Positions 1 through 64,000 of a stretch of DNA of 64,000 nucleotides are shown here, piece by piece. The number at the start of each line of letters is the position of its first letter. Position 1 is the stretch's first letter. This stretch comes from Streptomyces coeruleorubidus (GTDB lineage: Bacteria; Actinomycetota; Actinomycetes; Streptomycetales; Streptomycetaceae), in contig NZ_CP118527.1 of the NCBI RefSeq assembly GCF_028885415.1, positions 310,001 through 374,000 on the forward strand, in the 5' to 3' direction. A program made the translations under genes and the position numbers. The notes under the pieces were generated by a model, which was given only the letters and a program-made list of their open reading frames with translations, made no database searches and was not told the origin of the DNA.

Positions 1-766
1 GCCACCGCACACGTGCGGGAACGCGGCGCAGCAGGAGGCCGGTGAGACGCAGTTGCCGGGTGACGGTGGCGGGTGCGGGGGCCGGTCTGCCGTACAGCTC
101 GTGGGCGTACGGAGGCAGGGAGGCGTACGCCAGTTGTGCCACGCGCCGCCACAGCACCTCGCGCAACGGTACGAGAAGGGGATGCGTCGGCGGGCGGAGC
201 AGGAAGTCGTCCACCTCGCGCGCCTCGGGGCCGGCGGCCAGTTCGGGGCGCACCTTCTCGAAGTACGCCGCCAGCTGGGCCCTGTCGGCGGGTACGGACT
301 CGGGGTCGAGACCCACCAGGCGTGCGCTCTCCCGGTGTTCGGCCACGTAGCGGTCGGCCTCGGCGTCGGTGAGCCGGAACCCGGACCTGCGCAGGACGTC
401 CAGATAGGAGTCGATCTCGGCGCAGTGCACCCAGAGAAGCAGACCGGGTTCGTCGACGCCGTAGCGCTCGCCGGTGTCCGGGTCGGTCGCCGTCAGCATG
501 CTGTGGATCTTCCGGACGCGGGCGCCCGCCCGCTCGGCGGCCTCGGTGGTGCCGTACGTCGCCGTGCCGACGAAGTTCGCGGTGCGCATCAGGCGGCCCC
601 AGGCGTCACGGCGGAAGTCGGAGTTCTGCATGACGCCGCGGACCGCGCGGGGGTGCAGGGCCTGGAGGTAGAGCGCCCGGACGCCGGCGATCCACATCAT
701 CGGGTCGCCGTGCATCTGCCAGGTCACCGAACCGGGTCCGAACAACCCGGGGTCCGCGCCGGTCAT
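1..766 (-). CDS. Oxygenase MpaB family protein (DUF2236), partial
   Basis: The frame opens at an ATG at 766, with GGAGG a few bases upstream, and runs off the left edge of the window, giving about 255 residues. The visible sequence has the family's N-terminal pattern (GSVTWQMHGDPMMWIAGVRA, then LYLQALHPRAVRGV) and a later run of helices around YAELYGRP-type motifs. Members are haem-dependent or haem-like oxygenases related to fungal MpaB and bacterial latex-clearing protein; the substrate here cannot be read. It is transcribed away from the iron-box-controlled ABC gene, and the two share a 210-bp intergenic region, so it could also be iron-responsive, though the box lies closer to the other gene. 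The family call is from remembered sequence patterns and is fairly sure; the function is not. Confidence 0.8.
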   Translation of the reverse strand, partial: MTGADPGLFGPGSVTWQMHGDPMMWIAGVRALYLQALHPRAVRGVMQNSDFRRDAWGRLMRTANFVGTATYGTTEAAERAGARVRKIHSMLTATDPDTGERYGVDEPGLLLWVHCAEIDSYLDVLRRSGFRLTDAEADRYVAEHRESARLVGLDPESVPADRAQLAAYFEKVRPELAAGPEAREVDDFLLRPPTHPLLVPLREVLWRRVAQLAYASLPPYAHELYGRPAPAPATVTRQLRLTGLLLRRVPARVRW

Positions 767-885
767 GCGACTCACCTCCGCCCGGCGCCCACGATGACAC
801 AGCTCGAACAATCGGTCGATGCCGCCGGGTTCGTCACCTCGCCCCTGCCGTCCGATTGTTGAGGTTTAACCGACCCGGTTCGAGC

Positions 886-904
886 TTTGGTAAGGCTCTC
901 CTTA
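886..904 (+). promoter_or_regulatory. Iron box (DmdR1/DtxR-type operator)
   Basis: TTTGGTAAGGCTCTCCTTA matches the streptomycete iron box TTAGGTTAGGCTCACCTAA at 15 of 19 positions and keeps the dyad symmetry. It lies 72 bp before the ATG of the binding-lipoprotein gene at 977, where iron-loaded DmdR1 would block transcription. That the downstream transporter is iron-repressed is inference. Confidence 0.75.
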
Positions 905-976
905 TATGCTGACGGCGCCGATCAAGCCCCCACCGGGCCGCTGCGGCATGCCCGACCTCCGCACGACAGGACTGAC

Positions 977-2500
977 ATGCGCACCACCTCCCGCGGTCTC
1001 ATAGCGGCGCTCACCCTCACCCCTCTGTTGGCCGGCTGCTTCGCGCCGAGCGACAGCGGCGACGGCACGGGGAACGGAACGGGATCGGGCGGTCGGCTGC
1101 GGGTCGCGCTGGCCGTGCCGCCGGCGCAGGCGCTGTCCCCGTACAGCAACGACGCCACCGTGCTGAGCAAGCTGTCCGTCGCCGAAGGCCTCACCGCCCT
1201 CGACCGGAACGGCACGGCCAAGCCCGCGCTGGCGAAGTCCTGGAAGCAGGACGACGACACCACCTGGACCTTCGAGCTGCGCAAGGCCGAGTTCCAGGAC
1301 GGCACCGAGTTCACCGCCCAGTCCGTCGTCAACGCGCTCGACCACGCGAGCGCGGCCAAGCCCAAGCCCCGCGTGCTGAGCGACGTGGCCCTCACCGCCA
1401 AGGCCGAGGACGCCGACACCGTCACCCTCACCACCAAGTCGCCCGACCCGGTGCTGCCGCTGCGGCTGGCCAGTCCCGCACTGGCGATCCTGTCGGGGAA
1501 GGCGTACGGCAAGGACGGCGCCGTCAGCCCGGTCGGCACCGGCACCGGCCCGTTCGAGATCACCCGGCTCAGCGGCAAGACCAAGGCGAAGCTCGACCGC
1601 TTCGACGGCTACTGGGGCGGCAAGGCGAAGGCGCCCGGCATCGACGTTAGCTGGATCGCGGACGGCACCGCCCGCGCCAACGCGCTGCGCGGCGGCGAGG
1701 CCGACATCGCCGAGTGGATCCCCACCGCCCAGGCGAAGCTGCTCGACAAGGACACCCGGCACGAGGTGCCCTCCGTGCGCACCGACAGCCTGATCCTCAA
1801 CACCGGCAGCGGCATGTTCACCGACGCCGGTCTGCGCGCGGCCGCCCGGAAGGCCGTCGACGGTTCCACCCTGGTCGACTCCGTCTTCGGCGGGTACGCC
1901 GACCCCGCGCAGGGCCTGTTCGGGCCCGCCGTGCCGTGGGCGGCCGACAAGCGGGTGGCCGTGACCGGCCGCGCCCAGGCCGACACCGCCGCCCAGGTGA
2001 AGGCCGCGACCAAGGGCAGGACGCTGCGGCTGGCCACCTACACCAACCGGGCCGAGCTTCCCGAGGCCGCGACCGTGCTCCAGCAGCAGCTGGAGAAGGC
2101 CGGGTTCACCGTGAAGCAGGACGTGCGCGAGTACACGCAGATGGAGGGCGACCTCCTCGCCGGGAAGTACGACGCCCTCGTCTTCTCCCGGGTGACGCTC
2201 CTCGACACCGGTGACGCGGTCGACTACCTCGCCAGCGACTTCACCAGCGAGGGCGTCTACAACATCGCCGGGCTGAAGGACGGCGCGGTGGACAAGGCCA
2301 TCCGGGCCGCCGCCGCGGAGCGCGACACGGAGCGCCGCCAGCAGAAGATCATGCGGGCGGAGGCGGAGATCCTGCGCACCGACGCCGTCGTTCCGCTGGT
2401 CCACGAGCAGGCGGTGCAGGGTATCGCCACCGGTGTGGAGGGCGTGATCCTCGACCCGCGCGAGCGCTCTCTCGTCGACCTCGACACGCACGTCGGGTAA
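977..2500 (+). CDS. ABC transporter substrate-binding lipoprotein, DppA/OppA (SBP_bac_5) family
   Basis: A 507-residue extracytoplasmic solute-binding protein. I chose the ATG at 977 because it gives a clean lipoprotein signal (MRTTSRGLIAALTLTPLLAGC, lipobox LAGC); the open frame extends 30 codons further upstream but those codons overlap the iron box. The body has typical SBP_bac_5 landmarks: AEGLTALDRNGTAKPALAKSW, a WTFELRKAEFQDGTEF segment and VGTGTGPFEITRL. Family members bind peptides, nickel, haem or metallophores such as opine-type chelators. The iron box upstream argues for a metallophore or haem ligand rather than nutrient peptides, which is inference. The gene ends 3 bp before the fused permease gene, so they are co-transcribed. 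Confidence 0.85.
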   Translation: MRTTSRGLIAALTLTPLLAGCFAPSDSGDGTGNGTGSGGRLRVALAVPPAQALSPYSNDATVLSKLSVAEGLTALDRNGTAKPALAKSWKQDDDTTWTFELRKAEFQDGTEFTAQSVVNALDHASAAKPKPRVLSDVALTAKAEDADTVTLTTKSPDPVLPLRLASPALAILSGKAYGKDGAVSPVGTGTGPFEITRLSGKTKAKLDRFDGYWGGKAKAPGIDVSWIADGTARANALRGGEADIAEWIPTAQAKLLDKDTRHEVPSVRTDSLILNTGSGMFTDAGLRAAARKAVDGSTLVDSVFGGYADPAQGLFGPAVPWAADKRVAVTGRAQADTAAQVKAATKGRTLRLATYTNRAELPEAATVLQQQLEKAGFTVKQDVREYTQMEGDLLAGKYDALVFSRVTLLDTGDAVDYLASDFTSEGVYNIAGLKDGAVDKAIRAAAAERDTERRQQKIMRAEAEILRTDAVVPLVHEQAVQGIATGVEGVILDPRERSLVDLDTHVG

Positions 2501-2503
2501 CGC

Positions 2504-4257
2504 ATGAGCGTCGCCCACGCCCCCGCCGCCCGACTGTCCCTCTGGCCGGCGGCGGCCGGCCGTGTGCTCGCCGGAGCCGTGCTGCTCGGTGCGGTGGCCC
2601 TGCTGCCGTGGCTGACCGGCGCGGACCCGGCCCGCACGGTGCTGCGGGCCCGCTCCGCCGACCAGAATCCGACAGCCGCTGAACTGGCCGCGGTACGGGA
2701 GCAGTTGGGGCTGGACGAGGGGCCGCTCGCGCATCTCGCGCACTGGCTGGGCGGCCTGCCACGCGGGGACGCGGGTGTCTCATGGGTCTCCGGCGAACCG
2801 GTCATGCCACAGGTGGGGACCGCCCTGTCGGCCTCCCTGACGCTGATGCTGGGCGCGCTCGTGGTGACCGTCCTGGTGGCCGCGCTGGTGTGTGCCCGCA
2901 CCGTGTTCCTCGGCTCCCGGCGCCGGCTGCGGCAGGACCGGACGGGCACCACGGCCGCCGTGCTGGCCGCGCTGCCGAAGTTCCTGCTCGCCTCGGTGCT
3001 GGCCACCGTGTGCGGGGTCTGGTGGGGGTGGTTCCCGTCCAGCGGCTGGGAGGGGCCGCAGTCGATGGTGCTGCCCTCGCTCGCCCTCGGCATCCCCTCG
3101 GGCGCGATGCTCGGCGGACTGCTCGACCAGGCGCTGCCCGCCGCCTTCCACGAACCGTGGGCGCGCACGGCGTACGCCGTCGGACTCCCGCCCGGCAACA
3201 TCGCCCGCAACGCGCTGCGCCGCACCCTGCCCGGCATGCTGCCGCAGTTGCTGCCGACCGTCGTGGCCCTGGTCGGCGGTGCGGTCGCGGTGGAGAAGAT
3301 CTTCAACATCCCGGGGCTCGGCCGGCTCGCCCTGGAGGCCGCCGTCGCGCAGGACCTCCCGGTGCTCCAGACCGCGACCCTGGCGCTGGTCCTGCTCGGG
3401 GTGAGCGCCGGCATCCTGATCCGGGCCCTGCGCCACGCGCTCCTCGGCCGCCCCCTGCGCGACGGCGCCCTGCCGGCCCTGCACCGGCCCCCGCTGTTCC
3501 CGCCGCGCTCCCTGCGCTGGATCACCGCGGCTTGTTCGGTGGCCCTGCTCGCCCTCGTCACGGCGGGCCTCCTGCGCGACCCCTTGCAGGTCGACACGGC
3601 GGCGCGGCTGGTGGCCCCGTCCCCCGAACATCCCCTGGGCACGGACGCGCTGGGCCGGGATCTGCTGGCCCGGCTGGGCCACGGGGCGCTGCGCACGGCC
3701 GGTGTCGCCTTCGCCGTGACGGCGGTCAGCGCGGTCACCGGGCTCCTGCTGGGCATGGCACCGCGGGCGAGCGCCGGTCCGACGGAGGTCGTGTCGACCC
3801 TGCCGGCGGTCCTCACCGGCCTGCTGATCGCGGGCGTGACCGGGCCGTCGGTGTGGGGCGCGGCGATCGCGGTCTGCGTGGTCGGCTGGAGTCCGTACGC
3901 CGCACAGACCGCCGCGCTGCTCGAACAGGAACGCGCCAGCGGTCACGTCGCCGCGTCCGTCGCGCTCGGCGCGGGACGGCTGCACCTGCTGCGCCGCCAC
4001 CTGTTCCCCGCTGTCCTGCCGGCCCTTCTCCGCAACGCCCTGCTGCGGCTGCCGACCACCGTCCTGGTCCTGGCCTCGCTCGGCTTCCTGGGCCTCGGCG
4101 AACAGCCACCCACCCCCGAGTGGGGCCGGCTCCTGTCGGAGAACCAGCCGTACGCCGAACTCGCCCCTGGACGGTGCTCGGCCCGGCCGCCGCGCTGGTG
4201 GTGCTCTCCGTGCTGGCGGTGACGGGCAGCGCGCTGGGACGCGAGAAGGGCGAGTAG
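2504..4257 (+). CDS. Fused DppB-DppC ABC permease (frameshift near the end)
   Basis: One frame carries two permease halves normally made as separate proteins. Residues about 1-310 are DppB-like (VEKIFNIPGLGRLALEAAVAQD is the diagnostic loop). Residues about 330-580 are DppC-like (HPLGTDALGRDLLARL, then the EAA-type loop ASVALGAGRLHLLRRHL). The open frame stops at 4222 after a nonsense tail, but the +1 frame continues family sequence (WTVLGPAAALVVLSVLAVTGSALG) to a TAG at 4255-4257. Restoring one C in the run at about 4164-4168 joins them, so I annotate to 4257. No ATPase gene follows: a terminator and an oppositely oriented gene come next. The importer must therefore borrow an ATPase or have lost it. 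Confidence 0.82.
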
Positions 4258-4311
4258 CACGCGTCCCGGCCGGTGGGCTCCACGGGCCGGGGCACCTGCT
4301 ACTCGCCCTTC
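4245..4311. terminator. Bidirectional terminator, 13-bp perfect stem
   Basis: GAAGGGCGAGTAG (4245-4257) pairs perfectly with CTACTCGCCCTTC (4299-4311), and the enclosed stretch has a second stem (CCCGGCC/GGCCGGG). The left arm contains the permease stop codon. It sits between convergent genes, so it can terminate both. Confidence 0.75.
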
Positions 4312-4322
4312 AGACGAGGTCT

Positions 4323-5306
4323 TCAGACGGGGCGCGTCTCGTCGACCACGTACCCCCGCCGCTTGTCCACGACGTTGCGCAGAGGCCGACCCTCGATATG
4401 ACGGGTGAGGTTGTCGAGGAACACCTCGACAAGTGCCTCCCGCTCGCTGGTGGTCTCGCCCGCCGTGTGGGGGGAGATCATCACGCCGGGCATGTCCCAC
4501 AGCGGCGACCGGGCCGGCAGCGGCTCCTGGCCGAAGACGTCCAGGGCGGCGCCGGCGAGCCGGCCGGCGGCGAGGTGGTCGATGAGCGCCTCCTCGTCGA
4601 CGAGTCCGCCCCGGCCGACGTTGATCAGCCGGGCCCCCGGCTTCATGGCCGCCAGCACGGAGGCGTCGACCATGCCCCGGGTGCCCTCGGTCAGGGGCGC
4701 GGCCAGGACGACGTAGTCCGCCTCCGTCAGGGCGGAAGTCAGGGTCGCCGCGCCGTGGACCGTGCCGAAGTCGGGGTCGTCCGTGCGGGCCTTGCGGCCG
4801 GCGCCGCAGACCCGCATCCCGGTGGCACGCAGCAGCCGGGCGATGGCCCGGCCGATGGGCCCCGTGCCCCAGACCAGCACCGTGCGTCCGGTGATGCCGT
4901 CACTGGGCCGCGGACGCCACTCGCGACGCCGCTGGTGCTCCCAGGTGCCGGGGAAGTCCTTGGCGAGGGCGAGGATCAGGCCGAGGACGTACTCGGCGGT
5001 CGGCTGGTCGTAGACGCCGCGGGCATTGGTGAGAACGACGCCCGGATCGTCCACCAGGGCGGGGAAGAGCAGGGAGTCCACGCCCGCGGAGGACGCGTGC
5101 ACCCAGCGGGGTGCCTTCTCGGGGTTGTCGGGCCAGGCGTCGCGGATGGCCGGGGTGATGGTGACCCAGGCCAGCAGGGCGTCGGCGCCGGGGAGGAGGT
5201 AGGGCAGCTCCTCCTCGGTGGCGTAGACGGTGTCCGCGAGGCGTTCGATGAGTCCGGTGGCGGGTGGCCGGTTGCCCCGGTAGAGGACGACGAGTCGGTC
5301 GGGCAT
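4323..5306 (-). CDS. D-2-hydroxyacid dehydrogenase family protein
   Basis: A 327-residue NAD(P)-dependent oxidoreductase. The nucleotide-binding motif is GTGPIGRAIARLLRATGMRV (about residues 147-166). The family's catalytic Arg, Glu and His positions are seen in NVGRGGLVDEEAL, the following FGQEPLP stretch and SPHTAGET. It starts at the ATG at 5306, behind GGAG within the end of the aldehyde dehydrogenase gene, so it is translationally linked as the last gene of the leftward amine-catabolism operon. It probably reduces or oxidises a 2-oxo/2-hydroxy acid produced in that pathway; the substrate is unknown. The reading frame is intact, unlike the genes upstream. Confidence 0.85.
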   Translation of the reverse strand: MPDRLVVLYRGNRPPATGLIERLADTVYATEEELPYLLPGADALLAWVTITPAIRDAWPDNPEKAPRWVHASSAGVDSLLFPALVDDPGVVLTNARGVYDQPTAEYVLGLILALAKDFPGTWEHQRRREWRPRPSDGITGRTVLVWGTGPIGRAIARLLRATGMRVCGAGRKARTDDPDFGTVHGAATLTSALTEADYVVLAAPLTEGTRGMVDASVLAAMKPGARLINVGRGGLVDEEALIDHLAAGRLAGAALDVFGQEPLPARSPLWDMPGVMISPHTAGETTSEREALVEVFLDNLTRHIEGRPLRNVVDKRRGYVVDETRPV

Positions 5307-5307
5307 G

Positions 5308-6750
5308 TCAGGCTCCGACGGGGACTGCGATGTACTTGTACTCGAGGAACTCGTCGATGCCGACGCGTCCGCCTTCGCGGCCCAGGCCGGACTGCTTGAC
5401 GCCGCCGAAGGGGGCGGCGGGGTTGGAGACCAGCCCGGTGTTGAGGCCGATCATGCCGCTTTCCAGACGCTCGCTGACGCGCAGGGCGCGGTCGAGGTTC
5501 TGGGTGAACAGGTAGGAGGCGAGGCCGAATTCGGTGTCGTTGGCGGCGGTGACGGCCTCGTCCTCGGTCTCGAAGGTGAGGATGGCGGCGACCGGCCCGA
5601 AGACTTCGGTGTCGATGATGGCGGAGTCGGCGGAGACGTCGTGAGCACGGTGGGCGGGTAGAAGCAGCCGGGCCCTTCGGGGAGTTCGCCGCCGGTGAGG
5701 ACCGTGGCTCCGCGCTTGACCGCGTCGCGGACGATGTCGTGGGCCTTGCTGCGGCCGGCGATGTCGATGAGGGGCCGACATCGATGCCGGGTTCGGTACC
5801 GTCGCCGACCTTCAGGGCCGCCATGCGGGCGGCGAGGCGGGTGGCGAACTCCTCGGCGACGGAAGTGTGGACGTAGATGCGGTTGGCGGCGCAGCAGGAC
5901 TCGCCCATGTTGCGCATCTTGGCGACCATGGTGCCTTCGACGGCCACGTCGAGGTCGGCGTCGTCGAAGACGATGAGGGGGGCGTTGCCGCCGAGTTCCA
6001 TGGAGGTGCGGATGACGGTGTCGGCGCACTGGGCCAGCAGGATCCGGCCGACCTGGGTGGAGCCGGTGAAGGAGAGTTTGCGGATCTGCCCGTCGCGCAG
6101 CAGCGGCTCGACGACACCGGCCGCGTCCGAGGTGACGACGATGTTCAGCACGCCCTCCGGCAGACCGGCTTCGGTGAGGATGCCGGCCAGGGCGAGGGAG
6201 GACAGGGGGTCTGGGGGGCGGGCTTGAGGACCATGGTGCAGCCGGCGGCGATGGCCGGCCCGATCTTGCGGGTGCCATGGCCAGGGGGAAGTTCCACGGG
6301 GTGATGAGCAGGCAGGGGCCCACGGGCTGGCGGGTGACCAGGAGGCGGTTCCTGCCGTCCGGGCGGTGGTCATCCCGCCGTCGATGCGCACGGCTTCCTC
6401 GGAGAACCAGCGGAAGAACTCTGCCGCGTAGGCGACTTCGGCACGCGCCTCGGCCAGGGGCTTGCCATCTCCAGTGTCATCAGCAGCGCCAGGTCCTCGG
6501 TGCGCGCGATGATGATGTCGTAGGCGCGGCGCAGGATCTCGCTGCGCACACGGGGCGGAGTGGCGGCCCAGGCCGCTGCGCGGCGACCGCCGCTTCGACG
6601 GCACGGCGGCCGTCGCCGGGGAGGCATCGGCGACCTGGCACAGCTCCTCACCGGTGGCCGGGTTGTCGACGGAAAGGGTCCGGCGGACTCCGCGTCCTGC
6701 CAACCGCCGCCGATGAAAAGCTGCTTGGGAACGTCGTGGACGACAGTCAT
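5308..6750 (-). pseudogene. NAD-dependent aldehyde (succinate-semialdehyde type) dehydrogenase, multiply frameshifted
   Basis: Family sequence runs the whole length but jumps between frames about eight or nine times (for example near 5640, 5780, 6210, 6285, 6360, 6465, 6570 and 6675). The start is the ATG at 6750 behind AAGGAG (MTVVHDVPKQLFIGGGW). Recognisable blocks, in order, are LLITPWNFPLAMAP, LSFTGSTQVGRILLAQC, the glutamate motif TSMELGGNAPLIVFDDADL, GESCCAANRIYVH with the catalytic cysteine, EVFGPVAAILTFE and the C-terminal SGLGREGGRVGIDEFLEYKY. Length matches a normal class of about 480 residues once phases are restored. It would oxidise an aminoaldehyde or semialdehyde made by the neighbouring amine oxidase. 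The breaks may be sequencing indels rather than decay, since the blocks are well preserved. Confidence 0.8.
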
Positions 6751-6792
6751 CTCGAGGTCTCCTTGTATGCGTAGAGGTGCGCTGCCGCACGG

Positions 6793-8064
6793 TCAGCGGA
6801 TGCGGTCCAGCGTCTTGTAGTAGGCGCCCGCGAAGGGCAGGAACCAGGCGGTGCCGTTGTAGAGGGGATGCGGGGCGGGGCGATGTCGCGAACCGGGCTG
6901 GCCTCGGGGTGGCCGTCCATCACCTCTGCCATGACCTGCCCCATGTGCGTGGCCATCTGCACGCCGTGGCCCGCGTATCCCATGGAGTAGTACACGCCGT
7001 CCTCGGTCTGCCCGGCGTGCACGATGCGGTCCATCGCGAAGCGACGGAGCCGCCCCACACGTACTCGACCTTGGTCCGGGCGAGTTGGGGAAGATCTCGC
7101 ACATCTCACGGAACAGGACGGCCCCGCTCTTCTTGTCCGAGGTGGGGTCGGACGGTGCGAAGCGGGCACGGCCGCCGAACAGCAGACGGTTGTCCGGGGT
7201 GAGCCGGAAATAGTGGCAGACCTGGTTGGAGTCGACGATGAGGCGGGCCTTCGGGATGATGTCCCGGGCGAGCTCCTCGCCGAGCGGCTCGGTCACGATG
7301 ATGAAGCTGCCCAGACAGACCTGCTGGCGGCGCAGCCACGGAAGTTCTTGTCGGTGTAGGCGTCGGTGGCCATCATGACCTGCCCGGCGCGGATCACACC
7401 GCGCTCGTGCTGACCTCGAAACGGCCTTCGGCGGTACGCCGCACGCCGATGGCCGCGTTGCGCTCGTGGATCTCGACACCGGTGCGCTCGCACGCCTCGG
7501 CCATGCCGCGCACGAAGCGGCCCACGTGCAGTGCGGCGCTGAGCGGGTCGAGCAGGCCGCCGTGGTAGGCGTCGGATCCGATCTCGGAACGCAGCTCGGA
7601 CTTGCCGATCAGTACGGTCTCGTGGCGAAGTACTTGGCCAGGTCGCGCTGTTGGGCCTTCTTGCTCTCGAAGTGCGCTGGGCGGGAGGCCACGCCCAGAC
7701 GTCCGACGCGACGGAACTGACAGTCGATGGACTCCTCGTCCACGAGCCGCTCGACGGTGTCCACGGCCTCGCCGTAGGAGTTGTAGATCTCGCGGGCCCG
7801 CTCGAGTCCGTATCGGCGGATGGCCTGGCTTATGCCGATCGTGAAGCCCAGGTTCGCCATGCCGCCGTTGCGCGCTGAGGCCCCGGAACCGATCTGGCCC
7901 TTCTCGACGAGGGTGACACGGGCGCCCTTGCGGGCGGAGTGCAGGGCGGTGGACAGACCCGTCAGGCCGGCGCCGACGACCACCAGGTCGGTGTCCTCGT
8001 CAGGGGCTTGCCGGACCGGTCGGGAACGCCCCGGCGGTTTCTATCCAGTACGGATCGTCTTCAT
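6793..8064 (-). pseudogene. FAD-dependent amine oxidoreductase (DAO family, PuuB-like), multiply frameshifted
   Basis: This is a glycine/D-amino-acid oxidase-type flavoprotein of about 420 residues. The dinucleotide motif is VVVGAGLTGLSTALHSARKG, then VTLVEKGQIGSGASARNGG, the pattern of gamma-glutamylputrescine oxidases. The best start is the ATG at 8064, with the N-terminus DDPYWIETAGAFPTG in a shifted frame immediately afterwards. Phase changes occur near 8050, 7990, 7625, 7405, 7340, 7090, 7040 and 6870. The C-terminus (YYSMGYAGHGVQMATHMGQVMAE, ending GAYYKTLDRIR) is conserved. Membership in the potDABC operon supports oxidation of putrescine, a glutamylated polyamine or a related amine to an aldehyde. 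As with the next gene, indels may be artefacts. Confidence 0.78.
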
Positions 8065-8228
8065 TGCGGGTCTCCTGCGAGGAATTTTTCGGGGGATCCC
8101 GGCCGGGCGCCCACTCGGGGCCCGGCCGACGGCGCTGTCAGCGGTAGCGCGGCCCGTGCCGGCGCAAGGCACAGGTGAGGGCAGCAGGTGCGGCTGAGCG
8201 GTGGCGGCGGTCAGCGGAGCGGTGGTGG

Positions 8229-9115
8229 TCATACGGCCTCACCTCCGGGTGCGGCGATCCCTGCCGTGTTCTCGACGGAGAAGCAGGAGTTCTGCCGTCC
8301 GGAGCCGAGCCAGCGCACCAGGGCGACCAGGGCGAGGGCGAGGATCGCGACGGCGATGAGGATCGCGCTGACCGCGGTCACGCTGGGATCGATGTCGAAG
8401 GTCAGGGAGTTGTAGACCTGCACCGGCAGGGTGACGGTGTCGACGGAGGAGAGGAACTGGAGATGTAGAACTCGTCGAAGCTGGTGATGAAGGAGAAGAT
8501 CGCCGCCGCGATCATGCCGGGCGCGGCGAGGGGGAAGGTGATCCGCCGGGCGATGGTCAGGCGGCCGGCGCCCATGCTGGCGGCGGCGTCCTCCAGCCGT
8601 TCGTCGATGCCGCGCAGGGTCGCGATCAGGATCAGGCGCAGGGTCGCGATCGATCGGCCGCGATCGGCGAGGCCAGCACGGTGTGCCCGAGAGCGATGGC
8701 GAGCGGGCTGCCCAGCATCGCCGCGGGCTCGAAGAGCAGGAACAGGCCCAGCGCGGTGACGATCTGCGGAATGACCAGCGGTCCGAGGACCAGGGCGTAG
8801 ACCGCGGAGCGCAGCGGGAGTTCGCTTTCTGCTCAGGGCGGTGGCCGCGGTCACGCCGATGATCAGCGAGAACACGGTACTGAGGCAGGCGATGAGGGCG
8901 CTCAGTGACAGGGCGGCCGGCCATTTGCTGCCGTCGGCGAACAGTGCCTTGTACCAGCCGAGCGTCCAGGAGTCCGGGGGGAAGGCGGCGAAGGCGTTGT
9001 TGCTGAAGGAGGTGACCAGGATGACGACGATCGGCAGGGCCAGGAACAGCAGGATCACGGTGGCGATGGCGGTCAGGGCGATCCGCCCGGCGAGGGTCTT
9101 GCGCAGTTCCATCAT
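8229..9115 (-). CDS. potC: Polyamine ABC transporter permease (PotC-like), frameshifted
   Basis: Inner-membrane permease of a spermidine/putrescine-type importer, about 295 residues. The N-terminus (MMELRKTLAGRIALTAIATVILLFLALP) and the PotC signature DSWTLGWYKALFADG are in frame from the ATG at 9115. Later blocks (LVIPQIVTALGLFLLFEP, GMIAAAIFSFITSFDEFYI and the C-terminal VALVRWLGSGRQ) lie in other frames, with breaks near 8828, 8655 and 8460. The start overlaps the potB stop (ATGA). The 164 bp that separate its end from the oxidase gene hold a 63-codon open frame beginning exactly at its stop, which I do not regard as a gene. Confidence 0.8.
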
Positions 9116-10004
9116 GACCCGCTCCTCTTCTTACGGCTGGTGCCAGGGAGCTGACGAGCTTGACCAGCAGCAGTCCGGCGAAGGTGAGCAGCAGCAGGAT
9201 GACTCCCTGAGCGGCCGCCCCGTTCCACTGGTTTTCCTTGGTCACCTGCTGGTTGATGAGGTGGCGATCATCGTCTGGTTGGGTCCGCCCATCAGGGCGG
9301 GGGTGATGTAGTAGCCCAGCGAGAGGATGAAGCTGAGCAGTCCGGCACTGGCCAGTCCGGGGGCGACCAGCGGCAGGTAGACCCGGCGGAAGATCGTCAC
9401 ACGTCCCGCGCCCATGCTGGAGGCCGCCGCGAGCAGGCGGCGGTCCACGCCGCGCATCACGCCGTAGAGCAGCAGCACGGTGTAGGGCAGCATCATGGAG
9501 GTGGTGCCGATGACCACGCCCAGCTCGTTGTAGAGCAGCTGGAACGGCGCCCCCTGCACCGACAGGCCGGCCAGGGTCTCGTTCACCAGACCCTTGTCGC
9601 CGAGCAGGATGATCCAGCCGTAGGTGCGCACCAGGGCGCTGATGAAGTGCGGAACGACGACGATCAGCATGGCCAGTGCCGCCACAGGGGCTTCAGCCGC
9701 GAGATCGCGTTCGCCAGAATGAACCCGAAGACCAGGCTCAACAGCGCCGTCTCCGCGGAGATCCGCAGCGTGGTGAACAGGACCGACAGATTGACGCCCG
9801 TCAGCGCCTCGACATACCAGTGCAGGGTGAGCGATCCGTCGGCATTCTTCAGGCTGAGGAGCAGCGTGGTGAAGATCGGGTAGAGACGAACAGCACCAGC
9901 AGATAGACGACGACGGGCAGCGCGTAGAGGATCCCGACGCGGGTCTTGCGCGAGGCCAAGAGCTTGCGCGGACGGGCAGGGGCGGTGGCGGTGAGGGCGG
10001 CCAT
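9112..10004 (-). CDS. potB: Polyamine ABC transporter permease (PotB-like), frameshifted
   Basis: Inner-membrane permease partner of PotC, about 297 residues. It begins at the ATG at 10004 (MAALTATAPARPRKLLASRK, then a hydrophobic YALPVVVYLLVLF segment). The frame slips near 9888, again near 9685, 9260 and 9145. Conserved blocks include LLLSLKNADGSLTLHWYVEAL, LIVVVPHFISALVRTYGWI, and the cytoplasmic EAA loop AAASSMGAGRVTIFRRVYLPL that docks on the ATPase. Restoring phase at the end gives a basic tail, SRKKRSGS, whose TGA overlaps the potC ATG. Confidence 0.78.
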
Positions 10005-10007
10005 GGC

Positions 10008-11148
10008 TCACCCTCCCTGTTCGACGGGGAAGAGGTTGACGTCGTCGGGGTCGGCGGTGATCCCGACCCGTTCGCCGGTGACGGGGCCGCGGCCGGCCGG
10101 TACTTCCAGGCGCAGCAGCGGCGCGTCACCGCCATCGATCCGTACGCCCGCGCGGACCAGGGTGCCGACGTAGGTGGCGGTCTCGACCGTGCCGGTACAG
10201 AAGCCGTCGTCGGGGGCGCAGGCCCGCAACCGGCCCGGTTGCACCGCGGCCTTGACCTGGGTGCCAGACGCGAGGTCATGGCGCGCGCGCCTTCAGCAGG
10301 CCGCCACACTCGTCGAGGCGGACCAGGGTGTGCTCGTCGGTGTGCTGCTCGATGCGGCCGGACAGGAAGTTGGCCGCGCCGAGGAAGTCCGCGACGAACG
10401 GGGTCTTCGGCCGTTCGAACAGCTCACGGGGGGTGTCGAACTGCTCGATCAGGCCGTTGCGCATCACCGCGATGCGGTCCGACATGACCAGCGCTTCCTC
10501 CTGATCGTGCGTCACATAGATGACGGTCAGGCCGAGTTCCTGCTGGATGGTCTTGATCTCGATCTGGAGCTGGTCGCGGAGCTTCTTGTCCAGGGCGCCG
10601 AGCGGCTCGTCCATGAGGATCACCGGCGGGCGGTAGACCAGCGCGCGGCACAGGGCGACACGCTGCTGCTGACCACCGGACAGCTCGCGCGGCTTGCGGC
10701 CGCCGAACCCGGACAGGCCCGCGATCTCCAGCGTCTCCCCCACCCGCCTGCGGATCTCGTCCTTCGGCACCCCGCGCAGCGTGAGCGGAAAGGCGACATT
10801 CTCGCTGACCGTCATGTGCGGGAAGAGCAGGTACTGCTGGAAGACGAAGCCGAGGTTTCGCTTCTGCGGGGCGAGCCGGGTGACGTCGCGGTCCCCGACG
10901 GTGATGGTGCCGGAGTCCGGCTCGCAGAACCCGGCGATCATCATGAGGGTCGTGGTCTTGCCCGACCCGGAGGCGCCGAGGAAGGTGACGAACTCCCCGG
11001 CGGCGATCTCCATGGACGCCTCGTCGACAGCGACGACATCCCCGTACGTCTTGCGCAGGGCCACCACCGACAGCGCTTTACCCGTCGCGGTGGGCATCTT
11101 GCCACCGGCCACCTTCACGGATGGTGTGGCGATACCGAATTCAGCCAC
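10008..11148 (-). CDS. potA: Polyamine ABC transporter ATP-binding protein (PotA), one frameshift
   Basis: The ATPase of the importer. Walker A is GASGSGKTTT, the Q-loop is GFVFQQYLLFPHMTV, the signature is LSGGQQQRVALCRAL, Walker B is VILMDEPLGALDKKL and the switch histidine is in YVTHDQEEAL. The TOBE domain is split: the open frame stops at 10276, while the remaining domain (FCTGTVETATYVGTLVRAGV, ending VNLFPVEQGG) continues in another frame to 10008. The start is a GTG at 11148 inside the last codons of potD; an ATG 17 codons downstream is an alternative. With the tail included it has the usual length of about 380 residues. Confidence 0.88.
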
Positions 11149-12249
11149 GAGCCCACTCCAACCAGCGCTTGGTGACGGCGGTTTCGTTCTTCAGCCACCA
11201 GTCGATGTCGGTGTCGAAGCCCTTGTCGTAGTACTGCGGCGCACCCGCGAGTGCGTTGCGCTCGTCCTCGGTGAGCTTGGCGTAGGCCAGCGGAGAAGAC
11301 GGGTTCGAGGGAAGGCCTTCGCCAGCGCGGCCTGGCTCTCGGCGCGCAGGGAGAAGTCCATGAGCTGGTAGGCGCCGTCCACGTTGGCCGCGCCCTTGGC
11401 GATGGCATAGCCCGAGAACTGGCGGCGCATGCCGGCCAGCTGCCTCTCGACCGGGACGCCCTGCTTCTGCAGATCGGCGATCCGGCCGTCCCAGACGGTG
11501 GACATCGTCACCTCCTCGCGGCTGAGGAGCACGCCGGGGAGCGGGCCGCTGTCCCAGAACTTCTTGATGTCGGACCGCAGCCGGGTCATCACCTTGAACG
11601 CGCGGTCCACATCGAGCGGGTACAGCTTGTCCATCGGGACGCCGTCGGCCAGCAGCGCGAACTCCAGCTCCGGCAGGTCACCGTCCGGGCTGACCATCGC
11701 ACGGCCGCCGGTGAACGCCTTGGTGTCCCAGAAGTCCGCCCACGACTCGGGCTTGCGGCCGCCGAAGGCATCCGTGCGGTACGCGATGCACTGGCCGTAG
11801 AAACTGTGGCCGACGGCGTGTTCGGTGATCTGGTTCTCGGGGATCTTGGCGCTCTTCACGCTCTTGAGCCGGCCCAGGTCCAGCGTCTCCAGCGCGTCCT
11901 GCTTCACGTACTTGTGGTGGGACATCATCGAGTTGTTGATGAGGTCGCACTGCGGGCGCCCCTGCTTGATCTGGGCCAGCAGCGGGGCGTCGTCCAGGTT
12001 CAGCACCTTGACCTGGATACCGGTCTCCTGCGTGAACGGCGTGTAGACCGCCTTCTGCAGGGCCGCGCCGTAGGAACCGCCGCTGTCGCGGACGACCACC
12101 GTCTTGCTGCCCTTTCCACCGGTGCCGGTGGAAGCGCTGCGGCTGGTGCCGGTGCCGCAGGCGCTGAGGGCGGTCGCGGCGGCGAGACCCGCCGTGGCTC
12201 CGCCGACGCCGCGCAGGAAGAGCCTGCGATCTATACGGGCGTCTCTCAT
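11141..12249 (-). CDS. potD: Polyamine ABC transporter substrate-binding lipoprotein (PotD-like)
   Basis: Periplasmic-type binding protein, about 369 residues, exported by a signal that looks both Tat (DRRLFLRG) and lipoprotein (LSAC lipobox, about residues 27-30). Recognisable blocks are VVVRDSGGSYGAALQKAVYT, YRTDAFGGRKPESWADFWDT and ELEFALLADGVPMDKLYPLD. A single phase change near 11311 separates the main frame from the C-terminus, which ends DIDWWLKNETAVTKRWLEWA in another frame and stops at 11141-11143, overlapping the potA start. The start ATG has AGGAGG seven bases upstream. It is a paralogue of the binding protein at 16469. Confidence 0.87.
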
Positions 12250-12299
12250 GGTATGCCTCCTGGGGGTGGTGCTACGGGGAAGGAAGGACGACTGGGATG

Positions 12300-12540
12300 G
12301 GGGTCTAAGGGGTGGGGGTCCGCCTCGTCGAATCCGAGGCCCGCGCCGGGGACGACGGTGAGCCCGTGCATGCCGTAGAGGATCCGCCCGTCGGCCGGGG
12401 CGTGGACCGTGTGCTCCCCGCCGTCGGCCGGGTCGATGATGCGGCCGAGGACGTCGCCCCCTGGTCCCGGTACTTCGAGTTCTACGCGGGCGTCGCCGAC
12501 AAGCTCGGCGGGGTTCTTCGTGGCTGTCCGTGCGGGACGA
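12300..12540 (-). pseudogene. C-terminal remnant of a succinylglutamate desuccinylase/aspartoacylase-like protein
   Basis: Between the HAD gene and potD lies a minus-strand stretch without its own start that reads GDVLGRIIDPADGGEHTVHA, then PADGRILYGMHGLTVVPGAG. That is the pattern of the C-terminal barrel of the AstE/aspartoacylase (M14-like) family. The zinc-binding catalytic part is absent. It is most simply the tail of a deacylase once encoded in the amine operon, cut off by a deletion. The assignment rests on motif memory and is moderate. Confidence 0.5.
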
Positions 12541-12553
12541 TGTGCGTCGCGCG

Positions 12554-13251
12554 TCAGATGCCGAGCATGGTGTTGAGCTCGTCCAGGGACTTCACCGTCA
12601 CGTAGTCGTAGCCGTGGGTGACCGGGTCGTAGCCGCGGTCCAGGAGGATCAGGTTGCGGAAGCCCATGTCGTGCATCGGCATGTGGTCGTAACGGGTGTG
12701 CGAGGCGACGTGCACGAAGTCCTCGGGGGAGGCGTCGAGCTGGTCGAGCATGTACTCGAACGCGGCGTACCGGGGCTTGTAGTAGCCGGCCTGCTCCGCG
12801 GTGAAGACCGCGTGGAAGTCCGCGCCGAGCCGGGGCACACTCTCCTCCAGGAAGGCGTCGTCGGCGTTGGACAGGATCACCAGCTTGTAGTTCTCGCCCA
12901 TCTTCTTCAGCGGTTCGGGCACGTCGGCGTGCGGGCCCCAGCTGCGCACCCCGTCGGCGAACCGCTTGCCCGCGTCCGGGGCGGCCTTCACACCCCACTT
13001 GCGGCAGACCCGCTCGAAGGAGTCCTGCAGCACCTGCTCGTAGGGGTAGTACTCGCCGCGGACCTGGTCGTAGCGGTAGCCGCGGAACTCCCGCACGAAC
13101 TGGTCCCAGTGCTCGGCGGGGATCTGGTCGCCGACGAGTTCACGCGTGATGGGGTCATCGGCCACTCGATCAACGTGCCGTACTCGATCAACGTGCCGTA
13201 GCAGTCGAACGAGACGTACTTCGGGCGGAACTGAAGCGAGGGAATGGGCAT
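12554..13251 (-). CDS. HAD-family hydrolase (haloacid dehalogenase type II), frameshift and in-frame duplication
   Basis: A HAD-superfamily hydrolase of about 230 residues. Motif I is SFDCYGTLIE with the nucleophile Asp, motif II is VILSNADD, motif III lies around YYKPRYAAFEYML and motif IV is FVHVASHTRYDH. The start is the ATG at 13251 behind AGGAG. Two oddities sit beside the active site: an 18-bp perfect tandem duplication adds a second YGTLIE directly after motif I, and a base is missing near 13157 so that the rest continues in another frame. Type II dehalogenase-like proteins often sit beside amine or amino-acid oxidases; the substrate is unknown. Transcription is with the amine operon. 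Confidence 0.8.
13164..13199 (+). repeat. 18-bp perfect tandem duplication in HAD motif I
   Basis: The unit ACTCGATCAACGTGCCGT occurs twice head to tail (13164-13181 and 13182-13199). It encodes a duplicated YGTLIE on the minus strand, immediately after the nucleophile of the HAD hydrolase. It is in frame. Confidence 0.95.
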
Positions 13252-13366
13252 GAGGATGCTCCTGTCTTGGCTTCGGGGAACTGGTTACGGCCGGTGCGTG
13301 TCTTTTCGGGCATGCCCATGACAGGGATGTCTGGGCGGGGAGCGATGCCGTCGGCATCGCCGGGGA

Positions 13367-14503
13367 TCAGGCGGCGCCGACTCCTGCCGGGGCGAGGAAG
13401 TCGATGGGGTGGTCAGTGGTGCCATCGAGTGCCAGGTCGGCGGCGATCTCGCCCATGGCGGGCGAGAGTTTGAAGCCGCTGCCGGAGAATCCGGCCATGA
13501 CGACGATGTCGTCCTCGCCGGGGAGGTGACCCACGAGCGGGTTTCCGGACTCCGTGTAGCCCTCCATGTAGACCGACAGCCTGATGGGGTCGGGGTTCAG
13601 ATCGGGCATCAGCTCGCCGATGAGCTCGTGGAAGGTGGCGAGTTCCTCCGGGCGGACCGTACGGTCGAGCCGTTCGGGCTCGGGCACCGGCAGATAACGG
13701 GCGAGGGACAGGCCCAGCTTGACGGAGATGCCGTCGGGCGACGGGAGCCCGTAGCAGTCATGGGGTGTGCTGCGTACGAAGGCGGGGGCGCCGCCCGCGA
13801 ACCAGTCGTGCCGGGTGGGGAGATGCCAGGAGCTGATCAGCCGGCGGATGTCGACGGACCGCGGCAGGTCCGGGAGCAGGGTGTTGATCCAGGGGCCCAC
13901 GGTCACCACCGCGGTGTCGACGTGGTCCGCGCCGTGGTCGGTGACGATGTGCACCCCGCCGCCCGCCGCGGGGGTGATCTCCCGCACCGGCGTGTAGCGG
14001 TGCAGCCGGGCGCCCAGCTGTTCGGCGTGGGTGGCGGCGGCCTGGATCGACGCCTCGGGCCGGATGATGGCGCCCATCCGGTCGAGGACGGCGGTGTGCC
14101 CGTCCGGGAGGCGGTGCTGGGGGTAGCGGCGGGCGAGTTCCTCCCGGTCCAGTACCTCGTGGTCCAGCCGGTGGGTGGCGCTGGAGGAGAGGAGAAGGCG
14201 CATCGACGGCGAGGCGGTCTCTCCCATCACCAGGCATCCGCTGCGGCGTCGCAGTGAGGAGCCGGTTTCGCGCTGGAGACGGTCCCACATCCGGTCGGCG
14301 AGCCGCAGCAGCGGGATGTACCCGGGGTCGCTGAGGTGGACGGCGCGGAAGATGCGGGTCTCGCCCCCGGCGGCGCCACGGTCGTGACCCGGCGCGTACC
14401 GGTCGTAGCCGATGACCTCGGCTCCGCGGGCGGCAAGTCGCCACATGACCTGGCTGCCCATGCTGCCGGCACCGATCACGGCGACGCGCTTCGGGATGCG
14501 CAT
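13367..14503 (-). CDS. FAD-dependent oxidoreductase, SolA / N-methyl-amino-acid oxidase-like
   Basis: A 378-residue flavoprotein of the DAO family. The N-terminal dinucleotide-binding motif is VAVIGAGSMGSQVMWRLAAR, followed by VIGYDRYAPGHDRGAAGGET, which is the monomeric sarcosine oxidase/N-methyltryptophan oxidase pattern. The C-terminus has CYGLPSPDG, ESGNPLVGHLPGEDDIVVMA and the GFSGSGFKLSPAMGEIAAD motif that carries the covalent-flavin region in relatives. I chose the ATG at 14503 because AAAGGAG lies upstream; the open frame continues 45 codons further. It is the first gene of the leftward operon and diverges from pucR. It probably demethylates or oxidises a secondary amine. Confidence 0.88.
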   Translation of the reverse strand: MRIPKRVAVIGAGSMGSQVMWRLAARGAEVIGYDRYAPGHDRGAAGGETRIFRAVHLSDPGYIPLLRLADRMWDRLQRETGSSLRRRSGCLVMGETASPSMRLLLSSSATHRLDHEVLDREELARRYPQHRLPDGHTAVLDRMGAIIRPEASIQAAATHAEQLGARLHRYTPVREITPAAGGGVHIVTDHGADHVDTAVVTVGPWINTLLPDLPRSVDIRRLISSWHLPTRHDWFAGGAPAFVRSTPHDCYGLPSPDGISVKLGLSLARYLPVPEPERLDRTVRPEELATFHELIGELMPDLNPDPIRLSVYMEGYTESGNPLVGHLPGEDDIVVMAGFSGSGFKLSPAMGEIAADLALDGTTDHPIDFLAPAGVGAA

Positions 14504-14551
14504 GAGGTCGCTCCTTTCGCCGGGTGCGGCCTGGGTGTCAGTGGTGCCCCG

Positions 14552-14571
14552 GCACGGTGCGGACACCGTGC
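14552..14571. promoter_or_regulatory. 20-bp palindrome in the solA-like/pucR intergenic region
   Basis: GCACGGTG-CGGA-CACCGTGC is a perfect 8-bp inverted repeat with a 4-bp centre. It is about 50 bp from the oxidase start and 180 bp from pucR. It is a candidate PucR operator for the divergent operon; a hairpin role is the alternative. Confidence 0.45.
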
Positions 14572-14748
14572 GGACCCTTCCGATTCGGGCCCCTTGGGGA
14601 TGGCGTTCACTCTCGACCCCGGCGAACACGCAGGTCAACCCACACTCTGTTCCGCCTCGGGACCTTATCGAGACGATGTGTCACGGCGAGCGGGCCGGCC
14701 ACGGAAAGTGCCCTGCCCCTCTTGTCACGGTGATGTGCCGGTGCGAAG

Positions 14749-16392
14749 GTGACCCCCATCCCTCGGACGAAAGCACTCCCTATGCCGCCCAGACGTCCCG
14801 CAACCGGGCACTTCCCGACCATCACGGAGGTTCTGCGCCTCCCCGTGCTGGCCGAGGGGATGCCGCGCGTGCTGGCCGGTGAGTCACAGCTGAACCGTGC
14901 GGTGCGCTGGGTGCACGTCACCGAACTGCTCAACCCCGCCGCTTTCCTCGAGGGCGGCGAGCTGGTCCTGACGACCGGCATGCCCTATCCCGAGGACCCC
15001 TCCGAGCTGCGTGGCTACGTCGACCAGCTCGCCGACGTCGGCGCGGCCGGCCTGGTCGTGGAGCTCGGTTACCGGTACCGGAAGGTGCCCGACGAGCTGG
15101 TGGCGGCCTGCCGTACCCGTGAGGTGCCGCTGGTCGAGCTGGCCCGCGGCGTCCGGTTCATCGACGTCACGCAGGCGGTGCACGCGCTCATCCTCGACGC
15201 CCAAGGGGCGCTGCTGCGCCGCGGGAGAGACATCCAGGACATCTTCACCGCCCTGACGCTGCGGGGCGCGGACCCCGAGGAACTGGTGCACACCACCGCG
15301 GAGCTCACCGGGGCCCCCGTGGTGCTGGAGGACCTCACCCACCGGGTCCTGATGTGCGAACTGCTCGGCCGGCCGTACGAGCCGGTGGTGTCGGCCTGGT
15401 CCCGGCGTTCCCGGGCCGCCCCGACTCTCGAGAAGATCACGCCGAGCGGGCCGGAGGGGTGGCTGATCGCGCCCGTGCAGGACCACCACGGGCCGTGGGG
15501 GCGGCTGGTCCTGCTGGAGGGCAGGCTGAACGCGGAGCCCGACCCGGAACACGTCCTGGTCCTGGAGCGAGCGGCGGTCGCCCTGAGCATGGCGCGTCTG
15601 GCCGGGCCGGCCTGGTGGGAGCGCCGGGCCCACCGCTCGGTGCTGCGGGACCTGTACGAACGGCGATTCCGCTCCCCCGCCGACGCCCGCGCCCGCGCCG
15701 AGGCGCTGGGGCTGCCGACCCTCGGGCACCGCCTCTTCGCCGTGGTCATCCGCCACACGCACACCCGCACCGGCGAGCACCTCGACGAACGGATCGCGAA
15801 GGCGATGGCGCAGACCGGCATCCGCGCCCTGGTCGGCGAGACGGCCCCGGGCCGGATCGGCGTGCTCCTCACCCTGGCGCAGGCCAGCGCCTGGCAGCCG
15901 GTCGCCGAGCGGATCGGCCGTCTGTGCCGCGAGGAGCTCGGCCCGGAGGCCGTCGTCGCCGTCGGCCCCGGCGTGACCGACCTCTCCGGGATCGCCCGAT
16001 CGTGGCAGGAGGCCGAGCAGACGGCCGAGGCCATCACGCCCGCCTCATCCGACCGCTGGTTCTACGTCCCCGCCGACATCCAGCTGCCGGAACTCCTGGG
16101 CGTGCTGCGGGAGGACATCCGCCTCCAGCAGTACGCGGAACGGCAGCTCACGCGTCTCATCGAGCACGACGACCGCAACGGCGGCGACCTGCTCCCGGCA
16201 CTGCGCGCCTATCTGACGGCGGCCGGGAACAAGTCGGTCGCGGCGAAGCAGGCCGGCATGTCCCGGCAGGCGTACTACCAGCGCCTCCACACCATCGAAC
16301 GGCTCCTCGGCTGCGATCTGGAGTCGGGCCTGCAGTGCACGTCCCTGCACGTCGCGGTGCTGGTGTTGGACGCGCGGGGAGCGACTCCGTAG
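14749..16392 (+). CDS. PucR family transcriptional regulator
   Basis: A 547-residue regulator with the complete PucR layout. The N-terminal PucR domain is at about 25-140 (TITEVLRLPVLAEGMPRVLA, VHVTELLNPAAFLEGGELVLTTG). A central GAF-like/GGDEF-related region follows. A C-terminal helix-turn-helix lies at about 470-530 (LRAYLTAAGNKSVAAKQAGM, SRQAYYQRLHTIERLLGCDL). The start is a GTG at 14749; an ATG at 14782 is an equally good choice because neither has a strong ribosome site. PucR proteins sense nitrogenous or amine metabolites. Divergence from the amine oxidase/pot operon and proximity to a second PotD gene suggest it controls both. Confidence 0.9.
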   Translation: MTPIPRTKALPMPPRRPATGHFPTITEVLRLPVLAEGMPRVLAGESQLNRAVRWVHVTELLNPAAFLEGGELVLTTGMPYPEDPSELRGYVDQLADVGAAGLVVELGYRYRKVPDELVAACRTREVPLVELARGVRFIDVTQAVHALILDAQGALLRRGRDIQDIFTALTLRGADPEELVHTTAELTGAPVVLEDLTHRVLMCELLGRPYEPVVSAWSRRSRAAPTLEKITPSGPEGWLIAPVQDHHGPWGRLVLLEGRLNAEPDPEHVLVLERAAVALSMARLAGPAWWERRAHRSVLRDLYERRFRSPADARARAEALGLPTLGHRLFAVVIRHTHTRTGEHLDERIAKAMAQTGIRALVGETAPGRIGVLLTLAQASAWQPVAERIGRLCREELGPEAVVAVGPGVTDLSGIARSWQEAEQTAEAITPASSDRWFYVPADIQLPELLGVLREDIRLQQYAERQLTRLIEHDDRNGGDLLPALRAYLTAAGNKSVAAKQAGMSRQAYYQRLHTIERLLGCDLESGLQCTSLHVAVLVLDARGATP

Positions 16393-16468
16393 TTCCCCCG
16401 CAGCGCCCCACTCCACCCTGGTAAAGCAATGACACCGCCCCCGCGCCCGGATACACAGGAGGAAGAGG

Positions 16469-17553
16469 GTGAGAGAACTCGGGATCGATCGCAGAGCATT
16501 CCTGAGGGGCGGAGCCACAGCAGGCGTCGCCGCCGCTTCGCTCGCCTGCCGGCCCCGCTCCGACCAGGGCACCACGAGGACCAAGAGCAGCGGACCACTC
16601 GTCGTCCGCGACATCGGCGGCTCTTATGGAGCGGCGAACCGAAAGGCCGTCCACGACCCGTTCACCAGGGAGACCGGGATCCAGATCAAGGTGGTGAACA
16701 TCCTGCACGAGCAGATGATCACCCAGATCAAGGAAGGCCGCCCCGGTTCGATGTCATGGACATCAACATGACCCACTTGGCGCTCTTCAAGCAGGCGGGA
16801 GTTTCACAGGAGCTCGACTACGACCGGCTGAAGAACGCGCGGAATGCCGGCATAGCCAAGTCCCTGTTGACCTCTCATGGCGTGGGAAAGAACTATTGGG
16901 CCAGCGTCCTGGCATACCGTACCGACGCCTTCGGCGGGAAAAGACCGGAGTCCTGGGCGGACTTCTGGAGCATCGGGCAATTCCCGGGCCGGCGCGCGTT
17001 GCAGGGCTCGCTGGACTGGCCGGAGCTGGAGTTCGCCCTGCTCGCCGACGGGGTGCCGCTCGACAAGCTGTATCCCCTGGATGTGGACCGTGCCTTCGCG
17101 GCCATGGACGACATCAAGGGCTCTGTGCTGACGTTCTGGGAGAGCGGCTCCGGACCGGGTGAACTGCTCGGCCGCAAGGATGTCGTGGCCTCCAGCGTCT
17201 GGAACGGCCGCGTCCAGGGTCTGATCGAGGCCGGTTCCCCGCTCGCGTACGCGTGGAACGGTGCCCGCAGGCAGAGCAACGGCTACGGCATCCCCGAAGG
17301 CGCGGCGAATCCGGAGGCCGCCTACCGGCTCATCGACTTCGCCCTGCGGCCCGACGTACAGGCCCACTTCGCACAGATCCACCCCGCGGGCCCTGTCGTG
17401 CCGGCCGCCTACGCATACCTCTCCCAGGCCGCCGCCGCTGACCTGGCGAGCTCTCCCGGGCACCTGCGGTCCGGTTTCGACCTGGACATCGAGTGGTGGG
17501 TCAGGAACGGGGATGCCGTGACCAAGCGCTGGCAGGCGTGGGCACGCACCTGA
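16469..17553 (+). CDS. Second PotD-like polyamine-binding protein (one frameshift)
   Basis: Binding protein of about 361 residues, paralogous to PotD at 11141-12249: compare VVRDIGGSYGAANRKAVHDP with the other copy, and YRTDAFGGKRPESWADFWS. The start is a GTG at 16469 directly behind AGGAGGAAGAGG. The signal has a Tat-like RRAFLRGG and a cysteine at about residue 27 (SLAC). The frame breaks near 16745 in a CCCC run; the next frame resumes RFDVMDINMTHLALFKQAGV and runs to the TGA at 17553. No permease or ATPase is encoded beside it. The sensor phosphatase starts 40 bp downstream on the same strand. Confidence 0.85.
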
Positions 17554-17593
17554 GTGCGAGGCACATGGAGCCGTGAAAGATAGGAAAAGGGAT

Positions 17594-20359
17594 ATGGCCA
17601 CTCGTTCTGGTCGGCTCTCGGTGTCTCGGTTCCGCCCGTACAGCGGCCCGCGCTCGACCGCGCTGCCTCGGGTACGCAGTGTCGCGGGCCAGGTGTTCCT
17701 GCTGCAGCTGGCGATCATGGTCCTGTTCGCCGCGGCCGCGGGCGTTGCCCTGGTGTTCCAGGCCCGGAACGCGAGCATGCAGGAGGCCCGGCAGCTGGCC
17801 TTCGGAGTCGCCCAGGCCTTCGCGCACGCCCCGGGGACGCTGGAGGCCATGAAGTCCGACAGCCCTCGTGCGCTGATGCAACCGCGTGCGGAGGAAGCCC
17901 GTGAGGAGTCCGGGGTCGACTACGTCGTCGCGTTCGATCCGAACGGCTTCCGCTGGACCCATCCGGACCCGGCGCTGATCGGAAAGCACGTTTTCGCGCT
18001 TCGCGAAGGCGCCGCGGCCGACAGACCCTTCACCCAGACCTTCGAGGGCAGTCTCGGCCTCTCCGTGGACTCGACGGTCCCCGTCCACGACACCGGCGGG
18101 AAGACCATCGTCGGCTTTGTGTCGGCCGGCATCACGGTCGACAGCGTGGACGAGGTGGTGCAGGGCCAACTGCCGCAGTTGCTCGGTTTCGCCGGCGGCG
18201 CGCTGGTGGTCTCGGCGGCCGGGACGGCGCTGGTCTCCCGGCGGTTGCGGCGGCAGACCCACGGCCTGGACCCGTCCGAGATGACCCGCATGTACGAGCA
18301 TCACGACGCGGTGCTGCACGCCGTGCGGGAAGGGGTGCTGATCATCGGAGGTGACGGACGGCTCCTGCTGGCCAACGACGAGGCGCGGCGGCTGCTGGAT
18401 CTGCCCGCGGACGCCGAGGAACGCCGTGTCACCGACCTGGGCCTGGAGGCGGGTACCGCCCGGCTGCTGGGATCGGGCCGGGTGGCCACCGACGAGGTGC
18501 ACCTGGCCGGCGACCGGCTGCTGGCGGTCAACATGCGGCCGGTCGACCCCGACGGCGACCCGGCGGGCAGCGTGGTCACGCTGCGCGACACCACGGAGCT
18601 GCGGGCCTTGACGGGCCGGGCGGAGGTGGCCCGGGAGCGGCTGCGGCTGCTGTACGAGGCGGGGGTGCGGATCGGCACCACGCTGGATGTGACGAGCACC
18701 GCGCAGGAGCTGACCGAGGTGGCGGTCCCCCGGTTCGCCGACGCCGCCACCGTCGACCTGCTGGACCCGGTCCTGCGGGGTGAGGAGCCGGCCGGGCCCG
18801 GCTCCGAGATGCGCCGCGCGGCGGTGCACGGCGTCGAGGGTGCCCGGAACCTCCACCCCGTAGGGGAGCTGATCCGCTCTGTTCCGACCTCGCCCATGAC
18901 CGTCGGCGCCGAGCGGGGCCGCGCCGTCCTGGAGGCCGGCCTGCCCGCCTCCGGAGAGTGGATGGCCGCCCAGGGCCCCGACCGCGCCCGGCGCGTGCCG
19001 GACCACGGTTTCCACTCCCTGATCACCGTGCCGCTCCAGGCCCGCGGCGTCGTGCTGGGCATGGCGAGCTTCTGGCGCTCGGAGAACCCGCCCTTCGAGG
19101 AGGAGGATCTGGCCTTCGCCGAGGAGCTGGCCGCCCGGGCCGCGGTGGCCGTCGACAACGCCCGCCGCTACACCCGCGAGCACGCCCTGGCCGAGACGCT
19201 CCAGCGCAGTCTGCTGCCCGGCTCCCTGCCCGACCACTCGGCCGTGGACGTCGCCCACCGCTACCTGCCCGCTCTGGACGGAGTCGGCGGCGACTGGTTC
19301 GACGTCATCCCCCTGCCCGGCGCCCGGGTCGCACTGGTGGTCGGCGACGTGGTCGGGCACGGCCTCCACGCCGCTGCCACCATGGGCCAGCTGCGCGCGG
19401 CGGTGCACACCTTCTCCGCCCTGGACCTGTCTCCGGACGAGCTCCTCGGCCACCTGGACGAGCTGGTCGCCCGGATCGACGGCGAGGAGAGCGCTGAGCG
19501 GGACGACAAGGGCGTCACGGGAGCCACCTGCCTCTACGCGGTCTACGACCCGTCCTCCGGGCAGTGCTCGCTGGCCCGGTCCGGGCATCCGGAGCCGGCC
19601 CTGGTGCACCCCGACGGCACCGTGGAGTACCTGCGGGTGCCGGGCGCCCCACCGCTCGGGCTGGGCGGCGGGGAGCCCTTCGAAACCGCCGAGGTCACCC
19701 TGCCCGCGGGGTCCAGGCTGGTCCTGTACACCGATGGCCTGATCGAGGACCGGGAGCGGGGCATCGACATCGGCCTGGAAGCGCTGCGCGATGCCCTGGC
19801 ACGCCCGGGCCGGACCCCGGAGGAGACCTGCCGGGACGTCTTCGACACCCTGCTTCCGGCCCGCCCGGGCGACGACATCGCCCTGCTCGTCGCCCGTACC
19901 CACCTTCTCGATACCTCCCAGGTCGCCGAATGGAACGTGCCGGGCGATCCCGCGGCCGTCGCCGGGATCCGGGCGGACGTCACGCGTCGGCTCGGAGCCT
20001 GGGGGCTGGACGAGATGGCCTTCACCACCGAGTTGGTGATCAGCGAGTTGGTCACCAACGCCATCCGCTACGGCACCGGGCCGATTCGGCTGCGGATGCT
20101 GCACGACCGCGACAGTCTGATCTGCGAGGTCGCCGACGGCAGCAGCACCTCGCCGCACCTGCGTCGGGCGGCGACGACCGACGAGGGCGGACGAGGGCTG
20201 TTCCTCGTCGCCCAGTTCTCCCGGCGGTGGGGCACCCGCTACACGGCCCGCGGCAAGGTGATCTGGACGGAGCAATCGCTCCACGGCCCGGCTTCCGACG
20301 CCGACGCAGTTACGGCCGACACCCTGCTGGACCAGTGGGACGAGGCCTGGCCGGCGTGA
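17594..20359 (+). CDS. Membrane sensor: Cache-PAS-GAF-SpoIIE phosphatase-HATPase fusion
   Basis: A 921-residue signalling protein. Transmembrane helices lie at about 31-53 and 192-218, flanking an extracytoplasmic CitA/DcuS-type Cache domain (GVDYVVAFDPNGFRWTHPDP, GFVSAGITVDSV). Then come PAS (about 236-336), GAF (about 352-525), SpoIIE/PP2C (about 555-760, GVGGDWFDVIPLPGARVALV with metal-binding aspartates, then VVGDVVGHG) and an RsbW-type ATPase (about 790-900, ELVISELVTNAIRYG, DEGGRGLFLVAQF). Such proteins dephosphorylate or phosphorylate anti-anti-sigma factors. I chose the ATG at 17594 (GGAAAAGGG upstream) over a GTG 21 bases earlier. No anti-sigma partner is encoded nearby. The Cache domain probably senses a small carboxylate or amine. 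Confidence 0.9.
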   Translation: MATRSGRLSVSRFRPYSGPRSTALPRVRSVAGQVFLLQLAIMVLFAAAAGVALVFQARNASMQEARQLAFGVAQAFAHAPGTLEAMKSDSPRALMQPRAEEAREESGVDYVVAFDPNGFRWTHPDPALIGKHVFALREGAAADRPFTQTFEGSLGLSVDSTVPVHDTGGKTIVGFVSAGITVDSVDEVVQGQLPQLLGFAGGALVVSAAGTALVSRRLRRQTHGLDPSEMTRMYEHHDAVLHAVREGVLIIGGDGRLLLANDEARRLLDLPADAEERRVTDLGLEAGTARLLGSGRVATDEVHLAGDRLLAVNMRPVDPDGDPAGSVVTLRDTTELRALTGRAEVARERLRLLYEAGVRIGTTLDVTSTAQELTEVAVPRFADAATVDLLDPVLRGEEPAGPGSEMRRAAVHGVEGARNLHPVGELIRSVPTSPMTVGAERGRAVLEAGLPASGEWMAAQGPDRARRVPDHGFHSLITVPLQARGVVLGMASFWRSENPPFEEEDLAFAEELAARAAVAVDNARRYTREHALAETLQRSLLPGSLPDHSAVDVAHRYLPALDGVGGDWFDVIPLPGARVALVVGDVVGHGLHAAATMGQLRAAVHTFSALDLSPDELLGHLDELVARIDGEESAERDDKGVTGATCLYAVYDPSSGQCSLARSGHPEPALVHPDGTVEYLRVPGAPPLGLGGGEPFETAEVTLPAGSRLVLYTDGLIEDRERGIDIGLEALRDALARPGRTPEETCRDVFDTLLPARPGDDIALLVARTHLLDTSQVAEWNVPGDPAAVAGIRADVTRRLGAWGLDEMAFTTELVISELVTNAIRYGTGPIRLRMLHDRDSLICEVADGSSTSPHLRRAATTDEGGRGLFLVAQFSRRWGTRYTARGKVIWTEQSLHGPASDADAVTADTLLDQWDEAWPA

Positions 20360-20368
20360 GGACCAGGT

Positions 20369-21568
20369 TCAGTGGCCGGCGACGACACCGGACAGTTCGT
20401 TGGTGCTCTTCGGCAGGGTCACGGACGTGACCTTCCTGCCCGTTTCGATGTCGATGGCGTGCAGCTTGCGCTTGCCCGGCTCGGAGACGTACGCGATGTT
20501 GTCGCGGACGAAGAGGGTGGGCCGGGGCTGCTGCCAGTCCAGCGGCTCCTGCCACTCGCCCACGACGGGGATCTTCTTGTCCACCTTGCCCGTTTCCGGA
20601 TCGATGACATGGAGGGTGCCGTTCGTGCCCAGGAGAAGTGCCTCGCCCCGGGGTCCACGGCCGAGCGAGCGGAAGGAGTAGCTGGTGCCCAGGTCGACCA
20701 GCCGCAGTTTCCCGGTCTCGGTGTCGATGAGGGAGATGCGGGTCGGCCGCTCCAGTTCGGCCTCCGGGTCGGTCTTGTAGTCGCCCAGGAGGATGGGCGA
20801 CGCGTCGCTGCCACTCTGGTTGCCGATGCGACCGTAGTCGTCGGGGGCGTCGACCTTGGTGAACTTGCCGTCCTTGTAGATCAGGACGCCGTCCTCGCAG
20901 CCGACGGCGACGGCCTCGCCCTTGGCCGCGGCCTCGCCGTGGACGCCGGGGCAGTTCTCGTTGCGCTTGATCTCCTTGTTGTTCTTGTCCAGGACGAGGG
21001 CACCGGTGCGCTTCTCCTCGGTGCCGAGGGTGCTGAGGAGTTCGCCGTTGCCGAGTTCGATGGCGACGCCGTGGTGCGGCTCGGCGGAGGTGTAGCTGCG
21101 GCCTTGCGGCTTCTTGCCGCCCGCGAGGTCGTCGGGGTCGAAGACCTCGACCTCGCCGGTGCCGTCGGTGAACAGGACCGTCTTGCCGGCGTGCCGTACG
21201 ACGTGTCCGGGCTTGGCGCCCTTGTACTCGACGCCGGTGAAGGCCTGTTGGGCGGCGTTCAGGACGCGGAAGCCGGAGTCGGTGGAGACGATGACGTGGT
21301 CGTCGTCGCCGGCTGGGTTGAGGCGGTTGAAGCCCGGCAGTGCGATCGTGTTGGCCAGCTTCAGGCTCTGGCCGTCCAGGACGTACAGCCCGCCGTCGAA
21401 CGTGGCGACCAGCGGGTCCTCGACCGCAACGGCCTTGGTGCCCGGGGCGTTCTTGGCCTTGGTGTCGGTGGCGGAGCTGTCCTCTCCTCCGCAGGCGGTT
21501 AGGACGGCGGAGGCCGCCAGGGCGAGGGCCGTGCCCGTGAAGGCTCTGTTGCGTGTCGACTTGTTCAC
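20369..21568 (-). CDS. aztD: AztD-like zinc metallochaperone lipoprotein (copy 1)
   Basis: A 399-residue secreted lipoprotein (signal ALALAASAVLTACGG, lipobox LTAC) predicted to fold as a beta-propeller. It carries three AztD family landmarks: LPGFNRLNPAGDDDHVIVST, AEPHHGVAIELGNG (zinc-ligand histidines) and NENCPGVHGEAAAKGEAVAV with GCEDGVLIY. AztD receives periplasmic zinc and hands it to the AztC binding protein. The N-terminal HGDH-type zinc cluster of the family is not evident here, but is present in the other copy at 22615-23856. It ends nine bases from the sensor phosphatase gene, with which it converges. Confidence 0.85.
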   Translation of the reverse strand: MNKSTRNRAFTGTALALAASAVLTACGGEDSSATDTKAKNAPGTKAVAVEDPLVATFDGGLYVLDGQSLKLANTIALPGFNRLNPAGDDDHVIVSTDSGFRVLNAAQQAFTGVEYKGAKPGHVVRHAGKTVLFTDGTGEVEVFDPDDLAGGKKPQGRSYTSAEPHHGVAIELGNGELLSTLGTEEKRTGALVLDKNNKEIKRNENCPGVHGEAAAKGEAVAVGCEDGVLIYKDGKFTKVDAPDDYGRIGNQSGSDASPILLGDYKTDPEAELERPTRISLIDTETGKLRLVDLGTSYSFRSLGRGPRGEALLLGTNGTLHVIDPETGKVDKKIPVVGEWQEPLDWQQPRPTLFVRDNIAYVSEPGKRKLHAIDIETGRKVTSVTLPKSTNELSGVVAGH

Positions 21569-21661
21569 CGGGGTGTTCCTTTCCGGCCGCGCGGGCGCGG
21601 CGTCGGGTGCGGGTGCTGCTGGTGGATGGCCGGTCGGCCGGGGCGAGGTGAAGGGGCGGTT

Positions 21662-22618
21662 TCAGGCGCCGGTCAGGCCGTCGGTCATGGCGGTGGTGTT
21701 GGCGCGCATCATCTGCAGGTAGGTGCCGGCGCCCTTGCCCTTCTCGGTCAGGGATTCGGAGTAGAGCTCGACGACACGCGTCCGGCCGCCCATCTCCGTG
21801 CGCAGGACCTCGGCCAGCCGCTTGGGCTGGGAGGAGTCGGCGAAAACCGTACGTACGCCTGCCGTGCGCATGGCCTCGGTGAGCGAGCGCAGGTCGGAGG
21901 AGCTGGGCGAGGCCAGCGTCGTACCGCTCGGGATCACCGCGCCGACCACCCGGAAGCCGAAGCGTTCGGCGAGGTAGCCGAAGACGTGGTGGTTGGTCAC
22001 CAACGCGCGCCGCTGTTCGGGGACGCGGCCGAAGGACTTCTCCATCCAGGTGGTGAGGTCGGCGAGTTGGCCGTCGTAGCGGTCGGCGTTGTCGCGGATG
22101 GCCTTCTCGTCGACGCCGTCCACGTGCTCGACCACCTGGTCGGCGATCAGGCCGACGGCCTTGCGCACGCGGTCCGGGTCGGTCCAGAAGTGCGGGTCGG
22201 GCTGGCCGGCCTCCTCGGGCCCTCCGTCGTCATGCGCCTGGAAGGTGAGGGGGTCCACCGCCTTGCCGGCCTCGAAGGTGGCCACCCCTGTCTCGCGGGC
22301 GGCCTCCACGTGCCGCAGTACGTTCTCCTCCAGGCCCAGCCCGTTGAACACCACGAGGTCCGCACGCTCCAGTTCGGCGGCCTGCACGGCCGACAGGCCG
22401 AAGGAGTGCGGGTCGGCGTTCGGCTTCATCAGCACGGTGACGCCGGCCTCGTCGCCGACGATCTCCCGGGTGATGTCGCCCAGGATGTTGGTCGTCACCA
22501 CGACCCGGGGCTGATCGTCGCCGCTCGTGCAGGCAGTCGCCGCACCGGCCAGGAAAAGGGCGAGCAGGGCCGACAGCAGGGTGCGCAGCCGTCGCGATCC
22601 TCGTGTTCTTCTCGTCAT
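21662..22618 (-). CDS. aztC: Zinc ABC transporter substrate-binding lipoprotein AztC
   Basis: A 318-residue cluster A-I metal-binding protein with a lipoprotein signal (LALFLAGAATACTS, lipobox ATAC). The metal ligands are visible in order: a His in MKPNADPHSFGLS, a His-rich loop with AHDDGGPEEAGQPDPHFWTD, a His in VTNHHVFGYLAERFGF and an Asp in TVFADSSQPKRLAE. It delivers zinc to the AztB/AztA transporter. Its start overlaps the stop of the upstream propeller gene by four bases (ATGA), so the two are translationally coupled. Confidence 0.9.
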   Translation of the reverse strand: MTRRTRGSRRLRTLLSALLALFLAGAATACTSGDDQPRVVVTTNILGDITREIVGDEAGVTVLMKPNADPHSFGLSAVQAAELERADLVVFNGLGLEENVLRHVEAARETGVATFEAGKAVDPLTFQAHDDGGPEEAGQPDPHFWTDPDRVRKAVGLIADQVVEHVDGVDEKAIRDNADRYDGQLADLTTWMEKSFGRVPEQRRALVTNHHVFGYLAERFGFRVVGAVIPSGTTLASPSSSDLRSLTEAMRTAGVRTVFADSSQPKRLAEVLRTEMGGRTRVVELYSESLTEKGKGAGTYLQMMRANTTAMTDGLTGA

Positions 22619-23856
22619 CGTCCCGTCTCCACCATCAGGGCCGGCTCGATGTCCAGGTCGAAGGCGCGCGCGACGCGCAGGTTGTCGTTGTAGTCGATCT
22701 CGTACACGCGTTTGCCTTTGGGATCGTTGAGGTAGGCGCGGCTGCGGTCGACCTCGATGACCGGTCCCCTGGTCCCGTCAGTACTTTCGGCGGAGGCATC
22801 CGTCACAAGCGGCTTCGTCCGGGAGACCTGCTTGCCGGTGGCGATGTCGTAGCCGTGGAGCGAACCATCGGTTTCCAGGACGATCAGGACGGAGCCCTCT
22901 CCCGCGGTGTTGGCGGAGACGACGGGACCGGACCTCACCCGTGTCCACGTGCGCTCGGTGACGTCCAGGACCCACACGGCCCGGTCACCGGCCGGCGCCG
23001 TGAGCGTGTCGCTGCCGGGCCGGTGCCGGAAGGCCGTGGCCCGTTCCCCCTCGGGAACGTCCTCGCCGTACGGGATCCTCTGGGCCGTGAACGCGCCGTC
23101 GGCCTCACGGACGAGCAGGGCACCGTCGGCGCAGCCCAGGACGACCCCGCGCCGGGTGACGGCGTCGCCCCGCGGGTCCTCGCACGCCGCGTCCGGCGAC
23201 GCGACGCGCTTGCCCTCGCGGTCGTACACCGCGAGCTTCGCGGCTTCCCGTCCGTTGTCCGTGAGGCTGAGCAGGTGCTCCGCGTACGGCACGACAACTC
23301 CCGCGTGTGTCCCGGGAAGCGCGCGCGGCGAGCCGGCCTTGCCCTTCTCCGGTTCGGCCCGACGGTGGATCCTGGCGCGGCCGTCCTCGTCGGTCACCGT
23401 GATCACGGCGGCGTCGCTGCGGACGCGAGTACCAGGACCTCCGGGCAGCCGGCCCAGGTCGCGTATCGCCGCACGGTAGTAGTGGACGTGGTCGCCGTGA
23501 TCCACCGTCCAGGCGCCGCCGTCGAGGACGTGCGTGCCGCCTGAGGTGTGGAAGTAGCCGAACCGGCCGTCCGTGGTGAGTCCGGTGGTGCCCGCCGTCC
23601 GGGCCGCCTCGTGCACCTTGCCGGTGATCAGGTCGAGTACCCGGGTGTCTCCGGTCCCCGGGTCGTTGAGCAGCAGCCGCGACTGCTGCTCGGCCTTCTC
23701 CTGTGCCCCTTCTACGTATCCGTGCGGAGCGGAGGCCGAGGCGGTGGTCTTCGGGGCGGACACGTCGTCGTTCTGACCGGCACAGCTCGTGGTGAGCAGG
23801 AAGACGGCCACGAGGGCGGCAGGTGCCCAGGGCATGACGTTTCTTCGGACGAGCAA
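22615..23856 (-). CDS. AztD-like zinc-binding lipoprotein (copy 2)
   Basis: A 413-residue lipoprotein (VFLLTTSCAGQ lipobox) with propeller-like repeats (RVLDLITGKVHEA, VWVLDVTERTWTRVRSG, LHGYDIATGKQV). It holds the AztD-type N-terminal zinc cluster, VDHGDHVHYYRAAIRDLG. Where copy 1 has CPGVHGEA this protein has ACEDPRGDAVTRRGVVLGCA, so the histidine is lost. The two copies thus retain complementary ligand sets. It lies first after aztB on the minus strand and overlaps aztC. A plausible role is an additional zinc acceptor; whether the two proteins interact is inference. Confidence 0.78.
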   Translation of the reverse strand: MLVRRNVMPWAPAALVAVFLLTTSCAGQNDDVSAPKTTASASAPHGYVEGAQEKAEQQSRLLLNDPGTGDTRVLDLITGKVHEAARTAGTTGLTTDGRFGYFHTSGGTHVLDGGAWTVDHGDHVHYYRAAIRDLGRLPGGPGTRVRSDAAVITVTDEDGRARIHRRAEPEKGKAGSPRALPGTHAGVVVPYAEHLLSLTDNGREAAKLAVYDREGKRVASPDAACEDPRGDAVTRRGVVLGCADGALLVREADGAFTAQRIPYGEDVPEGERATAFRHRPGSDTLTAPAGDRAVWVLDVTERTWTRVRSGPVVSANTAGEGSVLIVLETDGSLHGYDIATGKQVSRTKPLVTDASAESTDGTRGPVIEVDRSRAYLNDPKGKRVYEIDYNDNLRVARAFDLDIEPALMVETGR

Positions 23857-23876
23857 AGGGATCGCCTCAGGTTCTT

Positions 23877-24733
23877 TCAGTCGGTTGCCGTGGCGTGCAC
23901 GCCGACGAGGCGCGCACGGCGGCGGTGGCGGAGACCGGATGCCAGGTGGGAGACGAAGAACAGGCTCACGGCGAGGGTCGAGACGGTCGCGCCGGCCGCG
24001 GTGCTCAGGTGCCAGGACAGCAGCAGGCCGCAGAAGGTGGCGGTGATGCCGAGCAGCGCCGCGAGGGCCATGACACCTCGCACACTGCGCGCCCAGGGCA
24101 GCGCGGCGGCCGGCGGGGCGATGAGCAGGCCCAGGACCAGCAGTGTCCCCACGATGTGGAAGGAGGCGACGATGGCCAGCGCCAGCAGGCCGAGCAGCAC
24201 GGCGTGAGCGAGGCGGGGGCGCAGGCCGAGCGTTTGGGCCTTGCGCGGGTCGAAGGCCAGGGCGAGGAAGGCCCGGTGGCCGAGGACCGAGACGGCCAGC
24301 GCCAGCAGCAGTGCCCCGCCCAGCAGCACCAGGTCCTGCTCACGGACGGCGAGGACGTCACCGAAGAGGAACCCGGTCAGGTCGACCGCGAAGGACTGCG
24401 AGCGCGACACGATGATGACGCCGAGGACAGCATCCCCACGAAGAGCAGGCCGATGCCGGTGTCCTGGGACAGCCTCGGGGTGCGGCCGAGGGCGGTGACC
24501 CCGGCGGTCATGACGGCCGCGCTCAGCACCGCACCGACCAGCAGGTTGCCACCGAGCAGCGCGGCGAGCGCGACTCCGGGCAGCAGCCCGTGGGACATGG
24601 CGTCACCCAGGAAGGCCATCCCCCTGAGCACCACCCAGGTACCGGCCAGCGCACAGATCGCCGACACCAGCATTCCGCCCCACAGGGCCCGTTGCACAAA
24701 GGTCACCTCGAAGGGACCCGTCAACCACTCCAT
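23877..24733 (-). CDS. aztB: Zinc ABC transporter permease AztB (one frameshift)
   Basis: ABC-3 family permease of about 285 residues. The N-terminal frame (MEWLTGPFEVTFVQRALWGG, then AFLGDAMSHGLLPGVALA, the ABC-3 signature) ends near 24425. The rest (SRSQSFAVDLTGFLFGDVLA, then FHIVGTLLVLGLLIAPPAAA) lies in another frame, joined by restoring one base. The ATG at 24733 has no ribosome site and lies 10 bases after a TGTAAT hexamer read leftwards, so the message may be leaderless. It diverges from aztA across a Zur box. Confidence 0.85.
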
Positions 24734-24749
24734 GCGGTGCACATTACAA

Positions 24750-24764
24750 TGAAAATCATGTTCA
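24750..24764. promoter_or_regulatory. Zur box between divergent aztB and aztA
   Basis: TGAAAATCATGTTCA is a 7-1-7 inverted repeat with one mismatch and matches the streptomycete Zur consensus (TGAAAATnATTTTCA). It overlaps the start of aztA and adjoins the aztB promoter, so zinc-loaded Zur would repress both. Overlapping hexamers TACAAT (plus strand) and TGTAAT (minus strand) at 24743-24750 are candidate -10 elements. Confidence 0.8.
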
Positions 24765-25484
24765 AAGAATCCCCCTCTTTCACCCAAGCGAGGACAGGAC
24801 GTCCCGCGTCCGCTTCACCGAGCTCTCCGCCGGTTACCCGGGCCGTCCCGTCCTCCATCAACTGGCCGGGAATACCGGCGTTGGCCACCACCGCGCTCGT
24901 CGGCCCGAACGGAAGCGGGAAGTCAACCCTGCTCGGAGTGCTGGCCGGAGTGATCCAACCCACGTCAGGCGAGCTCCACCACGCCGGCGACCGGCCGCCG
25001 GCGTTCGTCCCGCAGCGCGGCGCCGTCGGTGACGCATGCCGCTGACGGTCAGACAGACGGTGGAGATGGGGCGCTGGGGCGAACGCGGACCGTGGCGCCG
25101 GCTGACCCGGCAGGACCGCGCCACCGTGGACCAGGCCATGGAGCGGCTCGGCATCACCGACCTCGCCACCCGCCAGCTCGGGGAGCTGTCCGGCGGGCAG
25201 CGGCAGCGCGCCCTGATCGCCCAAGGGCTCGCCCAGGAGTCGGACCTGTTGCTGCTGGACGAATCGACCACGGGACTCGACCCCGAGGCAAGGGAGCGGA
25301 TCGGGTGCTGCTGACGGAGCTGGTCGCCGAGGGAGTGACCGTCGTCCAGGCCACGCACGACCTGGAAGCCGCTCGCTCGGCGGACGCCTGCCTCCTGCTC
25401 CGCGACGGTCACCTGGCAGGACAGGGGCACCCCGAGCAGTTGCTCACCACCGCGACGCTCGCCCGGATCTGGCAACCGGCGTGA
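24758..25484 (+). CDS. aztA: Zinc ABC transporter ATPase AztA (several frameshifts)
   Basis: ATP-binding subunit of about 240 residues spread over shifting frames. The blocks in order are VRFTELSAGYPGRPVLHQLAG, TTALVGPNGSGKSTLLGVLA (Walker A), PLTVRQTVEMGRWGERGPWR, QLGELSGGQRQRALIAQGLA (signature), DLLLLDESTTGLDPEARERI (Walker B) and VTVVQATHDLEAARSADACL (switch His). Breaks lie near 24795, 24860, 25025 and 25306. The start ATG lies within the Zur box, implying a leaderless transcript. It completes the importer with AztB, AztC and the AztD-like proteins. Confidence 0.8.
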
Positions 25485-25733
25485 TGCGACCGCCCTCTCC
25501 GTGGCTCCTGGACAGTGCGCCGACTCACGGGGATGTGGGCCCGTCGGCGCTACTTGAGATAAGCGGCGAGCGGGACGTTCTGCCGGCGCACGTCTCCGGC
25601 GACGAGGCCGACGATCCGCTGCGCGCCGTAGGTTTCGAAGTGGGTGCGGTCGTTGCGACTCGCCGTCCGGCCCCTTCGTGCCGCTCACGTCGGACACGAC
25701 CAGGTCGAAAAGCTCACTCGGGCACAATCCGTG
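25485..25733. other. Gap after aztA holding only an esterase remnant
   Basis: No intact gene is visible. The minus strand of 25550-25690 encodes the end of an SGNH esterase, listed separately. The rest shows nothing I recognise. Confidence 0.5.
25550..25690 (-). pseudogene. C-terminal remnant of an SGNH (rhamnogalacturonan acetylesterase-like) hydrolase
   Basis: The minus strand reads SRNDRTHFETYGAQRIVGLV, then AGDVRRQNVPLAAYLK and a TAG at 25550-25552. The DxTHF...GA pattern is the catalytic Asp-His block III of rhamnogalacturonan acetylesterases, followed by the family's usual lpLaxYL ending. Everything before it is missing. This marks the left edge of the pectin region and suggests a deletion removed the rest of the gene. 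Confidence 0.6.
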
Positions 25734-26490
25734 GTGACCGAACCAAGGGGCTGCGCAGGGTCGCGTGGTCCAACAGGCCGGACATGGTGGCACTGCCGAG
25801 CCTGGACGCGGTGGAGACCGCGGCGCACGAGGCCGAACTGGGCGGCGTGGAGCTGCGGTTGGTACACGCCTTCGGATGGCCGTCGCTGCATGTGCCACCC
25901 GGCGGGCCGCCGCGGAACCCCGCTGCGGCAGGGGTGCCGGAACTGCTGGACGGCACACTGGCCGCGGCCGAGCGCCGGGCTCGCGACGTGGCACCACGCG
26001 TGGAGATCGCCCGCGACGCCACCGTGGGCGAGCCCGTGACGGCACTGGAGACCGCCTCGCGCACGGCCTCGCTGGTGATGGTCGGCAGCCGTGGTCTGAG
26101 CGCCTTCGGCAGCCTGCTGCTCGGCTCGACGTCCGCGCACCTCGCCGCACACGGCCGCTGTCCCGTGCTGGCGGTCCGCGGCCGGCGGGCCCCGGACGGC
26201 TTCGTCCTGCTGGCGGTCGACAACGCGCCCGCCTCCGAAGAAGCCGTCCGCTTCGCCTTCGCCGAGGTGTCCCTGAACGGCGGGGAACTCGTGGCGCTGC
26301 ATGCGTGCCGGTCCGGAAGCCCGGACTCCTGCGACCGGCCTATCCACCCTTCGTGACCTACGACGAGACCCACCTGCGCGCGCACGCCGAGCAGGTCCTC
26401 GACGAGGCGCTGACCGGTCGGCGCGAGCGGTACCCGGGCGTCCCGGTGCGCAAGCGCCCGGTCGTCGGCCCAGCGCGCCACGCCCTCATC
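25734..26490 (+). pseudogene. Universal stress protein (UspA family), frameshifted and truncated
   Basis: A tandem-UspA protein normally about 290 residues. A GTG at 25734 (TEPRG...) fits the family's N-terminus; after a break near 25780 the main frame reads DAVETAAHEAELGGVELRLV, then VGEPVTALETASRTASLVMV and the nucleotide-site motif GSRGLSAFGSLLLGSTSAHL. After another break near 26330 the second domain continues (FVTYDETHLRAHAEQVLDEA, RKRPVVGPARHALI) and then stops matching at about 26490. The second nucleotide site is missing, so the gene is truly truncated as well as shifted. The 50 bases before 25784 do not restore the first VVVGVD strand either. Confidence 0.7.
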
Positions 26491-26595
26491 GGCGGGCCCG
26501 TTCGTCAAGGCGAGCGACATCGCCGAAACGGTGTGGCGAGCCGCGCATGACACGACCGGCCAACCGGGCTTCCCGGCGGGCCCGGGCGCGGCTCC
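26490..26595 (+). pseudogene. C-terminal remnant of a short-chain dehydrogenase
   Basis: Directly after the truncated stress protein the plus strand reads PFVKASDIAETVWRAAHDTT, then GQPGFPAGPGA. This resembles the C-terminal segment of classical short-chain dehydrogenases (edIAexVwxaAtd...lrfpAGpDA). No start or Rossmann fold precedes it. The junction with the stress-protein remnant is abrupt. Confidence 0.45.
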
Positions 26596-26736
26596 TTGCC
26601 GGCAGCAGTCGAGTACGGAGCCGTCTTCACCGCCGTCGCTCTCCCACCGGGGGCTCGCCAACCAAGCCCACCGGCAAGGCGCTCGGCCATGGCCGCGTTG
26701 CTGAGCCTCCAGAAGCCGTCAAGCTGCAGCCATGGG

Positions 26737-27626
26737 CTACTTCAGTCCCGTGGTGGCGATTCCCTTGACGAGATAGCGCTGGCCGACGAGGAAGACGATG
26801 AAGACGGGAATCAGCGTGACGACGGACATAGCGAACAGCGATCCCCATGAAGCTCCGCTGGTGGCGTCGACGTAGTTGCGCAGGGCCACAGGTGCGGTCT
26901 GCAGCTCGGGCTTCGTCAGGTAGATCAACTGGCCCAGGAAGTCGTTCCACGTCCAGATGAAGGTGAAGATCGCGGTGGTGGCCAGGGCCGGCAACGAGAT
27001 CGGCAGCAGGATGCGGAAGTAGATACGCCAGTACCCGGCTCCGTCGATCTTGGCCGCCTCGTCCAGCTCGGTGGGGAGACTCCGGAAGAACTGGATCATC
27101 AAGAAGATGAAGAAGGCGTCCGTGGCCAGGAACTTGGGACGATCAGCGGGAGGAAGGTGTTGACCCATTCGATCTTCGAGAACATCACGTACTGCGGAAT
27201 GATGAGTACGTAGATCGGCACCATGAGGGTCAGCAGCATCATGCCGAAGAGGAACGCTCGACCGCGGAACTGCAGCCGGGCGAAGGCATAGGCCGCCATG
27301 GAGCAGCTGAGCAGGTTGCCGAGCAGTGCCCCCAGGACGACGATCGCCGAGTTCGCCAGGTACACCCCGAAGGGGTGGGCCAGCGCGTTCCAGCCATCAG
27401 CGTAGTGACCGAAGTCGGTCTCCGTGGGCAGCAGTGAGGGCTCACGGAAGATCAGGGCCTCGGGTTTGATCGAGCTGGCGATCATCCACAGCAACGGGTA
27501 GACCATCACCAGGCCGGCGGTGATCAGGAAGGCGTGCTTGATGAGCGCGCGCACTTGAGGCACCCGCGTGCGACGACGTGGAGCGGGAGCAGGTGAAGGA
27601 GTGTCTTCGACCTTCAGGCGTGTCAT
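26737..27626 (-). CDS. Carbohydrate ABC transporter permease (MalG/GanQ type), one frameshift
   Basis: Permease of about 296 residues. The N-terminal frame has VRALIKHAFLITAGLVMVYP, then SIKPEALIFREPSLLP and LMVPIYVLIIPQYVMF. After a break near 27137 the other frame supplies the EAA loop (ELDEAAKIDGAGYWRIYFRI) and the C-terminus GQRYLVKGIATTGLK. I chose the ATG at 27626, one base after the stop of the partner permease; a GTG at 27641 would overlap that gene. With the 27628 and 30688 genes it forms a sugar importer beside a GH42 galactosidase, so galacto-oligosaccharides are the likely cargo. Confidence 0.88.
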
Positions 27627-27627
27627 C

Positions 27628-28539
27628 TCACTTACCGTCACCGTAGAACACCCATCTCTTGCTGAAGTAGAAGTTGATTGCGGTCAGGAGGCCGACGATC
27701 ACCACGAGGAGCCACGCCATGGCCGAGGCGTATCCCATGTGGAGCCGGCCGAAGCCCTCCTGGTACAGGTACAGCGAGTAGAAGAGGGTCGAGTCCGAGG
27801 GACCTCCCGTCCCCCCGCTGACGACGAAGGCCTGGGTGAACGACTGGAAGGAGTTGATGACCTGCAGAACGAGGTTGAAGAAGATGATCGGAGTGAGCAG
27901 GGGCACGGTGACGTGCCAGAACTGGTGCCAGCGGCCGGCGCCGTCGAGGGCGGCTGCCTCGTAGTACTGCTCGGGGATCTGCCGCAGACCGGCCAAGAAG
28001 ATCACCATCGAGGAGCCGAAGGTCCACACGTGCAGGACGATGATGCTGTACAGCGCGGTCTCGGGGTTGGAGATCCAGCCGGGCCCGTCGATCCCGAACA
28101 GTCCGAGGAACTTGTTCACCAGACCATCGGTGCCGAAGACCTGTCGCCACAGGATGCCCACCGCGACCGAGGCACCGAGCAGCGACGGCAGGTAGTAGAC
28201 GGACCGGTAGAACGCCAGCCCCTTGATGCCCCGGTTGAGGACCATCGCCAGGGCGAGTGCGACGGCCAGCAGCAACGGCACGCTGACGGCGACGTAGACG
28301 AAGGTCACGCTCAGGGATTTGCGCAACCGGGGGTCGTCCAGCATGCGGCTGTAGTTCTCCAGACCCACCCACTCCGGAGAGCTGAGCAGGTTGTAGTCCG
28401 TCATCGAGAAGTACAGCGAGGCGATCATCGGGCCGAGCGTGACGCCGGCCATGCCGATGAACCACGGCAGAAGGAAGACCCAGGCGGCACGTTCTTCTTT
28501 TCTGGCCGCCTGGCTCACAGGTCTGCGGAGCACAGTCAT
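27628..28539 (-). CDS. Carbohydrate ABC transporter permease (MalF/UgpA type)
   Basis: An intact 303-residue inner-membrane permease with six predicted helices, beginning EERAAWVFLLPWFIGMAGVT, with the family block GLAFYRSVYYLPSLLGASVA and the EAA-type loop EQYYEAAALDGAGRWHQFWH. A GAGGAC ribosome site precedes the ATG. It pairs with the MalG-type gene one base away, and it lies 31 bp downstream of the GH42 gene in the same leftward operon. Confidence 0.92.
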   Translation of the reverse strand: MTVLRRPVSQAARKEERAAWVFLLPWFIGMAGVTLGPMIASLYFSMTDYNLLSSPEWVGLENYSRMLDDPRLRKSLSVTFVYVAVSVPLLLAVALALAMVLNRGIKGLAFYRSVYYLPSLLGASVAVGILWRQVFGTDGLVNKFLGLFGIDGPGWISNPETALYSIIVLHVWTFGSSMVIFLAGLRQIPEQYYEAAALDGAGRWHQFWHVTVPLLTPIIFFNLVLQVINSFQSFTQAFVVSGGTGGPSDSTLFYSLYLYQEGFGRLHMGYASAMAWLLVVIVGLLTAINFYFSKRWVFYGDGK

Positions 28540-28570
28540 CGTCCTCAGGTTCTTGGATCGGGTGCGGGGT

Positions 28571-30646
28571 TCAGTTGCCGCTCGGCGACGGCTCGGCGTG
28601 CTGTGACGTGGCCCGGGGACTGCGCACGATGGCGACGTCCGCCGCGTCGAGGACGAGCGTCTCCCCCGCCTCCATGTGGCGTCCGGTGATCAGGTCGGTG
28701 CCGGAGCGGTCGAGGGTGACGGTCGTCTTGTCCTGCCGGTGGTTCAGCAGGAACAAGTACGCGCTGGTTTCCGTCCGTCGCTCGGTGACCTCGACGCCGC
28801 GCGGTGCGGCGTGCACAGGTCGCACTCCGGCACCGTCCAGCACGTGCCGCACCAGTGCCTCGAGGGCGTCGTCGTCCAGACGCGTGCCGAGGTACACGGC
28901 ACGGCCCTGGCCGAGTGCGTGCTCGGCCACCGCGGCTTTGCCGGCGAGATGGCCTGTGCGGTAGACGGCGAGCGGGCGGGCGGTCTCCGTTTCGAGGTCG
29001 TCCTGCCACACGGAGGCGATCGCGAAGAAGCCGTTCAGCGCGGCGTGGCCGGCTGCCGCCTGGACCGGCACGGTGGCCTCGGCGGGCAGCGGGGAGAATT
29101 CCTGGACGTGCGCGCCGATGATCTCGCGCAGGGCACCGGGATATCCGCCTTCGACGATCCGGTCGTCCTCGTCGACGATCCCGGAGAAGTACGAGACGAG
29201 GAGATGGCCGCCGTCCTCGACGAACCTGCGTACGGCCGCGCTGTGCTGACGTGACATCAGATACTGGTTGGGGATGACCAGGACGCGGTAGGGCGACAGG
29301 TCGTCGTCGAGGGTGACGACGTCGACGACGACCTGACTGTTCCACAGGGCGCGGTAGTGCCGGGCCACGGTGTCCCGGTAGTCGAAGGTGTTGTCCGGGT
29401 GGGCGCATCCCTCCACGGCCCACCAGTTCTGCCAGTCCCACACGATCGCGACCTGGGCGCTGGTTCGCGCCGTGGCGATCTCGTCGATGTTCCGCAGCTC
29501 GTTGCCGAGCGCCTTGACCTCCTGCCACGTCCGGGTCTTCTCACCACCGTGCGGGAGCATCGCCGAGTGGAACTTCTCCTGCCCCTGGCGTGAGGCGCGC
29601 CACTGGAAGAACATCACCGCGTCGGAGCCGTGCGCGACGGCCTGGTAGGAGCCCAGGCGCATCCGACCCGGCTGTTTGACCTGGTTGGTCCTCCACTGGC
29701 TGACCGCGCCGGCCGCCTGTTCCATCAGCATCCAGGGCTGCCCGCCACGCAGGGAGCGCATGAGGTCGTACTGGAAGGCGGCGGTGACGAGCGAGTGGGG
29801 CTTGCCGGGGTCGGGGTAGCAGTCGAAGGCGACGACGTCGAGCTCCTCGGCCCACCTGTGGCCGTCGGTCAGCCGGCACTGGAAGAAGTTGGTGGTCGCC
29901 GGCACATCCGGGGTGATCCCGTGGAGCAGGTCGCGCTCCTGCGTGACCAGGTCCAGCAGGATGTCGGAGGTGAAGCGGGAGAAGTCCAGCTCGCGGGAGG
30001 GGTTGGCCCAGCCGCGCACAGGCTCGGGCAGGTGCACCTGGGACCAGTCGCTGTAGCGCTGGCTCCAGAACGCCGTGCCCCACCGGTCATTGAGTTCCTC
30101 CAGCGTGCCGTACCGCTGCCTCAGCCACTCGCGGAAGCGGTCGTCGCACGTTTCGCAGAAACAGTCGGAGTGGTACTCGTTGCCGATGTGCCACATGGCC
30201 AGGCCGGGATGCTGCCCGTACCGCTCGGCCAGCTTGGTGGCGATACGCCGGCTGCGGTCGCGGTAGACCGGGGAGGAGGGGCAGAAGTGTCCTCGGCTGC
30301 CGATACCGAATCGCACTCCCTGCCGGTCCACCGACAGCGTTTCGGGAAAGTCCGTGGCGAGCCACGGGGGTGGTGCGGCGTTCGGCGTCGCGAGGTTGAC
30401 ATGGATGCCGTTGGACCACAGCAGGTCCATGATCTCGTCGAGCCATGAGAAGTCGAACCGGCCGTCGGCCGGCTCCAGCATGGCCCAGGAGAAGACGCCC
30501 AGGCTCACGAGCCGCACGCCTGCGGCTCGCATGAGCCGGACATCCTCCTGCCACACCTCCCTCGGCCACTGCTCCGGGTTGTAGTCCCCGCCGTAGACGA
30601 CTCCAGGCAGTCGACGGCGAAAAAGAGTCATGCGCGGATCGGACAC
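28571..30646 (-). CDS. Beta-galactosidase, glycoside hydrolase family 42
   Basis: A 691-residue cytoplasmic GH42 enzyme with no signal peptide. The N-terminus GGDYNPEQWPREVWQEDVRL is diagnostic. The acid/base is Glu157 in MWHIGNEYHSD. The four zinc-cluster cysteines are visible (FCPSSP, then CFCETC). The nucleophile region is QPWMLMEQAAGAVSQWR. A trimerisation domain and a short C-terminal beta domain follow. It hydrolyses beta-galactosides, including beta-1,4-galacto-oligosaccharides delivered by the adjacent importer after extracellular GH53 action. The GTG at 30646 follows GAGAGGAA; an internal ATG five codons later is an alternative. Confidence 0.92.
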   Translation of the reverse strand: MSDPRMTLFRRRLPGVVYGGDYNPEQWPREVWQEDVRLMRAAGVRLVSLGVFSWAMLEPADGRFDFSWLDEIMDLLWSNGIHVNLATPNAAPPPWLATDFPETLSVDRQGVRFGIGSRGHFCPSSPVYRDRSRRIATKLAERYGQHPGLAMWHIGNEYHSDCFCETCDDRFREWLRQRYGTLEELNDRWGTAFWSQRYSDWSQVHLPEPVRGWANPSRELDFSRFTSDILLDLVTQERDLLHGITPDVPATTNFFQCRLTDGHRWAEELDVVAFDCYPDPGKPHSLVTAAFQYDLMRSLRGGQPWMLMEQAAGAVSQWRTNQVKQPGRMRLGSYQAVAHGSDAVMFFQWRASRQGQEKFHSAMLPHGGEKTRTWQEVKALGNELRNIDEIATARTSAQVAIVWDWQNWWAVEGCAHPDNTFDYRDTVARHYRALWNSQVVVDVVTLDDDLSPYRVLVIPNQYLMSRQHSAAVRRFVEDGGHLLVSYFSGIVDEDDRIVEGGYPGALREIIGAHVQEFSPLPAEATVPVQAAAGHAALNGFFAIASVWQDDLETETARPLAVYRTGHLAGKAAVAEHALGQGRAVYLGTRLDDDALEALVRHVLDGAGVRPVHAAPRGVEVTERRTETSAYLFLLNHRQDKTTVTLDRSGTDLITGRHMEAGETLVLDAADVAIVRSPRATSQHAEPSPSGN

Positions 30647-30687
30647 AGCGGGGAATTCCTCTCGGAAGCGCTACTGCAAGAGGTTGC

Positions 30688-32004
30688 TCAGAGCTGGGAC
30701 TTGATTTCGGAGATGAGCTTCTTGGCTGCCGCCTTCGGTGACAGACGGTCGAACAGCACGTCCTCGTTGAGACGCTGGAAGATCTCGGGGACCGCAGGAC
30801 CGGCCTTCGGGTTGGCCTTGTGCACCGGGGTCGGCTTCAGGGCGTTGGCACGGCTCAGGTAGTCGGCGATCCGCTTCTCCGCAGGAGACAGCTCGGGCGT
30901 TATCGCCTTGAGCACGTCGGGGTTGACGGGAACACCTCGGTCGAACTTCCCGATCTTGGCCGCCTCGGGGGAGTTGACCAGGAAGTCGAGCAGTTGAGCG
31001 GCCTCCTTGGGGTGCTCGGTCCGCGCGGAGGCGCCGTAGAAGACACCGGGCTTGGTGTAGGCGCCGACCTGGGCGGCCCCGTCCTCACCGGGGAAGAGGA
31101 GCAGCTTGGTCTCGCGCCCGCTGGCGGTCTCGAGCGCGCCGAGCTGGGTGACGGACATCTCGGTCATGGCCGCCTTGTGCTGGGCGACCAGGTTCTGCTC
31201 GATACCGGCACCCGACGCCAGAGCCTCGACCGCGGCCTCCGGGCTGGTCGTGCCACCGCTGTCACGCAGCTTGAGGACCCATTCCCAGTAGCCGGCCATG
31301 TTCTTCTCGGTGAAACCGATCTCGCTGCCGTCCTCGGTCCACCAGTCCTCACCGTGCTGCCGCAGCCAGGGGCCCACCATGTTGGGGTAGAGAGGCAGCA
31401 CACTGCCGACCAGTTTCGACTTCGACTTGGCGATGGCGGTGGCGGTCTTCACGTAGTCGTCCCACGACCACTTGGTGTCGTCCGGAATGGGCACACCGGC
31501 CTTCTTGAACGCCGCGGGATCCACGGCGACGCCGAACGCGCTGTCGCCGGCCGGGACGCCGTAGAGGCCGTCCTTCACGGTCGTCGCCGCCATCGAGTTC
31601 GGGGGCAGCTTGTCGGTGTTCAGCGTCTCCTTGACCTTCTTCAGGTCCATCAGCTGCCCGTTGTCGATGTAGGAGTACATGAACGGGTCGGTGATCTGCA
31701 GGACGTCGGGCATGTCACCGGCGGCGGCGCTGGTCGACAGCTTGTTCCAGTAGTCGTCCCAGTTGGAGTACTGGGGCTCGACGTCGATGTTCGGGTGCTC
31801 CTTCTCGAACAGCGCGATCATCTGCTTGGTCTGCTCGTGCCGGACGTCCGACCCCCACCAGTTGAACCGGATGACGGTCTTACCGTTGCTCCCGGAGGAG
31901 GAGTCTCCGGCGCAGCCCGCGGACAGAACAAGGGCGAAGACCGAACAGGTCACCCCTGCGGCACGCAGTCGGGTGCGTCTGGTCAGGCGGGAAGGGTTGT
32001 TCAT
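30688..32004 (-). CDS. Sugar ABC transporter substrate-binding lipoprotein
   Basis: A 438-residue extracellular solute-binding protein (family 1). It starts at the ATG at 32004 with GAGGAG upstream, although the frame is open 44 codons further. The lipoprotein signal ends LVLSAGCAGD. Typical blocks are VIRFNWWGSDVRHEQTKQMI, FEKEHPNIDVEPQYSNWDDY and the tail AAKKLISEIKSQL. It is first in the operon with GH42 and two permeases; no ATPase is encoded, as usual where a shared MsiK-type ATPase serves many sugar importers. A LacI-type operator lies 324 bp upstream. Confidence 0.9.
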   Translation of the reverse strand: MNNPSRLTRRTRLRAAGVTCSVFALVLSAGCAGDSSSGSNGKTVIRFNWWGSDVRHEQTKQMIALFEKEHPNIDVEPQYSNWDDYWNKLSTSAAAGDMPDVLQITDPFMYSYIDNGQLMDLKKVKETLNTDKLPPNSMAATTVKDGLYGVPAGDSAFGVAVDPAAFKKAGVPIPDDTKWSWDDYVKTATAIAKSKSKLVGSVLPLYPNMVGPWLRQHGEDWWTEDGSEIGFTEKNMAGYWEWVLKLRDSGGTTSPEAAVEALASGAGIEQNLVAQHKAAMTEMSVTQLGALETASGRETKLLLFPGEDGAAQVGAYTKPGVFYGASARTEHPKEAAQLLDFLVNSPEAAKIGKFDRGVPVNPDVLKAITPELSPAEKRIADYLSRANALKPTPVHKANPKAGPAVPEIFQRLNEDVLFDRLSPKAAAKKLISEIKSQL

Positions 32005-32550
32005 GATGAGGGCTCCTCTGCTGAAATGCCTGGGCTGTACGCCCGCTGGGATACGTCGTGTCCGCAGAGCCGGCTCCCGGCTCCGGCCGTCTCGCCGTGC
32101 GGCGGGGCTGCGCGGCACGGGTGCTTGCCTGCCCACGAAGACAGGCCTTCCTGGGGTCCGTGCGGATGGGTGGCCGCCCCGGTTTGCCGAACTCTCGGGC
32201 GGATTACAGCGGCTCTGACCAGAGTGGTTGTGAACGTGCGCTTGAACCTTGTCATCGGCGTACCGGGCTGCTGCGCTGGGTTGACCGCGAGCACCGCACC
32301 GGGTTGAGGTCCGTGACGTCAGTAATAGTGAACGTTCACGCGGCGAGCGTAATGACGGACCACATTCCGGTCAAGGCTCTGTACGACAACACTTGCGCCC
32401 CCGGTGTGACTTCATCGGTTGGCCGCGTTCCTGAAGGGCAGCGGGGGCATGGAAACCTGCCCGGACGGCCGCGTCCTGGCTGGTGGAGGAGACGTAGGGG
32501 GCCCATGCGACGGGCCGCCCCTGGGAGTTGGGTGAGGGAGCGATGGAGCT
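32005..32550. other. Promoter region of the GH42/importer operon
   Basis: 546 bp between the LacI gene and the binding-protein gene, both leftward. It contains the palindromic operator at 32328-32339 and no convincing gene. Confidence 0.7.
32328..32339. promoter_or_regulatory. LacI-type operator GTGAACGTTCAC
   Basis: A perfect 12-bp palindrome with a central CG, the hallmark of LacI-family sites. Closely related sites occur upstream of other pectin-region genes (36313, 36348, 42129, 42163). It is probably bound by the adjacent LacI protein, its fused paralogue, or both. Confidence 0.75.
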
Positions 32551-33702
32551 CTACCGGAGGATGTCTGAGGTCCTTGCCGGGCCCGTCGACTCGCGCAGCA
32601 CGAGGTGTGAGTTGAGGTCCAGGTGGAGTTCCGGCTCCGCCTCCTGGCGGATGCGGGCGAGCAAAGCCTTCATGGCCTGGCGTCCCATGGCCTGGCGGTC
32701 GAGTTCCACTGTTGAGATGGAGGGATTGAAGTACGCGGTGAACTCCTGGTTGTCCCAGCCGAAGACGCTCACGTCCTGCGGGACCCGCCATCCGCGGTCC
32801 TGGAACCCGCGTATGACGCCCATGGCGACGTCGTCGTTCGCGGCGAGCACCGCGGTGACGCCGGAATCCGCCGACAGGCTCTGGGCCGCGTCGTATCCGG
32901 ACCTCACCGACCAGTCACCGTCGATGACGGCGTAGTTCTCCAGGCCGCGCTCCGCGATCGTCCGCAGATAGACCTCGCGTCGCTTGCGTGCCGACATCCA
33001 GTCCGTGCTGCCGGCGACATGGATGAAGCGTCGATGGCCTATGGAGGCGAGGTAGTCGATGATTTTGGCGGCCGGCTCGCCGTCCGCCGTGATGCCGTGG
33101 GACCGCATCTGGTCGTCGTACTCACCGACGACCACGGTCGGGGTGTGCTCGAGTCCGAGCTGTTCGATGTCGCCGATGGGCGTGAAGGTCAGCACTCCAT
33201 CCGCCTGACCGGAGTCCAGCAGAGCACGGACACGGTCTCCCCGGGCCCTTTCGTCGCCTTCCAAGCCGACGATGTCCAGCATGTAACCGGCTGCCTGTGC
33301 CTCCGCCGACGCTCCCCGCAGGATCTGCGAGGGCACGAAGGTGATCATGGTCGGCAGGACCACCGTAATGCGGTTCGACTTGCGGGTACGCATCGACCGC
33401 GCCACCAGGTTGGGCCGGTAGTCCAGGTCGGCCACGGCCTGTTCGATGCGCGCCACCGTCTGCGGCTTCAGACCTCCGTTCCCCCGCAGGAAGCGGGAGA
33501 CGGTCTGATGGGACACTCCGGCGTGCGCCGCGACGTCGAGGATGGTGGGCCGTTTCTTACGCGGGGGCTTCGGCCGTTTCTTGTCCTGCTCCGATTGCTC
33601 CGCACTCGCGTCTGCGTCCACAGTTCCGCCCCCGCCGCCTCTCTCCGCCTCTGATGGCCGTCGGTACTCTACTGCCGGGCCCACCGCGACTATCTTCGTC
33701 AT
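32551..33702 (-). CDS. LacI family transcriptional regulator
   Basis: A repressor of about 383 residues. The helix-turn-helix is PTILDVAAHAGVSHQTVSRF, the hinge helix YRPNLVARSMRTRKSNRITV and the effector domain has LDIVGLEGDERARGDRVRAL, SVFGWDNQEFTAYFNPSIST and a C-terminal LVLRESTG. I chose the ATG at 33702 (GAGAG upstream) over the much longer open frame; this leaves a 45-residue acidic/glycine-rich leader before the DNA-binding domain. It sits upstream of the GH42/importer operon and is the close paralogue of the fused regulator at 40342, with the same recognition-helix residues VSHQTVSR. Confidence 0.88.
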   Translation of the reverse strand: MTKIVAVGPAVEYRRPSEAERGGGGGTVDADASAEQSEQDKKRPKPPRKKRPTILDVAAHAGVSHQTVSRFLRGNGGLKPQTVARIEQAVADLDYRPNLVARSMRTRKSNRITVVLPTMITFVPSQILRGASAEAQAAGYMLDIVGLEGDERARGDRVRALLDSGQADGVLTFTPIGDIEQLGLEHTPTVVVGEYDDQMRSHGITADGEPAAKIIDYLASIGHRRFIHVAGSTDWMSARKRREVYLRTIAERGLENYAVIDGDWSVRSGYDAAQSLSADSGVTAVLAANDDVAMGVIRGFQDRGWRVPQDVSVFGWDNQEFTAYFNPSISTVELDRQAMGRQAMKALLARIRQEAEPELHLDLNSHLVLRESTGPARTSDILR

Positions 33703-33765
33703 GAACTCTCGCCATCTTGTTGCCTTCGCTACCGGTTCCAACTGCCGGCGGCGGTCGGCCGAATG

Positions 33766-33817
33766 GCAGCAGGCGCTGCGGCCCAGCACGGGCCGCAGCC
33801 CGTGCTGGGCCTGCTGC
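33766..33817 (-). terminator. Long imperfect hairpin before the LacI gene
   Basis: CCCAGCACGGG (33782-33792) pairs perfectly with CCCGTGCTGGG (33799-33809), with an outer arm GCAGCAGGC/GCCTGCTGC (33766-33774 and 33809-33817). It lies about 65 bp upstream of the LacI start codon, so it may be a terminator for the gene upstream or a leader structure of the LacI message. Confidence 0.5.
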
Positions 33818-33910
33818 GGGCGGTCGGCCTCCTGGACATCCCGCCCCACCACCATCCATGCCTCTTATGTGTGCCGGCCACGCCGAGGCGCGGCAGCCGT
33901 GAAGCCGGTC

Positions 33911-33935
33911 CGAGCCCGGCCGATGGCCGGGCTCG
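33911..33935 (-). terminator. 11-bp perfect hairpin after the SGNH/ricin gene
   Basis: CGAGCCCGGCC-GAT-GGCCGGGCTCG folds to an 11-bp stem with a 3-base loop, about 120 bp after the stop codon of the esterase gene. No U-run follows, as is common for streptomycete terminators. Confidence 0.65.
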
Positions 33936-34054
33936 AAGCGCCGCTTACTGGCCGAGGCACACAGCGTTCAACTGCGGGTGTGCCTGACCGGCGGCATGCA
34001 ACGACCTGTTCGGTCACTGCCGTTGGTCGAACTGCCTGCCGCCGGTACGACGCT

Positions 34055-35854
34055 TCAGAGCGCCAGGCTCCACTGCTGGTTCTGACCGCCCAAGCAGTCG
34101 AACTGCTGCAGACGGGCCCCGTCCGCGGTCGAAGCCGAGGTCACGTCCAGGCACTTCCCGGAGTGGCGGGCGACGAGTTCGACGTAGCCGCTGCCGGCAT
34201 CCTGCAGCTGCCACTGCTGGTTGGTGCTGCCCTTGCAGGTCCACTGGATGACCGCAGCACCATTGGCCGTCGAGGCCGAGGACACGTCCAGGCACTTCCC
34301 GGAGTGCTGGGCGACGATCTGGTAGTAGCCCTCACCGACGCTCCGCAACCGCCACTGCTGGTTGTCGCCGCCCTGGCAGCTCAACTGCTGTACCGCGGCC
34401 CCGTCGGCGGTCGAGGAGCCGGCCACGTCGACGCACTTGCCCGAGTGTCGCGCCTTCATCGTCGTCGGGATGAGTTGGGACAGCTGGGCGGTCAGCTCCG
34501 GCACGTAGAAATCGGTGATGCCGGAGATGTTCGGATGGGTGCCACTGCCGCCACTGCCCGGGTAGCCGTTGACGAGGCCGTCGAAGGTGTACGCCACTCG
34601 TTGGGCGTCGACACGGGTGTCGAGCGTCGTGTTCGCGAAGACGTCGGCGACCGCAACGCCCCACTTCAGGGCGGCCTGCAGGTTGATCTGGCGCAGGGCG
34701 AGCTGGGTGTCCCAGTCACGCGAGCCCATCTTGTGGGCGGCCACGTACACGAGTTGGGCGGCCGGCCACTTCTGCCGCATCGTGTAGATGGTGTTCTCCA
34801 GAGCACCGGCGTAGGTGCCCGTGTTGAACGTGGTGGGATCCTTGGAGCCGCTGACGGTGCCGATCGCGTACGTCAGATTGTCGTGGATCTCGATGGCGTC
34901 GTTCGTGCCACCGTCGAAGACGACGAAATCGGGCGCCTGTGAGCTGGCCGACCGTACCTGAGTGATGATCTGCCCACCGCTGGCGTTGGGCGCCGGACCC
35001 ACGGTCGCGCCGTTCCTGGCGTACTTCGTCAGCGTCATTCCCTCACGTTCGGAGACGAAGTTCAGGAAGCTGCGCGAGTACTGGTGCCCGAAGACGATGC
35101 TGTCGCCGAAAGCGTAGACGGATTTGCCGGCGAGGGATCCATAGGCGGAGTTAGCGGGCCGGACCAGCCGGAAGTTGTCGATCGACTGCTTGCCGGTTCC
35201 GTAGTAGTTGCAGGCGACGAGCTTGGCGAGGTTCTTGCCCGTGATGCCCCCCGTCCCGGAGGCCATCACTCTCGGCGCGGCCTCCTTGCTGATGATCGCG
35301 TACTGGACCTTGCCGAGGGTGAAGTCCATGTGCAGATCGACCGTGTACCACTTGGTCCGGTCGAAAGCGATCTTGGTCCAGGTGGGGTTGAGCGAGTCCG
35401 GGGCGGAGGTGGAGTCCGAGTCGGGCCCGGTCACGGCGTAGCGGAGTTCAGCGGCGGTCGCGGCGATCCCGAAGACGAGCCGTCCGCTGTCGTCGCGCAG
35501 TTCCATACCGGTTTTCATCGCGGTGCTGGCGATGTCCGTCTTCCAGTCGAAGCGCAGATCCAGCGTCTTCTCGTGCAGGGTCGACGACACGAACGGTCGC
35601 ACGGAAGTCGTGTAGTTGCCCATGTTCTGCGTGACGCTCAGAACGCCGTTGCCGATCCCGGCTCCGACCGGGAATCCGAAGTTCGCGGGATCGGTCTGGG
35701 CCTCGAAAGCCTCGTTGATCAGCGTCGCGCCGGGGGTTTCCGCGGCCGAGGCGGCGGAAGGAGTGAGGAGGGCCGACAGGAGCAGGGCTCCGGCGACGAG
35801 GGGGCCGGCCAACTTTCGGTGCCAGGAGCCCGGTCTGCCTATGACGGTGTGCAC
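34055..35854 (-). CDS. Secreted SGNH/GDSL esterase with C-terminal ricin (CBM13) domain
   Basis: A secreted protein of about 599 residues. The start is a GTG at 35854 with AAGGGAG upstream, giving the signal LAGPLVAGALLLSALLTPSAASA. An N-terminal beta-sandwich-like region of about 200 residues precedes the esterase core, which has block I YAFGDSIVFGHQYS (catalytic Ser), block II-III DFVVFDGGTNDAIEIH and block V SGTHPNISGITDF (catalytic His). The last 130 residues form a ricin trefoil with three HSGKCxDV...QQW repeats. Likely substrates are acetyl groups on pectin or hemicellulose; the exact one cannot be read. It diverges from the GH43 galactanase across two operators. Confidence 0.85.
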   Translation of the reverse strand: MHTVIGRPGSWHRKLAGPLVAGALLLSALLTPSAASAAETPGATLINEAFEAQTDPANFGFPVGAGIGNGVLSVTQNMGNYTTSVRPFVSSTLHEKTLDLRFDWKTDIASTAMKTGMELRDDSGRLVFGIAATAAELRYAVTGPDSDSTSAPDSLNPTWTKIAFDRTKWYTVDLHMDFTLGKVQYAIISKEAAPRVMASGTGGITGKNLAKLVACNYYGTGKQSIDNFRLVRPANSAYGSLAGKSVYAFGDSIVFGHQYSRSFLNFVSEREGMTLTKYARNGATVGPAPNASGGQIITQVRSASSQAPDFVVFDGGTNDAIEIHDNLTYAIGTVSGSKDPTTFNTGTYAGALENTIYTMRQKWPAAQLVYVAAHKMGSRDWDTQLALRQINLQAALKWGVAVADVFANTTLDTRVDAQRVAYTFDGLVNGYPGSGGSGTHPNISGITDFYVPELTAQLSQLIPTTMKARHSGKCVDVAGSSTADGAAVQQLSCQGGDNQQWRLRSVGEGYYQIVAQHSGKCLDVSSASTANGAAVIQWTCKGSTNQQWQLQDAGSGYVELVARHSGKCLDVTSASTADGARLQQFDCLGGQNQQWSLAL

Positions 35855-36312
35855 GTTGATCTCCCTTGATCTGCGGTGATGTCGACCGGTGCCCGGTGAG
35901 GAGAAGAAGTCCTGGCCATGGCGCCAGCGGAAGGTGGGTGGTCCGCCTCGGATCCGCGGCTCGCTGGAACCGAGCCGACTCGGCACTCGCCAGGCTCGGA
36001 TCGTGCGGAGCCGAGCAGGGCGCCGAGCCGGACAGGTCTCCGCCACCCGGACTCACACCACACCTAACGGCGCGGACGCGACGCCCACCGCCCGAAAGTC
36101 TCGCCGCTCAGCGCGGCACAGGCGGACGCACCACAGTGACAGCCCTGCCAAGACGGCCTCCTCTTAACAGCGGTGCGACCGTGTGCCGGCATTGCTGTGC
36201 GGTCACGTCACCGACGCGTCGGGGCCCCACGACGATGCTCGCCGGTGGTACCTGCTCAGTGGTAAGAATCACCGGGAAGGACGTGGAGCCCGACAACTGC
36301 AGAGGCAAGGTA

Positions 36313-36324
36313 GTGATCGATCAC
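36313..36324. promoter_or_regulatory. LacI-type operator GTGATCGATCAC
   Basis: Perfect 12-bp palindrome, 282 bp before the GH43 start and 459 bp before the divergent esterase start. Its centre is 35 bp from the next site, which suggests cooperative or bidentate binding. Confidence 0.72.
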
Positions 36325-36347
36325 CTTGATGGTCAAGATGTCTGCGC

Positions 36348-36359
36348 GTGATCGTTCAC
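36348..36359. promoter_or_regulatory. LacI-type operator GTGATCGTTCAC
   Basis: One mismatch from perfect symmetry; the second member of the pair between the esterase and GH43 genes. Confidence 0.7.
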
Positions 36360-36594
36360 CTTTGCTGGGGCCATCAACCTCGTAGAACGAGCCGATCCGG
36401 CCCCGCTGCGGCCACTGCGGGGTCGCCGCCGACCCCCAACCGCGGTGCACTAACCTCGTTCACCCCATTGACACACAAGCATTTCCGCCAGTCTGATGTG
36501 CGGCATCGTTGGTTTCAGCCAGCTTTTGATCGCTTGTGTTCTGCCGTGTTGCCTTCGTGTCGCGACCGGCACCCCGAAAGTGGAGGCACATTCC

Positions 36595-38022
36595 ATGCGC
36601 CGCGCTTGGCTCCTGGCCCTCACCCTGTTCATCGCCCTGCTGCCGCAGACGTTTCTGACCGGCAGCGCACACGCGGCGACTGTCACTATCGCAAACGCCA
36701 CCCAGTTCACCGACACCACGGGTGCGGTGGTGCACGCCCACGGTGGTGGCGTGATCAAGGTCGGCTCGTACTACTACTGGTTCGGTGAGAACCGCAACGA
36801 GGACAACACCTTCCGGTACGTCTCCGCGTACCGCTCGACCGACCTGAAGAGGTGGGAGTTCAGACGCCACGTCCTGACCCAGGCGACCGACCCCGAGCTG
36901 GCCGTCGCCAACATCGAGCGGCCCAAGGTGATTTTCAACAGCACCACCGGCAAGTTCGTGATGTGGATGCACAAGGAGAACGGCAGCGACTACAACCAGG
37001 CCCGCGCGGCCGTCGCCGTCTCCGACACCGTCGACGGCGACTACACCTGGCAGGGCAGCTTCCGCCCGCTGGGCTACATGTCCCGTGACATCACGCTGTT
37101 CCGGGACGACGACGGCACCGGCTACATGATCTCCGCGGCCAACAACAACCGCGACCTGCACGTCTACCGCCTCAGCGCCGACTACCTGACCGTCGAGAGC
37201 CGGGTCCAGCTGCTGTGGCCGGGCCAACTGCGTGAGGCCCCGGCGATGTTCAAGCGCAACGGCGTCTACTTCCTGCTCACCTCCGGCGCCACCGGCTGGA
37301 ACCCCAACCAGCAGAAGTACGCCACCGCCAGCAGCGTCACCGGCACCTGGAGCGAGCCACAGAACATCGGCGACTCCACCGCGTACGGCTCCCAGACCGC
37401 CTACGTCCTGCCCGTGCAGGGCACCTCCGGCACCGAGTACCTGTACATGGGCGACCGTTGGGGCAACTCCTTCGCCCAGAACGTGAACGCCTCCAAGTAC
37501 GTCTGGCTGCCGCTGGAGTTCCCCACCGACACCACCATGACCATGGACTGGTTCCCGCAGCTCTCCATCGACACCGCCACCGGCAAGGTCGACGGCGTCG
37601 GCGGACCGTGGGAGACCCTCGCCGCCCGCCACAGCGGCAAGTGCGTCGACGTACCGAGCAGGTCCGTGGACAACGGGATCCAGCTCACCCAGTACACCTG
37701 CAACGGCGGTATGAACCAGGCCTGGTGGTTCAAGGACCTCGGCAGCGGATACGTCCAGCTCATGGCCAAGCACAGCGGCAAGTGCATGGACGTGGCCGAC
37801 AACTCCACCGCCGACGGCAACAAGATCATCCAGTGGCCCTGCTCCAGCGGCTCCAACCAGCAGTGGCAGCTCCAGGACGCCGGCGACGGCTACGTCCGCC
37901 TGGTCTCCCGGCTCAGCGGCAAGTGCCTGGAGGTCAGCGCCGCGTCCACCACCAACGGCGCCAAGCTGGTCCAGTTCACCTGCGGCACCGGCACCCACCA
38001 GCAGTTCAAGCGCGGAGCCTGA
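36595..38022 (+). CDS. Secreted GH43 galactan 1,3-beta-galactosidase-like enzyme with CBM13
   Basis: A 475-residue secreted enzyme. It starts at the ATG at 36595 (GGAGG upstream) with the signal LLALTLFIALLPQTFLTGSAHA. The GH43 domain has the subfamily-24 look of exo-beta-1,3-galactanases: TQFTDTTGAVVHAHGGGVIK, YYYWFGENRNEDNTFRYVSA, STDLKRWEF. The C-terminal 130 residues are a ricin trefoil (three HSGKCxDV repeats). The same GH43-CBM13 architecture is known in streptomycete exo-1,3-galactanases that trim arabinogalactan backbones. It is the first gene to the right of the paired operators. Confidence 0.85.
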   Translation: MRRAWLLALTLFIALLPQTFLTGSAHAATVTIANATQFTDTTGAVVHAHGGGVIKVGSYYYWFGENRNEDNTFRYVSAYRSTDLKRWEFRRHVLTQATDPELAVANIERPKVIFNSTTGKFVMWMHKENGSDYNQARAAVAVSDTVDGDYTWQGSFRPLGYMSRDITLFRDDDGTGYMISAANNNRDLHVYRLSADYLTVESRVQLLWPGQLREAPAMFKRNGVYFLLTSGATGWNPNQQKYATASSVTGTWSEPQNIGDSTAYGSQTAYVLPVQGTSGTEYLYMGDRWGNSFAQNVNASKYVWLPLEFPTDTTMTMDWFPQLSIDTATGKVDGVGGPWETLAARHSGKCVDVPSRSVDNGIQLTQYTCNGGMNQAWWFKDLGSGYVQLMAKHSGKCMDVADNSTADGNKIIQWPCSSGSNQQWQLQDAGDGYVRLVSRLSGKCLEVSAASTTNGAKLVQFTCGTGTHQQFKRGA

Positions 38023-38153
38023 CCCACCCGCCCGACTTCCTGAGCGGAAACCTTCCAGGGCTCTCCCCCGGGAGTCCGCGCGCCAGCGCATGACTGACGA
38101 CACCAGCAGTTTCATCATTCGGCGGCTGATCGCCGTAACACGGAGGTAGTCCA

Positions 38154-40151
38154 ATGACGTCGAACCGCGATCTGTGGTCCCGCCGCAGATTCCTCACCAC
38201 AACCGGGGCGGTGACCCTGGGAGGCGCCGCCCTCAATCTCGTCGGAGGCCTCCCGCAGGCCCATGCGGCCGGCGTGGTGTCCTACGTCGACACCTCGAAG
38301 TCCACGTACGACAAGCTCGTACTGATGGTTGACGACAAGCCCTTCTACCACAGTGGGGTCCAGTTCCGGTACGAGAAGCACAAGTACACGTTCGGCTGGA
38401 CGGACGCCCAGTTGAAGCCGGTGCTCGGGATGATTCGCGACGACGGGTTCACCGTGGTGAACATCCCGATCTGGTGGTCGAAGGTGGAGACCTCGAAGGA
38501 CGTTTTCGACTTCACCGACATCGACCGGTACCTGGCCTGGTGCGGGGAGTACGGCCTCAAGCTGGAACTCCTGTGGTTCGGCCACGAATCGACCGGTTCG
38601 TCCATGGCGCCCCGGATGCCGGCCTACGTGATGAACGACTACCAGTTCGTGGTGAGGTCCGACGGCACCAGGCTGGTCCTGAACGGCAACCCTCTCCTGG
38701 ACAAGACCGACCCGAACCTGCTCGCCAGGGAGAAGTTCGTACTCGGCCGGCTCATGACCCACCTCGCGTCCGCCGACACCGCTCACACCGTCGTCGGCAT
38801 CCAGGTGCTGAACGAACCGAACGTGTCGAAGCAGCAGGGCGGCTCGTCCATCGACCGGAGCTACAGCACCTACAGCACGGACCGCTGGAACAGCGGCGGG
38901 TACACCGACGCGACGAAGTTCCGCAAGGACGTGCTGCTGAACTACCTGACCCAGCTGGGACAGGTGATCAAGCAGTCGGATTACTCGGTGTACACCCGGA
39001 CCAATATCGCCGGCAGCGGGGACACGGTGCCGGTCGCCGAGAACGAGGTCCTCAGGGCCCAGGGGACGTCGACCATCGACTTCTTCGGGAAGGACCCGTA
39101 CACCACGGGCCTCGACACGCTCTACAACTACGGGAGGGACGCCGTCTGGGCCCAGGGGAAGAACTTCCCCATGATCATGGAGAACTTCGGAGGAACCCCG
39201 GCAGCGGACGTCGAGAAGTTCAACGGCATCGCCGGCAACACCGCCTTCAATCTGTACGCCGCCCTGGACCCTGACTCCAGCACGGGCAGCAGCAACCACG
39301 GCTTGTACGACTTCAACCCCACCACCAAGGTGGTCACCCGCAAGGCCGTCTCGGACAAGGTCGCCCGGCTCAACCACGTGCTGAACAAGATCCATCGGGA
39401 CCTCGCCAGCAAGCTTCCGGTGGAACGCGGCGGAACCAACCTGCAGACGTTCAACCGGAGCGCGACCGCCAGCACCACCACCACCAAACCCGTGGGCGGC
39501 GTGGACATCACGTTCACGACATCGAGCGGTGCGCAGGCACTCGCCGTCAGGCGCGGTGCGGCCGAGTTCGCTCTCACCACCACGACCCAGGCCACGTTCA
39601 CACTGCCGGGCACCACCGGCGTCGTACGGTCCGTCGAGGCCGGACGCTACGACGCAAACGACAACTGGGTGAAGGCCGGCACCAAGACGTACAGCACGGT
39701 CTCGGGGAACACCGCCATCGACCTGGCAGCCGGCGAATGCGTGCGGGTCCTCTACCTGGTCAGCGGCGCGACCTACAAGCTCAGGCACTCCTCCTCGGGC
39801 CAGTACCTCGACACCGACCTCAACGGTGCGGTCCTGCTGGCGGCCAAGAGCACCTACGACGACCAGGACTGGATCGTCGCCCAGGACTCGTCCGGATCCT
39901 GGACCATCAAGAACGCCAGGACGGGGCGCAACTACCTGGAAACCGTGTCCAGCAACAACGGCGTCATCTGGAATTCCGGCACCATCTCGGCCAGCTCACT
40001 GTGGACCCTGGAAGGGGTTGCGACAGGCGGGCTCCGCGTGAACAACAACCAGACCGGAAGGGCGTACCTGTACAGGACCTCGGCGGGTGAGGTGAAGTGG
40101 AACACCGGAACGCAGGACACGAGCACGGTCTGGGTGTTTGAAGCGAAGTAG
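38154..40151 (+). CDS. Secreted clan-A glycoside hydrolase (GH5/GH35/GH42-like) with ricin-like tail
   Basis: A 665-residue protein with a Tat signal (SRRRFLTTTGAVTLGGAAL). The TIM-barrel region has FHSGVQFRYEKHKYTFGW-like start sequence, the acid/base pair VLNEPNVS (Glu at about residue 221) and a nucleophile candidate in FPMIMENFGGTP. This fits a retaining clan-A beta-glycosidase similar to GH35/GH42 enzymes, but I cannot fix the family. A beta domain follows, then a C-terminal trefoil-like module (YKLRHSSSGQYLDTDLNGAV, ITKNARTGRNYLETVSS-like). It is transcribed with the GH43 gene 131 bp upstream and ends in a very strong terminator. Confidence 0.78.
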   Translation: MTSNRDLWSRRRFLTTTGAVTLGGAALNLVGGLPQAHAAGVVSYVDTSKSTYDKLVLMVDDKPFYHSGVQFRYEKHKYTFGWTDAQLKPVLGMIRDDGFTVVNIPIWWSKVETSKDVFDFTDIDRYLAWCGEYGLKLELLWFGHESTGSSMAPRMPAYVMNDYQFVVRSDGTRLVLNGNPLLDKTDPNLLAREKFVLGRLMTHLASADTAHTVVGIQVLNEPNVSKQQGGSSIDRSYSTYSTDRWNSGGYTDATKFRKDVLLNYLTQLGQVIKQSDYSVYTRTNIAGSGDTVPVAENEVLRAQGTSTIDFFGKDPYTTGLDTLYNYGRDAVWAQGKNFPMIMENFGGTPAADVEKFNGIAGNTAFNLYAALDPDSSTGSSNHGLYDFNPTTKVVTRKAVSDKVARLNHVLNKIHRDLASKLPVERGGTNLQTFNRSATASTTTTKPVGGVDITFTTSSGAQALAVRRGAAEFALTTTTQATFTLPGTTGVVRSVEAGRYDANDNWVKAGTKTYSTVSGNTAIDLAAGECVRVLYLVSGATYKLRHSSSGQYLDTDLNGAVLLAAKSTYDDQDWIVAQDSSGSWTIKNARTGRNYLETVSSNNGVIWNSGTISASSLWTLEGVATGGLRVNNNQTGRAYLYRTSAGEVKWNTGTQDTSTVWVFEAK

Positions 40152-40189
40152 GCGGTACCCCCGCGTCGCGGGGTGGTCTGATCAGCGGG

Positions 40190-40230
40190 GTGTCCGGTTC
40201 GCCGGCCGTGACGGCCGGCGAACCGGACAC
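40190..40230 (+). terminator. 18-bp perfect-stem terminator
   Basis: GTGTCCGGTTCGCCGGCC (40190-40207) pairs perfectly with 40213-40230 around a GTGAC loop. It follows the glycoside hydrolase gene and precedes the fused regulator's promoter, so that regulator is a separate transcription unit. Confidence 0.88.
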
Positions 40231-40310
40231 CGTCGTCTCGGGCGCCCGTCACATATGTACACGGTGCATGGCGGGCCCCGATCACCGAGGGTGTCCGTCC
40301 TCGCGAAATA

Positions 40311-40335
40311 TTCGAACGTACGTCTGTGTAATGAT
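40311..40335 (+). promoter_or_regulatory. Putative leaderless promoter with palindrome before the AbiEi-LacI gene
   Basis: TTCGAACGTACGT (40311-40323, containing the palindrome ACGTACGT at 40316-40323) is followed by TAATGAT (40329-40335), a possible -10 element only six bases before the ATG at 40342. No ribosome site is present, so the message may be leaderless. AbiEi proteins usually repress their own promoter through inverted repeats, and this palindrome is a candidate autoregulatory site. Confidence 0.4.
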
Positions 40336-40341
40336 TGCTGA

Positions 40342-42039
40342 ATGGGGCAGGCTGATGTGCTGAAGGCGCTGGAGGACAGGGCCGCCGACCAGTGGGGCCT
40401 GGTGACCACCGCCCAGGCGAAGCTGGACGGCGTGCAGGGAGTACAGCTCCTGAGGCTGGAGCGCGCCGGGCTGCTGGAGAGCGTCGGCCACGGGGTGTAC
40501 CGCATGGCCGCCTTCTCTCCGCCGGAGCACCTGAGGGTCAAGGTCGCATGGCTGCGGCTGGATCCCAGGACGCCGGTGCGGCACCGCGACACCGAGAGCC
40601 CCAGGTCGGGCGTCGTCTCGCACGCCTCCGCGTGCGCGGTGCACGGACTGGGCGAGTGGCCTGCCGATCGCGTAGAGCTGACCGTTCAGGTACGCCGTAC
40701 CACCCGTGACGAGAGCGTGGTGCTGCACTGCGCGCGGACGGATGCCGAGGACATCACCGTCGTCGACGGCCTGCCCGTCACCACGGTGCGGCGGACCGTC
40801 GTCGACCTGCTGCGCGTCCGTGCCGACGCCGCCCGTGTCGGCGCGGTCGTCGCCGAAGCCGCTTCCCGTGGCCTGGTGGACGTCGACGACTTGGCGGCGC
40901 GGATCGGGTCCTTCGCCGGTGCCTACGGCCTGCCCGCGGAGGCGTCCGGTGCGCAACTGCTGCAGTTCCTGTGCGAGCGGGCGGGACGCCCCCTGCGCGT
41001 GAGGAAGGCCGAGCGGGCCGCCGCGGCGGGAACGGAACCGGAGAAGAAGCGGGCGACCATCTGGGAGGTGGCCCGGAGGGCCGGGGTGTCGCACCAGACC
41101 GTCTCCCGGTACCTCAAGAACGACGGCGGCATGAGGCCGGCGACGCGAGCGAGGATCGAGCGTGCCGTGGCCGAATTGAAGTACCGGCCCAACCTCATAG
41201 CGCGGTCCATGCGCACCCAGCGGTCCAACCGGATCACCATCGTGCTGCCCGAACTGAGCAGCTTCGTTCCGATTCCCTTGCTGAGGGGTGCGTCGGCCGC
41301 CGCGCACGAGGCCGGCTACCTGACGGACGTCATCGGCCTGGAGGGCGGGGAGTCGCGGCGAGCGCAGAGCGTGATGTCCCTGCTGGACGCCAAGCAGGCG
41401 GACGGCGTGCTGTCGCTGGTGCCGTTGGCGGACATGCCCGGCGGCGCCGAGGCCGGGCAACGGCCCGTCGTGGTGCTGGGCGAGTACGACGACAATCTGC
41501 ACTCCCGCGGGCGGCTGGCTGACGGGCGGCCCGCCGAACAGATCCTGCGTCACCTCGCGGACCAGGGGCACCGCCGGTTCCTCCACGTCGCCGGCTCGCA
41601 GGAGTGGGCCTCGGCGCGCAACCGGCGTGCGGTGTACGTGGAGGCGATCGAGCGGCTGGGCCTGGAGTCCTACGGCGTCATCGACGGCGACTGGTCGATG
41701 CGCTCCGGATACGACACCGCTCGGGACCTGCCGCCCGATTCCGGCGTGACGGCTGTGCTGGCCGCCAACGACTACGTCGCCATGGGTGTGATCCGCGGCT
41801 TCCAGGACCGTGGATGGCGCGTCCCGGAGGACGTCAGCGTGTTCGGCTGGGACAACGAGGAGTTCACCCAGTACTTCTCGCCGGCCATCTCGACGGTGCA
41901 CATCAACAAGGAAGAGGTCGGCCGCCGGGCGATGCTGTCACTGCTCGCCCTCCTGCGCGGCGAGCCCGCGCCCGTGACTGACGTCGACGACCTGTTCCGC
42001 ATCGTTCCGCGCGATTCGAGCGGCCCAGCCCCCCGGTAG
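40342..42039 (+). CDS. AbiEi antitoxin-domain / LacI-family fusion regulator
   Basis: A 565-residue protein in one uninterrupted frame. Residues about 1-213 are an actinobacterial AbiEi-type antitoxin: an N-terminal winged helix (DQWGLVTTAQAKLDGVQGVQ, RLERAGLLESVGHGVYRMAA) and the AbiEi core (VVSHASACAVHGLGEWPADR, ITVVDGLPVTTVRRTVVDLL). A short basic/alanine linker (about 214-236) leads to a complete LacI repressor: helix-turn-helix at about 238-284 (ATIWEVARRAGVSHQTVSRY), hinge YRPNLIARSMRTQRSNRITI and effector domain to about 550 (SVFGWDNEEFTQYFSPAIST). No AbiEii toxin is encoded nearby. The LacI half is a paralogue of the regulator at 32551. Two operators lie just downstream, before the oxidoreductase operon. 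The protein probably has two separate DNA-binding modules. Confidence 0.88.
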   Translation: MGQADVLKALEDRAADQWGLVTTAQAKLDGVQGVQLLRLERAGLLESVGHGVYRMAAFSPPEHLRVKVAWLRLDPRTPVRHRDTESPRSGVVSHASACAVHGLGEWPADRVELTVQVRRTTRDESVVLHCARTDAEDITVVDGLPVTTVRRTVVDLLRVRADAARVGAVVAEAASRGLVDVDDLAARIGSFAGAYGLPAEASGAQLLQFLCERAGRPLRVRKAERAAAAGTEPEKKRATIWEVARRAGVSHQTVSRYLKNDGGMRPATRARIERAVAELKYRPNLIARSMRTQRSNRITIVLPELSSFVPIPLLRGASAAAHEAGYLTDVIGLEGGESRRAQSVMSLLDAKQADGVLSLVPLADMPGGAEAGQRPVVVLGEYDDNLHSRGRLADGRPAEQILRHLADQGHRRFLHVAGSQEWASARNRRAVYVEAIERLGLESYGVIDGDWSMRSGYDTARDLPPDSGVTAVLAANDYVAMGVIRGFQDRGWRVPEDVSVFGWDNEEFTQYFSPAISTVHINKEEVGRRAMLSLLALLRGEPAPVTDVDDLFRIVPRDSSGPAPR

Positions 42040-42128
42040 GGCTCGGCCCCGTCAAGCATCCGGCGTGGCCTTCACCTTCAAGGCGCACCGCGCCTGACCT
42101 GGCGGGGGTCAGACTCTCACAGCAAAAT

Positions 42129-42140
42129 GTGAACGATCAC
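42129..42140. promoter_or_regulatory. LacI-type operator GTGAACGATCAC
   Basis: One mismatch from perfect dyad symmetry. It lies 236 bp before the oxidoreductase start, paired with the site 34 bp to its right. Confidence 0.72.
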
Positions 42141-42162
42141 TACGCAACTCTTGACCTCAAAG

Positions 42163-42174
42163 GTGACCGATCAC
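42163..42174. promoter_or_regulatory. LacI-type operator GTGACCGATCAC
   Basis: Second site of the pair before the oxidoreductase operon; a single deviation from perfect dyad symmetry. The 34-bp spacing nearly equals the 35 bp at 36313/36348. Confidence 0.7.
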
Positions 42175-42364
42175 TACGTTCTTGCTGCTGCCACGTCACG
42201 TCGGCGAGCGCCGGCTTCATCCGCGCGATGTCGCTCTGTTCGACCGCGCCCCCGTGAACGCCCCTGGTGGCACATCGACGTGTCGGAGAGGGAGACATGG
42301 CACGCCGAGGCCAGGACCCGGTGCCGCGCCCACCGCAGCACCCCAGCTTCTACGAGAGAGCCAC

Positions 42365-43490
42365 ATGACTGAGGACAGACAGCCTGTGAGGGTGGCGATT
42401 GTCGGCGCCGGAAACATTGCCGGTGGCTGCCACATGCCCGCCGTCCAGGCCCAGAACGGCGAAGCCACCGTCATCGCGGTCGTCGATGTCGACCAGGAAC
42501 GCGCCAAGGCCTTCGCCGCCCAGTGGGACATCCCCGCCGCATATGACGACCTCCGGCAGATGCTCCGGGAGGAGCGCCCCGACCTCGTCATCGTCTGCAC
42601 TCCCCCGGTCGCCCACCGCGAGGCCGTCACCACCTGCCTGGACGCCGGTGCGTGGGTGTGGTGCGAGAAGCCCCCCCCTTTCGGTCGCCGAGTACGACGC
42701 CGTCAGCGCCCACGAACGCGAGGGCGGCCCGTACGCCTCCTACGTCTTCCAGCATCGGTTCGGGTCAGCCGCCCGGGCTCTGCGGGAGCACATCCGCACC
42801 GGCAGCCTCGGCGCTCCCCTGGTCGGTGTCTGCCACACCCTGTGGTACCGGGACGACGCCTACTTCGACGTCCCGTGGCGCGGCAAGTGGGAGACCGAGG
42901 GCGGCGGTCCCACCATGGGCCACGGCATCCACCAGATGGACCTCATGCTGTCCTTGATGGGGGAATGGACCGAGGTCCGCGCCGCCGTAGGCACGTTGGC
43001 TCGCGATGTGGAGACCGAGGATGTCTCCATGGCGATGGTCCGCTTCGCCAATGGAGCCATGGTGTCCATGGTCAACAGCCTGCTCTCCCCCCGCGAGACC
43101 AGTTACCTGCGCTTCGACTTCCCGGAGGCCACGGTCGAGCTGTCCCACCTCTACGGCTACGACAACTCCCACTGGACGTGGACCCCCGCACCCCACCGGG
43201 CCGACGCCACGGCCGCAGAGCTGGGAGCACCGCTCGACGACGAGGCCAGTTCGCATGCCGCACAACTGCGCGTACTGCTGGGGTCGCTGCGCGCCGGAGA
43301 ACGCCCGGAGACCAGTGGTGACGACGGTCGCCGCGCCCTGGCCTTCATCGCCGCCCTGTACGAGTCGGCGACGACCGGGCGCGCCGTCACCCCGGACATG
43401 ATCACCACGGCCAACCCCTACTACCACTCCATGAACGGTCTCCTCGCCGCCGCCCAGGACAACGACGCCAAGGAGAAAACCGGTGTCTGA
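42365..43490 (+). CDS. Gfo/Idh/MocA family oxidoreductase (one frameshift at a C8 run)
   Basis: A dinucleotide-dependent oxidoreductase of about 375 residues. The Rossmann motif is VRVAIVGAGNIAGGCHMPAV, and the family's EKP motif is WVWCEKPP. The frame changes at 42671-42678, a run of eight Cs; with seven Cs the protein continues LSVAEYDAVSAHEREGGPYA in the second frame to 43490. The substrate domain has MGHGIHQMDLMLSLMG, with the catalytic-type Asp/His. It starts at the ATG at 42365. Members act on sugars and uronic-acid derivatives; together with the DUF6807 and cupin genes it suggests conversion of a pectin-derived sugar. Confidence 0.85.
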
Positions 43491-44406
43491 CGCCCACTTC
43501 AGGATCGAGCACGACGACGCCGGGACCGAGTTCGTGGTGTCGGCCGCAGGCACGGAGCTCGCCACGTACGTCTACCGGCCGGACAGTCCGCTCGAGGAAT
43601 CCCCCAAGCCGTATCTCTACCCGTTGAAGACCCTCTCCGGTGCGCCCGTGGGTGTCTACCGGCCCTGGGACCACCGCTGGCACAAGGGCCTGCAGATGAC
43701 CTGGTCGCACCTGTCCGGCGACAACTTCTGGGGCGGGCCCACCTTCGAACATGGCGCGCCCGGCCATGGCTACGTCTGGCGCGAGAACCACGGCCAGCAG
43801 GTACACCGCGCCTTCGACCGGCAGGACGACACCGGCAGCGAGGTGTCGGTCGTCCAGGCCCTGGACTGGTTCGCCTCCAGCGACGAGGTGTGGATCGACG
43901 AGACCCGCACCCTTCGCTTCCACAGCGCCGACACCGACGACGGTGTCTGGGCACTGGACTTCACCACCGCCCTGACCAACGTTCACCACGAGCCCCTGGC
44001 ACTGGGCAGCCCCACCACACACGGCCGCCCCAACGCCGGCTACACAGGACTGTTCTGGCGCGGACCCCGGGCCTGGACCGGCGCGGACGTCATCGCCGAC
44101 GGGGGCCATGAAGGCGACGCCGTCATGGGCACCCAGGGCGCCTGGGCGGCCATCACCGGCGAGCACGACGAGATCGACGGCGGTGCCACGGTACTCGCCT
44201 ACGCCGGCGCCACCAGCGCCTCCGTCCCGCTGAAGTGGTTCGCCCGCAGCAGCGCCTTCGCCTGTCTCAACCCGTCGCCCGCCTTCGACACCGAGATCAA
44301 GCTCGAACCCGGTGAGATCCTTCGCCTGAGCCACCGCTTCGTGTTCATCGACCGCACGGTGGGCCGCCGTGAACTCGAGCCGATCGCCCAGAGGTTCGCG
44401 CCATGA
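43483..44406 (+). CDS. DUF6807 (PmoA-like) family protein
   Basis: A 307-residue protein with no signal peptide, starting at a GTG with AAGGAG upstream that overlaps the oxidoreductase end by eight bases. Family landmarks are PKPYLYPLKTLSGAPVGVYR, PWDHRWHKGLQMTWSHLSGD, with the conserved DHRWHKGL, and NFWGGPTFEHG. Members of this family sit next to Gfo/Idh/MocA enzymes in sugar loci, but their chemistry is not established. The repeated histidines may bind a metal or sugar. Confidence 0.8.
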   Translation: MSDAHFRIEHDDAGTEFVVSAAGTELATYVYRPDSPLEESPKPYLYPLKTLSGAPVGVYRPWDHRWHKGLQMTWSHLSGDNFWGGPTFEHGAPGHGYVWRENHGQQVHRAFDRQDDTGSEVSVVQALDWFASSDEVWIDETRTLRFHSADTDDGVWALDFTTALTNVHHEPLALGSPTTHGRPNAGYTGLFWRGPRAWTGADVIADGGHEGDAVMGTQGAWAAITGEHDEIDGGATVLAYAGATSASVPLKWFARSSAFACLNPSPAFDTEIKLEPGEILRLSHRFVFIDRTVGRRELEPIAQRFAP

Positions 44407-45146
44407 CCGCACTCCCCGACTTCCCCGGAGCCGTGGGGCTCAGCCAGCTCGACGTGTACCCCTGGCCCACGGCGGACGACGAACACGGCGGCTCCCCCCA
44501 CATGCACCTCGTCTGCGCGGAGTGCTACGTCGTGGTCAGTGGCCGCGGTCGGCTGGAGACCCTCAACTACAGGGGCCACACGACGACCGAGCTGCGCCCC
44601 GGAGACACGGTCTGGTTCACCCCGGGCACGATCCACCGCGCCATCAACGACGAAGACCTGCGGGTGGTCGTCGTCATGCAGAACAGCGGCCTTCCCGAGG
44701 CGGGTGATGCGGTCATGACCTTCCCGCCCGCGCACCTCTCCGCCGAGACCTACCCGGACGCGGCCTCGCTCCTCGACGCCGACGGCAACCCCACCCCCGA
44801 GCGCGCCCGGGAACGCAGGGACCTGGCCGTCGAGGGGTTCAGGGAGCTGACGCGGCAGTGGCGGCGCGGCAACCGCTCGGCGTACGAGGACTTCTGCGCG
44901 GCAGCCGTGCGACTCGTCCAGCCACGCCTGGACGCCTGGGAGAAGACAGTCAACGACGCTGCGCTGGCCGCCGCACAGGCGGCGCTGTGGCAGATCAGCG
45001 CGCTGCGGAACGGCGACTTCAACCACCTGTTCAAGGCGACCGTCTCGCGTATCGCGCAACCGCCCCGGCAGACCCTGGGCATGTGCGGTTTCCTGCGCGC
45101 CTACGACCCGGTCCGCCGGGCCGGCACATCGGCCGAGCCTCAGTGA
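44403..45146 (+). CDS. Cupin domain-containing protein
   Basis: A 247-residue protein. The N-terminal cupin has GSPHMHLVCAECYVVVSGRG and PGDTVWFTPGTIHRAINDE, giving the His-His-Glu/His metal site of the two cupin motifs. The C-terminal 130 residues are helical and lack a recognised domain. It overlaps the DUF6807 gene by four bases (ATGA). Likely an isomerase, epimerase or sensor in the same sugar pathway; the exact function is unknown. Confidence 0.8.
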   Translation: MTALPDFPGAVGLSQLDVYPWPTADDEHGGSPHMHLVCAECYVVVSGRGRLETLNYRGHTTTELRPGDTVWFTPGTIHRAINDEDLRVVVVMQNSGLPEAGDAVMTFPPAHLSAETYPDAASLLDADGNPTPERARERRDLAVEGFRELTRQWRRGNRSAYEDFCAAAVRLVQPRLDAWEKTVNDAALAAAQAALWQISALRNGDFNHLFKATVSRIAQPPRQTLGMCGFLRAYDPVRRAGTSAEPQ

Positions 45147-45216
45147 CGCCCCACTCCCCGAACGTGTCCGAACAGGTTCCGCTCTGCCCGGGTTCGAACG
45201 AAGGAAAGTGTTTCGC

Positions 45217-46706
45217 ATGAGTTCGATGCTGCCGGAAGGCGGTGGGAGCGCCGACGCGGCGACCACCCCGATCTTGTCCGGGATGTACCCCGACCCATCG
45301 GTGTGCCGGGCCGGCGACGACTACTTCCTGGCCAATTCGTCGTTCGAGTACAGCCCCGGCGTCCCGATCTGGCATTCCCGGGACCTGGTGTCCTGGCGTC
45401 AGATCGGCAACGCCCTGACGAGGGACGATCAGTTCCCCGCGGGCCGGTCGCCGTCGAGCCGCGGCGTCTACGCCCCGACGCTGCGCCACCACGAGGGACG
45501 GTTCTGGCTGATCACCACGAACATCGACGACGCTCGGGGTGGTCATCAGATCTACCACGCGACCGACCCGGCCGGGCCGTGGTCCGCGCCGGTGTGCCTG
45601 ACCGGACTCGACGGCATCGACCCGGACCTGGCCTGGGACGACGAGGGAACGTGCCTGGTCACCTACTGCTCGTGGTCGGAGACCGAGATCGGCATCAGGC
45701 AGGCCGCGGTCGATCCGGAGCGGGGCGTGCTCCTCGAACAGCCGCGGTGGATCTGGCACGGCACCGGCCTGGCCCATTCCGAGGGGCCGCACCTTTACCG
45801 GCGCGGCGACTGGTGGTACCTGGTCATCGCCGAAGGCGGCACCGACCGGGGCCATGTGGTGTCGGTCGCGCGCTCACGCCGCCCCGAGGGCCGTTCGAGG
45901 CCGCTCCGCACAATCCGGTCTTCAGTCACCGCAGCACGGCTCATCCCGTCCAGAACGTCGGTCATGCCGATCTGGTCGAGCGCCCCGACGGGACGTGGGC
46001 AGCGGTGTATCTCGGCACACGTCCGCGAGGCCGCAGTCCGCGTTTCCACGTCAATGGGCGTGAGACGTTCCTCGCCGACGTCTCCTGGGTGGCGGACTGG
46101 CCGCGGTTCGAGCCGGCGAGCCTGCGCGTCCCCACCGGGCAGCGGGACTTCGAGGACGACTTCAACGCGCCCGGACTGCATCTGAGGTGGGTCTCGCCGG
46201 GAGAGCGTCCCGACCGACTCGTCCACAGCGTGCCGGAAGGGGTGGTCGTGGGGCACGCACCGAGCGAGACCGGTGAGCCCTCGGGTCTGTTCACCCGCGT
46301 CGGCGGAGACCACTGGGAGGCCGACTTCCTCGTCGAGCCGGGAGAGGGCGCGTTCACCGTCGCGCTACGGCTCGATGGTGCCCATTGGTACGGGCTGCGC
46401 GTCGCCGACGGCGAAGTCACGGCCGTCGCACGGGTCGGGCAGGTCCGAGCGGTTCTCGGATCCCGCCCGCTGCCCGGCTCCCCTGTCCTCCTCCGCATCC
46501 GGTCCACGGAGCCGACCTGGAACGGACCGGACGACATCGAGCTGGGCATCGGTGACGGAGCCGGTACCGATGTCCTCGCCCGCCTGGACGGGCGCTATCT
46601 CTCCACCGAAGTGGCGGGCGGGTTCACCGGGCGCTTGGTCGGTGTGTGGACCGAGTCGCGGGAGGTCCTCGTCCGCCGGGTCCGGTTCGCCGAACAGCGG
46701 GCGTGA
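45217..46706 (+). CDS. Cytoplasmic GH43 beta-xylosidase/alpha-arabinofuranosidase (one frameshift)
   Basis: An enzyme of about 496 residues without a signal peptide, starting at the ATG at 45217. The first strand GMYPDPSVCRAGDDYFLANS contains the catalytic-base Asp, and the acid Glu lies in HSEGPHLYRRGDWWYLVIAE. The frame changes near 45895 (run at GGGCCG) and continues PHNPVFSHRSTAHPVQNVGH, the family's H-rich active-site loop, then a C-terminal beta-sandwich (GH43_C2) to 46706. It is the last gene of the oxidoreductase operon. It would remove arabinose or xylose from imported oligosaccharides. Confidence 0.87.
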
Positions 46707-46791
46707 TACGAACTCCCTCGCCGCTTCTCGTCGCTACGGCAGTCAGGCGGGCGTCTCGGCGGTGCCGGTCAGGACCGCGCGGGCGAGGATG

Positions 46792-46828
46792 CACCCCCGC
46801 CATGGTGAAGCAGAAGTAGGCGGGGGTG
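46792..46828. terminator. 10-bp hairpin downstream of the GH43 gene
   Basis: CACCCCCGCC (46792-46801) pairs perfectly with GGCGGGGGTG (46819-46828). It lies 86 bp after the GH43 stop and may end that operon. It also overlaps a possible coding remnant on the minus strand, so the pairing could be fortuitous. Confidence 0.45.
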
Positions 46829-46839
46829 TAGTCGGCCGG

Positions 46840-47659
46840 GAGGGCAGGCGGCCGCCTTGGTCCGCTCAGGGACCGTCGTCCCGATGGCTCTGCCGTGGAA
46901 CACGATGCCCGGCCCCGACAATGGCAGGCCCGCCCTGCATCACCTGACGGAGCTGGGCGACGTCGAGCCGCCGGAGCCCACCTGCCACAAGGACTTCATC
47001 GCCGCGGACTATCACGGCAAGGGCGTCAGCCACCTGGACGCGCTGTCGCACATCGCCTACCGCGGGCAGTTGTACGACGGGCGTCGCGCGCGAGTCCGTC
47101 GATGCCAAGTGGGCCCGGTTCGGCGCGGTCGACGCCCTCGGTCCCCTGGTGACCCGGGTGTCCTGCTCGACATGCCCGCCGTGCTCGGCCGCGACTGGCT
47201 GGAGCCCGGCACGGCCGTGCACGCCGAGGACGTCCTGGCGGCCGAGAAGGTCCTCGGTGTGACCATCGGCGAGGGTGACGCCGTCCTGCTGCGCTCGGGT
47301 CACTTCCGTCGCCGCCGGGAGCTCGGTGCCTGGAACCCCGACGAGGCCAGTGCCGGCTTCCATGCGGTCGCCATGCCGTTGCTCGCCGAGCGCGGCATCG
47401 CCCTGCTGGGCGGTGACGGCGACAGCGATGTGCGGCCCTCTCCGGTCGAGGGCGTGTCCTCCCCGTGCACGCCCTGGCCATCACCGCCATAGGTGTACCG
47501 CTGCTGGACAACCTCAACCTGGAGGCGCTCTCCGCCGCCTGCGCCGCAGCCGGCCGCTACGCGTTCATGACCGTCGTGGCACCCTTGGCCGATTACCGGT
47601 TCGCCCTCTTGCGCTCCGCCCAGACCATCGACCACCTCCTCACCCGAACGAGCCGCTAA
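46840..47659 (+). pseudogene. Cyclase (kynurenine formamidase-like) family remnant
   Basis: Family sequence begins abruptly as AAALVRSGTVVPMALPWNTM with no start and an in-frame stop at 46806. It then shows the metal motif HGKGVSHLDALSHIAYRGQLYDG (HxDxxxH), a block GVLLDMPAVLGRDWLEPGTA and the C-terminal HALAITAIGVPLLDNLNLEA. Breaks occur near 47088, 47140, 47460 and 47590. The N-terminal 50 or so residues of a normal member are absent, so this copy is probably dead, although some of the breaks may be artefacts. Confidence 0.75.
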
Positions 47660-47752
47660 ACCGTTCCCGCTGGGGCAACGGCGCGCGCACGCGGCGGCGT
47701 CCTCACCGGCCAGGCCCCGAGCCTGTGTCACGTCACTCAGGCCGCCGGCGCG

Positions 47753-49000
47753 TCACGTCCTGGCTGATGAGGCCGTCGGCAGCACCGCCGTGACCTCCCA
47801 GCCCTGGCCGGTGGGGCGGGGTCCGGTGCGCAGTCCGCCGCCGAGGGCGGTGACGCGTTCGGTGAGGCCGACGAGACCGAAGCCACCGCCCCGCGCGGCC
47901 TGCGGGATCCGGGTGCCGCCGCGGCCGTCGTCGCGCACGGCCACCGTCAACGCGCGGCCGTCGTGGACCAGGTCCACGGTGACCTCGTCGGCGTCGGCGG
48001 CGTGGCGGCGGACGTTGGTCAGGGCCTCCTGGACGATGCGGTAGGCGGCTGCCTGTACCTCGGGCGGGAGATCGTCGGGTACGGCGGGATCACGGTGCAC
48101 GACGACCTTGGGGCCGACGGGCCCGCTTTGGAAGCCCTCGACCAGGCTCGGGAGCGCCGCCAGATCGCCGAGCGGACGGTTCGTGCCGTCGGCTGCGGCG
48201 GTGCAGGCCGGGGCCTCGCGCAGCAGGCCGACGGTGCGCCGCATGGAGGCCAGGGCCTCGGTGGCTGATGTTTCGATGTTCCGCAGCACGGGACGCAGCT
48301 GGTCCGGGTCGGTGGCCATCATCTGGGCCATCTGCGTCTGGACCAGGATCCCCGTGACGTGGTGGGCGACGAAGTCGTGCAGGTCGGCGGCCATCGCGAG
48401 GCGTTCACTCCGGCGGGTCCTGTTGACCATCGCGCGGCGGCGGTGATCGAGGAAGCGCAGGTAGCCGCCCAGTCCGGCGGTCACCATGACCGGAAACAGG
48501 AGCCCCAGCCCGATTCCTCCGGCTGCGGTGGAGTCCGTGGAAAACCTGGCGGGCAGGATGACGACGGCCACACCGAACAGCCCCACGAACGCCGTCGCCC
48601 ACCACCCGGGGCAGGAACGGACGGCAACCAGCAACAGGTACAGCAGGGATGCCACTTCCCCCAGGCCGAAAGCCATCTGCCAGTCGGCCAGGACAGCGAC
48701 CACCGTCAACGCCACCGAGGCCCCGGCGGGTACGGCGATGCGCAGCGCAGGACTGACCCACGCAGGCCGCCTGTCGACGGGCCAGAGCACCGCGGCCAGG
48801 CAGAGCGGCAGCACTGTGGCAGGCTGCAGCCACGGCGTCACGGTGTACCCGTCCTGCGCGCCCGGTGCCGCCGCTAGGCCCGCTTCCAGCAGATCCGTGC
48901 CGGCCGCCAAAATCATCACGCCCACACAGACCGCGTACAGCCTTCTGCGCCGACGAACGCCTGGAGCGGTCGGCCCGGCGATCACGTGCCAAGAGTTCAC
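47753..49000 (-). CDS. Sensor histidine kinase (NarX/DesK-type, orphan)
   Basis: A kinase of about 415 residues with four to six predicted helices in its first half, then the DHp histidine in MAADLHDFVAHHVTGILVQT and an ATPase with N-box EVQAAAYRIVQEALTNVRRH and G-boxes DDGRGGT and GFGLVGLTERV. This is the HisKA_3 family that usually pairs with a LuxR-type response regulator. None is present: downstream is the cyclase remnant. The start is a GTG at 49000 with no strong ribosome site. The signal is unknown. Confidence 0.85.
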   Translation of the reverse strand: MNSWHVIAGPTAPGVRRRRRLYAVCVGVMILAAGTDLLEAGLAAAPGAQDGYTVTPWLQPATVLPLCLAAVLWPVDRRPAWVSPALRIAVPAGASVALTVVAVLADWQMAFGLGEVASLLYLLLVAVRSCPGWWATAFVGLFGVAVVILPARFSTDSTAAGGIGLGLLFPVMVTAGLGGYLRFLDHRRRAMVNRTRRSERLAMAADLHDFVAHHVTGILVQTQMAQMMATDPDQLRPVLRNIETSATEALASMRRTVGLLREAPACTAAADGTNRPLGDLAALPSLVEGFQSGPVGPKVVVHRDPAVPDDLPPEVQAAAYRIVQEALTNVRRHAADADEVTVDLVHDGRALTVAVRDDGRGGTRIPQAARGGGFGLVGLTERVTALGGGLRTGPRPTGQGWEVTAVLPTASSART

Positions 49001-49203
49001 GGCGCCAGAGTAAACATCCCGCGACCCGGCCGGATCAGCCGAACGGCCACCGCCGCCCGAGCGTGGGGCGTCGTAACAGTGGCCGAACGACCGAGGCGTT
49101 CGCGGAGTTGTGCGAGGTAGGTGGGCGATGTCTCGCAGCGGTGGACGGTGCGGCTGGGCACCGCCCGCCCTGTTGCCCGAGCCATGCCCCGACAGGTCCC
49201 GGG

Positions 49204-50517
49204 TCAGACGCGGCGGCGGGTGAAGCGCTGGTTGGGGTTGCCGGTGTAGGTCCACTGGGAGATCCGGGCGCCGTCGGCGGTCGAGTACTCCCAGACGTCC
49301 ATGGCCAGGCCGGACTCCCGGTTGACGAGGCTGATCACGTCACCGCCGTGGTCGACCACGCGCCACTGCTGGCCGGTGGCGCCGCTGCCGGCCTGTTGGA
49401 CGATGTCCGCGCCGGTCGCGGTGCCCGTGGGCTGGAGGAACAGGCCACTGTGCCGGGCCTTGACGCGGACGTGGCCGTCGCCGGCGTCCACAAATTCGAA
49501 TTGCTGGTTGGAGCGACTGTTGGTGGCCCACTGGACGAGCCGGGCGCCGGCGGCGGTGGAGGCCTCGTAGATGTCGGCGGCCTTGCCGCTGTGCTGGGCC
49601 ACCAGGGTGTAAGCGGCCGGGCCGCCGGGTGTGTCACCCAGCTGGGCTTCCCACCTGGTGTTGGACCCGGACGCGTCGGCCGGGAGGCGGTCCCGTGCGG
49701 CGGTGTCGCCGTACATGGTCCAGCGGGCCCAGTCGACGACGGTCCTCGGGAAGCGCTGGTCGCTCCAGAAGCTGGTGTGGCTGCCGCCGACGAAGGTGAG
49801 GAACGCCTTGGGCCAGGTCATCTCCGAGTACGCCTGCCGGGCCGAGGAATACGACGTGGTCGAGTCCCGGTCGCCGTGGACGAACAGGACCTTGGCGCGG
49901 ACCGAGCTGGCGGGGTTGCCCATGTCGACGCAGGACTGCGGGTTGGCGGAGACGATCCGGCTGTCGGGCCAGGAGGTCAGCAGGCCGTGGGTGACCATGC
50001 CACCCAGGGAGTGGCCCGACACGCCTACGCCGATCGCTGTGTTGATGTGGCCGGCCAGCGGTCCGCTCGCGTTGAGGGCGAGCGTGTTGGTGAGGATCTG
50101 GGAGACGTCCTTGGAGGTGTTGCCGTTGTTGACGTCGTTGAAGTTGTGGTTGAAGTGCGGGGCGGGGACGACGAAGCCCGCCGAGGCCAGGGCCCGGATG
50201 ATGAACAGGGAGTTCTGCGGGCTGCTTCCGAAGCCGTGGGTGAAGTTGTAGACGGGGAAGACACCGCCTGCGACCGGGGCGTTCGTCACCGGGCTGCCGC
50301 CGGGGGTGCCGGTGGCGGGGTAGTAGACGTAGGTGGTGCACGGTCGGCTGCCGCGGGTCCAGTCATACCGGCGCACGCCGACCGCGAACGGCGTGGTCGG
50401 CGCCGTGTCCAACGGCCCGACGGCGGCTGGTGCCTGCCCCGCGACGAGCAAGGACAGACTCACGCCCGTCGCTCCGGCCGCGCTCATCCTGAGGAATGTC
50501 CGTCGTTGCATGGTCAT
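49204..50517 (-). CDS. Secreted alpha/beta hydrolase (esterase) with ricin domain
   Basis: A 437-residue secreted protein with a Tat-like signal (MQRRTFLRMSAAGATGVSLS). The hydrolase core has the nucleophile elbow GVSGHSLGGMVTHG, an acid in LFVHGDRDSTTS and His in VGGSHTSFWSD, like cutinase/PET-hydrolase-type esterases. The C-terminal 130 residues are a ricin trefoil (three HSGxxxDV...NQQF-type repeats) that would anchor it on galactan-type polysaccharide. AAGGAG precedes the ATG. It is the last gene of the leftward lyase/galactanase set and may deacylate pectin. Confidence 0.85.
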   Translation of the reverse strand: MTMQRRTFLRMSAAGATGVSLSLLVAGQAPAAVGPLDTAPTTPFAVGVRRYDWTRGSRPCTTYVYYPATGTPGGSPVTNAPVAGGVFPVYNFTHGFGSSPQNSLFIIRALASAGFVVPAPHFNHNFNDVNNGNTSKDVSQILTNTLALNASGPLAGHINTAIGVGVSGHSLGGMVTHGLLTSWPDSRIVSANPQSCVDMGNPASSVRAKVLFVHGDRDSTTSYSSARQAYSEMTWPKAFLTFVGGSHTSFWSDQRFPRTVVDWARWTMYGDTAARDRLPADASGSNTRWEAQLGDTPGGPAAYTLVAQHSGKAADIYEASTAAGARLVQWATNSRSNQQFEFVDAGDGHVRVKARHSGLFLQPTGTATGADIVQQAGSGATGQQWRVVDHGGDVISLVNRESGLAMDVWEYSTADGARISQWTYTGNPNQRFTRRRV

Positions 50518-50638
50518 GGATGTCTCCTTGGGTACGGGAATGGGTGCAGCGATGGGCGTTCGGCTGGGCCCGTTGCCGGGTGCGTCCGGTCGGCGGCAGA
50601 GTCGGCCTGCTGCCCGGCGGGTCGCTCGGCGAAGGAGG

Positions 50639-52570
50639 TCATGAGGTGGTGGAGGCGTGTTCGCCGCGCCTGGGAACGACGTCGATGACCGCCGTGACCG
50701 GTCCTTTGTCGGTCATCCCGGTGACCGTCACCTCACCCGGCTTGTCGGTCGCGCCAGGTGGCAACGGCTGCCAGCGGACGGGGACACCGGTGATCGTGCT
50801 GTTGGCGGTGGTGAGCATGCGGATGGAGGAGGGCAGCTTCGGGGCGGCACCCACCATGGTGGACGTGTAGATGGTGTCCTGGAGGATGTGCTTGGCGCGG
50901 CTGGCGTTGAAGACGTTGATGGACGCGTGTGGCTCCCACGTGTTCGCCAGTCCGGGCACGGCCCGGAACATCGGCTGGTAGCCGGCCGGCTCCCACACCA
51001 GCACACCTGAACCTCGGTTGTCGACCACGTCGTTGGCGGCCTGGAATACCCTCCGGACAGCGTCCGCCTGCCCCTGAATCGTTCGCGGGAAGGGTGAGTT
51101 GGGCAACGGCGAGCCGTCGCCGCCCGAGGCGGGGTAGGCGGTTTCGGCGATGTCGATTTCGTAGCCGGGATAGGTGGTGGCCATGGCGTTCAGGTTGAGA
51201 TCCAGCGCCTCGGGCGTACCGTGCCACTCCGGGTAGTACGAGATGGCCAGCACATCAGGGTTCTGACCCTTTGCCTTCACCCGGGTGAGGAACTGGTGCC
51301 AGAACTCCATGGTTTTGGCGAGCTTGTCCTTGTCGACGATCACGTGTATCTCGACCTCGGATGTCGGTGACGCGTCGCGGACGGCCTTGATCCCGGCCGC
51401 GGCCAGGGTGGTGAACCGGTCCCACGACTGGTCGTAGAGCTTCTGCTCCACAGGGTCGGTCGACCGCCAGTACTTCCACAGCAGGCCACCGCCGGGCTTC
51501 GACTGGTAGATATCGGCCTGGTCGACGAAATACGGCGGATTCGTCGTGCCGATGTGGGCCGCCTCGCTGCCGTACATGAACCCATTGATGATCTCGTTAC
51601 CGACGGCGACCTTCTTCGGCGTGGTGCCCTGCTGTATCAATCGGTCCAGATAGTCGGCGGTGAAGTCGTACACGGCCTTGGACAGGTCCGCGAACTCCAG
51701 CTCGGCCCAGGCACGTGGTTTGGGTTGCTTGCTCGGGTCCGCCCATGAGTCCGCGTAGTGGAAGTCGATACCCAGGCCCATGCCCCGCTGCTTGATCCAC
51801 TTCGCTGAGACCAGTGAGCGCTCCGGGCCCTGGCGCGGTATCGGCGTCGGTTGACCGGTGCTCTCGCTGCGCGGCTCGTTGAATATCCGCAGCCGGGTGT
51901 GCTGCATGCCACGATCCTTGGCCACGTCGAGCAGGTGTGGCCCGGCGCCGCGGTCTTCGGCCAGGGGGTCGACCCAGTACTGCTGGTCTTGGACGTCGTC
52001 CATCCAGGACAGATCGGCGCCGAGGGTGAGGTCGTCGCGCAGGTAGTTGAAGACCTGGAGCTCGCTGACACCAGCCCGGGCACGGCCCGGCCCACCAGTG
52101 AACGTCAGCCGGACGAAGCGCGTTGCCGGCCGGGTGAACAGGTGCACTTCCCCACGCGACACGGCTCGGTTGTGGGACCTGTCGGTGATGGTCTTCCACC
52201 GGCGACCGTCGGATGAAGCCTCGACGACGTACCGGTAGGCCACGCCACGGTCCGGGAACATCACCTTGACCTTACGCAGGTTGTCGTAGGTTCCACCGAG
52301 GTCGACGGTGAGCCACTGCGGGGCGCCGGCACGACCGGGTTGCCAGGACGTCGTCGGGTCGCCGTCGATGGCCAGCCCGGCGTTCGACGAGCCGTTGCCG
52401 GCTCTCGCCGAGGCCCAGGGCTTGGCAGCGATATTGCTTTCGATCGGCTTGATGTCCGCGTTTCCGAAGGTCGCATGGGCCGGCGTGGGCACCATGAGTG
52501 AAGTCGCGGACACCATGGTGACCAACGTCGTCATGCCTGCGATGACGCGGGCCGGACGCTTGCTGCTCAT
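50639..52570 (-). CDS. Arabinogalactan endo-beta-1,4-galactanase, GH53, with F5/8-type CBM
   Basis: A 643-residue secreted enzyme (signal to about residue 33, VPTPAHA). An N-terminal F5/8 type C (CBM32-like) module (IAAKPWASARAGNGSSNAGL, WLTVDLGGTYDNLRKVKV) precedes a GH53 barrel: LGADLSWMDDVQDQQYWVDP, KVAVGNEIINGFMYGSEAAH (acid/base Glu) and EIDIAETAYPASG (nucleophile Glu). A C-terminal Ig-like domain follows. GH53 cuts beta-1,4-galactan side chains of rhamnogalacturonan I; its products suit the GH42/importer operon. AGGAGAAGG precedes the ATG. A terminator separates it from the upstream GH43 gene. Confidence 0.9.
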   Translation of the reverse strand: MSSKRPARVIAGMTTLVTMVSATSLMVPTPAHATFGNADIKPIESNIAAKPWASARAGNGSSNAGLAIDGDPTTSWQPGRAGAPQWLTVDLGGTYDNLRKVKVMFPDRGVAYRYVVEASSDGRRWKTITDRSHNRAVSRGEVHLFTRPATRFVRLTFTGGPGRARAGVSELQVFNYLRDDLTLGADLSWMDDVQDQQYWVDPLAEDRGAGPHLLDVAKDRGMQHTRLRIFNEPRSESTGQPTPIPRQGPERSLVSAKWIKQRGMGLGIDFHYADSWADPSKQPKPRAWAELEFADLSKAVYDFTADYLDRLIQQGTTPKKVAVGNEIINGFMYGSEAAHIGTTNPPYFVDQADIYQSKPGGGLLWKYWRSTDPVEQKLYDQSWDRFTTLAAAGIKAVRDASPTSEVEIHVIVDKDKLAKTMEFWHQFLTRVKAKGQNPDVLAISYYPEWHGTPEALDLNLNAMATTYPGYEIDIAETAYPASGGDGSPLPNSPFPRTIQGQADAVRRVFQAANDVVDNRGSGVLVWEPAGYQPMFRAVPGLANTWEPHASINVFNASRAKHILQDTIYTSTMVGAAPKLPSSIRMLTTANSTITGVPVRWQPLPPGATDKPGEVTVTGMTDKGPVTAVIDVVPRRGEHASTTS

Positions 52571-52620
52571 TCCTTCTCCTGACGATGTGACGGTGTCGTG
52601 GTCTCAAGGACGCGACCCTG

Positions 52621-52655
52621 CACGCTCTGCCGGTCGAAGAGACCGGCAGAGCGTG
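52621..52655 (-). terminator. 15-bp perfect hairpin terminator
   Basis: CACGCTCTGCCGGTC (52621-52635) pairs perfectly with 52641-52655 around GAAGA. It follows the stop codon of the leftward GH43/CBM35 gene and precedes the GH53 gene. Confidence 0.85.
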
Positions 52656-52660
52656 GGATG

Positions 52661-54874
52661 TCAGGCAGTGCCGGCACCGACATCGAGGTAGTCGACGTTG
52701 GGCAGTCCGGCTGCCGTGGTCGGATCCAACCGGATGGTGTTGCTGCCGGCGTTCAACGAGACGGTTGCGGTCTTGGTCGACCACGTCGTCCACGCACCGG
52801 TGGACTCGAACGAAACCGTCCCCACCGTGGTTCCGTTGACGATCAGGTTCGCCGGCCTCGCACCGCTACTGGAGCCATTGGCGAACCGGATCGCCACCGT
52901 TGCCGTACCAGCGGTCGCCCGGGTCACCGTGAACTGCGCGAAGGCCCCCGCGGCGGCACTGCCGTTGCAGAACCCGCTACCGGAGAAGCCCGCCTGGTTC
53001 GAGTCGATCGTGCCCTGACACACCGCCGGCGCGGTCTCTGCCTCGTAACGCCCCGGAGGCGGTGGTGTGTCGGGAGAGGTCTTGACGAGTGAGAGCTGGT
53101 CGACGATCACGCCGCCCGAACCCGACGCCCGCACGGTGACGGTGGCGGCCCCGCTGGGTAGCTGGATGCCGGTGAGCTCGCGCTTGGCCCAGCCGCTCGA
53201 CGACGGGATGCCGAGGGTGCGTTGGCTGCCGTTGGCGCCGGTGATCACGACCTGTCCGGCGCTACCCCGAGCGTGCAGGGACAGGGTGTAGGTGCCTGCG
53301 GGCACCGACGCGATCCGCTGCTCGACGCCGCCGCTGTTGCTCACCTGGAGGGCGAAGCGAGACCCGTTCACACCACCGTTGACGTTGGTCACCGAACCGC
53401 CGAGGTTCCGCCATCCCCGCACACTGGAGACGATGATGCGATCAGCCTGGATGTCCGGGTTGAGGATGTAGTTGTTCGCCTGCCCGACACGCCACTCTCC
53501 GGTCGTGACGTTGAACTGCCACTGGCTCACCGAGTGGAACTGCGGCCTCGCGCCGGTCTTCGTGATCGGCACCCACTGGTTGTACCCGATGCCGTTCCAG
53601 GCGAAGTCGGCCCAGCGGTCGCCGGCGTAGATCACCGTGTTCTGCTTGGTGCCCTTGACCGTCACGAAGAACCCGGTCTGGGTCACGTGGCTGTAGTCCA
53701 TCTCGGTGCCGGCAAGGACGTACTCGCTGCTGTACGAGCCCTGGACGTTGCTGCTGGTCGACTCATTGACGTAGTTGACCGAGGTGTTCCAGCCGTGCAG
53801 GTCCGACGCCGCGTGGTAGTACTTGCCGTCGAGCTTGAACATGGCGTTGCCCTCGCGACCGTCGCCGCGGCGGATCTCCACGCCTGGCTCGATCCGCAGC
53901 GAGTCGGACTCCCGGAACTTGGCCACGAAGCCGCGCGACCGTCCTTCGCGGTTGGAGAAGATCAGGTAGTCCTTGCCGTTGTCGTCGGTGAAGACGGTCT
54001 GATCCCCGGTGCCGGTCGTGGGCGAGTTGGTGATCTGGGTCTGGAAGTAGCCGTAGTCGAAGGTGTCGGTGGGTGAGTCGCCCTGCAGCAGCAGAACGCC
54101 GTGCCCGCCCCTGCCTGTGTGCCACATCTGCACGGCGAGCACGTACTTGCCGGTGTTCTCGTTGTACGAGACGCCGAGCCGCCCGACCCAGCCCGCACCC
54201 CCCAGGTTGGCGCCGCTGCCCACGCCGGTGGAACGCGTCGCGACGCGGTTCTCGAACTTCCAGTTCACCAGGTCCTTGGACGAGTACACGGGGATCGAGA
54301 CGAAGCTGACGTTCCCGTCGTACTTCCTCGTCGGATTGGCCCGGTAGAGCTCGGCGCCGGTGTAGTGCACGCCGTACCAGTAGTAAGTGTCGCCGAACTT
54401 GAAGACTCCGCCACCCTGCGAATAGATGGGGTTGCCGCTGGTGTCGTTCCAGAAGGTGTTGTTCGTGATGGTCTGGAAGGTGCCCTCGTCAGCGGCCTTC
54501 AGATCGGCGGCGGCGGTCATCAGAGCCGTCTTCGCGTCGGCGACCTCCGACGTGGTGGCCGACGTGTCGCCGGCGACATCGGCCGCGGTCTTCAACGCCT
54601 TGGCGAAGGGTTTCCAGGAGCCGGCCGTGTACTTCGACGGAGTGCGGGTCTGGTAGTCGGACACCAGGTACTCGAGGCCGCGATCTTTCGCTGGTCCAGC
54701 AGCGGCACCCTGGTCCTGGAGCGCCGTGGCCGATGTCTTCGTGGCCGACGTCTCCGTTGCCGGTGTCTCTGCGGCAGCGGTGCTCGCCGAAAGCGGTGCC
54801 GCTAACGCCACGGACAACAACGCGGCGGCGGCCAACTTCCAGTACTTCGAAACGACACGCGGTCTTTGCCTCAC
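52661..54874 (-). CDS. Secreted GH43-like enzyme with FIVAR and CBM35
   Basis: A secreted protein of about 737 residues. The start is a GTG at 54874 (AAAGGTG upstream), four bases after the PL9 stop; an ATG at 54889 overlaps that gene. After the signal (LAAAALLSVALAAPLSASTAAA) comes a FIVAR-like three-helix module, then a five-bladed GH43-type domain (NNTFWNDTSGNPIYSQGGGV, FGDTYYWYGVHYTGAELYRA) and a C-terminal CBM35 (RYEAETAPAVCQGTIDSNQA, VDYLDVGAGTA). The substrate is probably a galactan or arabinan decoration on pectin; the subfamily is not certain. It is co-transcribed with the PL9 and PL11 genes. Confidence 0.82.
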   Translation of the reverse strand: MRQRPRVVSKYWKLAAAALLSVALAAPLSASTAAAETPATETSATKTSATALQDQGAAAGPAKDRGLEYLVSDYQTRTPSKYTAGSWKPFAKALKTAADVAGDTSATTSEVADAKTALMTAAADLKAADEGTFQTITNNTFWNDTSGNPIYSQGGGVFKFGDTYYWYGVHYTGAELYRANPTRKYDGNVSFVSIPVYSSKDLVNWKFENRVATRSTGVGSGANLGGAGWVGRLGVSYNENTGKYVLAVQMWHTGRGGHGVLLLQGDSPTDTFDYGYFQTQITNSPTTGTGDQTVFTDDNGKDYLIFSNREGRSRGFVAKFRESDSLRIEPGVEIRRGDGREGNAMFKLDGKYYHAASDLHGWNTSVNYVNESTSSNVQGSYSSEYVLAGTEMDYSHVTQTGFFVTVKGTKQNTVIYAGDRWADFAWNGIGYNQWVPITKTGARPQFHSVSQWQFNVTTGEWRVGQANNYILNPDIQADRIIVSSVRGWRNLGGSVTNVNGGVNGSRFALQVSNSGGVEQRIASVPAGTYTLSLHARGSAGQVVITGANGSQRTLGIPSSSGWAKRELTGIQLPSGAATVTVRASGSGGVIVDQLSLVKTSPDTPPPPGRYEAETAPAVCQGTIDSNQAGFSGSGFCNGSAAAGAFAQFTVTRATAGTATVAIRFANGSSSGARPANLIVNGTTVGTVSFESTGAWTTWSTKTATVSLNAGSNTIRLDPTTAAGLPNVDYLDVGAGTA

Positions 54875-54878
54875 GATG

Positions 54879-56228
54879 TCACCTTTCATCGTTCTCAAAG
54901 GCGCCGAGGTCCGGCGCACTTCCGCTGAAGGGCAGTCCCACGTCGGTGCCCTTGTCGATCAGGGCACTGTTCGCCGCGAGACGGAGGTGGGGCAGCACGG
55001 GCAGGCTCCCGTCGGTCTGACGGGGCGCGTCCCAGCCGGACGTCGACACACTCTGGAACTGGGAGTCCGACAGGGGGACGCCGAGGTTCCAGGAGTTGTA
55101 CGCGGCGTTCGTGCCGGTCATGTACGACGTCGGCGTTCCCGTGTAGGCGATGTTGTTGCGCAGGTTGCCCCGGCCGACGGCGGCGCCGCTTGAGGTGACG
55201 CCACGCATGTTGAAGTTGGGGTGGTTTCCGTAGCCGGTGTTGTTGAAGAAGTCGTTGGCGACCGGGTGGTGGTTGGAGTAGAAACCGGCCGCCTTGTTGA
55301 GGAACGCCACTGAGAAGCGGACGGTGTGCTTCGGCGCGTTGGCCTCGTAGTCACCCCCGTATCCGCCCGACTTGAAGCCGGCTCCGTTGCCGGAGGGCGT
55401 CGTCGTCCCCGGCACGTACCCGTTGCGCCAGGCCCACGAGTTCTCGATGATCACGGGCGAGTAGGTGGAGATGAGGTCGAACCCGTCATCGGCGTTCCAC
55501 CACGCGCGACAGCCCCGGAACACGTTCGCGGCGCGGCCGGCCGGCGTGTAGTGCGAACCGAACCCGTCGGCGTTTTCCCCAGGCCCGTCACTGCTGCGCG
55601 GGTCGTAGTTGTCATGCGAGTCCGAGTTGAGGACGAGGTTGCCGCCCCCGCCGCTGATGAACAGGCCGGTTCCCATGTGGTGGTGGGTGTTGATCTGCTC
55701 GAAGACGTTGTTGCTGCCCGAAACCCAGATCCCCCACGACTCGGCGTTCCGGTTGTTGTTCTGTGGAACGCCCTTGACTTCCAGTCCCCTGAGGTGGATC
55801 CAACTGCCAGTGACGTTGAAGCCCTTGATACGGCAGTTGTCCGTCATCCGCGAGAAGTCGAAGACCGGTTTCTCGCCCGGTTGGGCCCAGTACCGGATCG
55901 GGTTGCCCGAGCTGCCGCTCTTGTTCAGGGTGATCGCGTCGACTCTGGCGGTCTGGCTCGAGCAGGTGCTGTTCGCGCGGGTGTAGGCGTAGGTGCCGCC
56001 CCGGAAATAGACCGTGTCACCCGCCTTGGCGACGGCCTGCGCACGGGCGATCGATGCCCACGGAGCGGCCTGCGTACCCGCTGCGCCGTCATTCCCGTTC
56101 GGGGCGACGTAATAGGTGTTTCCGGCCGCCGCATCGCTCGCTGACGCCGAGCCGGGGGCCATCGTGACGGAACTCGCCGTGACCACCGAGAGCAGGAGGG
56201 CAGGGGTGACGAACTTCGCGGTTCTCAC
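54879..56228 (-). CDS. Secreted pectate lyase, polysaccharide lyase family 9 (PelL-like)
   Basis: A 449-residue secreted right-handed beta-helix protein. The start is a GTG at 56228 with GGAG upstream; the signal ends VTMAPGSASA. Characteristic sequence includes NTYYVAPNGNDGAAGTQAAP, AESWGIWVSGSNNVFEQINT, HHHMGTGLFISGGGGNLVLN, DSHDNYDPRSSDGPGENADG (calcium-binding aspartates) and GAGFKSGGYGGD, which carries the presumed catalytic lysine. PL9 cleaves pectate or rhamnogalacturonan by beta-elimination. It lies between the PL11 gene and the GH43/CBM35 gene, with spacing of a few bases on either side. Confidence 0.9.
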   Translation of the reverse strand: MRTAKFVTPALLLSVVTASSVTMAPGSASASDAAAGNTYYVAPNGNDGAAGTQAAPWASIARAQAVAKAGDTVYFRGGTYAYTRANSTCSSQTARVDAITLNKSGSSGNPIRYWAQPGEKPVFDFSRMTDNCRIKGFNVTGSWIHLRGLEVKGVPQNNNRNAESWGIWVSGSNNVFEQINTHHHMGTGLFISGGGGNLVLNSDSHDNYDPRSSDGPGENADGFGSHYTPAGRAANVFRGCRAWWNADDGFDLISTYSPVIIENSWAWRNGYVPGTTTPSGNGAGFKSGGYGGDYEANAPKHTVRFSVAFLNKAAGFYSNHHPVANDFFNNTGYGNHPNFNMRGVTSSGAAVGRGNLRNNIAYTGTPTSYMTGTNAAYNSWNLGVPLSDSQFQSVSTSGWDAPRQTDGSLPVLPHLRLAANSALIDKGTDVGLPFSGSAPDLGAFENDER

Positions 56229-56232
56229 AGCG

Positions 56233-58086
56233 TCAGCTCCCGGAGTAGGTGATGTTCGGCCGGGGTGGCCGGGCCATACCGGCACCGAGGAAGTAGTCGA
56301 CGTGGTGGGACTGCATGTATCCCTTGAGCGTCATGGCGTTGCGGTAGGCGGGGTTGTGCGCGAGCGTGTACAACCTGGTGCTCGTCGGGTGATCGGTGGT
56401 GAAGATGATCAGCTGGTTGTAGCTCGCGTTGGTGTACACGGCTTCCTCACGCCAGTCGCCGAGGATGTCGCCGTAGAAGGTGGGCTGGACGTTCTGGCTC
56501 GCGTCGACCGCTCCGTAGTTCGAGGTGGTGAGCAGCCGCGCCAGGCTGTTGCTGGGCTTCGGGTTGCTCGGGTTCCACTTCTCGAACTTGCCGTCGTTGA
56601 GCAGTTCCATCGTGATGTCGCCGTCCCACCACAGGCCCAGCTGCGGCCAGGGACGCAGCGAGGTGTTCGGTTCGGTGAGGCGGTTGGCGGGCGCGTTGTA
56701 GAGGCCGGAGAAGGACCAGACCTCCATGCCGGGGAACCGCGGATCGATGTCGCCGGCCATGCCGCGTCCCACGTCGGCCGTGCCGGACGCGGTGTGTCGC
56801 CAGATGATGGAGCCGTTGGTGGCGTCGTAGTAGTACTCGCGCAGACCGCTGGGGTTGTCCTGCTGGACGCCATAGCCCTGCAGGCCCGGGCGGTTGGGGT
56901 CCATCTTGGCGATGTGGAAGCGGTCGCCGTGGATGACGCCCGCGGGGCCCAGGGAGTACCGCAGGGTGCCGTTGCCGTTGAGCACGAACCCGATCTCGGC
57001 GACCTCGTCGGTCCCGTCACCGTTGACGTCGATGACGCGGGTGTTGTGCCCGTCGGGTGTGTTCTGGTTGCCGCGCAGCCACTTCCACTGCTGGGTCAGG
57101 GACTGGCCGGTGAACTGCCAGGCGCCCATCATGAGGTTGAACGCCCCGTTGCCCCTCCGGTTCTTCATGAAGGCGACCAGACTGGGCCGGGAACCGTCGA
57201 GGTAGCCCACACCGAACCGGGCGTACATCGGGCCGTCGGCCAGGTAGTCCGTCGGCACGGGAGCGGTCGCGCGGGGCGCCCCGGTCATGCCGTCGAGGAT
57301 CGCGATGAACTGGCGGTTGTTGTCGCTGCTGGTGAATGTGGTGCCGTTGCCGAAGCGGACTCCGTTGGCGATCCGCACGGCGACCTCGGCGCGGCCGTCG
57401 CTGTCGAAGTCGTAGACGGTCACGCCGTCGTTGTGGCCGACGTCGATGGTGGACGATCCGCCTTCGATGTTGTTCTGGTTGGTGCTGTTCGGCCCCATGT
57501 TGACCGACCAGAGGAGCTGCCCGTCGCGCCGGTAGGCCTCGAGTGTCTGCGGGGATGTCTGGCGATCCAGGACGAAGTCGTACTCACCGTCGCCGTCGAG
57601 GTCACCGACCCAGACGAACTTCACCGGGCCACCGGCGCGCAGCGGTACGCGAACGGCCGGCTCGACGGCGTGGTTGGCGGTCAGGGTGAAGGCGCCGCTC
57701 GGGGGCTGCTCCGCGCCGTTGATCACGGGCCGTACCCGGTAGCTGTTCGACCGGGTCAAGTCGGCCGTCGAGTCGGTGAAGTTGGTGCCTCCGGTCAGGA
57801 CCGCGGAGTTGAGCTTGACCTCCTGGCCTGAGGCGGTGGACCGGTACACGTTGAACCCGATGCCGTCCGGATCGAGTCCGAGCAGCCGCCAGGAGACGAG
57901 AACACTGGTGTTGCTCGACCGCACGGCCACGACGCCGCGGCCGAGGTTCTCCATCGGTCTGGCGGCCGCCGCCGCGACGCCGTCCGTCGGCGTCGCGGCA
58001 CCCGCGTCGACTCCGAGCGTCGTAGCCGCGGCGGACAGGAGTACGGCTGTGGCCCCGGCTAACGAGACCTTGATGGACTGTTTCAT
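56233..58086 (-). CDS. Secreted rhamnogalacturonan lyase, polysaccharide lyase family 11
   Basis: A 617-residue secreted lyase (signal LAGATAVLLSAAATTLGVDAGAA). An N-terminal Fn3-like domain (GFNVYRSTASGQEVKLNSAV) leads into an eight-bladed propeller with calcium-binding DxDxDG-type loops: VGDLDGDGEYDFVLDRQT, VYDFDSDGRAEVAVRIANG, VIDVNGDGTDEVAEIGFV. The C-terminus is STRLYTLAHNPAYRNAMTLK, GYMQSHHVDYFLG, as in YesW/YesX. It cleaves the rhamnogalacturonan I backbone outside the cell. A GGGAGG site precedes the ATG. A (GCAGGG)4 repeat lies in its leader. Confidence 0.92.
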   Translation of the reverse strand: MKQSIKVSLAGATAVLLSAAATTLGVDAGAATPTDGVAAAAARPMENLGRGVVAVRSSNTSVLVSWRLLGLDPDGIGFNVYRSTASGQEVKLNSAVLTGGTNFTDSTADLTRSNSYRVRPVINGAEQPPSGAFTLTANHAVEPAVRVPLRAGGPVKFVWVGDLDGDGEYDFVLDRQTSPQTLEAYRRDGQLLWSVNMGPNSTNQNNIEGGSSTIDVGHNDGVTVYDFDSDGRAEVAVRIANGVRFGNGTTFTSSDNNRQFIAILDGMTGAPRATAPVPTDYLADGPMYARFGVGYLDGSRPSLVAFMKNRRGNGAFNLMMGAWQFTGQSLTQQWKWLRGNQNTPDGHNTRVIDVNGDGTDEVAEIGFVLNGNGTLRYSLGPAGVIHGDRFHIAKMDPNRPGLQGYGVQQDNPSGLREYYYDATNGSIIWRHTASGTADVGRGMAGDIDPRFPGMEVWSFSGLYNAPANRLTEPNTSLRPWPQLGLWWDGDITMELLNDGKFEKWNPSNPKPSNSLARLLTTSNYGAVDASQNVQPTFYGDILGDWREEAVYTNASYNQLIIFTTDHPTSTRLYTLAHNPAYRNAMTLKGYMQSHHVDYFLGAGMARPPRPNITYSGS

Positions 58087-58098
58087 GGATCCTCCCGT

Positions 58099-58122
58099 GC
58101 AGGGGCAGGGGCAGGGGCAGGG
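58099..58122 (+). repeat. (GCAGGG)4 tandem repeat with G-quadruplex pattern
   Basis: Four direct GCAGGG units give four G-tracts (GGGG at 58102, 58108 and 58114; GGG at 58120) separated by CA. It lies 13-36 bp upstream of the PL11 start, on the template strand for that gene. Confidence 0.85.
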
Positions 58123-58191
58123 CCTGCCTGAAGAACTCGACGCACGTGCGGAGACTGCTTTTCGAACGGCGCCGACCAGGCGCGTGCTGCT

Positions 58192-59028
58192 TCAGAACTT
58201 CATGGCGCCGGCGGCCAGGTTGGCGATGAAGTGGCGCGAGCCGATCAGGAAGACCCCGATCAGCGGGATCACCGACATGAACGCTCCGGCGATGACCATC
58301 GACTGGTCGGTGGTGTAGACGCCGTTCAGCTGCTGCACGGCCACCTGCAGCGTCACCTTGCCCGGGTCGGTCATCACGATCAGCGGCCACAGGTAGTCGT
58401 TCCAGATGTGGAAGAAGGTGAAGATCCCCAGGAACGCCAGCCCCGGGCGAAGCACCGGCAGCCCCACCGTCCACCACTGGCGGAAGAACCCGGCCCCGTC
58501 GACCCTCGACGCCTGGATCAGCTCGTCGGCGATCGCCCCCTGCGCGTACTGGCGCATCCAGAAGATCCCGAACGCGTTGGCCGCACCGGGAATGATCAGC
58601 GCCTTGAGCGAGCCGACCCAGCCGAGCCAGGCCAGGGTGACGAACTGCGGCACCAGCGCCAGCTGCATCGGGATCATGAAGGTGGCCAGCACGATCCAGA
58701 AGAGCACCCTCCGCCCTGGGAAGTCGTACTTGGCGAAGGCGAAGGCGGCCAGCGAGTCGAAGAGCAGCACCAGGAACGTCACGGCTGTGGCGGCCACGAC
58801 GGTGATGCCCATCGACCCCCAGAAGTCGATCCCGTCGAACACCTTGTTCATGTTCTCCCACAGGTGGGAGCCGGGGATCAGCTTGGGAGGGTAGGCGAAG
58901 ATGTCCCCGGTGGTGTTCGAGGCCATCACGAACATCCAGTAGAACGGGAAGATCGTGATCAGCGCGCCGAACATCAGCATGACGTGGCCCAGGATCGTCC
59001 GGACTCGGGCGGCCGTTTCAGCGCGCAC
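58192..59028 (-). CDS. Carbohydrate ABC transporter permease (MalG type)
   Basis: An intact 278-residue permease with six helices. It starts at a GTG at 59028 behind GGGGAGG, overlapping the end of the MalF-type gene by 11 bases. The blocks are PFYWMFVMASNTTGDIFAYP, the EAA loop ADELIQASRVDGAGFFRQWW and the tail GSRHFIANLAAGAMKF. It belongs to the importer directly upstream of the PL11/PL9 lyases, so rhamnogalacturonan oligosaccharides are the likely cargo. Confidence 0.92.
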   Translation of the reverse strand: MRAETAARVRTILGHVMLMFGALITIFPFYWMFVMASNTTGDIFAYPPKLIPGSHLWENMNKVFDGIDFWGSMGITVVAATAVTFLVLLFDSLAAFAFAKYDFPGRRVLFWIVLATFMIPMQLALVPQFVTLAWLGWVGSLKALIIPGAANAFGIFWMRQYAQGAIADELIQASRVDGAGFFRQWWTVGLPVLRPGLAFLGIFTFFHIWNDYLWPLIVMTDPGKVTLQVAVQQLNGVYTTDQSMVIAGAFMSVIPLIGVFLIGSRHFIANLAAGAMKF

Positions 59029-60043
59029 GGGACCTCCCCTTCCCCTTCTTCTTCCCCTTGCCGGTGCCGGTCGCGTCCTCGCTGCGGCCGGCGACCAGCC
59101 GCCAGTTGATGATGGAGAACGCCGCGATCAGGATGAACAGCGCCCAGCCGATGGCCGCGCCGTAGCCGAACCGGTTGAAGATGAACGCCTGCTGGTAGAG
59201 GTAGAGCACGATGGTGGTGGCCTCGCCGCCGGGCCCGCCGACGTTCCCGCTGTCGTCCGGGAACATCACCTGCGGTTCGGTGAACAGCTGCAGCCCGCCG
59301 ATGGTGGAGGTGATGACGACGAAGAGGATCACCGGGCGGAGCATCGGGATGGTGATCCGGAAGAACGTCTGGCGGTTGCTGGCGCCGTCGACCCTGGCCG
59401 CCTCGTACACGTCGCTGGAGATGGCCTGCAGGCCGGCCAGGCAGATGATGGTGTTGTAGCCGAGCCACCGCCAGATGGTGATCGCGGCGACGGAGACCTT
59501 CATCGCCCACGGGTCGGACAGCCAGCCGACCTCGCCGGCGTTGATCACCCGCAGCATGCTGTTGAGCAGCCCGGAGCTGTCGCTGAAGACCGAGCCGAGC
59601 ACGATGGTCATCGCCACGATCGAGGTGACGTTCGGGACGAAGTAGGCCACCCGGTAGAACGCCTTGAACCGCACGGTGGTGTGCAGCGCGTAGGCGATGA
59701 CCAGCGCCAGGAAGACCATCGGGACGGTGGCCAGGACCCAGATGATCAGGGTGTTGGCGATCGACTGCCAGAAGTCGGGGTCGGTGACCAGGTACTCGTA
59801 GTTCTCCCAGCCGATCGACTTCATGTCTCCGATGCCGTCCCAGGACATGAACGACAGGTAGATGGAGAAGGCGACCGGGAAGACGCCGAAGACGGCGAAA
59901 AGGAGGAAGAACGGGGACACCGCGGCGTACATCGGCCAGTAGCGGCGCCAGCCGGGCTGCGGCCTGGATCCGTCCGGCGGCGGCTTGACGGCGTTCCCGC
60001 GCAGCTTGCCGGCGCTCCCGCGCAGGGTCTCGGTGAAGCTCAT
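59018..60043 (-). CDS. Carbohydrate ABC transporter permease (MalF type)
   Basis: A 341-residue permease with a long basic N-terminus before the first helix and a Lys/Arg-rich tail (GKGKKKGKGRSRAR). Blocks include SFMSWDGIGDMKSIGWENYE, FKAFYRVAYFVPNVTSIVAM and the EAA-type loop SSDVYEAARVDGASNRQTFF. It starts one base after the binding-protein stop. Confidence 0.9.
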   Translation of the reverse strand: MSFTETLRGSAGKLRGNAVKPPPDGSRPQPGWRRYWPMYAAVSPFFLLFAVFGVFPVAFSIYLSFMSWDGIGDMKSIGWENYEYLVTDPDFWQSIANTLIIWVLATVPMVFLALVIAYALHTTVRFKAFYRVAYFVPNVTSIVAMTIVLGSVFSDSSGLLNSMLRVINAGEVGWLSDPWAMKVSVAAITIWRWLGYNTIICLAGLQAISSDVYEAARVDGASNRQTFFRITIPMLRPVILFVVITSTIGGLQLFTEPQVMFPDDSGNVGGPGGEATTIVLYLYQQAFIFNRFGYGAAIGWALFILIAAFSIINWRLVAGRSEDATGTGKGKKKGKGRSRAR

Positions 60044-60044
60044 G

Positions 60045-61328
60045 TCAGAGCACCCCTTCGCGGGTCAGCTCGCGCTCGATGGCGTCCTGGGCGTCCTTCC
60101 AGGCCGCCTCGACGCTCTTGCCGGCGTCTATGTTGGCCATCTCGTCGAACATGACGGGGTCGATCACCCGGTCGTACGGGCTCCGGTAGACGGTCTTGAC
60201 CTGCCGGGCCGACTCGCCGAACACCTCGATGGTGCGCTGCCCGCCGTAGAAGGACCGCGGCTCGCGCATCGCCGGCATGGCGAAGGAGCGCGGAGAGGAC
60301 GGGAAGAGCGACATCTCCGTGAACGCCTTGACCTGGTTCTCCGGGGACTGCAACCAGGTGATGAACGCGTAGGCCGCCTCTGGATCCTTGGAGTACTTCG
60401 TGATCGCCAGGAATGAGCCGCCCTGATTGCCGGCGCCGCCGGGCGGGTCGGTGACCCGCCACTTGCCCTCGGTGTCCGGCGCGGCCGCCTCCGGAAAGGC
60501 GAGGCCCCACCACGCTGCGCCGATGGCGACCGCCTGGCGGCCGCTGGTGACCACGCCCTCCACGTCGTTGGAGCCGTCCAGGGCACCGGCCGACAGGCCC
60601 TCCTTGGACACCCGGTAGCCCAGTTCGAAGATCTCGCGGATCTCGTCGCGGTCCCCGATGTACCGGCCGTCCTCGGTCAGGTACCTGCTGCCCAGCTGAC
60701 CGATCCGGATGTCCCAGATCTGCCTGAGGTGGGGGCAGATCACCGCCCGCTGCTGCGACTTCTGCAGCTCCTTGCCCAGGGCGATGAAGCCGTCCCAGTC
60801 CGGGGCCCGGGCCGCCAGCTCCTCCGGGTCGGTAGTGATCCCGGCCTCCTTGAGCACGTCGGTGCGGTAGAACAGCGCGGTGGGGCCGGTGTCCATGGGG
60901 AACGCGATCATCCGGCCCTCGGGCGTGATGCACTGGTTCCACTTCCAGTCCAGGTACCGGCTCTTCAGCTCGGCCGCGCCGAAGTCGTTCAGGTCGACGA
61001 ACACGTCCTGGTTGGGGAAGAAGGTGGCCACGTCGGAGTTGATGCCGATGATGTCCGGCACCATGGACTTGCCGGCGAGCGTGGTGCGCACCTTGGTGTT
61101 GTAGTTGCCGCCGATTTTCGTGCGGCTGACCCGGAAGCCCTCGGCCCCGGGAATGCCCTTGGTCTCGGCCCGGGCGACCAGCTCGTCGCTGACCGACCGG
61201 TCCCAGGTCCAGAACGTGATCTCATCAGAGCCGCCGAGCGAGCGCTGCGACCCGCAGCCGGCCAGCCCGAACCCTCCGGCGGCCGCTCCGGCGCCCAGCG
61301 CCAGAAGCCGCCTTCGTGACACTGCCAT
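60045..61328 (-). CDS. Oligosaccharide ABC transporter substrate-binding lipoprotein
   Basis: A 427-residue family-1 binding protein. I chose the ATG at 61328 because it gives the lipoprotein signal LLALGAGAAAGGFGLAGCGS (lipobox LAGC). The blocks are ITFWTWDRSVSDELVARAET, MVPDIIGINSDVATFFPNQD and a C-terminal KDAQDAIEREL. No ATPase is encoded, again consistent with a shared MsiK-like ATPase. It heads the leftward unit that continues through both permeases into the PL11, PL9 and GH genes. Confidence 0.9.
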   Translation of the reverse strand: MAVSRRRLLALGAGAAAGGFGLAGCGSQRSLGGSDEITFWTWDRSVSDELVARAETKGIPGAEGFRVSRTKIGGNYNTKVRTTLAGKSMVPDIIGINSDVATFFPNQDVFVDLNDFGAAELKSRYLDWKWNQCITPEGRMIAFPMDTGPTALFYRTDVLKEAGITTDPEELAARAPDWDGFIALGKELQKSQQRAVICPHLRQIWDIRIGQLGSRYLTEDGRYIGDRDEIREIFELGYRVSKEGLSAGALDGSNDVEGVVTSGRQAVAIGAAWWGLAFPEAAAPDTEGKWRVTDPPGGAGNQGGSFLAITKYSKDPEAAYAFITWLQSPENQVKAFTEMSLFPSSPRSFAMPAMREPRSFYGGQRTIEVFGESARQVKTVYRSPYDRVIDPVMFDEMANIDAGKSVEAAWKDAQDAIERELTREGVL

Positions 61329-61785
61329 TGGCGCGTGCACCACCTTCCGAGCGAGCGGCCCACCACTTGATCGCTCCGGTGGTGACCGGACAGACATCGC
61401 GAACGGCTGCTCTGGTTGAACAGGGGTCGGCGTTCTTGAGGATGCTCAGCGTTGCCGTCGACGGACGAAGTGGCCGCGCAGCTCCGTGTCCGTCAGGCCG
61501 GGGCGGCCGACCTCCGGCATGCCCCGGCCGTATCGGGCGTAATGCGTGTGCCCGGGCTGCGTTGGCCATCCGTAACCCACGCATGGAGATGCCTCCTGTC
61601 ACCATTGATGCGGAGGTACAAGGCCCGAGGCGGCGAGGAGCGATGCATGCGATCTGCTCTGTGCGGGCCACCTGACTGTGAACGCTCCCACATCGCTTCG
61701 AATGACAGAAGAGTCGCGATCGGACCCTCATCTGTCAATCGCTGCGACCCAAATCCCTTTGAACTCAGGGTCAGACCGCCGGGCG
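61329..61785. other. Promoter region of the lyase-linked importer operon
   Basis: 457 bp between the PaaX gene stop and the binding-protein start, both leftward. A half operator (GTGAACG, 61678-61684, followed by CTCCCAC) and a TTGACA hexamer on the minus strand (61733-61738) are present. I see no gene. Confidence 0.6.
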
Positions 61786-62751
61786 TCAGCCGTGGCTGTG
61801 ACCGATACCAGCACTCATGCCGGCGATCGTATGGGCACTGATGTCGAGGTGCGGACCGTCCGCCAACCGGGCCGCCACCGAACGGACATGCTCCTGAGCC
61901 GGGTGGGCCAGACCGTCGTACACCGCGACGCACACTTCCCTCGCCCGGGACCGAGGCCAGTCGGCCGGCAGCAGATCGATGGGCAGCAACGGGTCCAGCA
62001 CCGGGAAATGACGGTAGGTGTTCATCACCTCGGTACGGGCGCGCACCGCCGCGGCGCCCGTGACACCACCAGCACCGATACGGGGCAGCAGGCCGCTCCA
62101 CCGCCGGATGAACATCTCGTACTGACCGGCGATGCCGGGCAGGTCCCACGCCTCGATCGGACTGCGGTCGGCCTCCGTCTGCAGATCCACCTGCCGCGCA
62201 CGGAACACACTCACCGCCCCCAGCGCCAAGCCGGCCAGTTCGGCACGCCCCTTGGGCGTGAGCGGGTGCGGCGACGCCCACACCGCGTCGTACAACGGCG
62301 CGAACCCCCGCCACCGCAACGCGGTGCGCAGCGCACGCCGTCGCGCACTCTCCCGTTCCGGCACAGAGAACGCCACCAGGGTCCACCACCCGTCCCACGA
62401 GTCGGGCCGCGTGGTGAACGTGGCGATCGAGGCACCACCGCTCCACAGATCCACAGCGGCCTCCCGCGTCAGCCGGTACGAGCTGTACCGCCCCCGCCGA
62501 CTGCCCTCCAACACCCCCCGACGCGCCAGCCTGCTGATCGTCGTACGGGCGGCACCGGCGGCCACCTCGAACTCCCCCAGCAACGCCACGATCGCCGCCG
62601 CCGGCAACCAAACCCGACCCGGGAACGTGTAATCGGCGACCAAGGTGACCACCAAACCCGCTGGCGAAGCATCAGCCTGCCAGCGCGGCGTGCGCACCGG
62701 CCGAGTGCCGTCGCCAGAGAAGATCTCCTCGTGTTGGGACAGGTTCGCCAA
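61786..62751 (-). CDS. PaaX family transcriptional regulator
   Basis: A regulator of about 321 residues. The N-terminal winged helix reads LVVTLVADYTFPGRVWLPAA, IVALLGEFEVAAGAARTTIS, RLARRGVLEG, and the central domain WWTLVAFSVPERESARRRAL is typical of PaaX. The start is unclear: I propose a TTG at 62751 with GGAG six bases upstream, giving the usual family length; the frame is open to 62952. PaaX proteins repress aromatic or sugar catabolic genes in response to an acyl-CoA or metabolite. Its place just upstream of the importer/lyase genes suggests control of them. Confidence 0.83.
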   Translation of the reverse strand: MANLSQHEEIFSGDGTRPVRTPRWQADASPAGLVVTLVADYTFPGRVWLPAAAIVALLGEFEVAAGAARTTISRLARRGVLEGSRRGRYSSYRLTREAAVDLWSGGASIATFTTRPDSWDGWWTLVAFSVPERESARRRALRTALRWRGFAPLYDAVWASPHPLTPKGRAELAGLALGAVSVFRARQVDLQTEADRSPIEAWDLPGIAGQYEMFIRRWSGLLPRIGAGGVTGAAAVRARTEVMNTYRHFPVLDPLLPIDLLPADWPRSRAREVCVAVYDGLAHPAQEHVRSVAARLADGPHLDISAHTIAGMSAGIGHSHG

Positions 62752-63430
62752 GATCCGCTCCGACGCATCGAATAGGGCGGTCCCACTGCAACGACCCGAC
62801 CCGACGACCAGACATGACTCGGGTGTTGCCTCCCGCCGCTCTGTCCACCGATGTCTCCCCCGGCCACCTCGCGCCAGGGCACGCACACCCGCACGTCGCC
62901 TGACTGACCGCCGAATAACACCTGATGCCCGGTCGGACACCGAATGAAGCATACTTCCGAGTAACAGAGGGTCTCGCCTGCCGCCCTGGCTGCGAGTGCC
63001 ACGGACGGTCCGCTGTCATTGCATCAACGAGGCGGCGGCCGGCTGGGCCGGGGCGTAGCCGGCGATGCCCAGGCCGCCCGCAGATGAGCCTGTTCCGGAC
63101 CCCGAGACAAACTGTGCACGTTCACACCGATTCGCGCGCAACACTTGAAACGATCTCCAGCATGCGCTTACATCGGCACGCGCTTGACCATGTACGTTCA
63201 CTCGCTGATGCAGGGCCACACTTCCTCCTGTTCCCCCAGGACCAAAGGGGGACCTGTGGTCAAGGGGCAAAGTGGTCGCGCCGAGTTCGCCGAGCTGCTC
63301 CCCCCACGCGCGAGCGCTTCCCACTCGTGATCATGCGGGAGCGCACGACCATGCCATGACCACCACCGCGCCCAGGCAGGTAGATCTACTTGGTTTTGAC
63401 ACCCTCAAGACCGGAAGAGAGGAAGTACCC
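62752..63430. other. Region between PaaX and the GH5 gene
   Basis: About 680 bp with no gene that I can support. It contains a near-consensus operator at 63114-63125 and a weaker one at 63190-63201. Confidence 0.6.
63114..63125. promoter_or_regulatory. Putative LacI-type operator GTGCACGTTCAC
   Basis: Differs from the 32328 operator GTGAACGTTCAC at one position. It lies 317 bp upstream of the GH5 start. A second, poorer match, ATGTACGTTCAC, is at 63190-63201. Confidence 0.45.
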
Positions 63431-64000
63431 ATGGTTTCACCAGCAGGGAAGATCAGAGCCACGTTCCTTGCCGTTGTATTGGCGGTCGCCGCATCTGTCA
63501 CCGGCCTGACGAACCAGGCATCGGCCGACACCACGACACAGCTGAACGCCTCGCAGATCGTCGCCGACATGGGCGCCGGCTGGAACCTGGGGAACCAGCT
63601 GGAGGCCAACTCCAACGGATATCCCAGCGAAACGGCATGGGGCCAGCCGACCATCACGCCGGCCCTCATCGACAAGGTGAAATCCGCAGGATTCAAAACA
63701 ATACGAATCCCGGTCTCCTATCTGCGACACATAGGCCCCGGCCCGGACTATACGATCAACGCCGCCTGGCTGAACAGGATCCAGGAAGTCGTCAACTACG
63801 CCTACAACCGTGGCCTGTACGTGCTGATCAACATGCACGGCGACGGCTACAAGACCATCGACGGCTCCTGGCTGATCTGTGACTCGTCCAACCAGACGGC
63901 GATCAGGACCAAGTACCAGAAGGTCTGGCAGCAGATCGCGACCAGGTTCCAGAACTACGACCAGCGCCTGATCCTGGAGTCCATGAACGAAAACTTCGAC
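63431..64000 (+). CDS. Secreted glycoside hydrolase family 5 (cellulase-like), partial
   Basis: The first 190 residues of a secreted enzyme cut by the right edge. It starts at the ATG at 63431 with AGAGGAAG upstream and a signal LAVVLAVAASVTGLTNQASA. The barrel start ADMGAGWNLGNQLEANSNGY, then ITPALIDKVKSAGFKTIRIP and VLINMHGDGYKT, is the GH5 pattern; the visible end RLILESMNENFD contains the NE motif of the acid/base glutamate. The subfamily and substrate cannot be fixed from half a domain; a galactan- or glucan-active enzyme is possible. Confidence 0.88.
   Translation, partial: MVSPAGKIRATFLAVVLAVAASVTGLTNQASADTTTQLNASQIVADMGAGWNLGNQLEANSNGYPSETAWGQPTITPALIDKVKSAGFKTIRIPVSYLRHIGPGPDYTINAAWLNRIQEVVNYAYNRGLYVLINMHGDGYKTIDGSWLICDSSNQTAIRTKYQKVWQQIATRFQNYDQRLILESMNENFD

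Follow-up and report, generated by a model that had tools for sequence, protein, structure and literature searches.

Here, we describe a gene of Streptomyces coeruleorubidus in which a complete AbiEi antitoxin (residues 1-220, as judged by profile, sequence and predicted fold) is joined in a single reading frame to a complete LacI regulator (residues 237-565). The gene lies in a 64,000-nucleotide stretch of contig NZ_CP118527.1, hereafter the window, to which all positions refer unless a locus is named. The fusion has one common origin, and in five of the six genomes that encode it the cognate toxin is absent; the two halves of its antitoxin part are under unequal selection, a repeat of the AbiEi type is conserved at its start codon, and the layout of LacI-type operators downstream is conserved as well. 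The reading that we favour, with modest confidence, is that of a domesticated antitoxin, in which the winged helix of the former antitoxin would autoregulate a sugar repressor.

Architecture and distribution of the fusion

The first-pass annotation of this DNA had proposed an uninterrupted AbiEi-LacI frame of 565 codons, with two DNA-binding modules and a sugar-type sensor in one protein. Domain searches with the translated frame matched both AbiEi and LacI profiles and bore out this architecture, and the frame is open in all six genomes. The gene is divided as follows.

40342..42039, + strand: fused gene, 565 codons, AbiEi antitoxin plus LacI regulator (frame, profile and sequence evidence)
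40342..40521, + strand: AbiEi winged helix-turn-helix, residues 1-60 (AbiEi_4 profile at 10-55)
40522..40986, + strand: AbiEi C-terminal (antitoxin) domain, residues 61-215 (fold match to 6y8q and 1zel)
40987..41049, + strand: linker, residues 216-236, for the most part of low confidence (pLDDT <50 at 221-235)
41050..41217, + strand: LacI HTH and hinge, residues 237-292 (profile match)
41218..42036, + strand: LacI sugar-sensor domain, residues 293-565 (profile and structure search)

The combination by which AbiEi proteins are recognized, a winged helix followed by the AbiEi C-terminal domain, is seen in the fusion by profile and predicted fold, and so is the one that characterizes the LacI/GalR family, a LacI HTH followed by a periplasmic-binding-protein-like sensor. 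The secondary structure predicted for the winged helix is H3-15, E20-22, H23-28, H33-41, E45-49 and E52-55. Because the model of the full-length protein had a pTM of 0.47 and the corresponding structure search returned mainly LacI entries, the N-terminal part was folded separately. The fusion proteins are 565 or 571 aa long, and in-frame indels in the linker leave the frame intact. Candidate start codons inside the antitoxin domain are present in all six fusions, and a GTG at residue 220 in the window and in L003 is a possible separate start for the LacI part. For L034-L037, separate translation of LacI from a start in the linker is ruled out, given that no in-frame ATG, GTG or TTG follows residue 197 up to the LacI HTH.

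A scan of contigs for close relatives yielded three loci, one of which, in Streptomyces sp. TRM68367 (L003), encodes the same fusion, 92% identical to that of the window over 565 residues. With residues 1-230 as the query and at most seven candidates scored per genome, 25 of 392 Streptomyces genomes were matched, and five of the 392 encode the fusion, the window's own included (G000, G123, G342, G098 and G247). The search of actinobacterial proteomes for the same architecture, suggested at first pass, was thus positive in five further Streptomyces genomes, which brings the known fusions to six genomes, all at the same locus. The 28 match rows of the Streptomyces search comprise 5 fusions, 11 near solo relatives and 12 weaker relatives. 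Two of the 11 are second copies at the opposite end of a linear chromosome, leaving 9 solo loci for study; the 12 weaker rows were searched with tblastn for LacI matches of at least 40% identity, and two of them were also translated.

Across the class, residues 1-230 matched 24 of 394 genomes at E 1e-20, and among those 24 genomes no close LacI half (E 1e-100) was found except in the window's own. Twenty loci were fetched for these genomes, and at the 19 other than that of the window tblastn detected no LacI match of at least 40% identity. Likewise, 198 relatives of G123, a set that overlaps the first one, yielded 10 matches to residues 1-230 and no new fusion. Because the genome searches gave so few carriers, the fusion is, in the samples seen, a rare architecture confined to one Streptomyces group.

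Genomic context and origin of the two parts

At all six loci, a DUF4978 gene precedes the fusion, and Gfo/Idh and DUF6807 genes follow it. A cupin gene, whole or partial, is also found at all six, and a GH43 gene, partial in some, at five, with no match in L035. The neighbouring features in the window are listed below.

32575..33564, - strand: unfused sibling LacI, about 62% identical, HTH nearly identical, present in all six fusion clusters
34055..40151: upstream genes, GDSL with ricin lectin (-), GH43 with ricin lectin (+) and DUF4978 (+)
40189..40231: strong terminator-like hairpin without a T run, lying between the upstream and fused genes (fold z -5.97)
42365..46706, + strand: downstream genes, Gfo/Idh, DUF6807, cupin and GH43, of which Gfo/Idh and GH43 are frameshifted in the window

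The GH42, GH43, GDSL and ricin-lectin genes of the cluster point to a plant polysaccharide as its candidate substrate. The hairpin upstream of the fusion recurs in L034 (z -5.83) and L003 (z -3.09), three loci having been folded. Compared with L003, where both genes are intact, the Gfo/Idh (42365-43487) and GH43 (45217-46706) genes of the window each contain a frameshift, which may reflect either decay or assembly error. The GH43-ricin gene of the window is apparently mostly deleted in L003, where two near-end pieces match at 5319-5728. Furthermore, L105 (G294:C27) contains, at 9351-13897, a degraded cluster in which the sibling LacI is present and the fusion is missing, with fragments of the GDSL, DUF6807 and GH43 genes close to each other.

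In the phylogeny of AbiEi, all six fusions group together (100/99) within the solo antitoxins of Streptomyces. Identity to the AbiEi part of the fusion is 43-67% for the nine near solo genes, those of G090 and G158 being the closest (67%). In the LacI tree, which leaves out loci L059 and L062, the fusions again form one clade (100/99), and the unfused LacI of Kutzneria is its sister (97/96). This nearest LacI relative, about 70% identical and 338 aa long, is encoded beside the same genes, upstream of an ABC transporter and of the same Gfo/Idh, DUF6807 and cupin genes. No AbiEi match was found at the Kutzneria locus, nor in three more distant Streptomyces clusters with a LacI (L106-L108). Given that the nearest LacI relative is unfused and that the near solo AbiEi genes all have a toxin match downstream (9 of 9, broken in L039 and partial in L045), the fusion is most simply viewed as the derived state.

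We propose that, in one Streptomyces lineage, a mobile AbiEi gene became fused in frame to lacI at the 5' end, bringing along its promoter and the final repeat of its operator, and that the toxin gene was not retained at the locus. A mobile donor would fit the occurrence of solo AbiEi relatives near both chromosome ends (G090:C1, 97907 and 10168055; G346:C1, 15079 and 8200333) and on Streptomyces plasmids, the latter at no more than 51% identity. A search of a phage collection gave no match that would indicate a phage source of the AbiEi half. In L011 and L016, the solo AbiEi carries a long repetitive C-terminal tail before the toxin gene; the fusion has no such tail.

Selection, operators and the fate of the antitoxin

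Across all 15 fusion pairs, which are few, related and non-independent, omega (Nei-Gojobori, 300 codon bootstraps) is 0.21 (0.10-0.37) for the winged helix, 0.53 (0.36-0.75) for the antitoxin domain, 0.19 (0.07-0.39) for the LacI HTH and 0.24 (0.18-0.33) for the LacI sensor. For L034-L037 alone, the values are 0.03 for the winged helix and 0.51 for the antitoxin domain. In three sets of solo antitoxins, which leave out L040 and L045, omega of the antitoxin domain is 0.17, 0.20 and 0.22. Thus, the winged helix of the fusion is under strong purifying selection, and the antitoxin domain is relaxed. Given the omega values of its two halves, translation of the AbiEi part and selection on it are very likely, the selection being strongest on the DNA-binding half and weakest on the antitoxin half. 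Retention of residues that are invariant among the solo proteins does not separate the halves: with 8 solos, 16 of 18 such residues are kept in the winged helix vs 48 of 61 in the antitoxin domain (p 0.50), and with 9 solos, 11 of 12 vs 39 of 52 (p 0.27).

The following putative operator elements were located.

40326..40341, + strand: AbiEi-type repeat touching the ATG; 15-mer GTGTAATGATTGCTG at 40326-40340, 14-bp repeat frame at 40328-40341
42129..42140: LacI-type operator 1 of the downstream operon, GTGAACGATCAC
42163..42174: LacI-type operator 2, in the spacer between TTGACC (42151-42156) and TACGTT (42175-42180)
36313..36359, - strand: paired LacI-type operators facing the GDSL gene and sharing this promoter layout
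32328..32339: one LacI-type operator, upstream of the gene for the solute-binding protein

A connection with an AbiEi operator had been suggested at first pass, and it is supported by the putative repeat that touches the start codon of the fusion. The matrix of the 14-bp repeat has the consensus GTAACTATCTCTGC. The solo promoters (8 of the 9 solo loci, the gene of L045 having been left out) each contain three or four repeats above the random 99% level, up to two of them in reverse orientation (about -101/-90 and -71/-58) and two in forward orientation (-48/-36 and -17/-14). By contrast, the fusions retain a single repeat, at -14, which scores 14.5 in four loci and 9.7 in the window and L003, the latter being little above the score of 8.8 that is exceeded by the best site in 1% of random 229-mers. 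The own-promoter repeat is the top-scoring site in five of the six fusion loci; this is not so in the window, where the matrix scan found a further site scoring 11.4 at 36503. Each of the six fusion genomes has a single exact match to the 15-mer, at the start of the fusion. When up to two mismatches are allowed, one extra place each appears in G123, G247 and G342 and none in G000, G392 and G098, compared to one place in one genome for the reversed-pattern control. Between the two fusion subclades, 15 of the 16 bases from -16 to -1 are identical, and the bases from -80 to -17 align no better than shuffled sequence. The repeat overlaps a -10-like TAATGAT, and no Shine-Dalgarno sequence is seen before the fused gene, so that its mRNA is likely to be leaderless. 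As part of the 15-mer is the -10-like hexamer, the 15-mer may owe its conservation to a leaderless promoter and not to repressor binding.

Under the domestication reading, the AbiEi half would have largely lost the constraint on the antitoxin domain and kept the winged helix, which would bind the single repeat over the -10 region and the start codon and repress the fused gene. The DNA-binding half of the antitoxin was probably retained, then, to control the fused gene's own promoter. According to two studies, AbiEi and Rv2827c are monomers that autorepress through promoter repeats (PMC3985639, PMC7319586). In the fusion, dimerization of the LacI part may substitute for the repeat array used by monomeric AbiEi, and one repeat might now be sufficient because LacI dimerization would deliver two winged helices together. 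Counting against autorepression is the very fact that one repeat is left, with a window copy that scores 9.7 against a random 99% level of 8.8; moreover, AbiEi repression is reported to require the full-length protein (PMC3985639), yet the C-terminal half is relaxed here. Alternatively, the AbiEi half could be a passenger: the repressor would have gained a new promoter and a new start from the fusion, and the former antitoxin would do no more than fold. In favour of this are the single remaining repeat, which overlaps the -10-like hexamer, and the relaxed antitoxin domain. However, constraint on the winged helix matches that on the LacI HTH (0.21 and 0.19), in L034-L037 this module is all but frozen (0.03), and the conserved block extends past the -10 hexamer, so that we consider this scenario unlikely.

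The LacI half has candidate targets of its own. The pattern GTGANCGNTCAC, drawn from the pair at 42.1 kb and its Kutzneria counterparts, has 18 matches in the 9.4-Mb genome of the window vs 2 for the reversed pattern, which is the fair control. A P value of 1e-11 computed for the operators does not count as a test, given that the pattern came from two of these very sites and their Kutzneria counterparts. Five sites lie within 10 kb around the gene (32328, 36313, 36348, 42129 and 42163), and three of these (32328, 36313 and 36348) were not used in drawing the pattern. Located at the promoters of the cluster, they are candidate palindromic operators with a central CG. In two places, 42129/42163 and (opposite strand) 36348/36313, an operator is followed by TTGACC, an 18-base spacer containing the second operator, and TACGTT or TACCTT; all six fusion loci and Kutzneria preserve the layout at 42129/42163. 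No LacI-type operator was found between the previous gene and the fused start at any of the six loci. Judging from its family and this layout, the LacI half would repress the sugar-degradation promoters of the cluster via the paired operators and would presumably be released by binding a breakdown sugar. The sibling LacI may share these operators with the fusion.

A more elaborate version of domestication, which we put forward only tentatively, is that the antitoxin was recruited with its promoter as the autoregulatory head of the sugar repressor, yielding one ligand-sensing polypeptide with two unrelated operator codes. The LacI half would silence the catabolic promoters, and the antitoxin half, dimerized by LacI, would gate its own leaderless promoter via the single leftover repeat, possibly looping to the LacI operators, such that the sugar signal would also set the supply of the repressor.

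LacI proteins are able to loop DNA. Somewhat less plausible than the passenger scenario is the possibility that the winged helix provides an additional contact at the LacI targets or close to them, or loops the fused promoter to the LacI operators. The AbiEi repeat does have LacI-type operators on both sides, 1.8 kb downstream and 4 kb upstream, and a site scoring 8.4 lies between the paired operators at 36332-36345, with the same letters in L003, L036 and L037. In addition, four fusion loci share a conserved repeat-like site scoring 11.4-11.9 (L034:3536, L035:3604, L036:16071 and L037:3692), at a distance of about 0.2 kb from the operator that precedes the gene for the solute-binding protein. 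Judging from the random-sequence scores, a few sites such as these and those at 36503 and 36332 are expected by chance in about 20 kb. However, even with up to two mismatches, the 15-mer is confined to the fused promoter in G000, G392 and G098, and the extra places in G123 and G247 are not near any operator among the matches listed. Around the 42.1-kb operators the matrix scores fall below 0, and a TTGAC promoter element overlaps the 8.4 site. Hence the extra DNA contact at LacI targets envisaged at first pass finds weak support at most: the exact 15-mer is absent from these targets in the window's genome, and no repeat within 150 bp of an exact LacI operator in the six loci scores above 8.4, which is less than the 8.8 that marks the 1% random level.

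The absence of a toxin gene near the fusion, already noted in the window at first pass, holds throughout: no toxin match was detected downstream of the fusion at any of the six loci. Of the 19 other loci fetched across the class, 15 have a toxin match within the 1.5 kb covered. The fusion loci do not have the AbiEii nucleotidyltransferase gene directly downstream that marks an AbiE system. The toxin of G090 belongs to Pfam AbiEii (E 4.6e-25), and no relative of it was found at E 1e-3 in five of the six fusion genomes, G098 and G392 being draft assemblies in this search; the sixth, G247, has a relative adjoining its own solo AbiEi. In the proposed whole-genome search for a solitary AbiEii, the window's genome gave two Pfam AbiEii matches, one of them above the cut-off (G000:C1:3126812-3127498; L047:4555-5553). 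Compared by BLAST with the toxin of G090, that protein shows no meaningful similarity (E 3.0), and the gene adjoining it has no Pfam match. That the fusion is still an antitoxin, coupling toxin control to a sugar signal, is disfavoured and in our view very improbable. The antitoxin domain does retain some constraint (omega 0.53, i.e., <1) and, in the predicted model, the AbiEi fold, and G247 has an additional solo AbiEi-AbiEii pair. Nevertheless, no relative of the cognate toxin was detected in five of the six genomes, and the lone above-cut-off protein of G000 is unlike it and has a neighbour without a Pfam match. Finally, an artefact of assembly or gene calling that joined two genes, to which the frameshifts in two genes close downstream might point, has a negligible probability and is rejected, because the same frame is shared by six genomes, in all of which one common error is not plausible, and four of the six have no in-frame start codon between residue 198 and the LacI HTH.

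Relation to known systems

Antitoxins are often suspected of turning into ordinary regulators. In the present case, the two parents can be recognized, five of the six genomes lack the cognate toxin, the antitoxin has retained one of its halves with the other loosening, and an operator trace is left. Judged by its sequence, the fusion would be a natural dual-code repressor for asking what orphan antitoxins do. The two families are known; within the literature searched, neither the architecture nor the apparent domestication had been described. No AbiEi-LacI fusion was found in the openly licensed papers searched, including passages of PMC9127804 and PMC6504116, and within that literature the first-pass statement that no regulator of this build has been described holds.

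The closest antitoxin is the AbiEi of the AbiE type IV toxin-antitoxin system (AbiEi of S. agalactiae, 6y8q; PADLOC AbiEi; Pfam AbiEi_4), from which the fusion differs in having no adjacent AbiEii, one repeat instead of three or four, a fused LacI and a relaxed antitoxin domain. Rv2827c of M. tuberculosis is reported to be a solo antitoxin with an adjacent DUF1814 gene (PMC3985639), unlike the fusion. Among LacI/GalR regulators of glycoside clusters, the closest one found is that of Kutzneria sp. 744 (L004:8007-9023), which shares with the fusion the HTH, hinge and sensor, paired operators in the same layout and the Gfo/Idh-DUF6807-cupin neighbourhood, but at 338 aa contains no AbiEi. In Kutzneria, LacI-type operators also precede lacI itself (7901 and 7934), although these may belong to the divergent gene; the fusion has none in this position. 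Although it is part of an AbiE system and, unlike the protein described here, not fused to LacI, the AbiEi of Mesorhizobium huakuii is reported to act as a wide regulator (PMC8436566) and offers a precedent for an AbiEi protein with an effect beyond its own operon.
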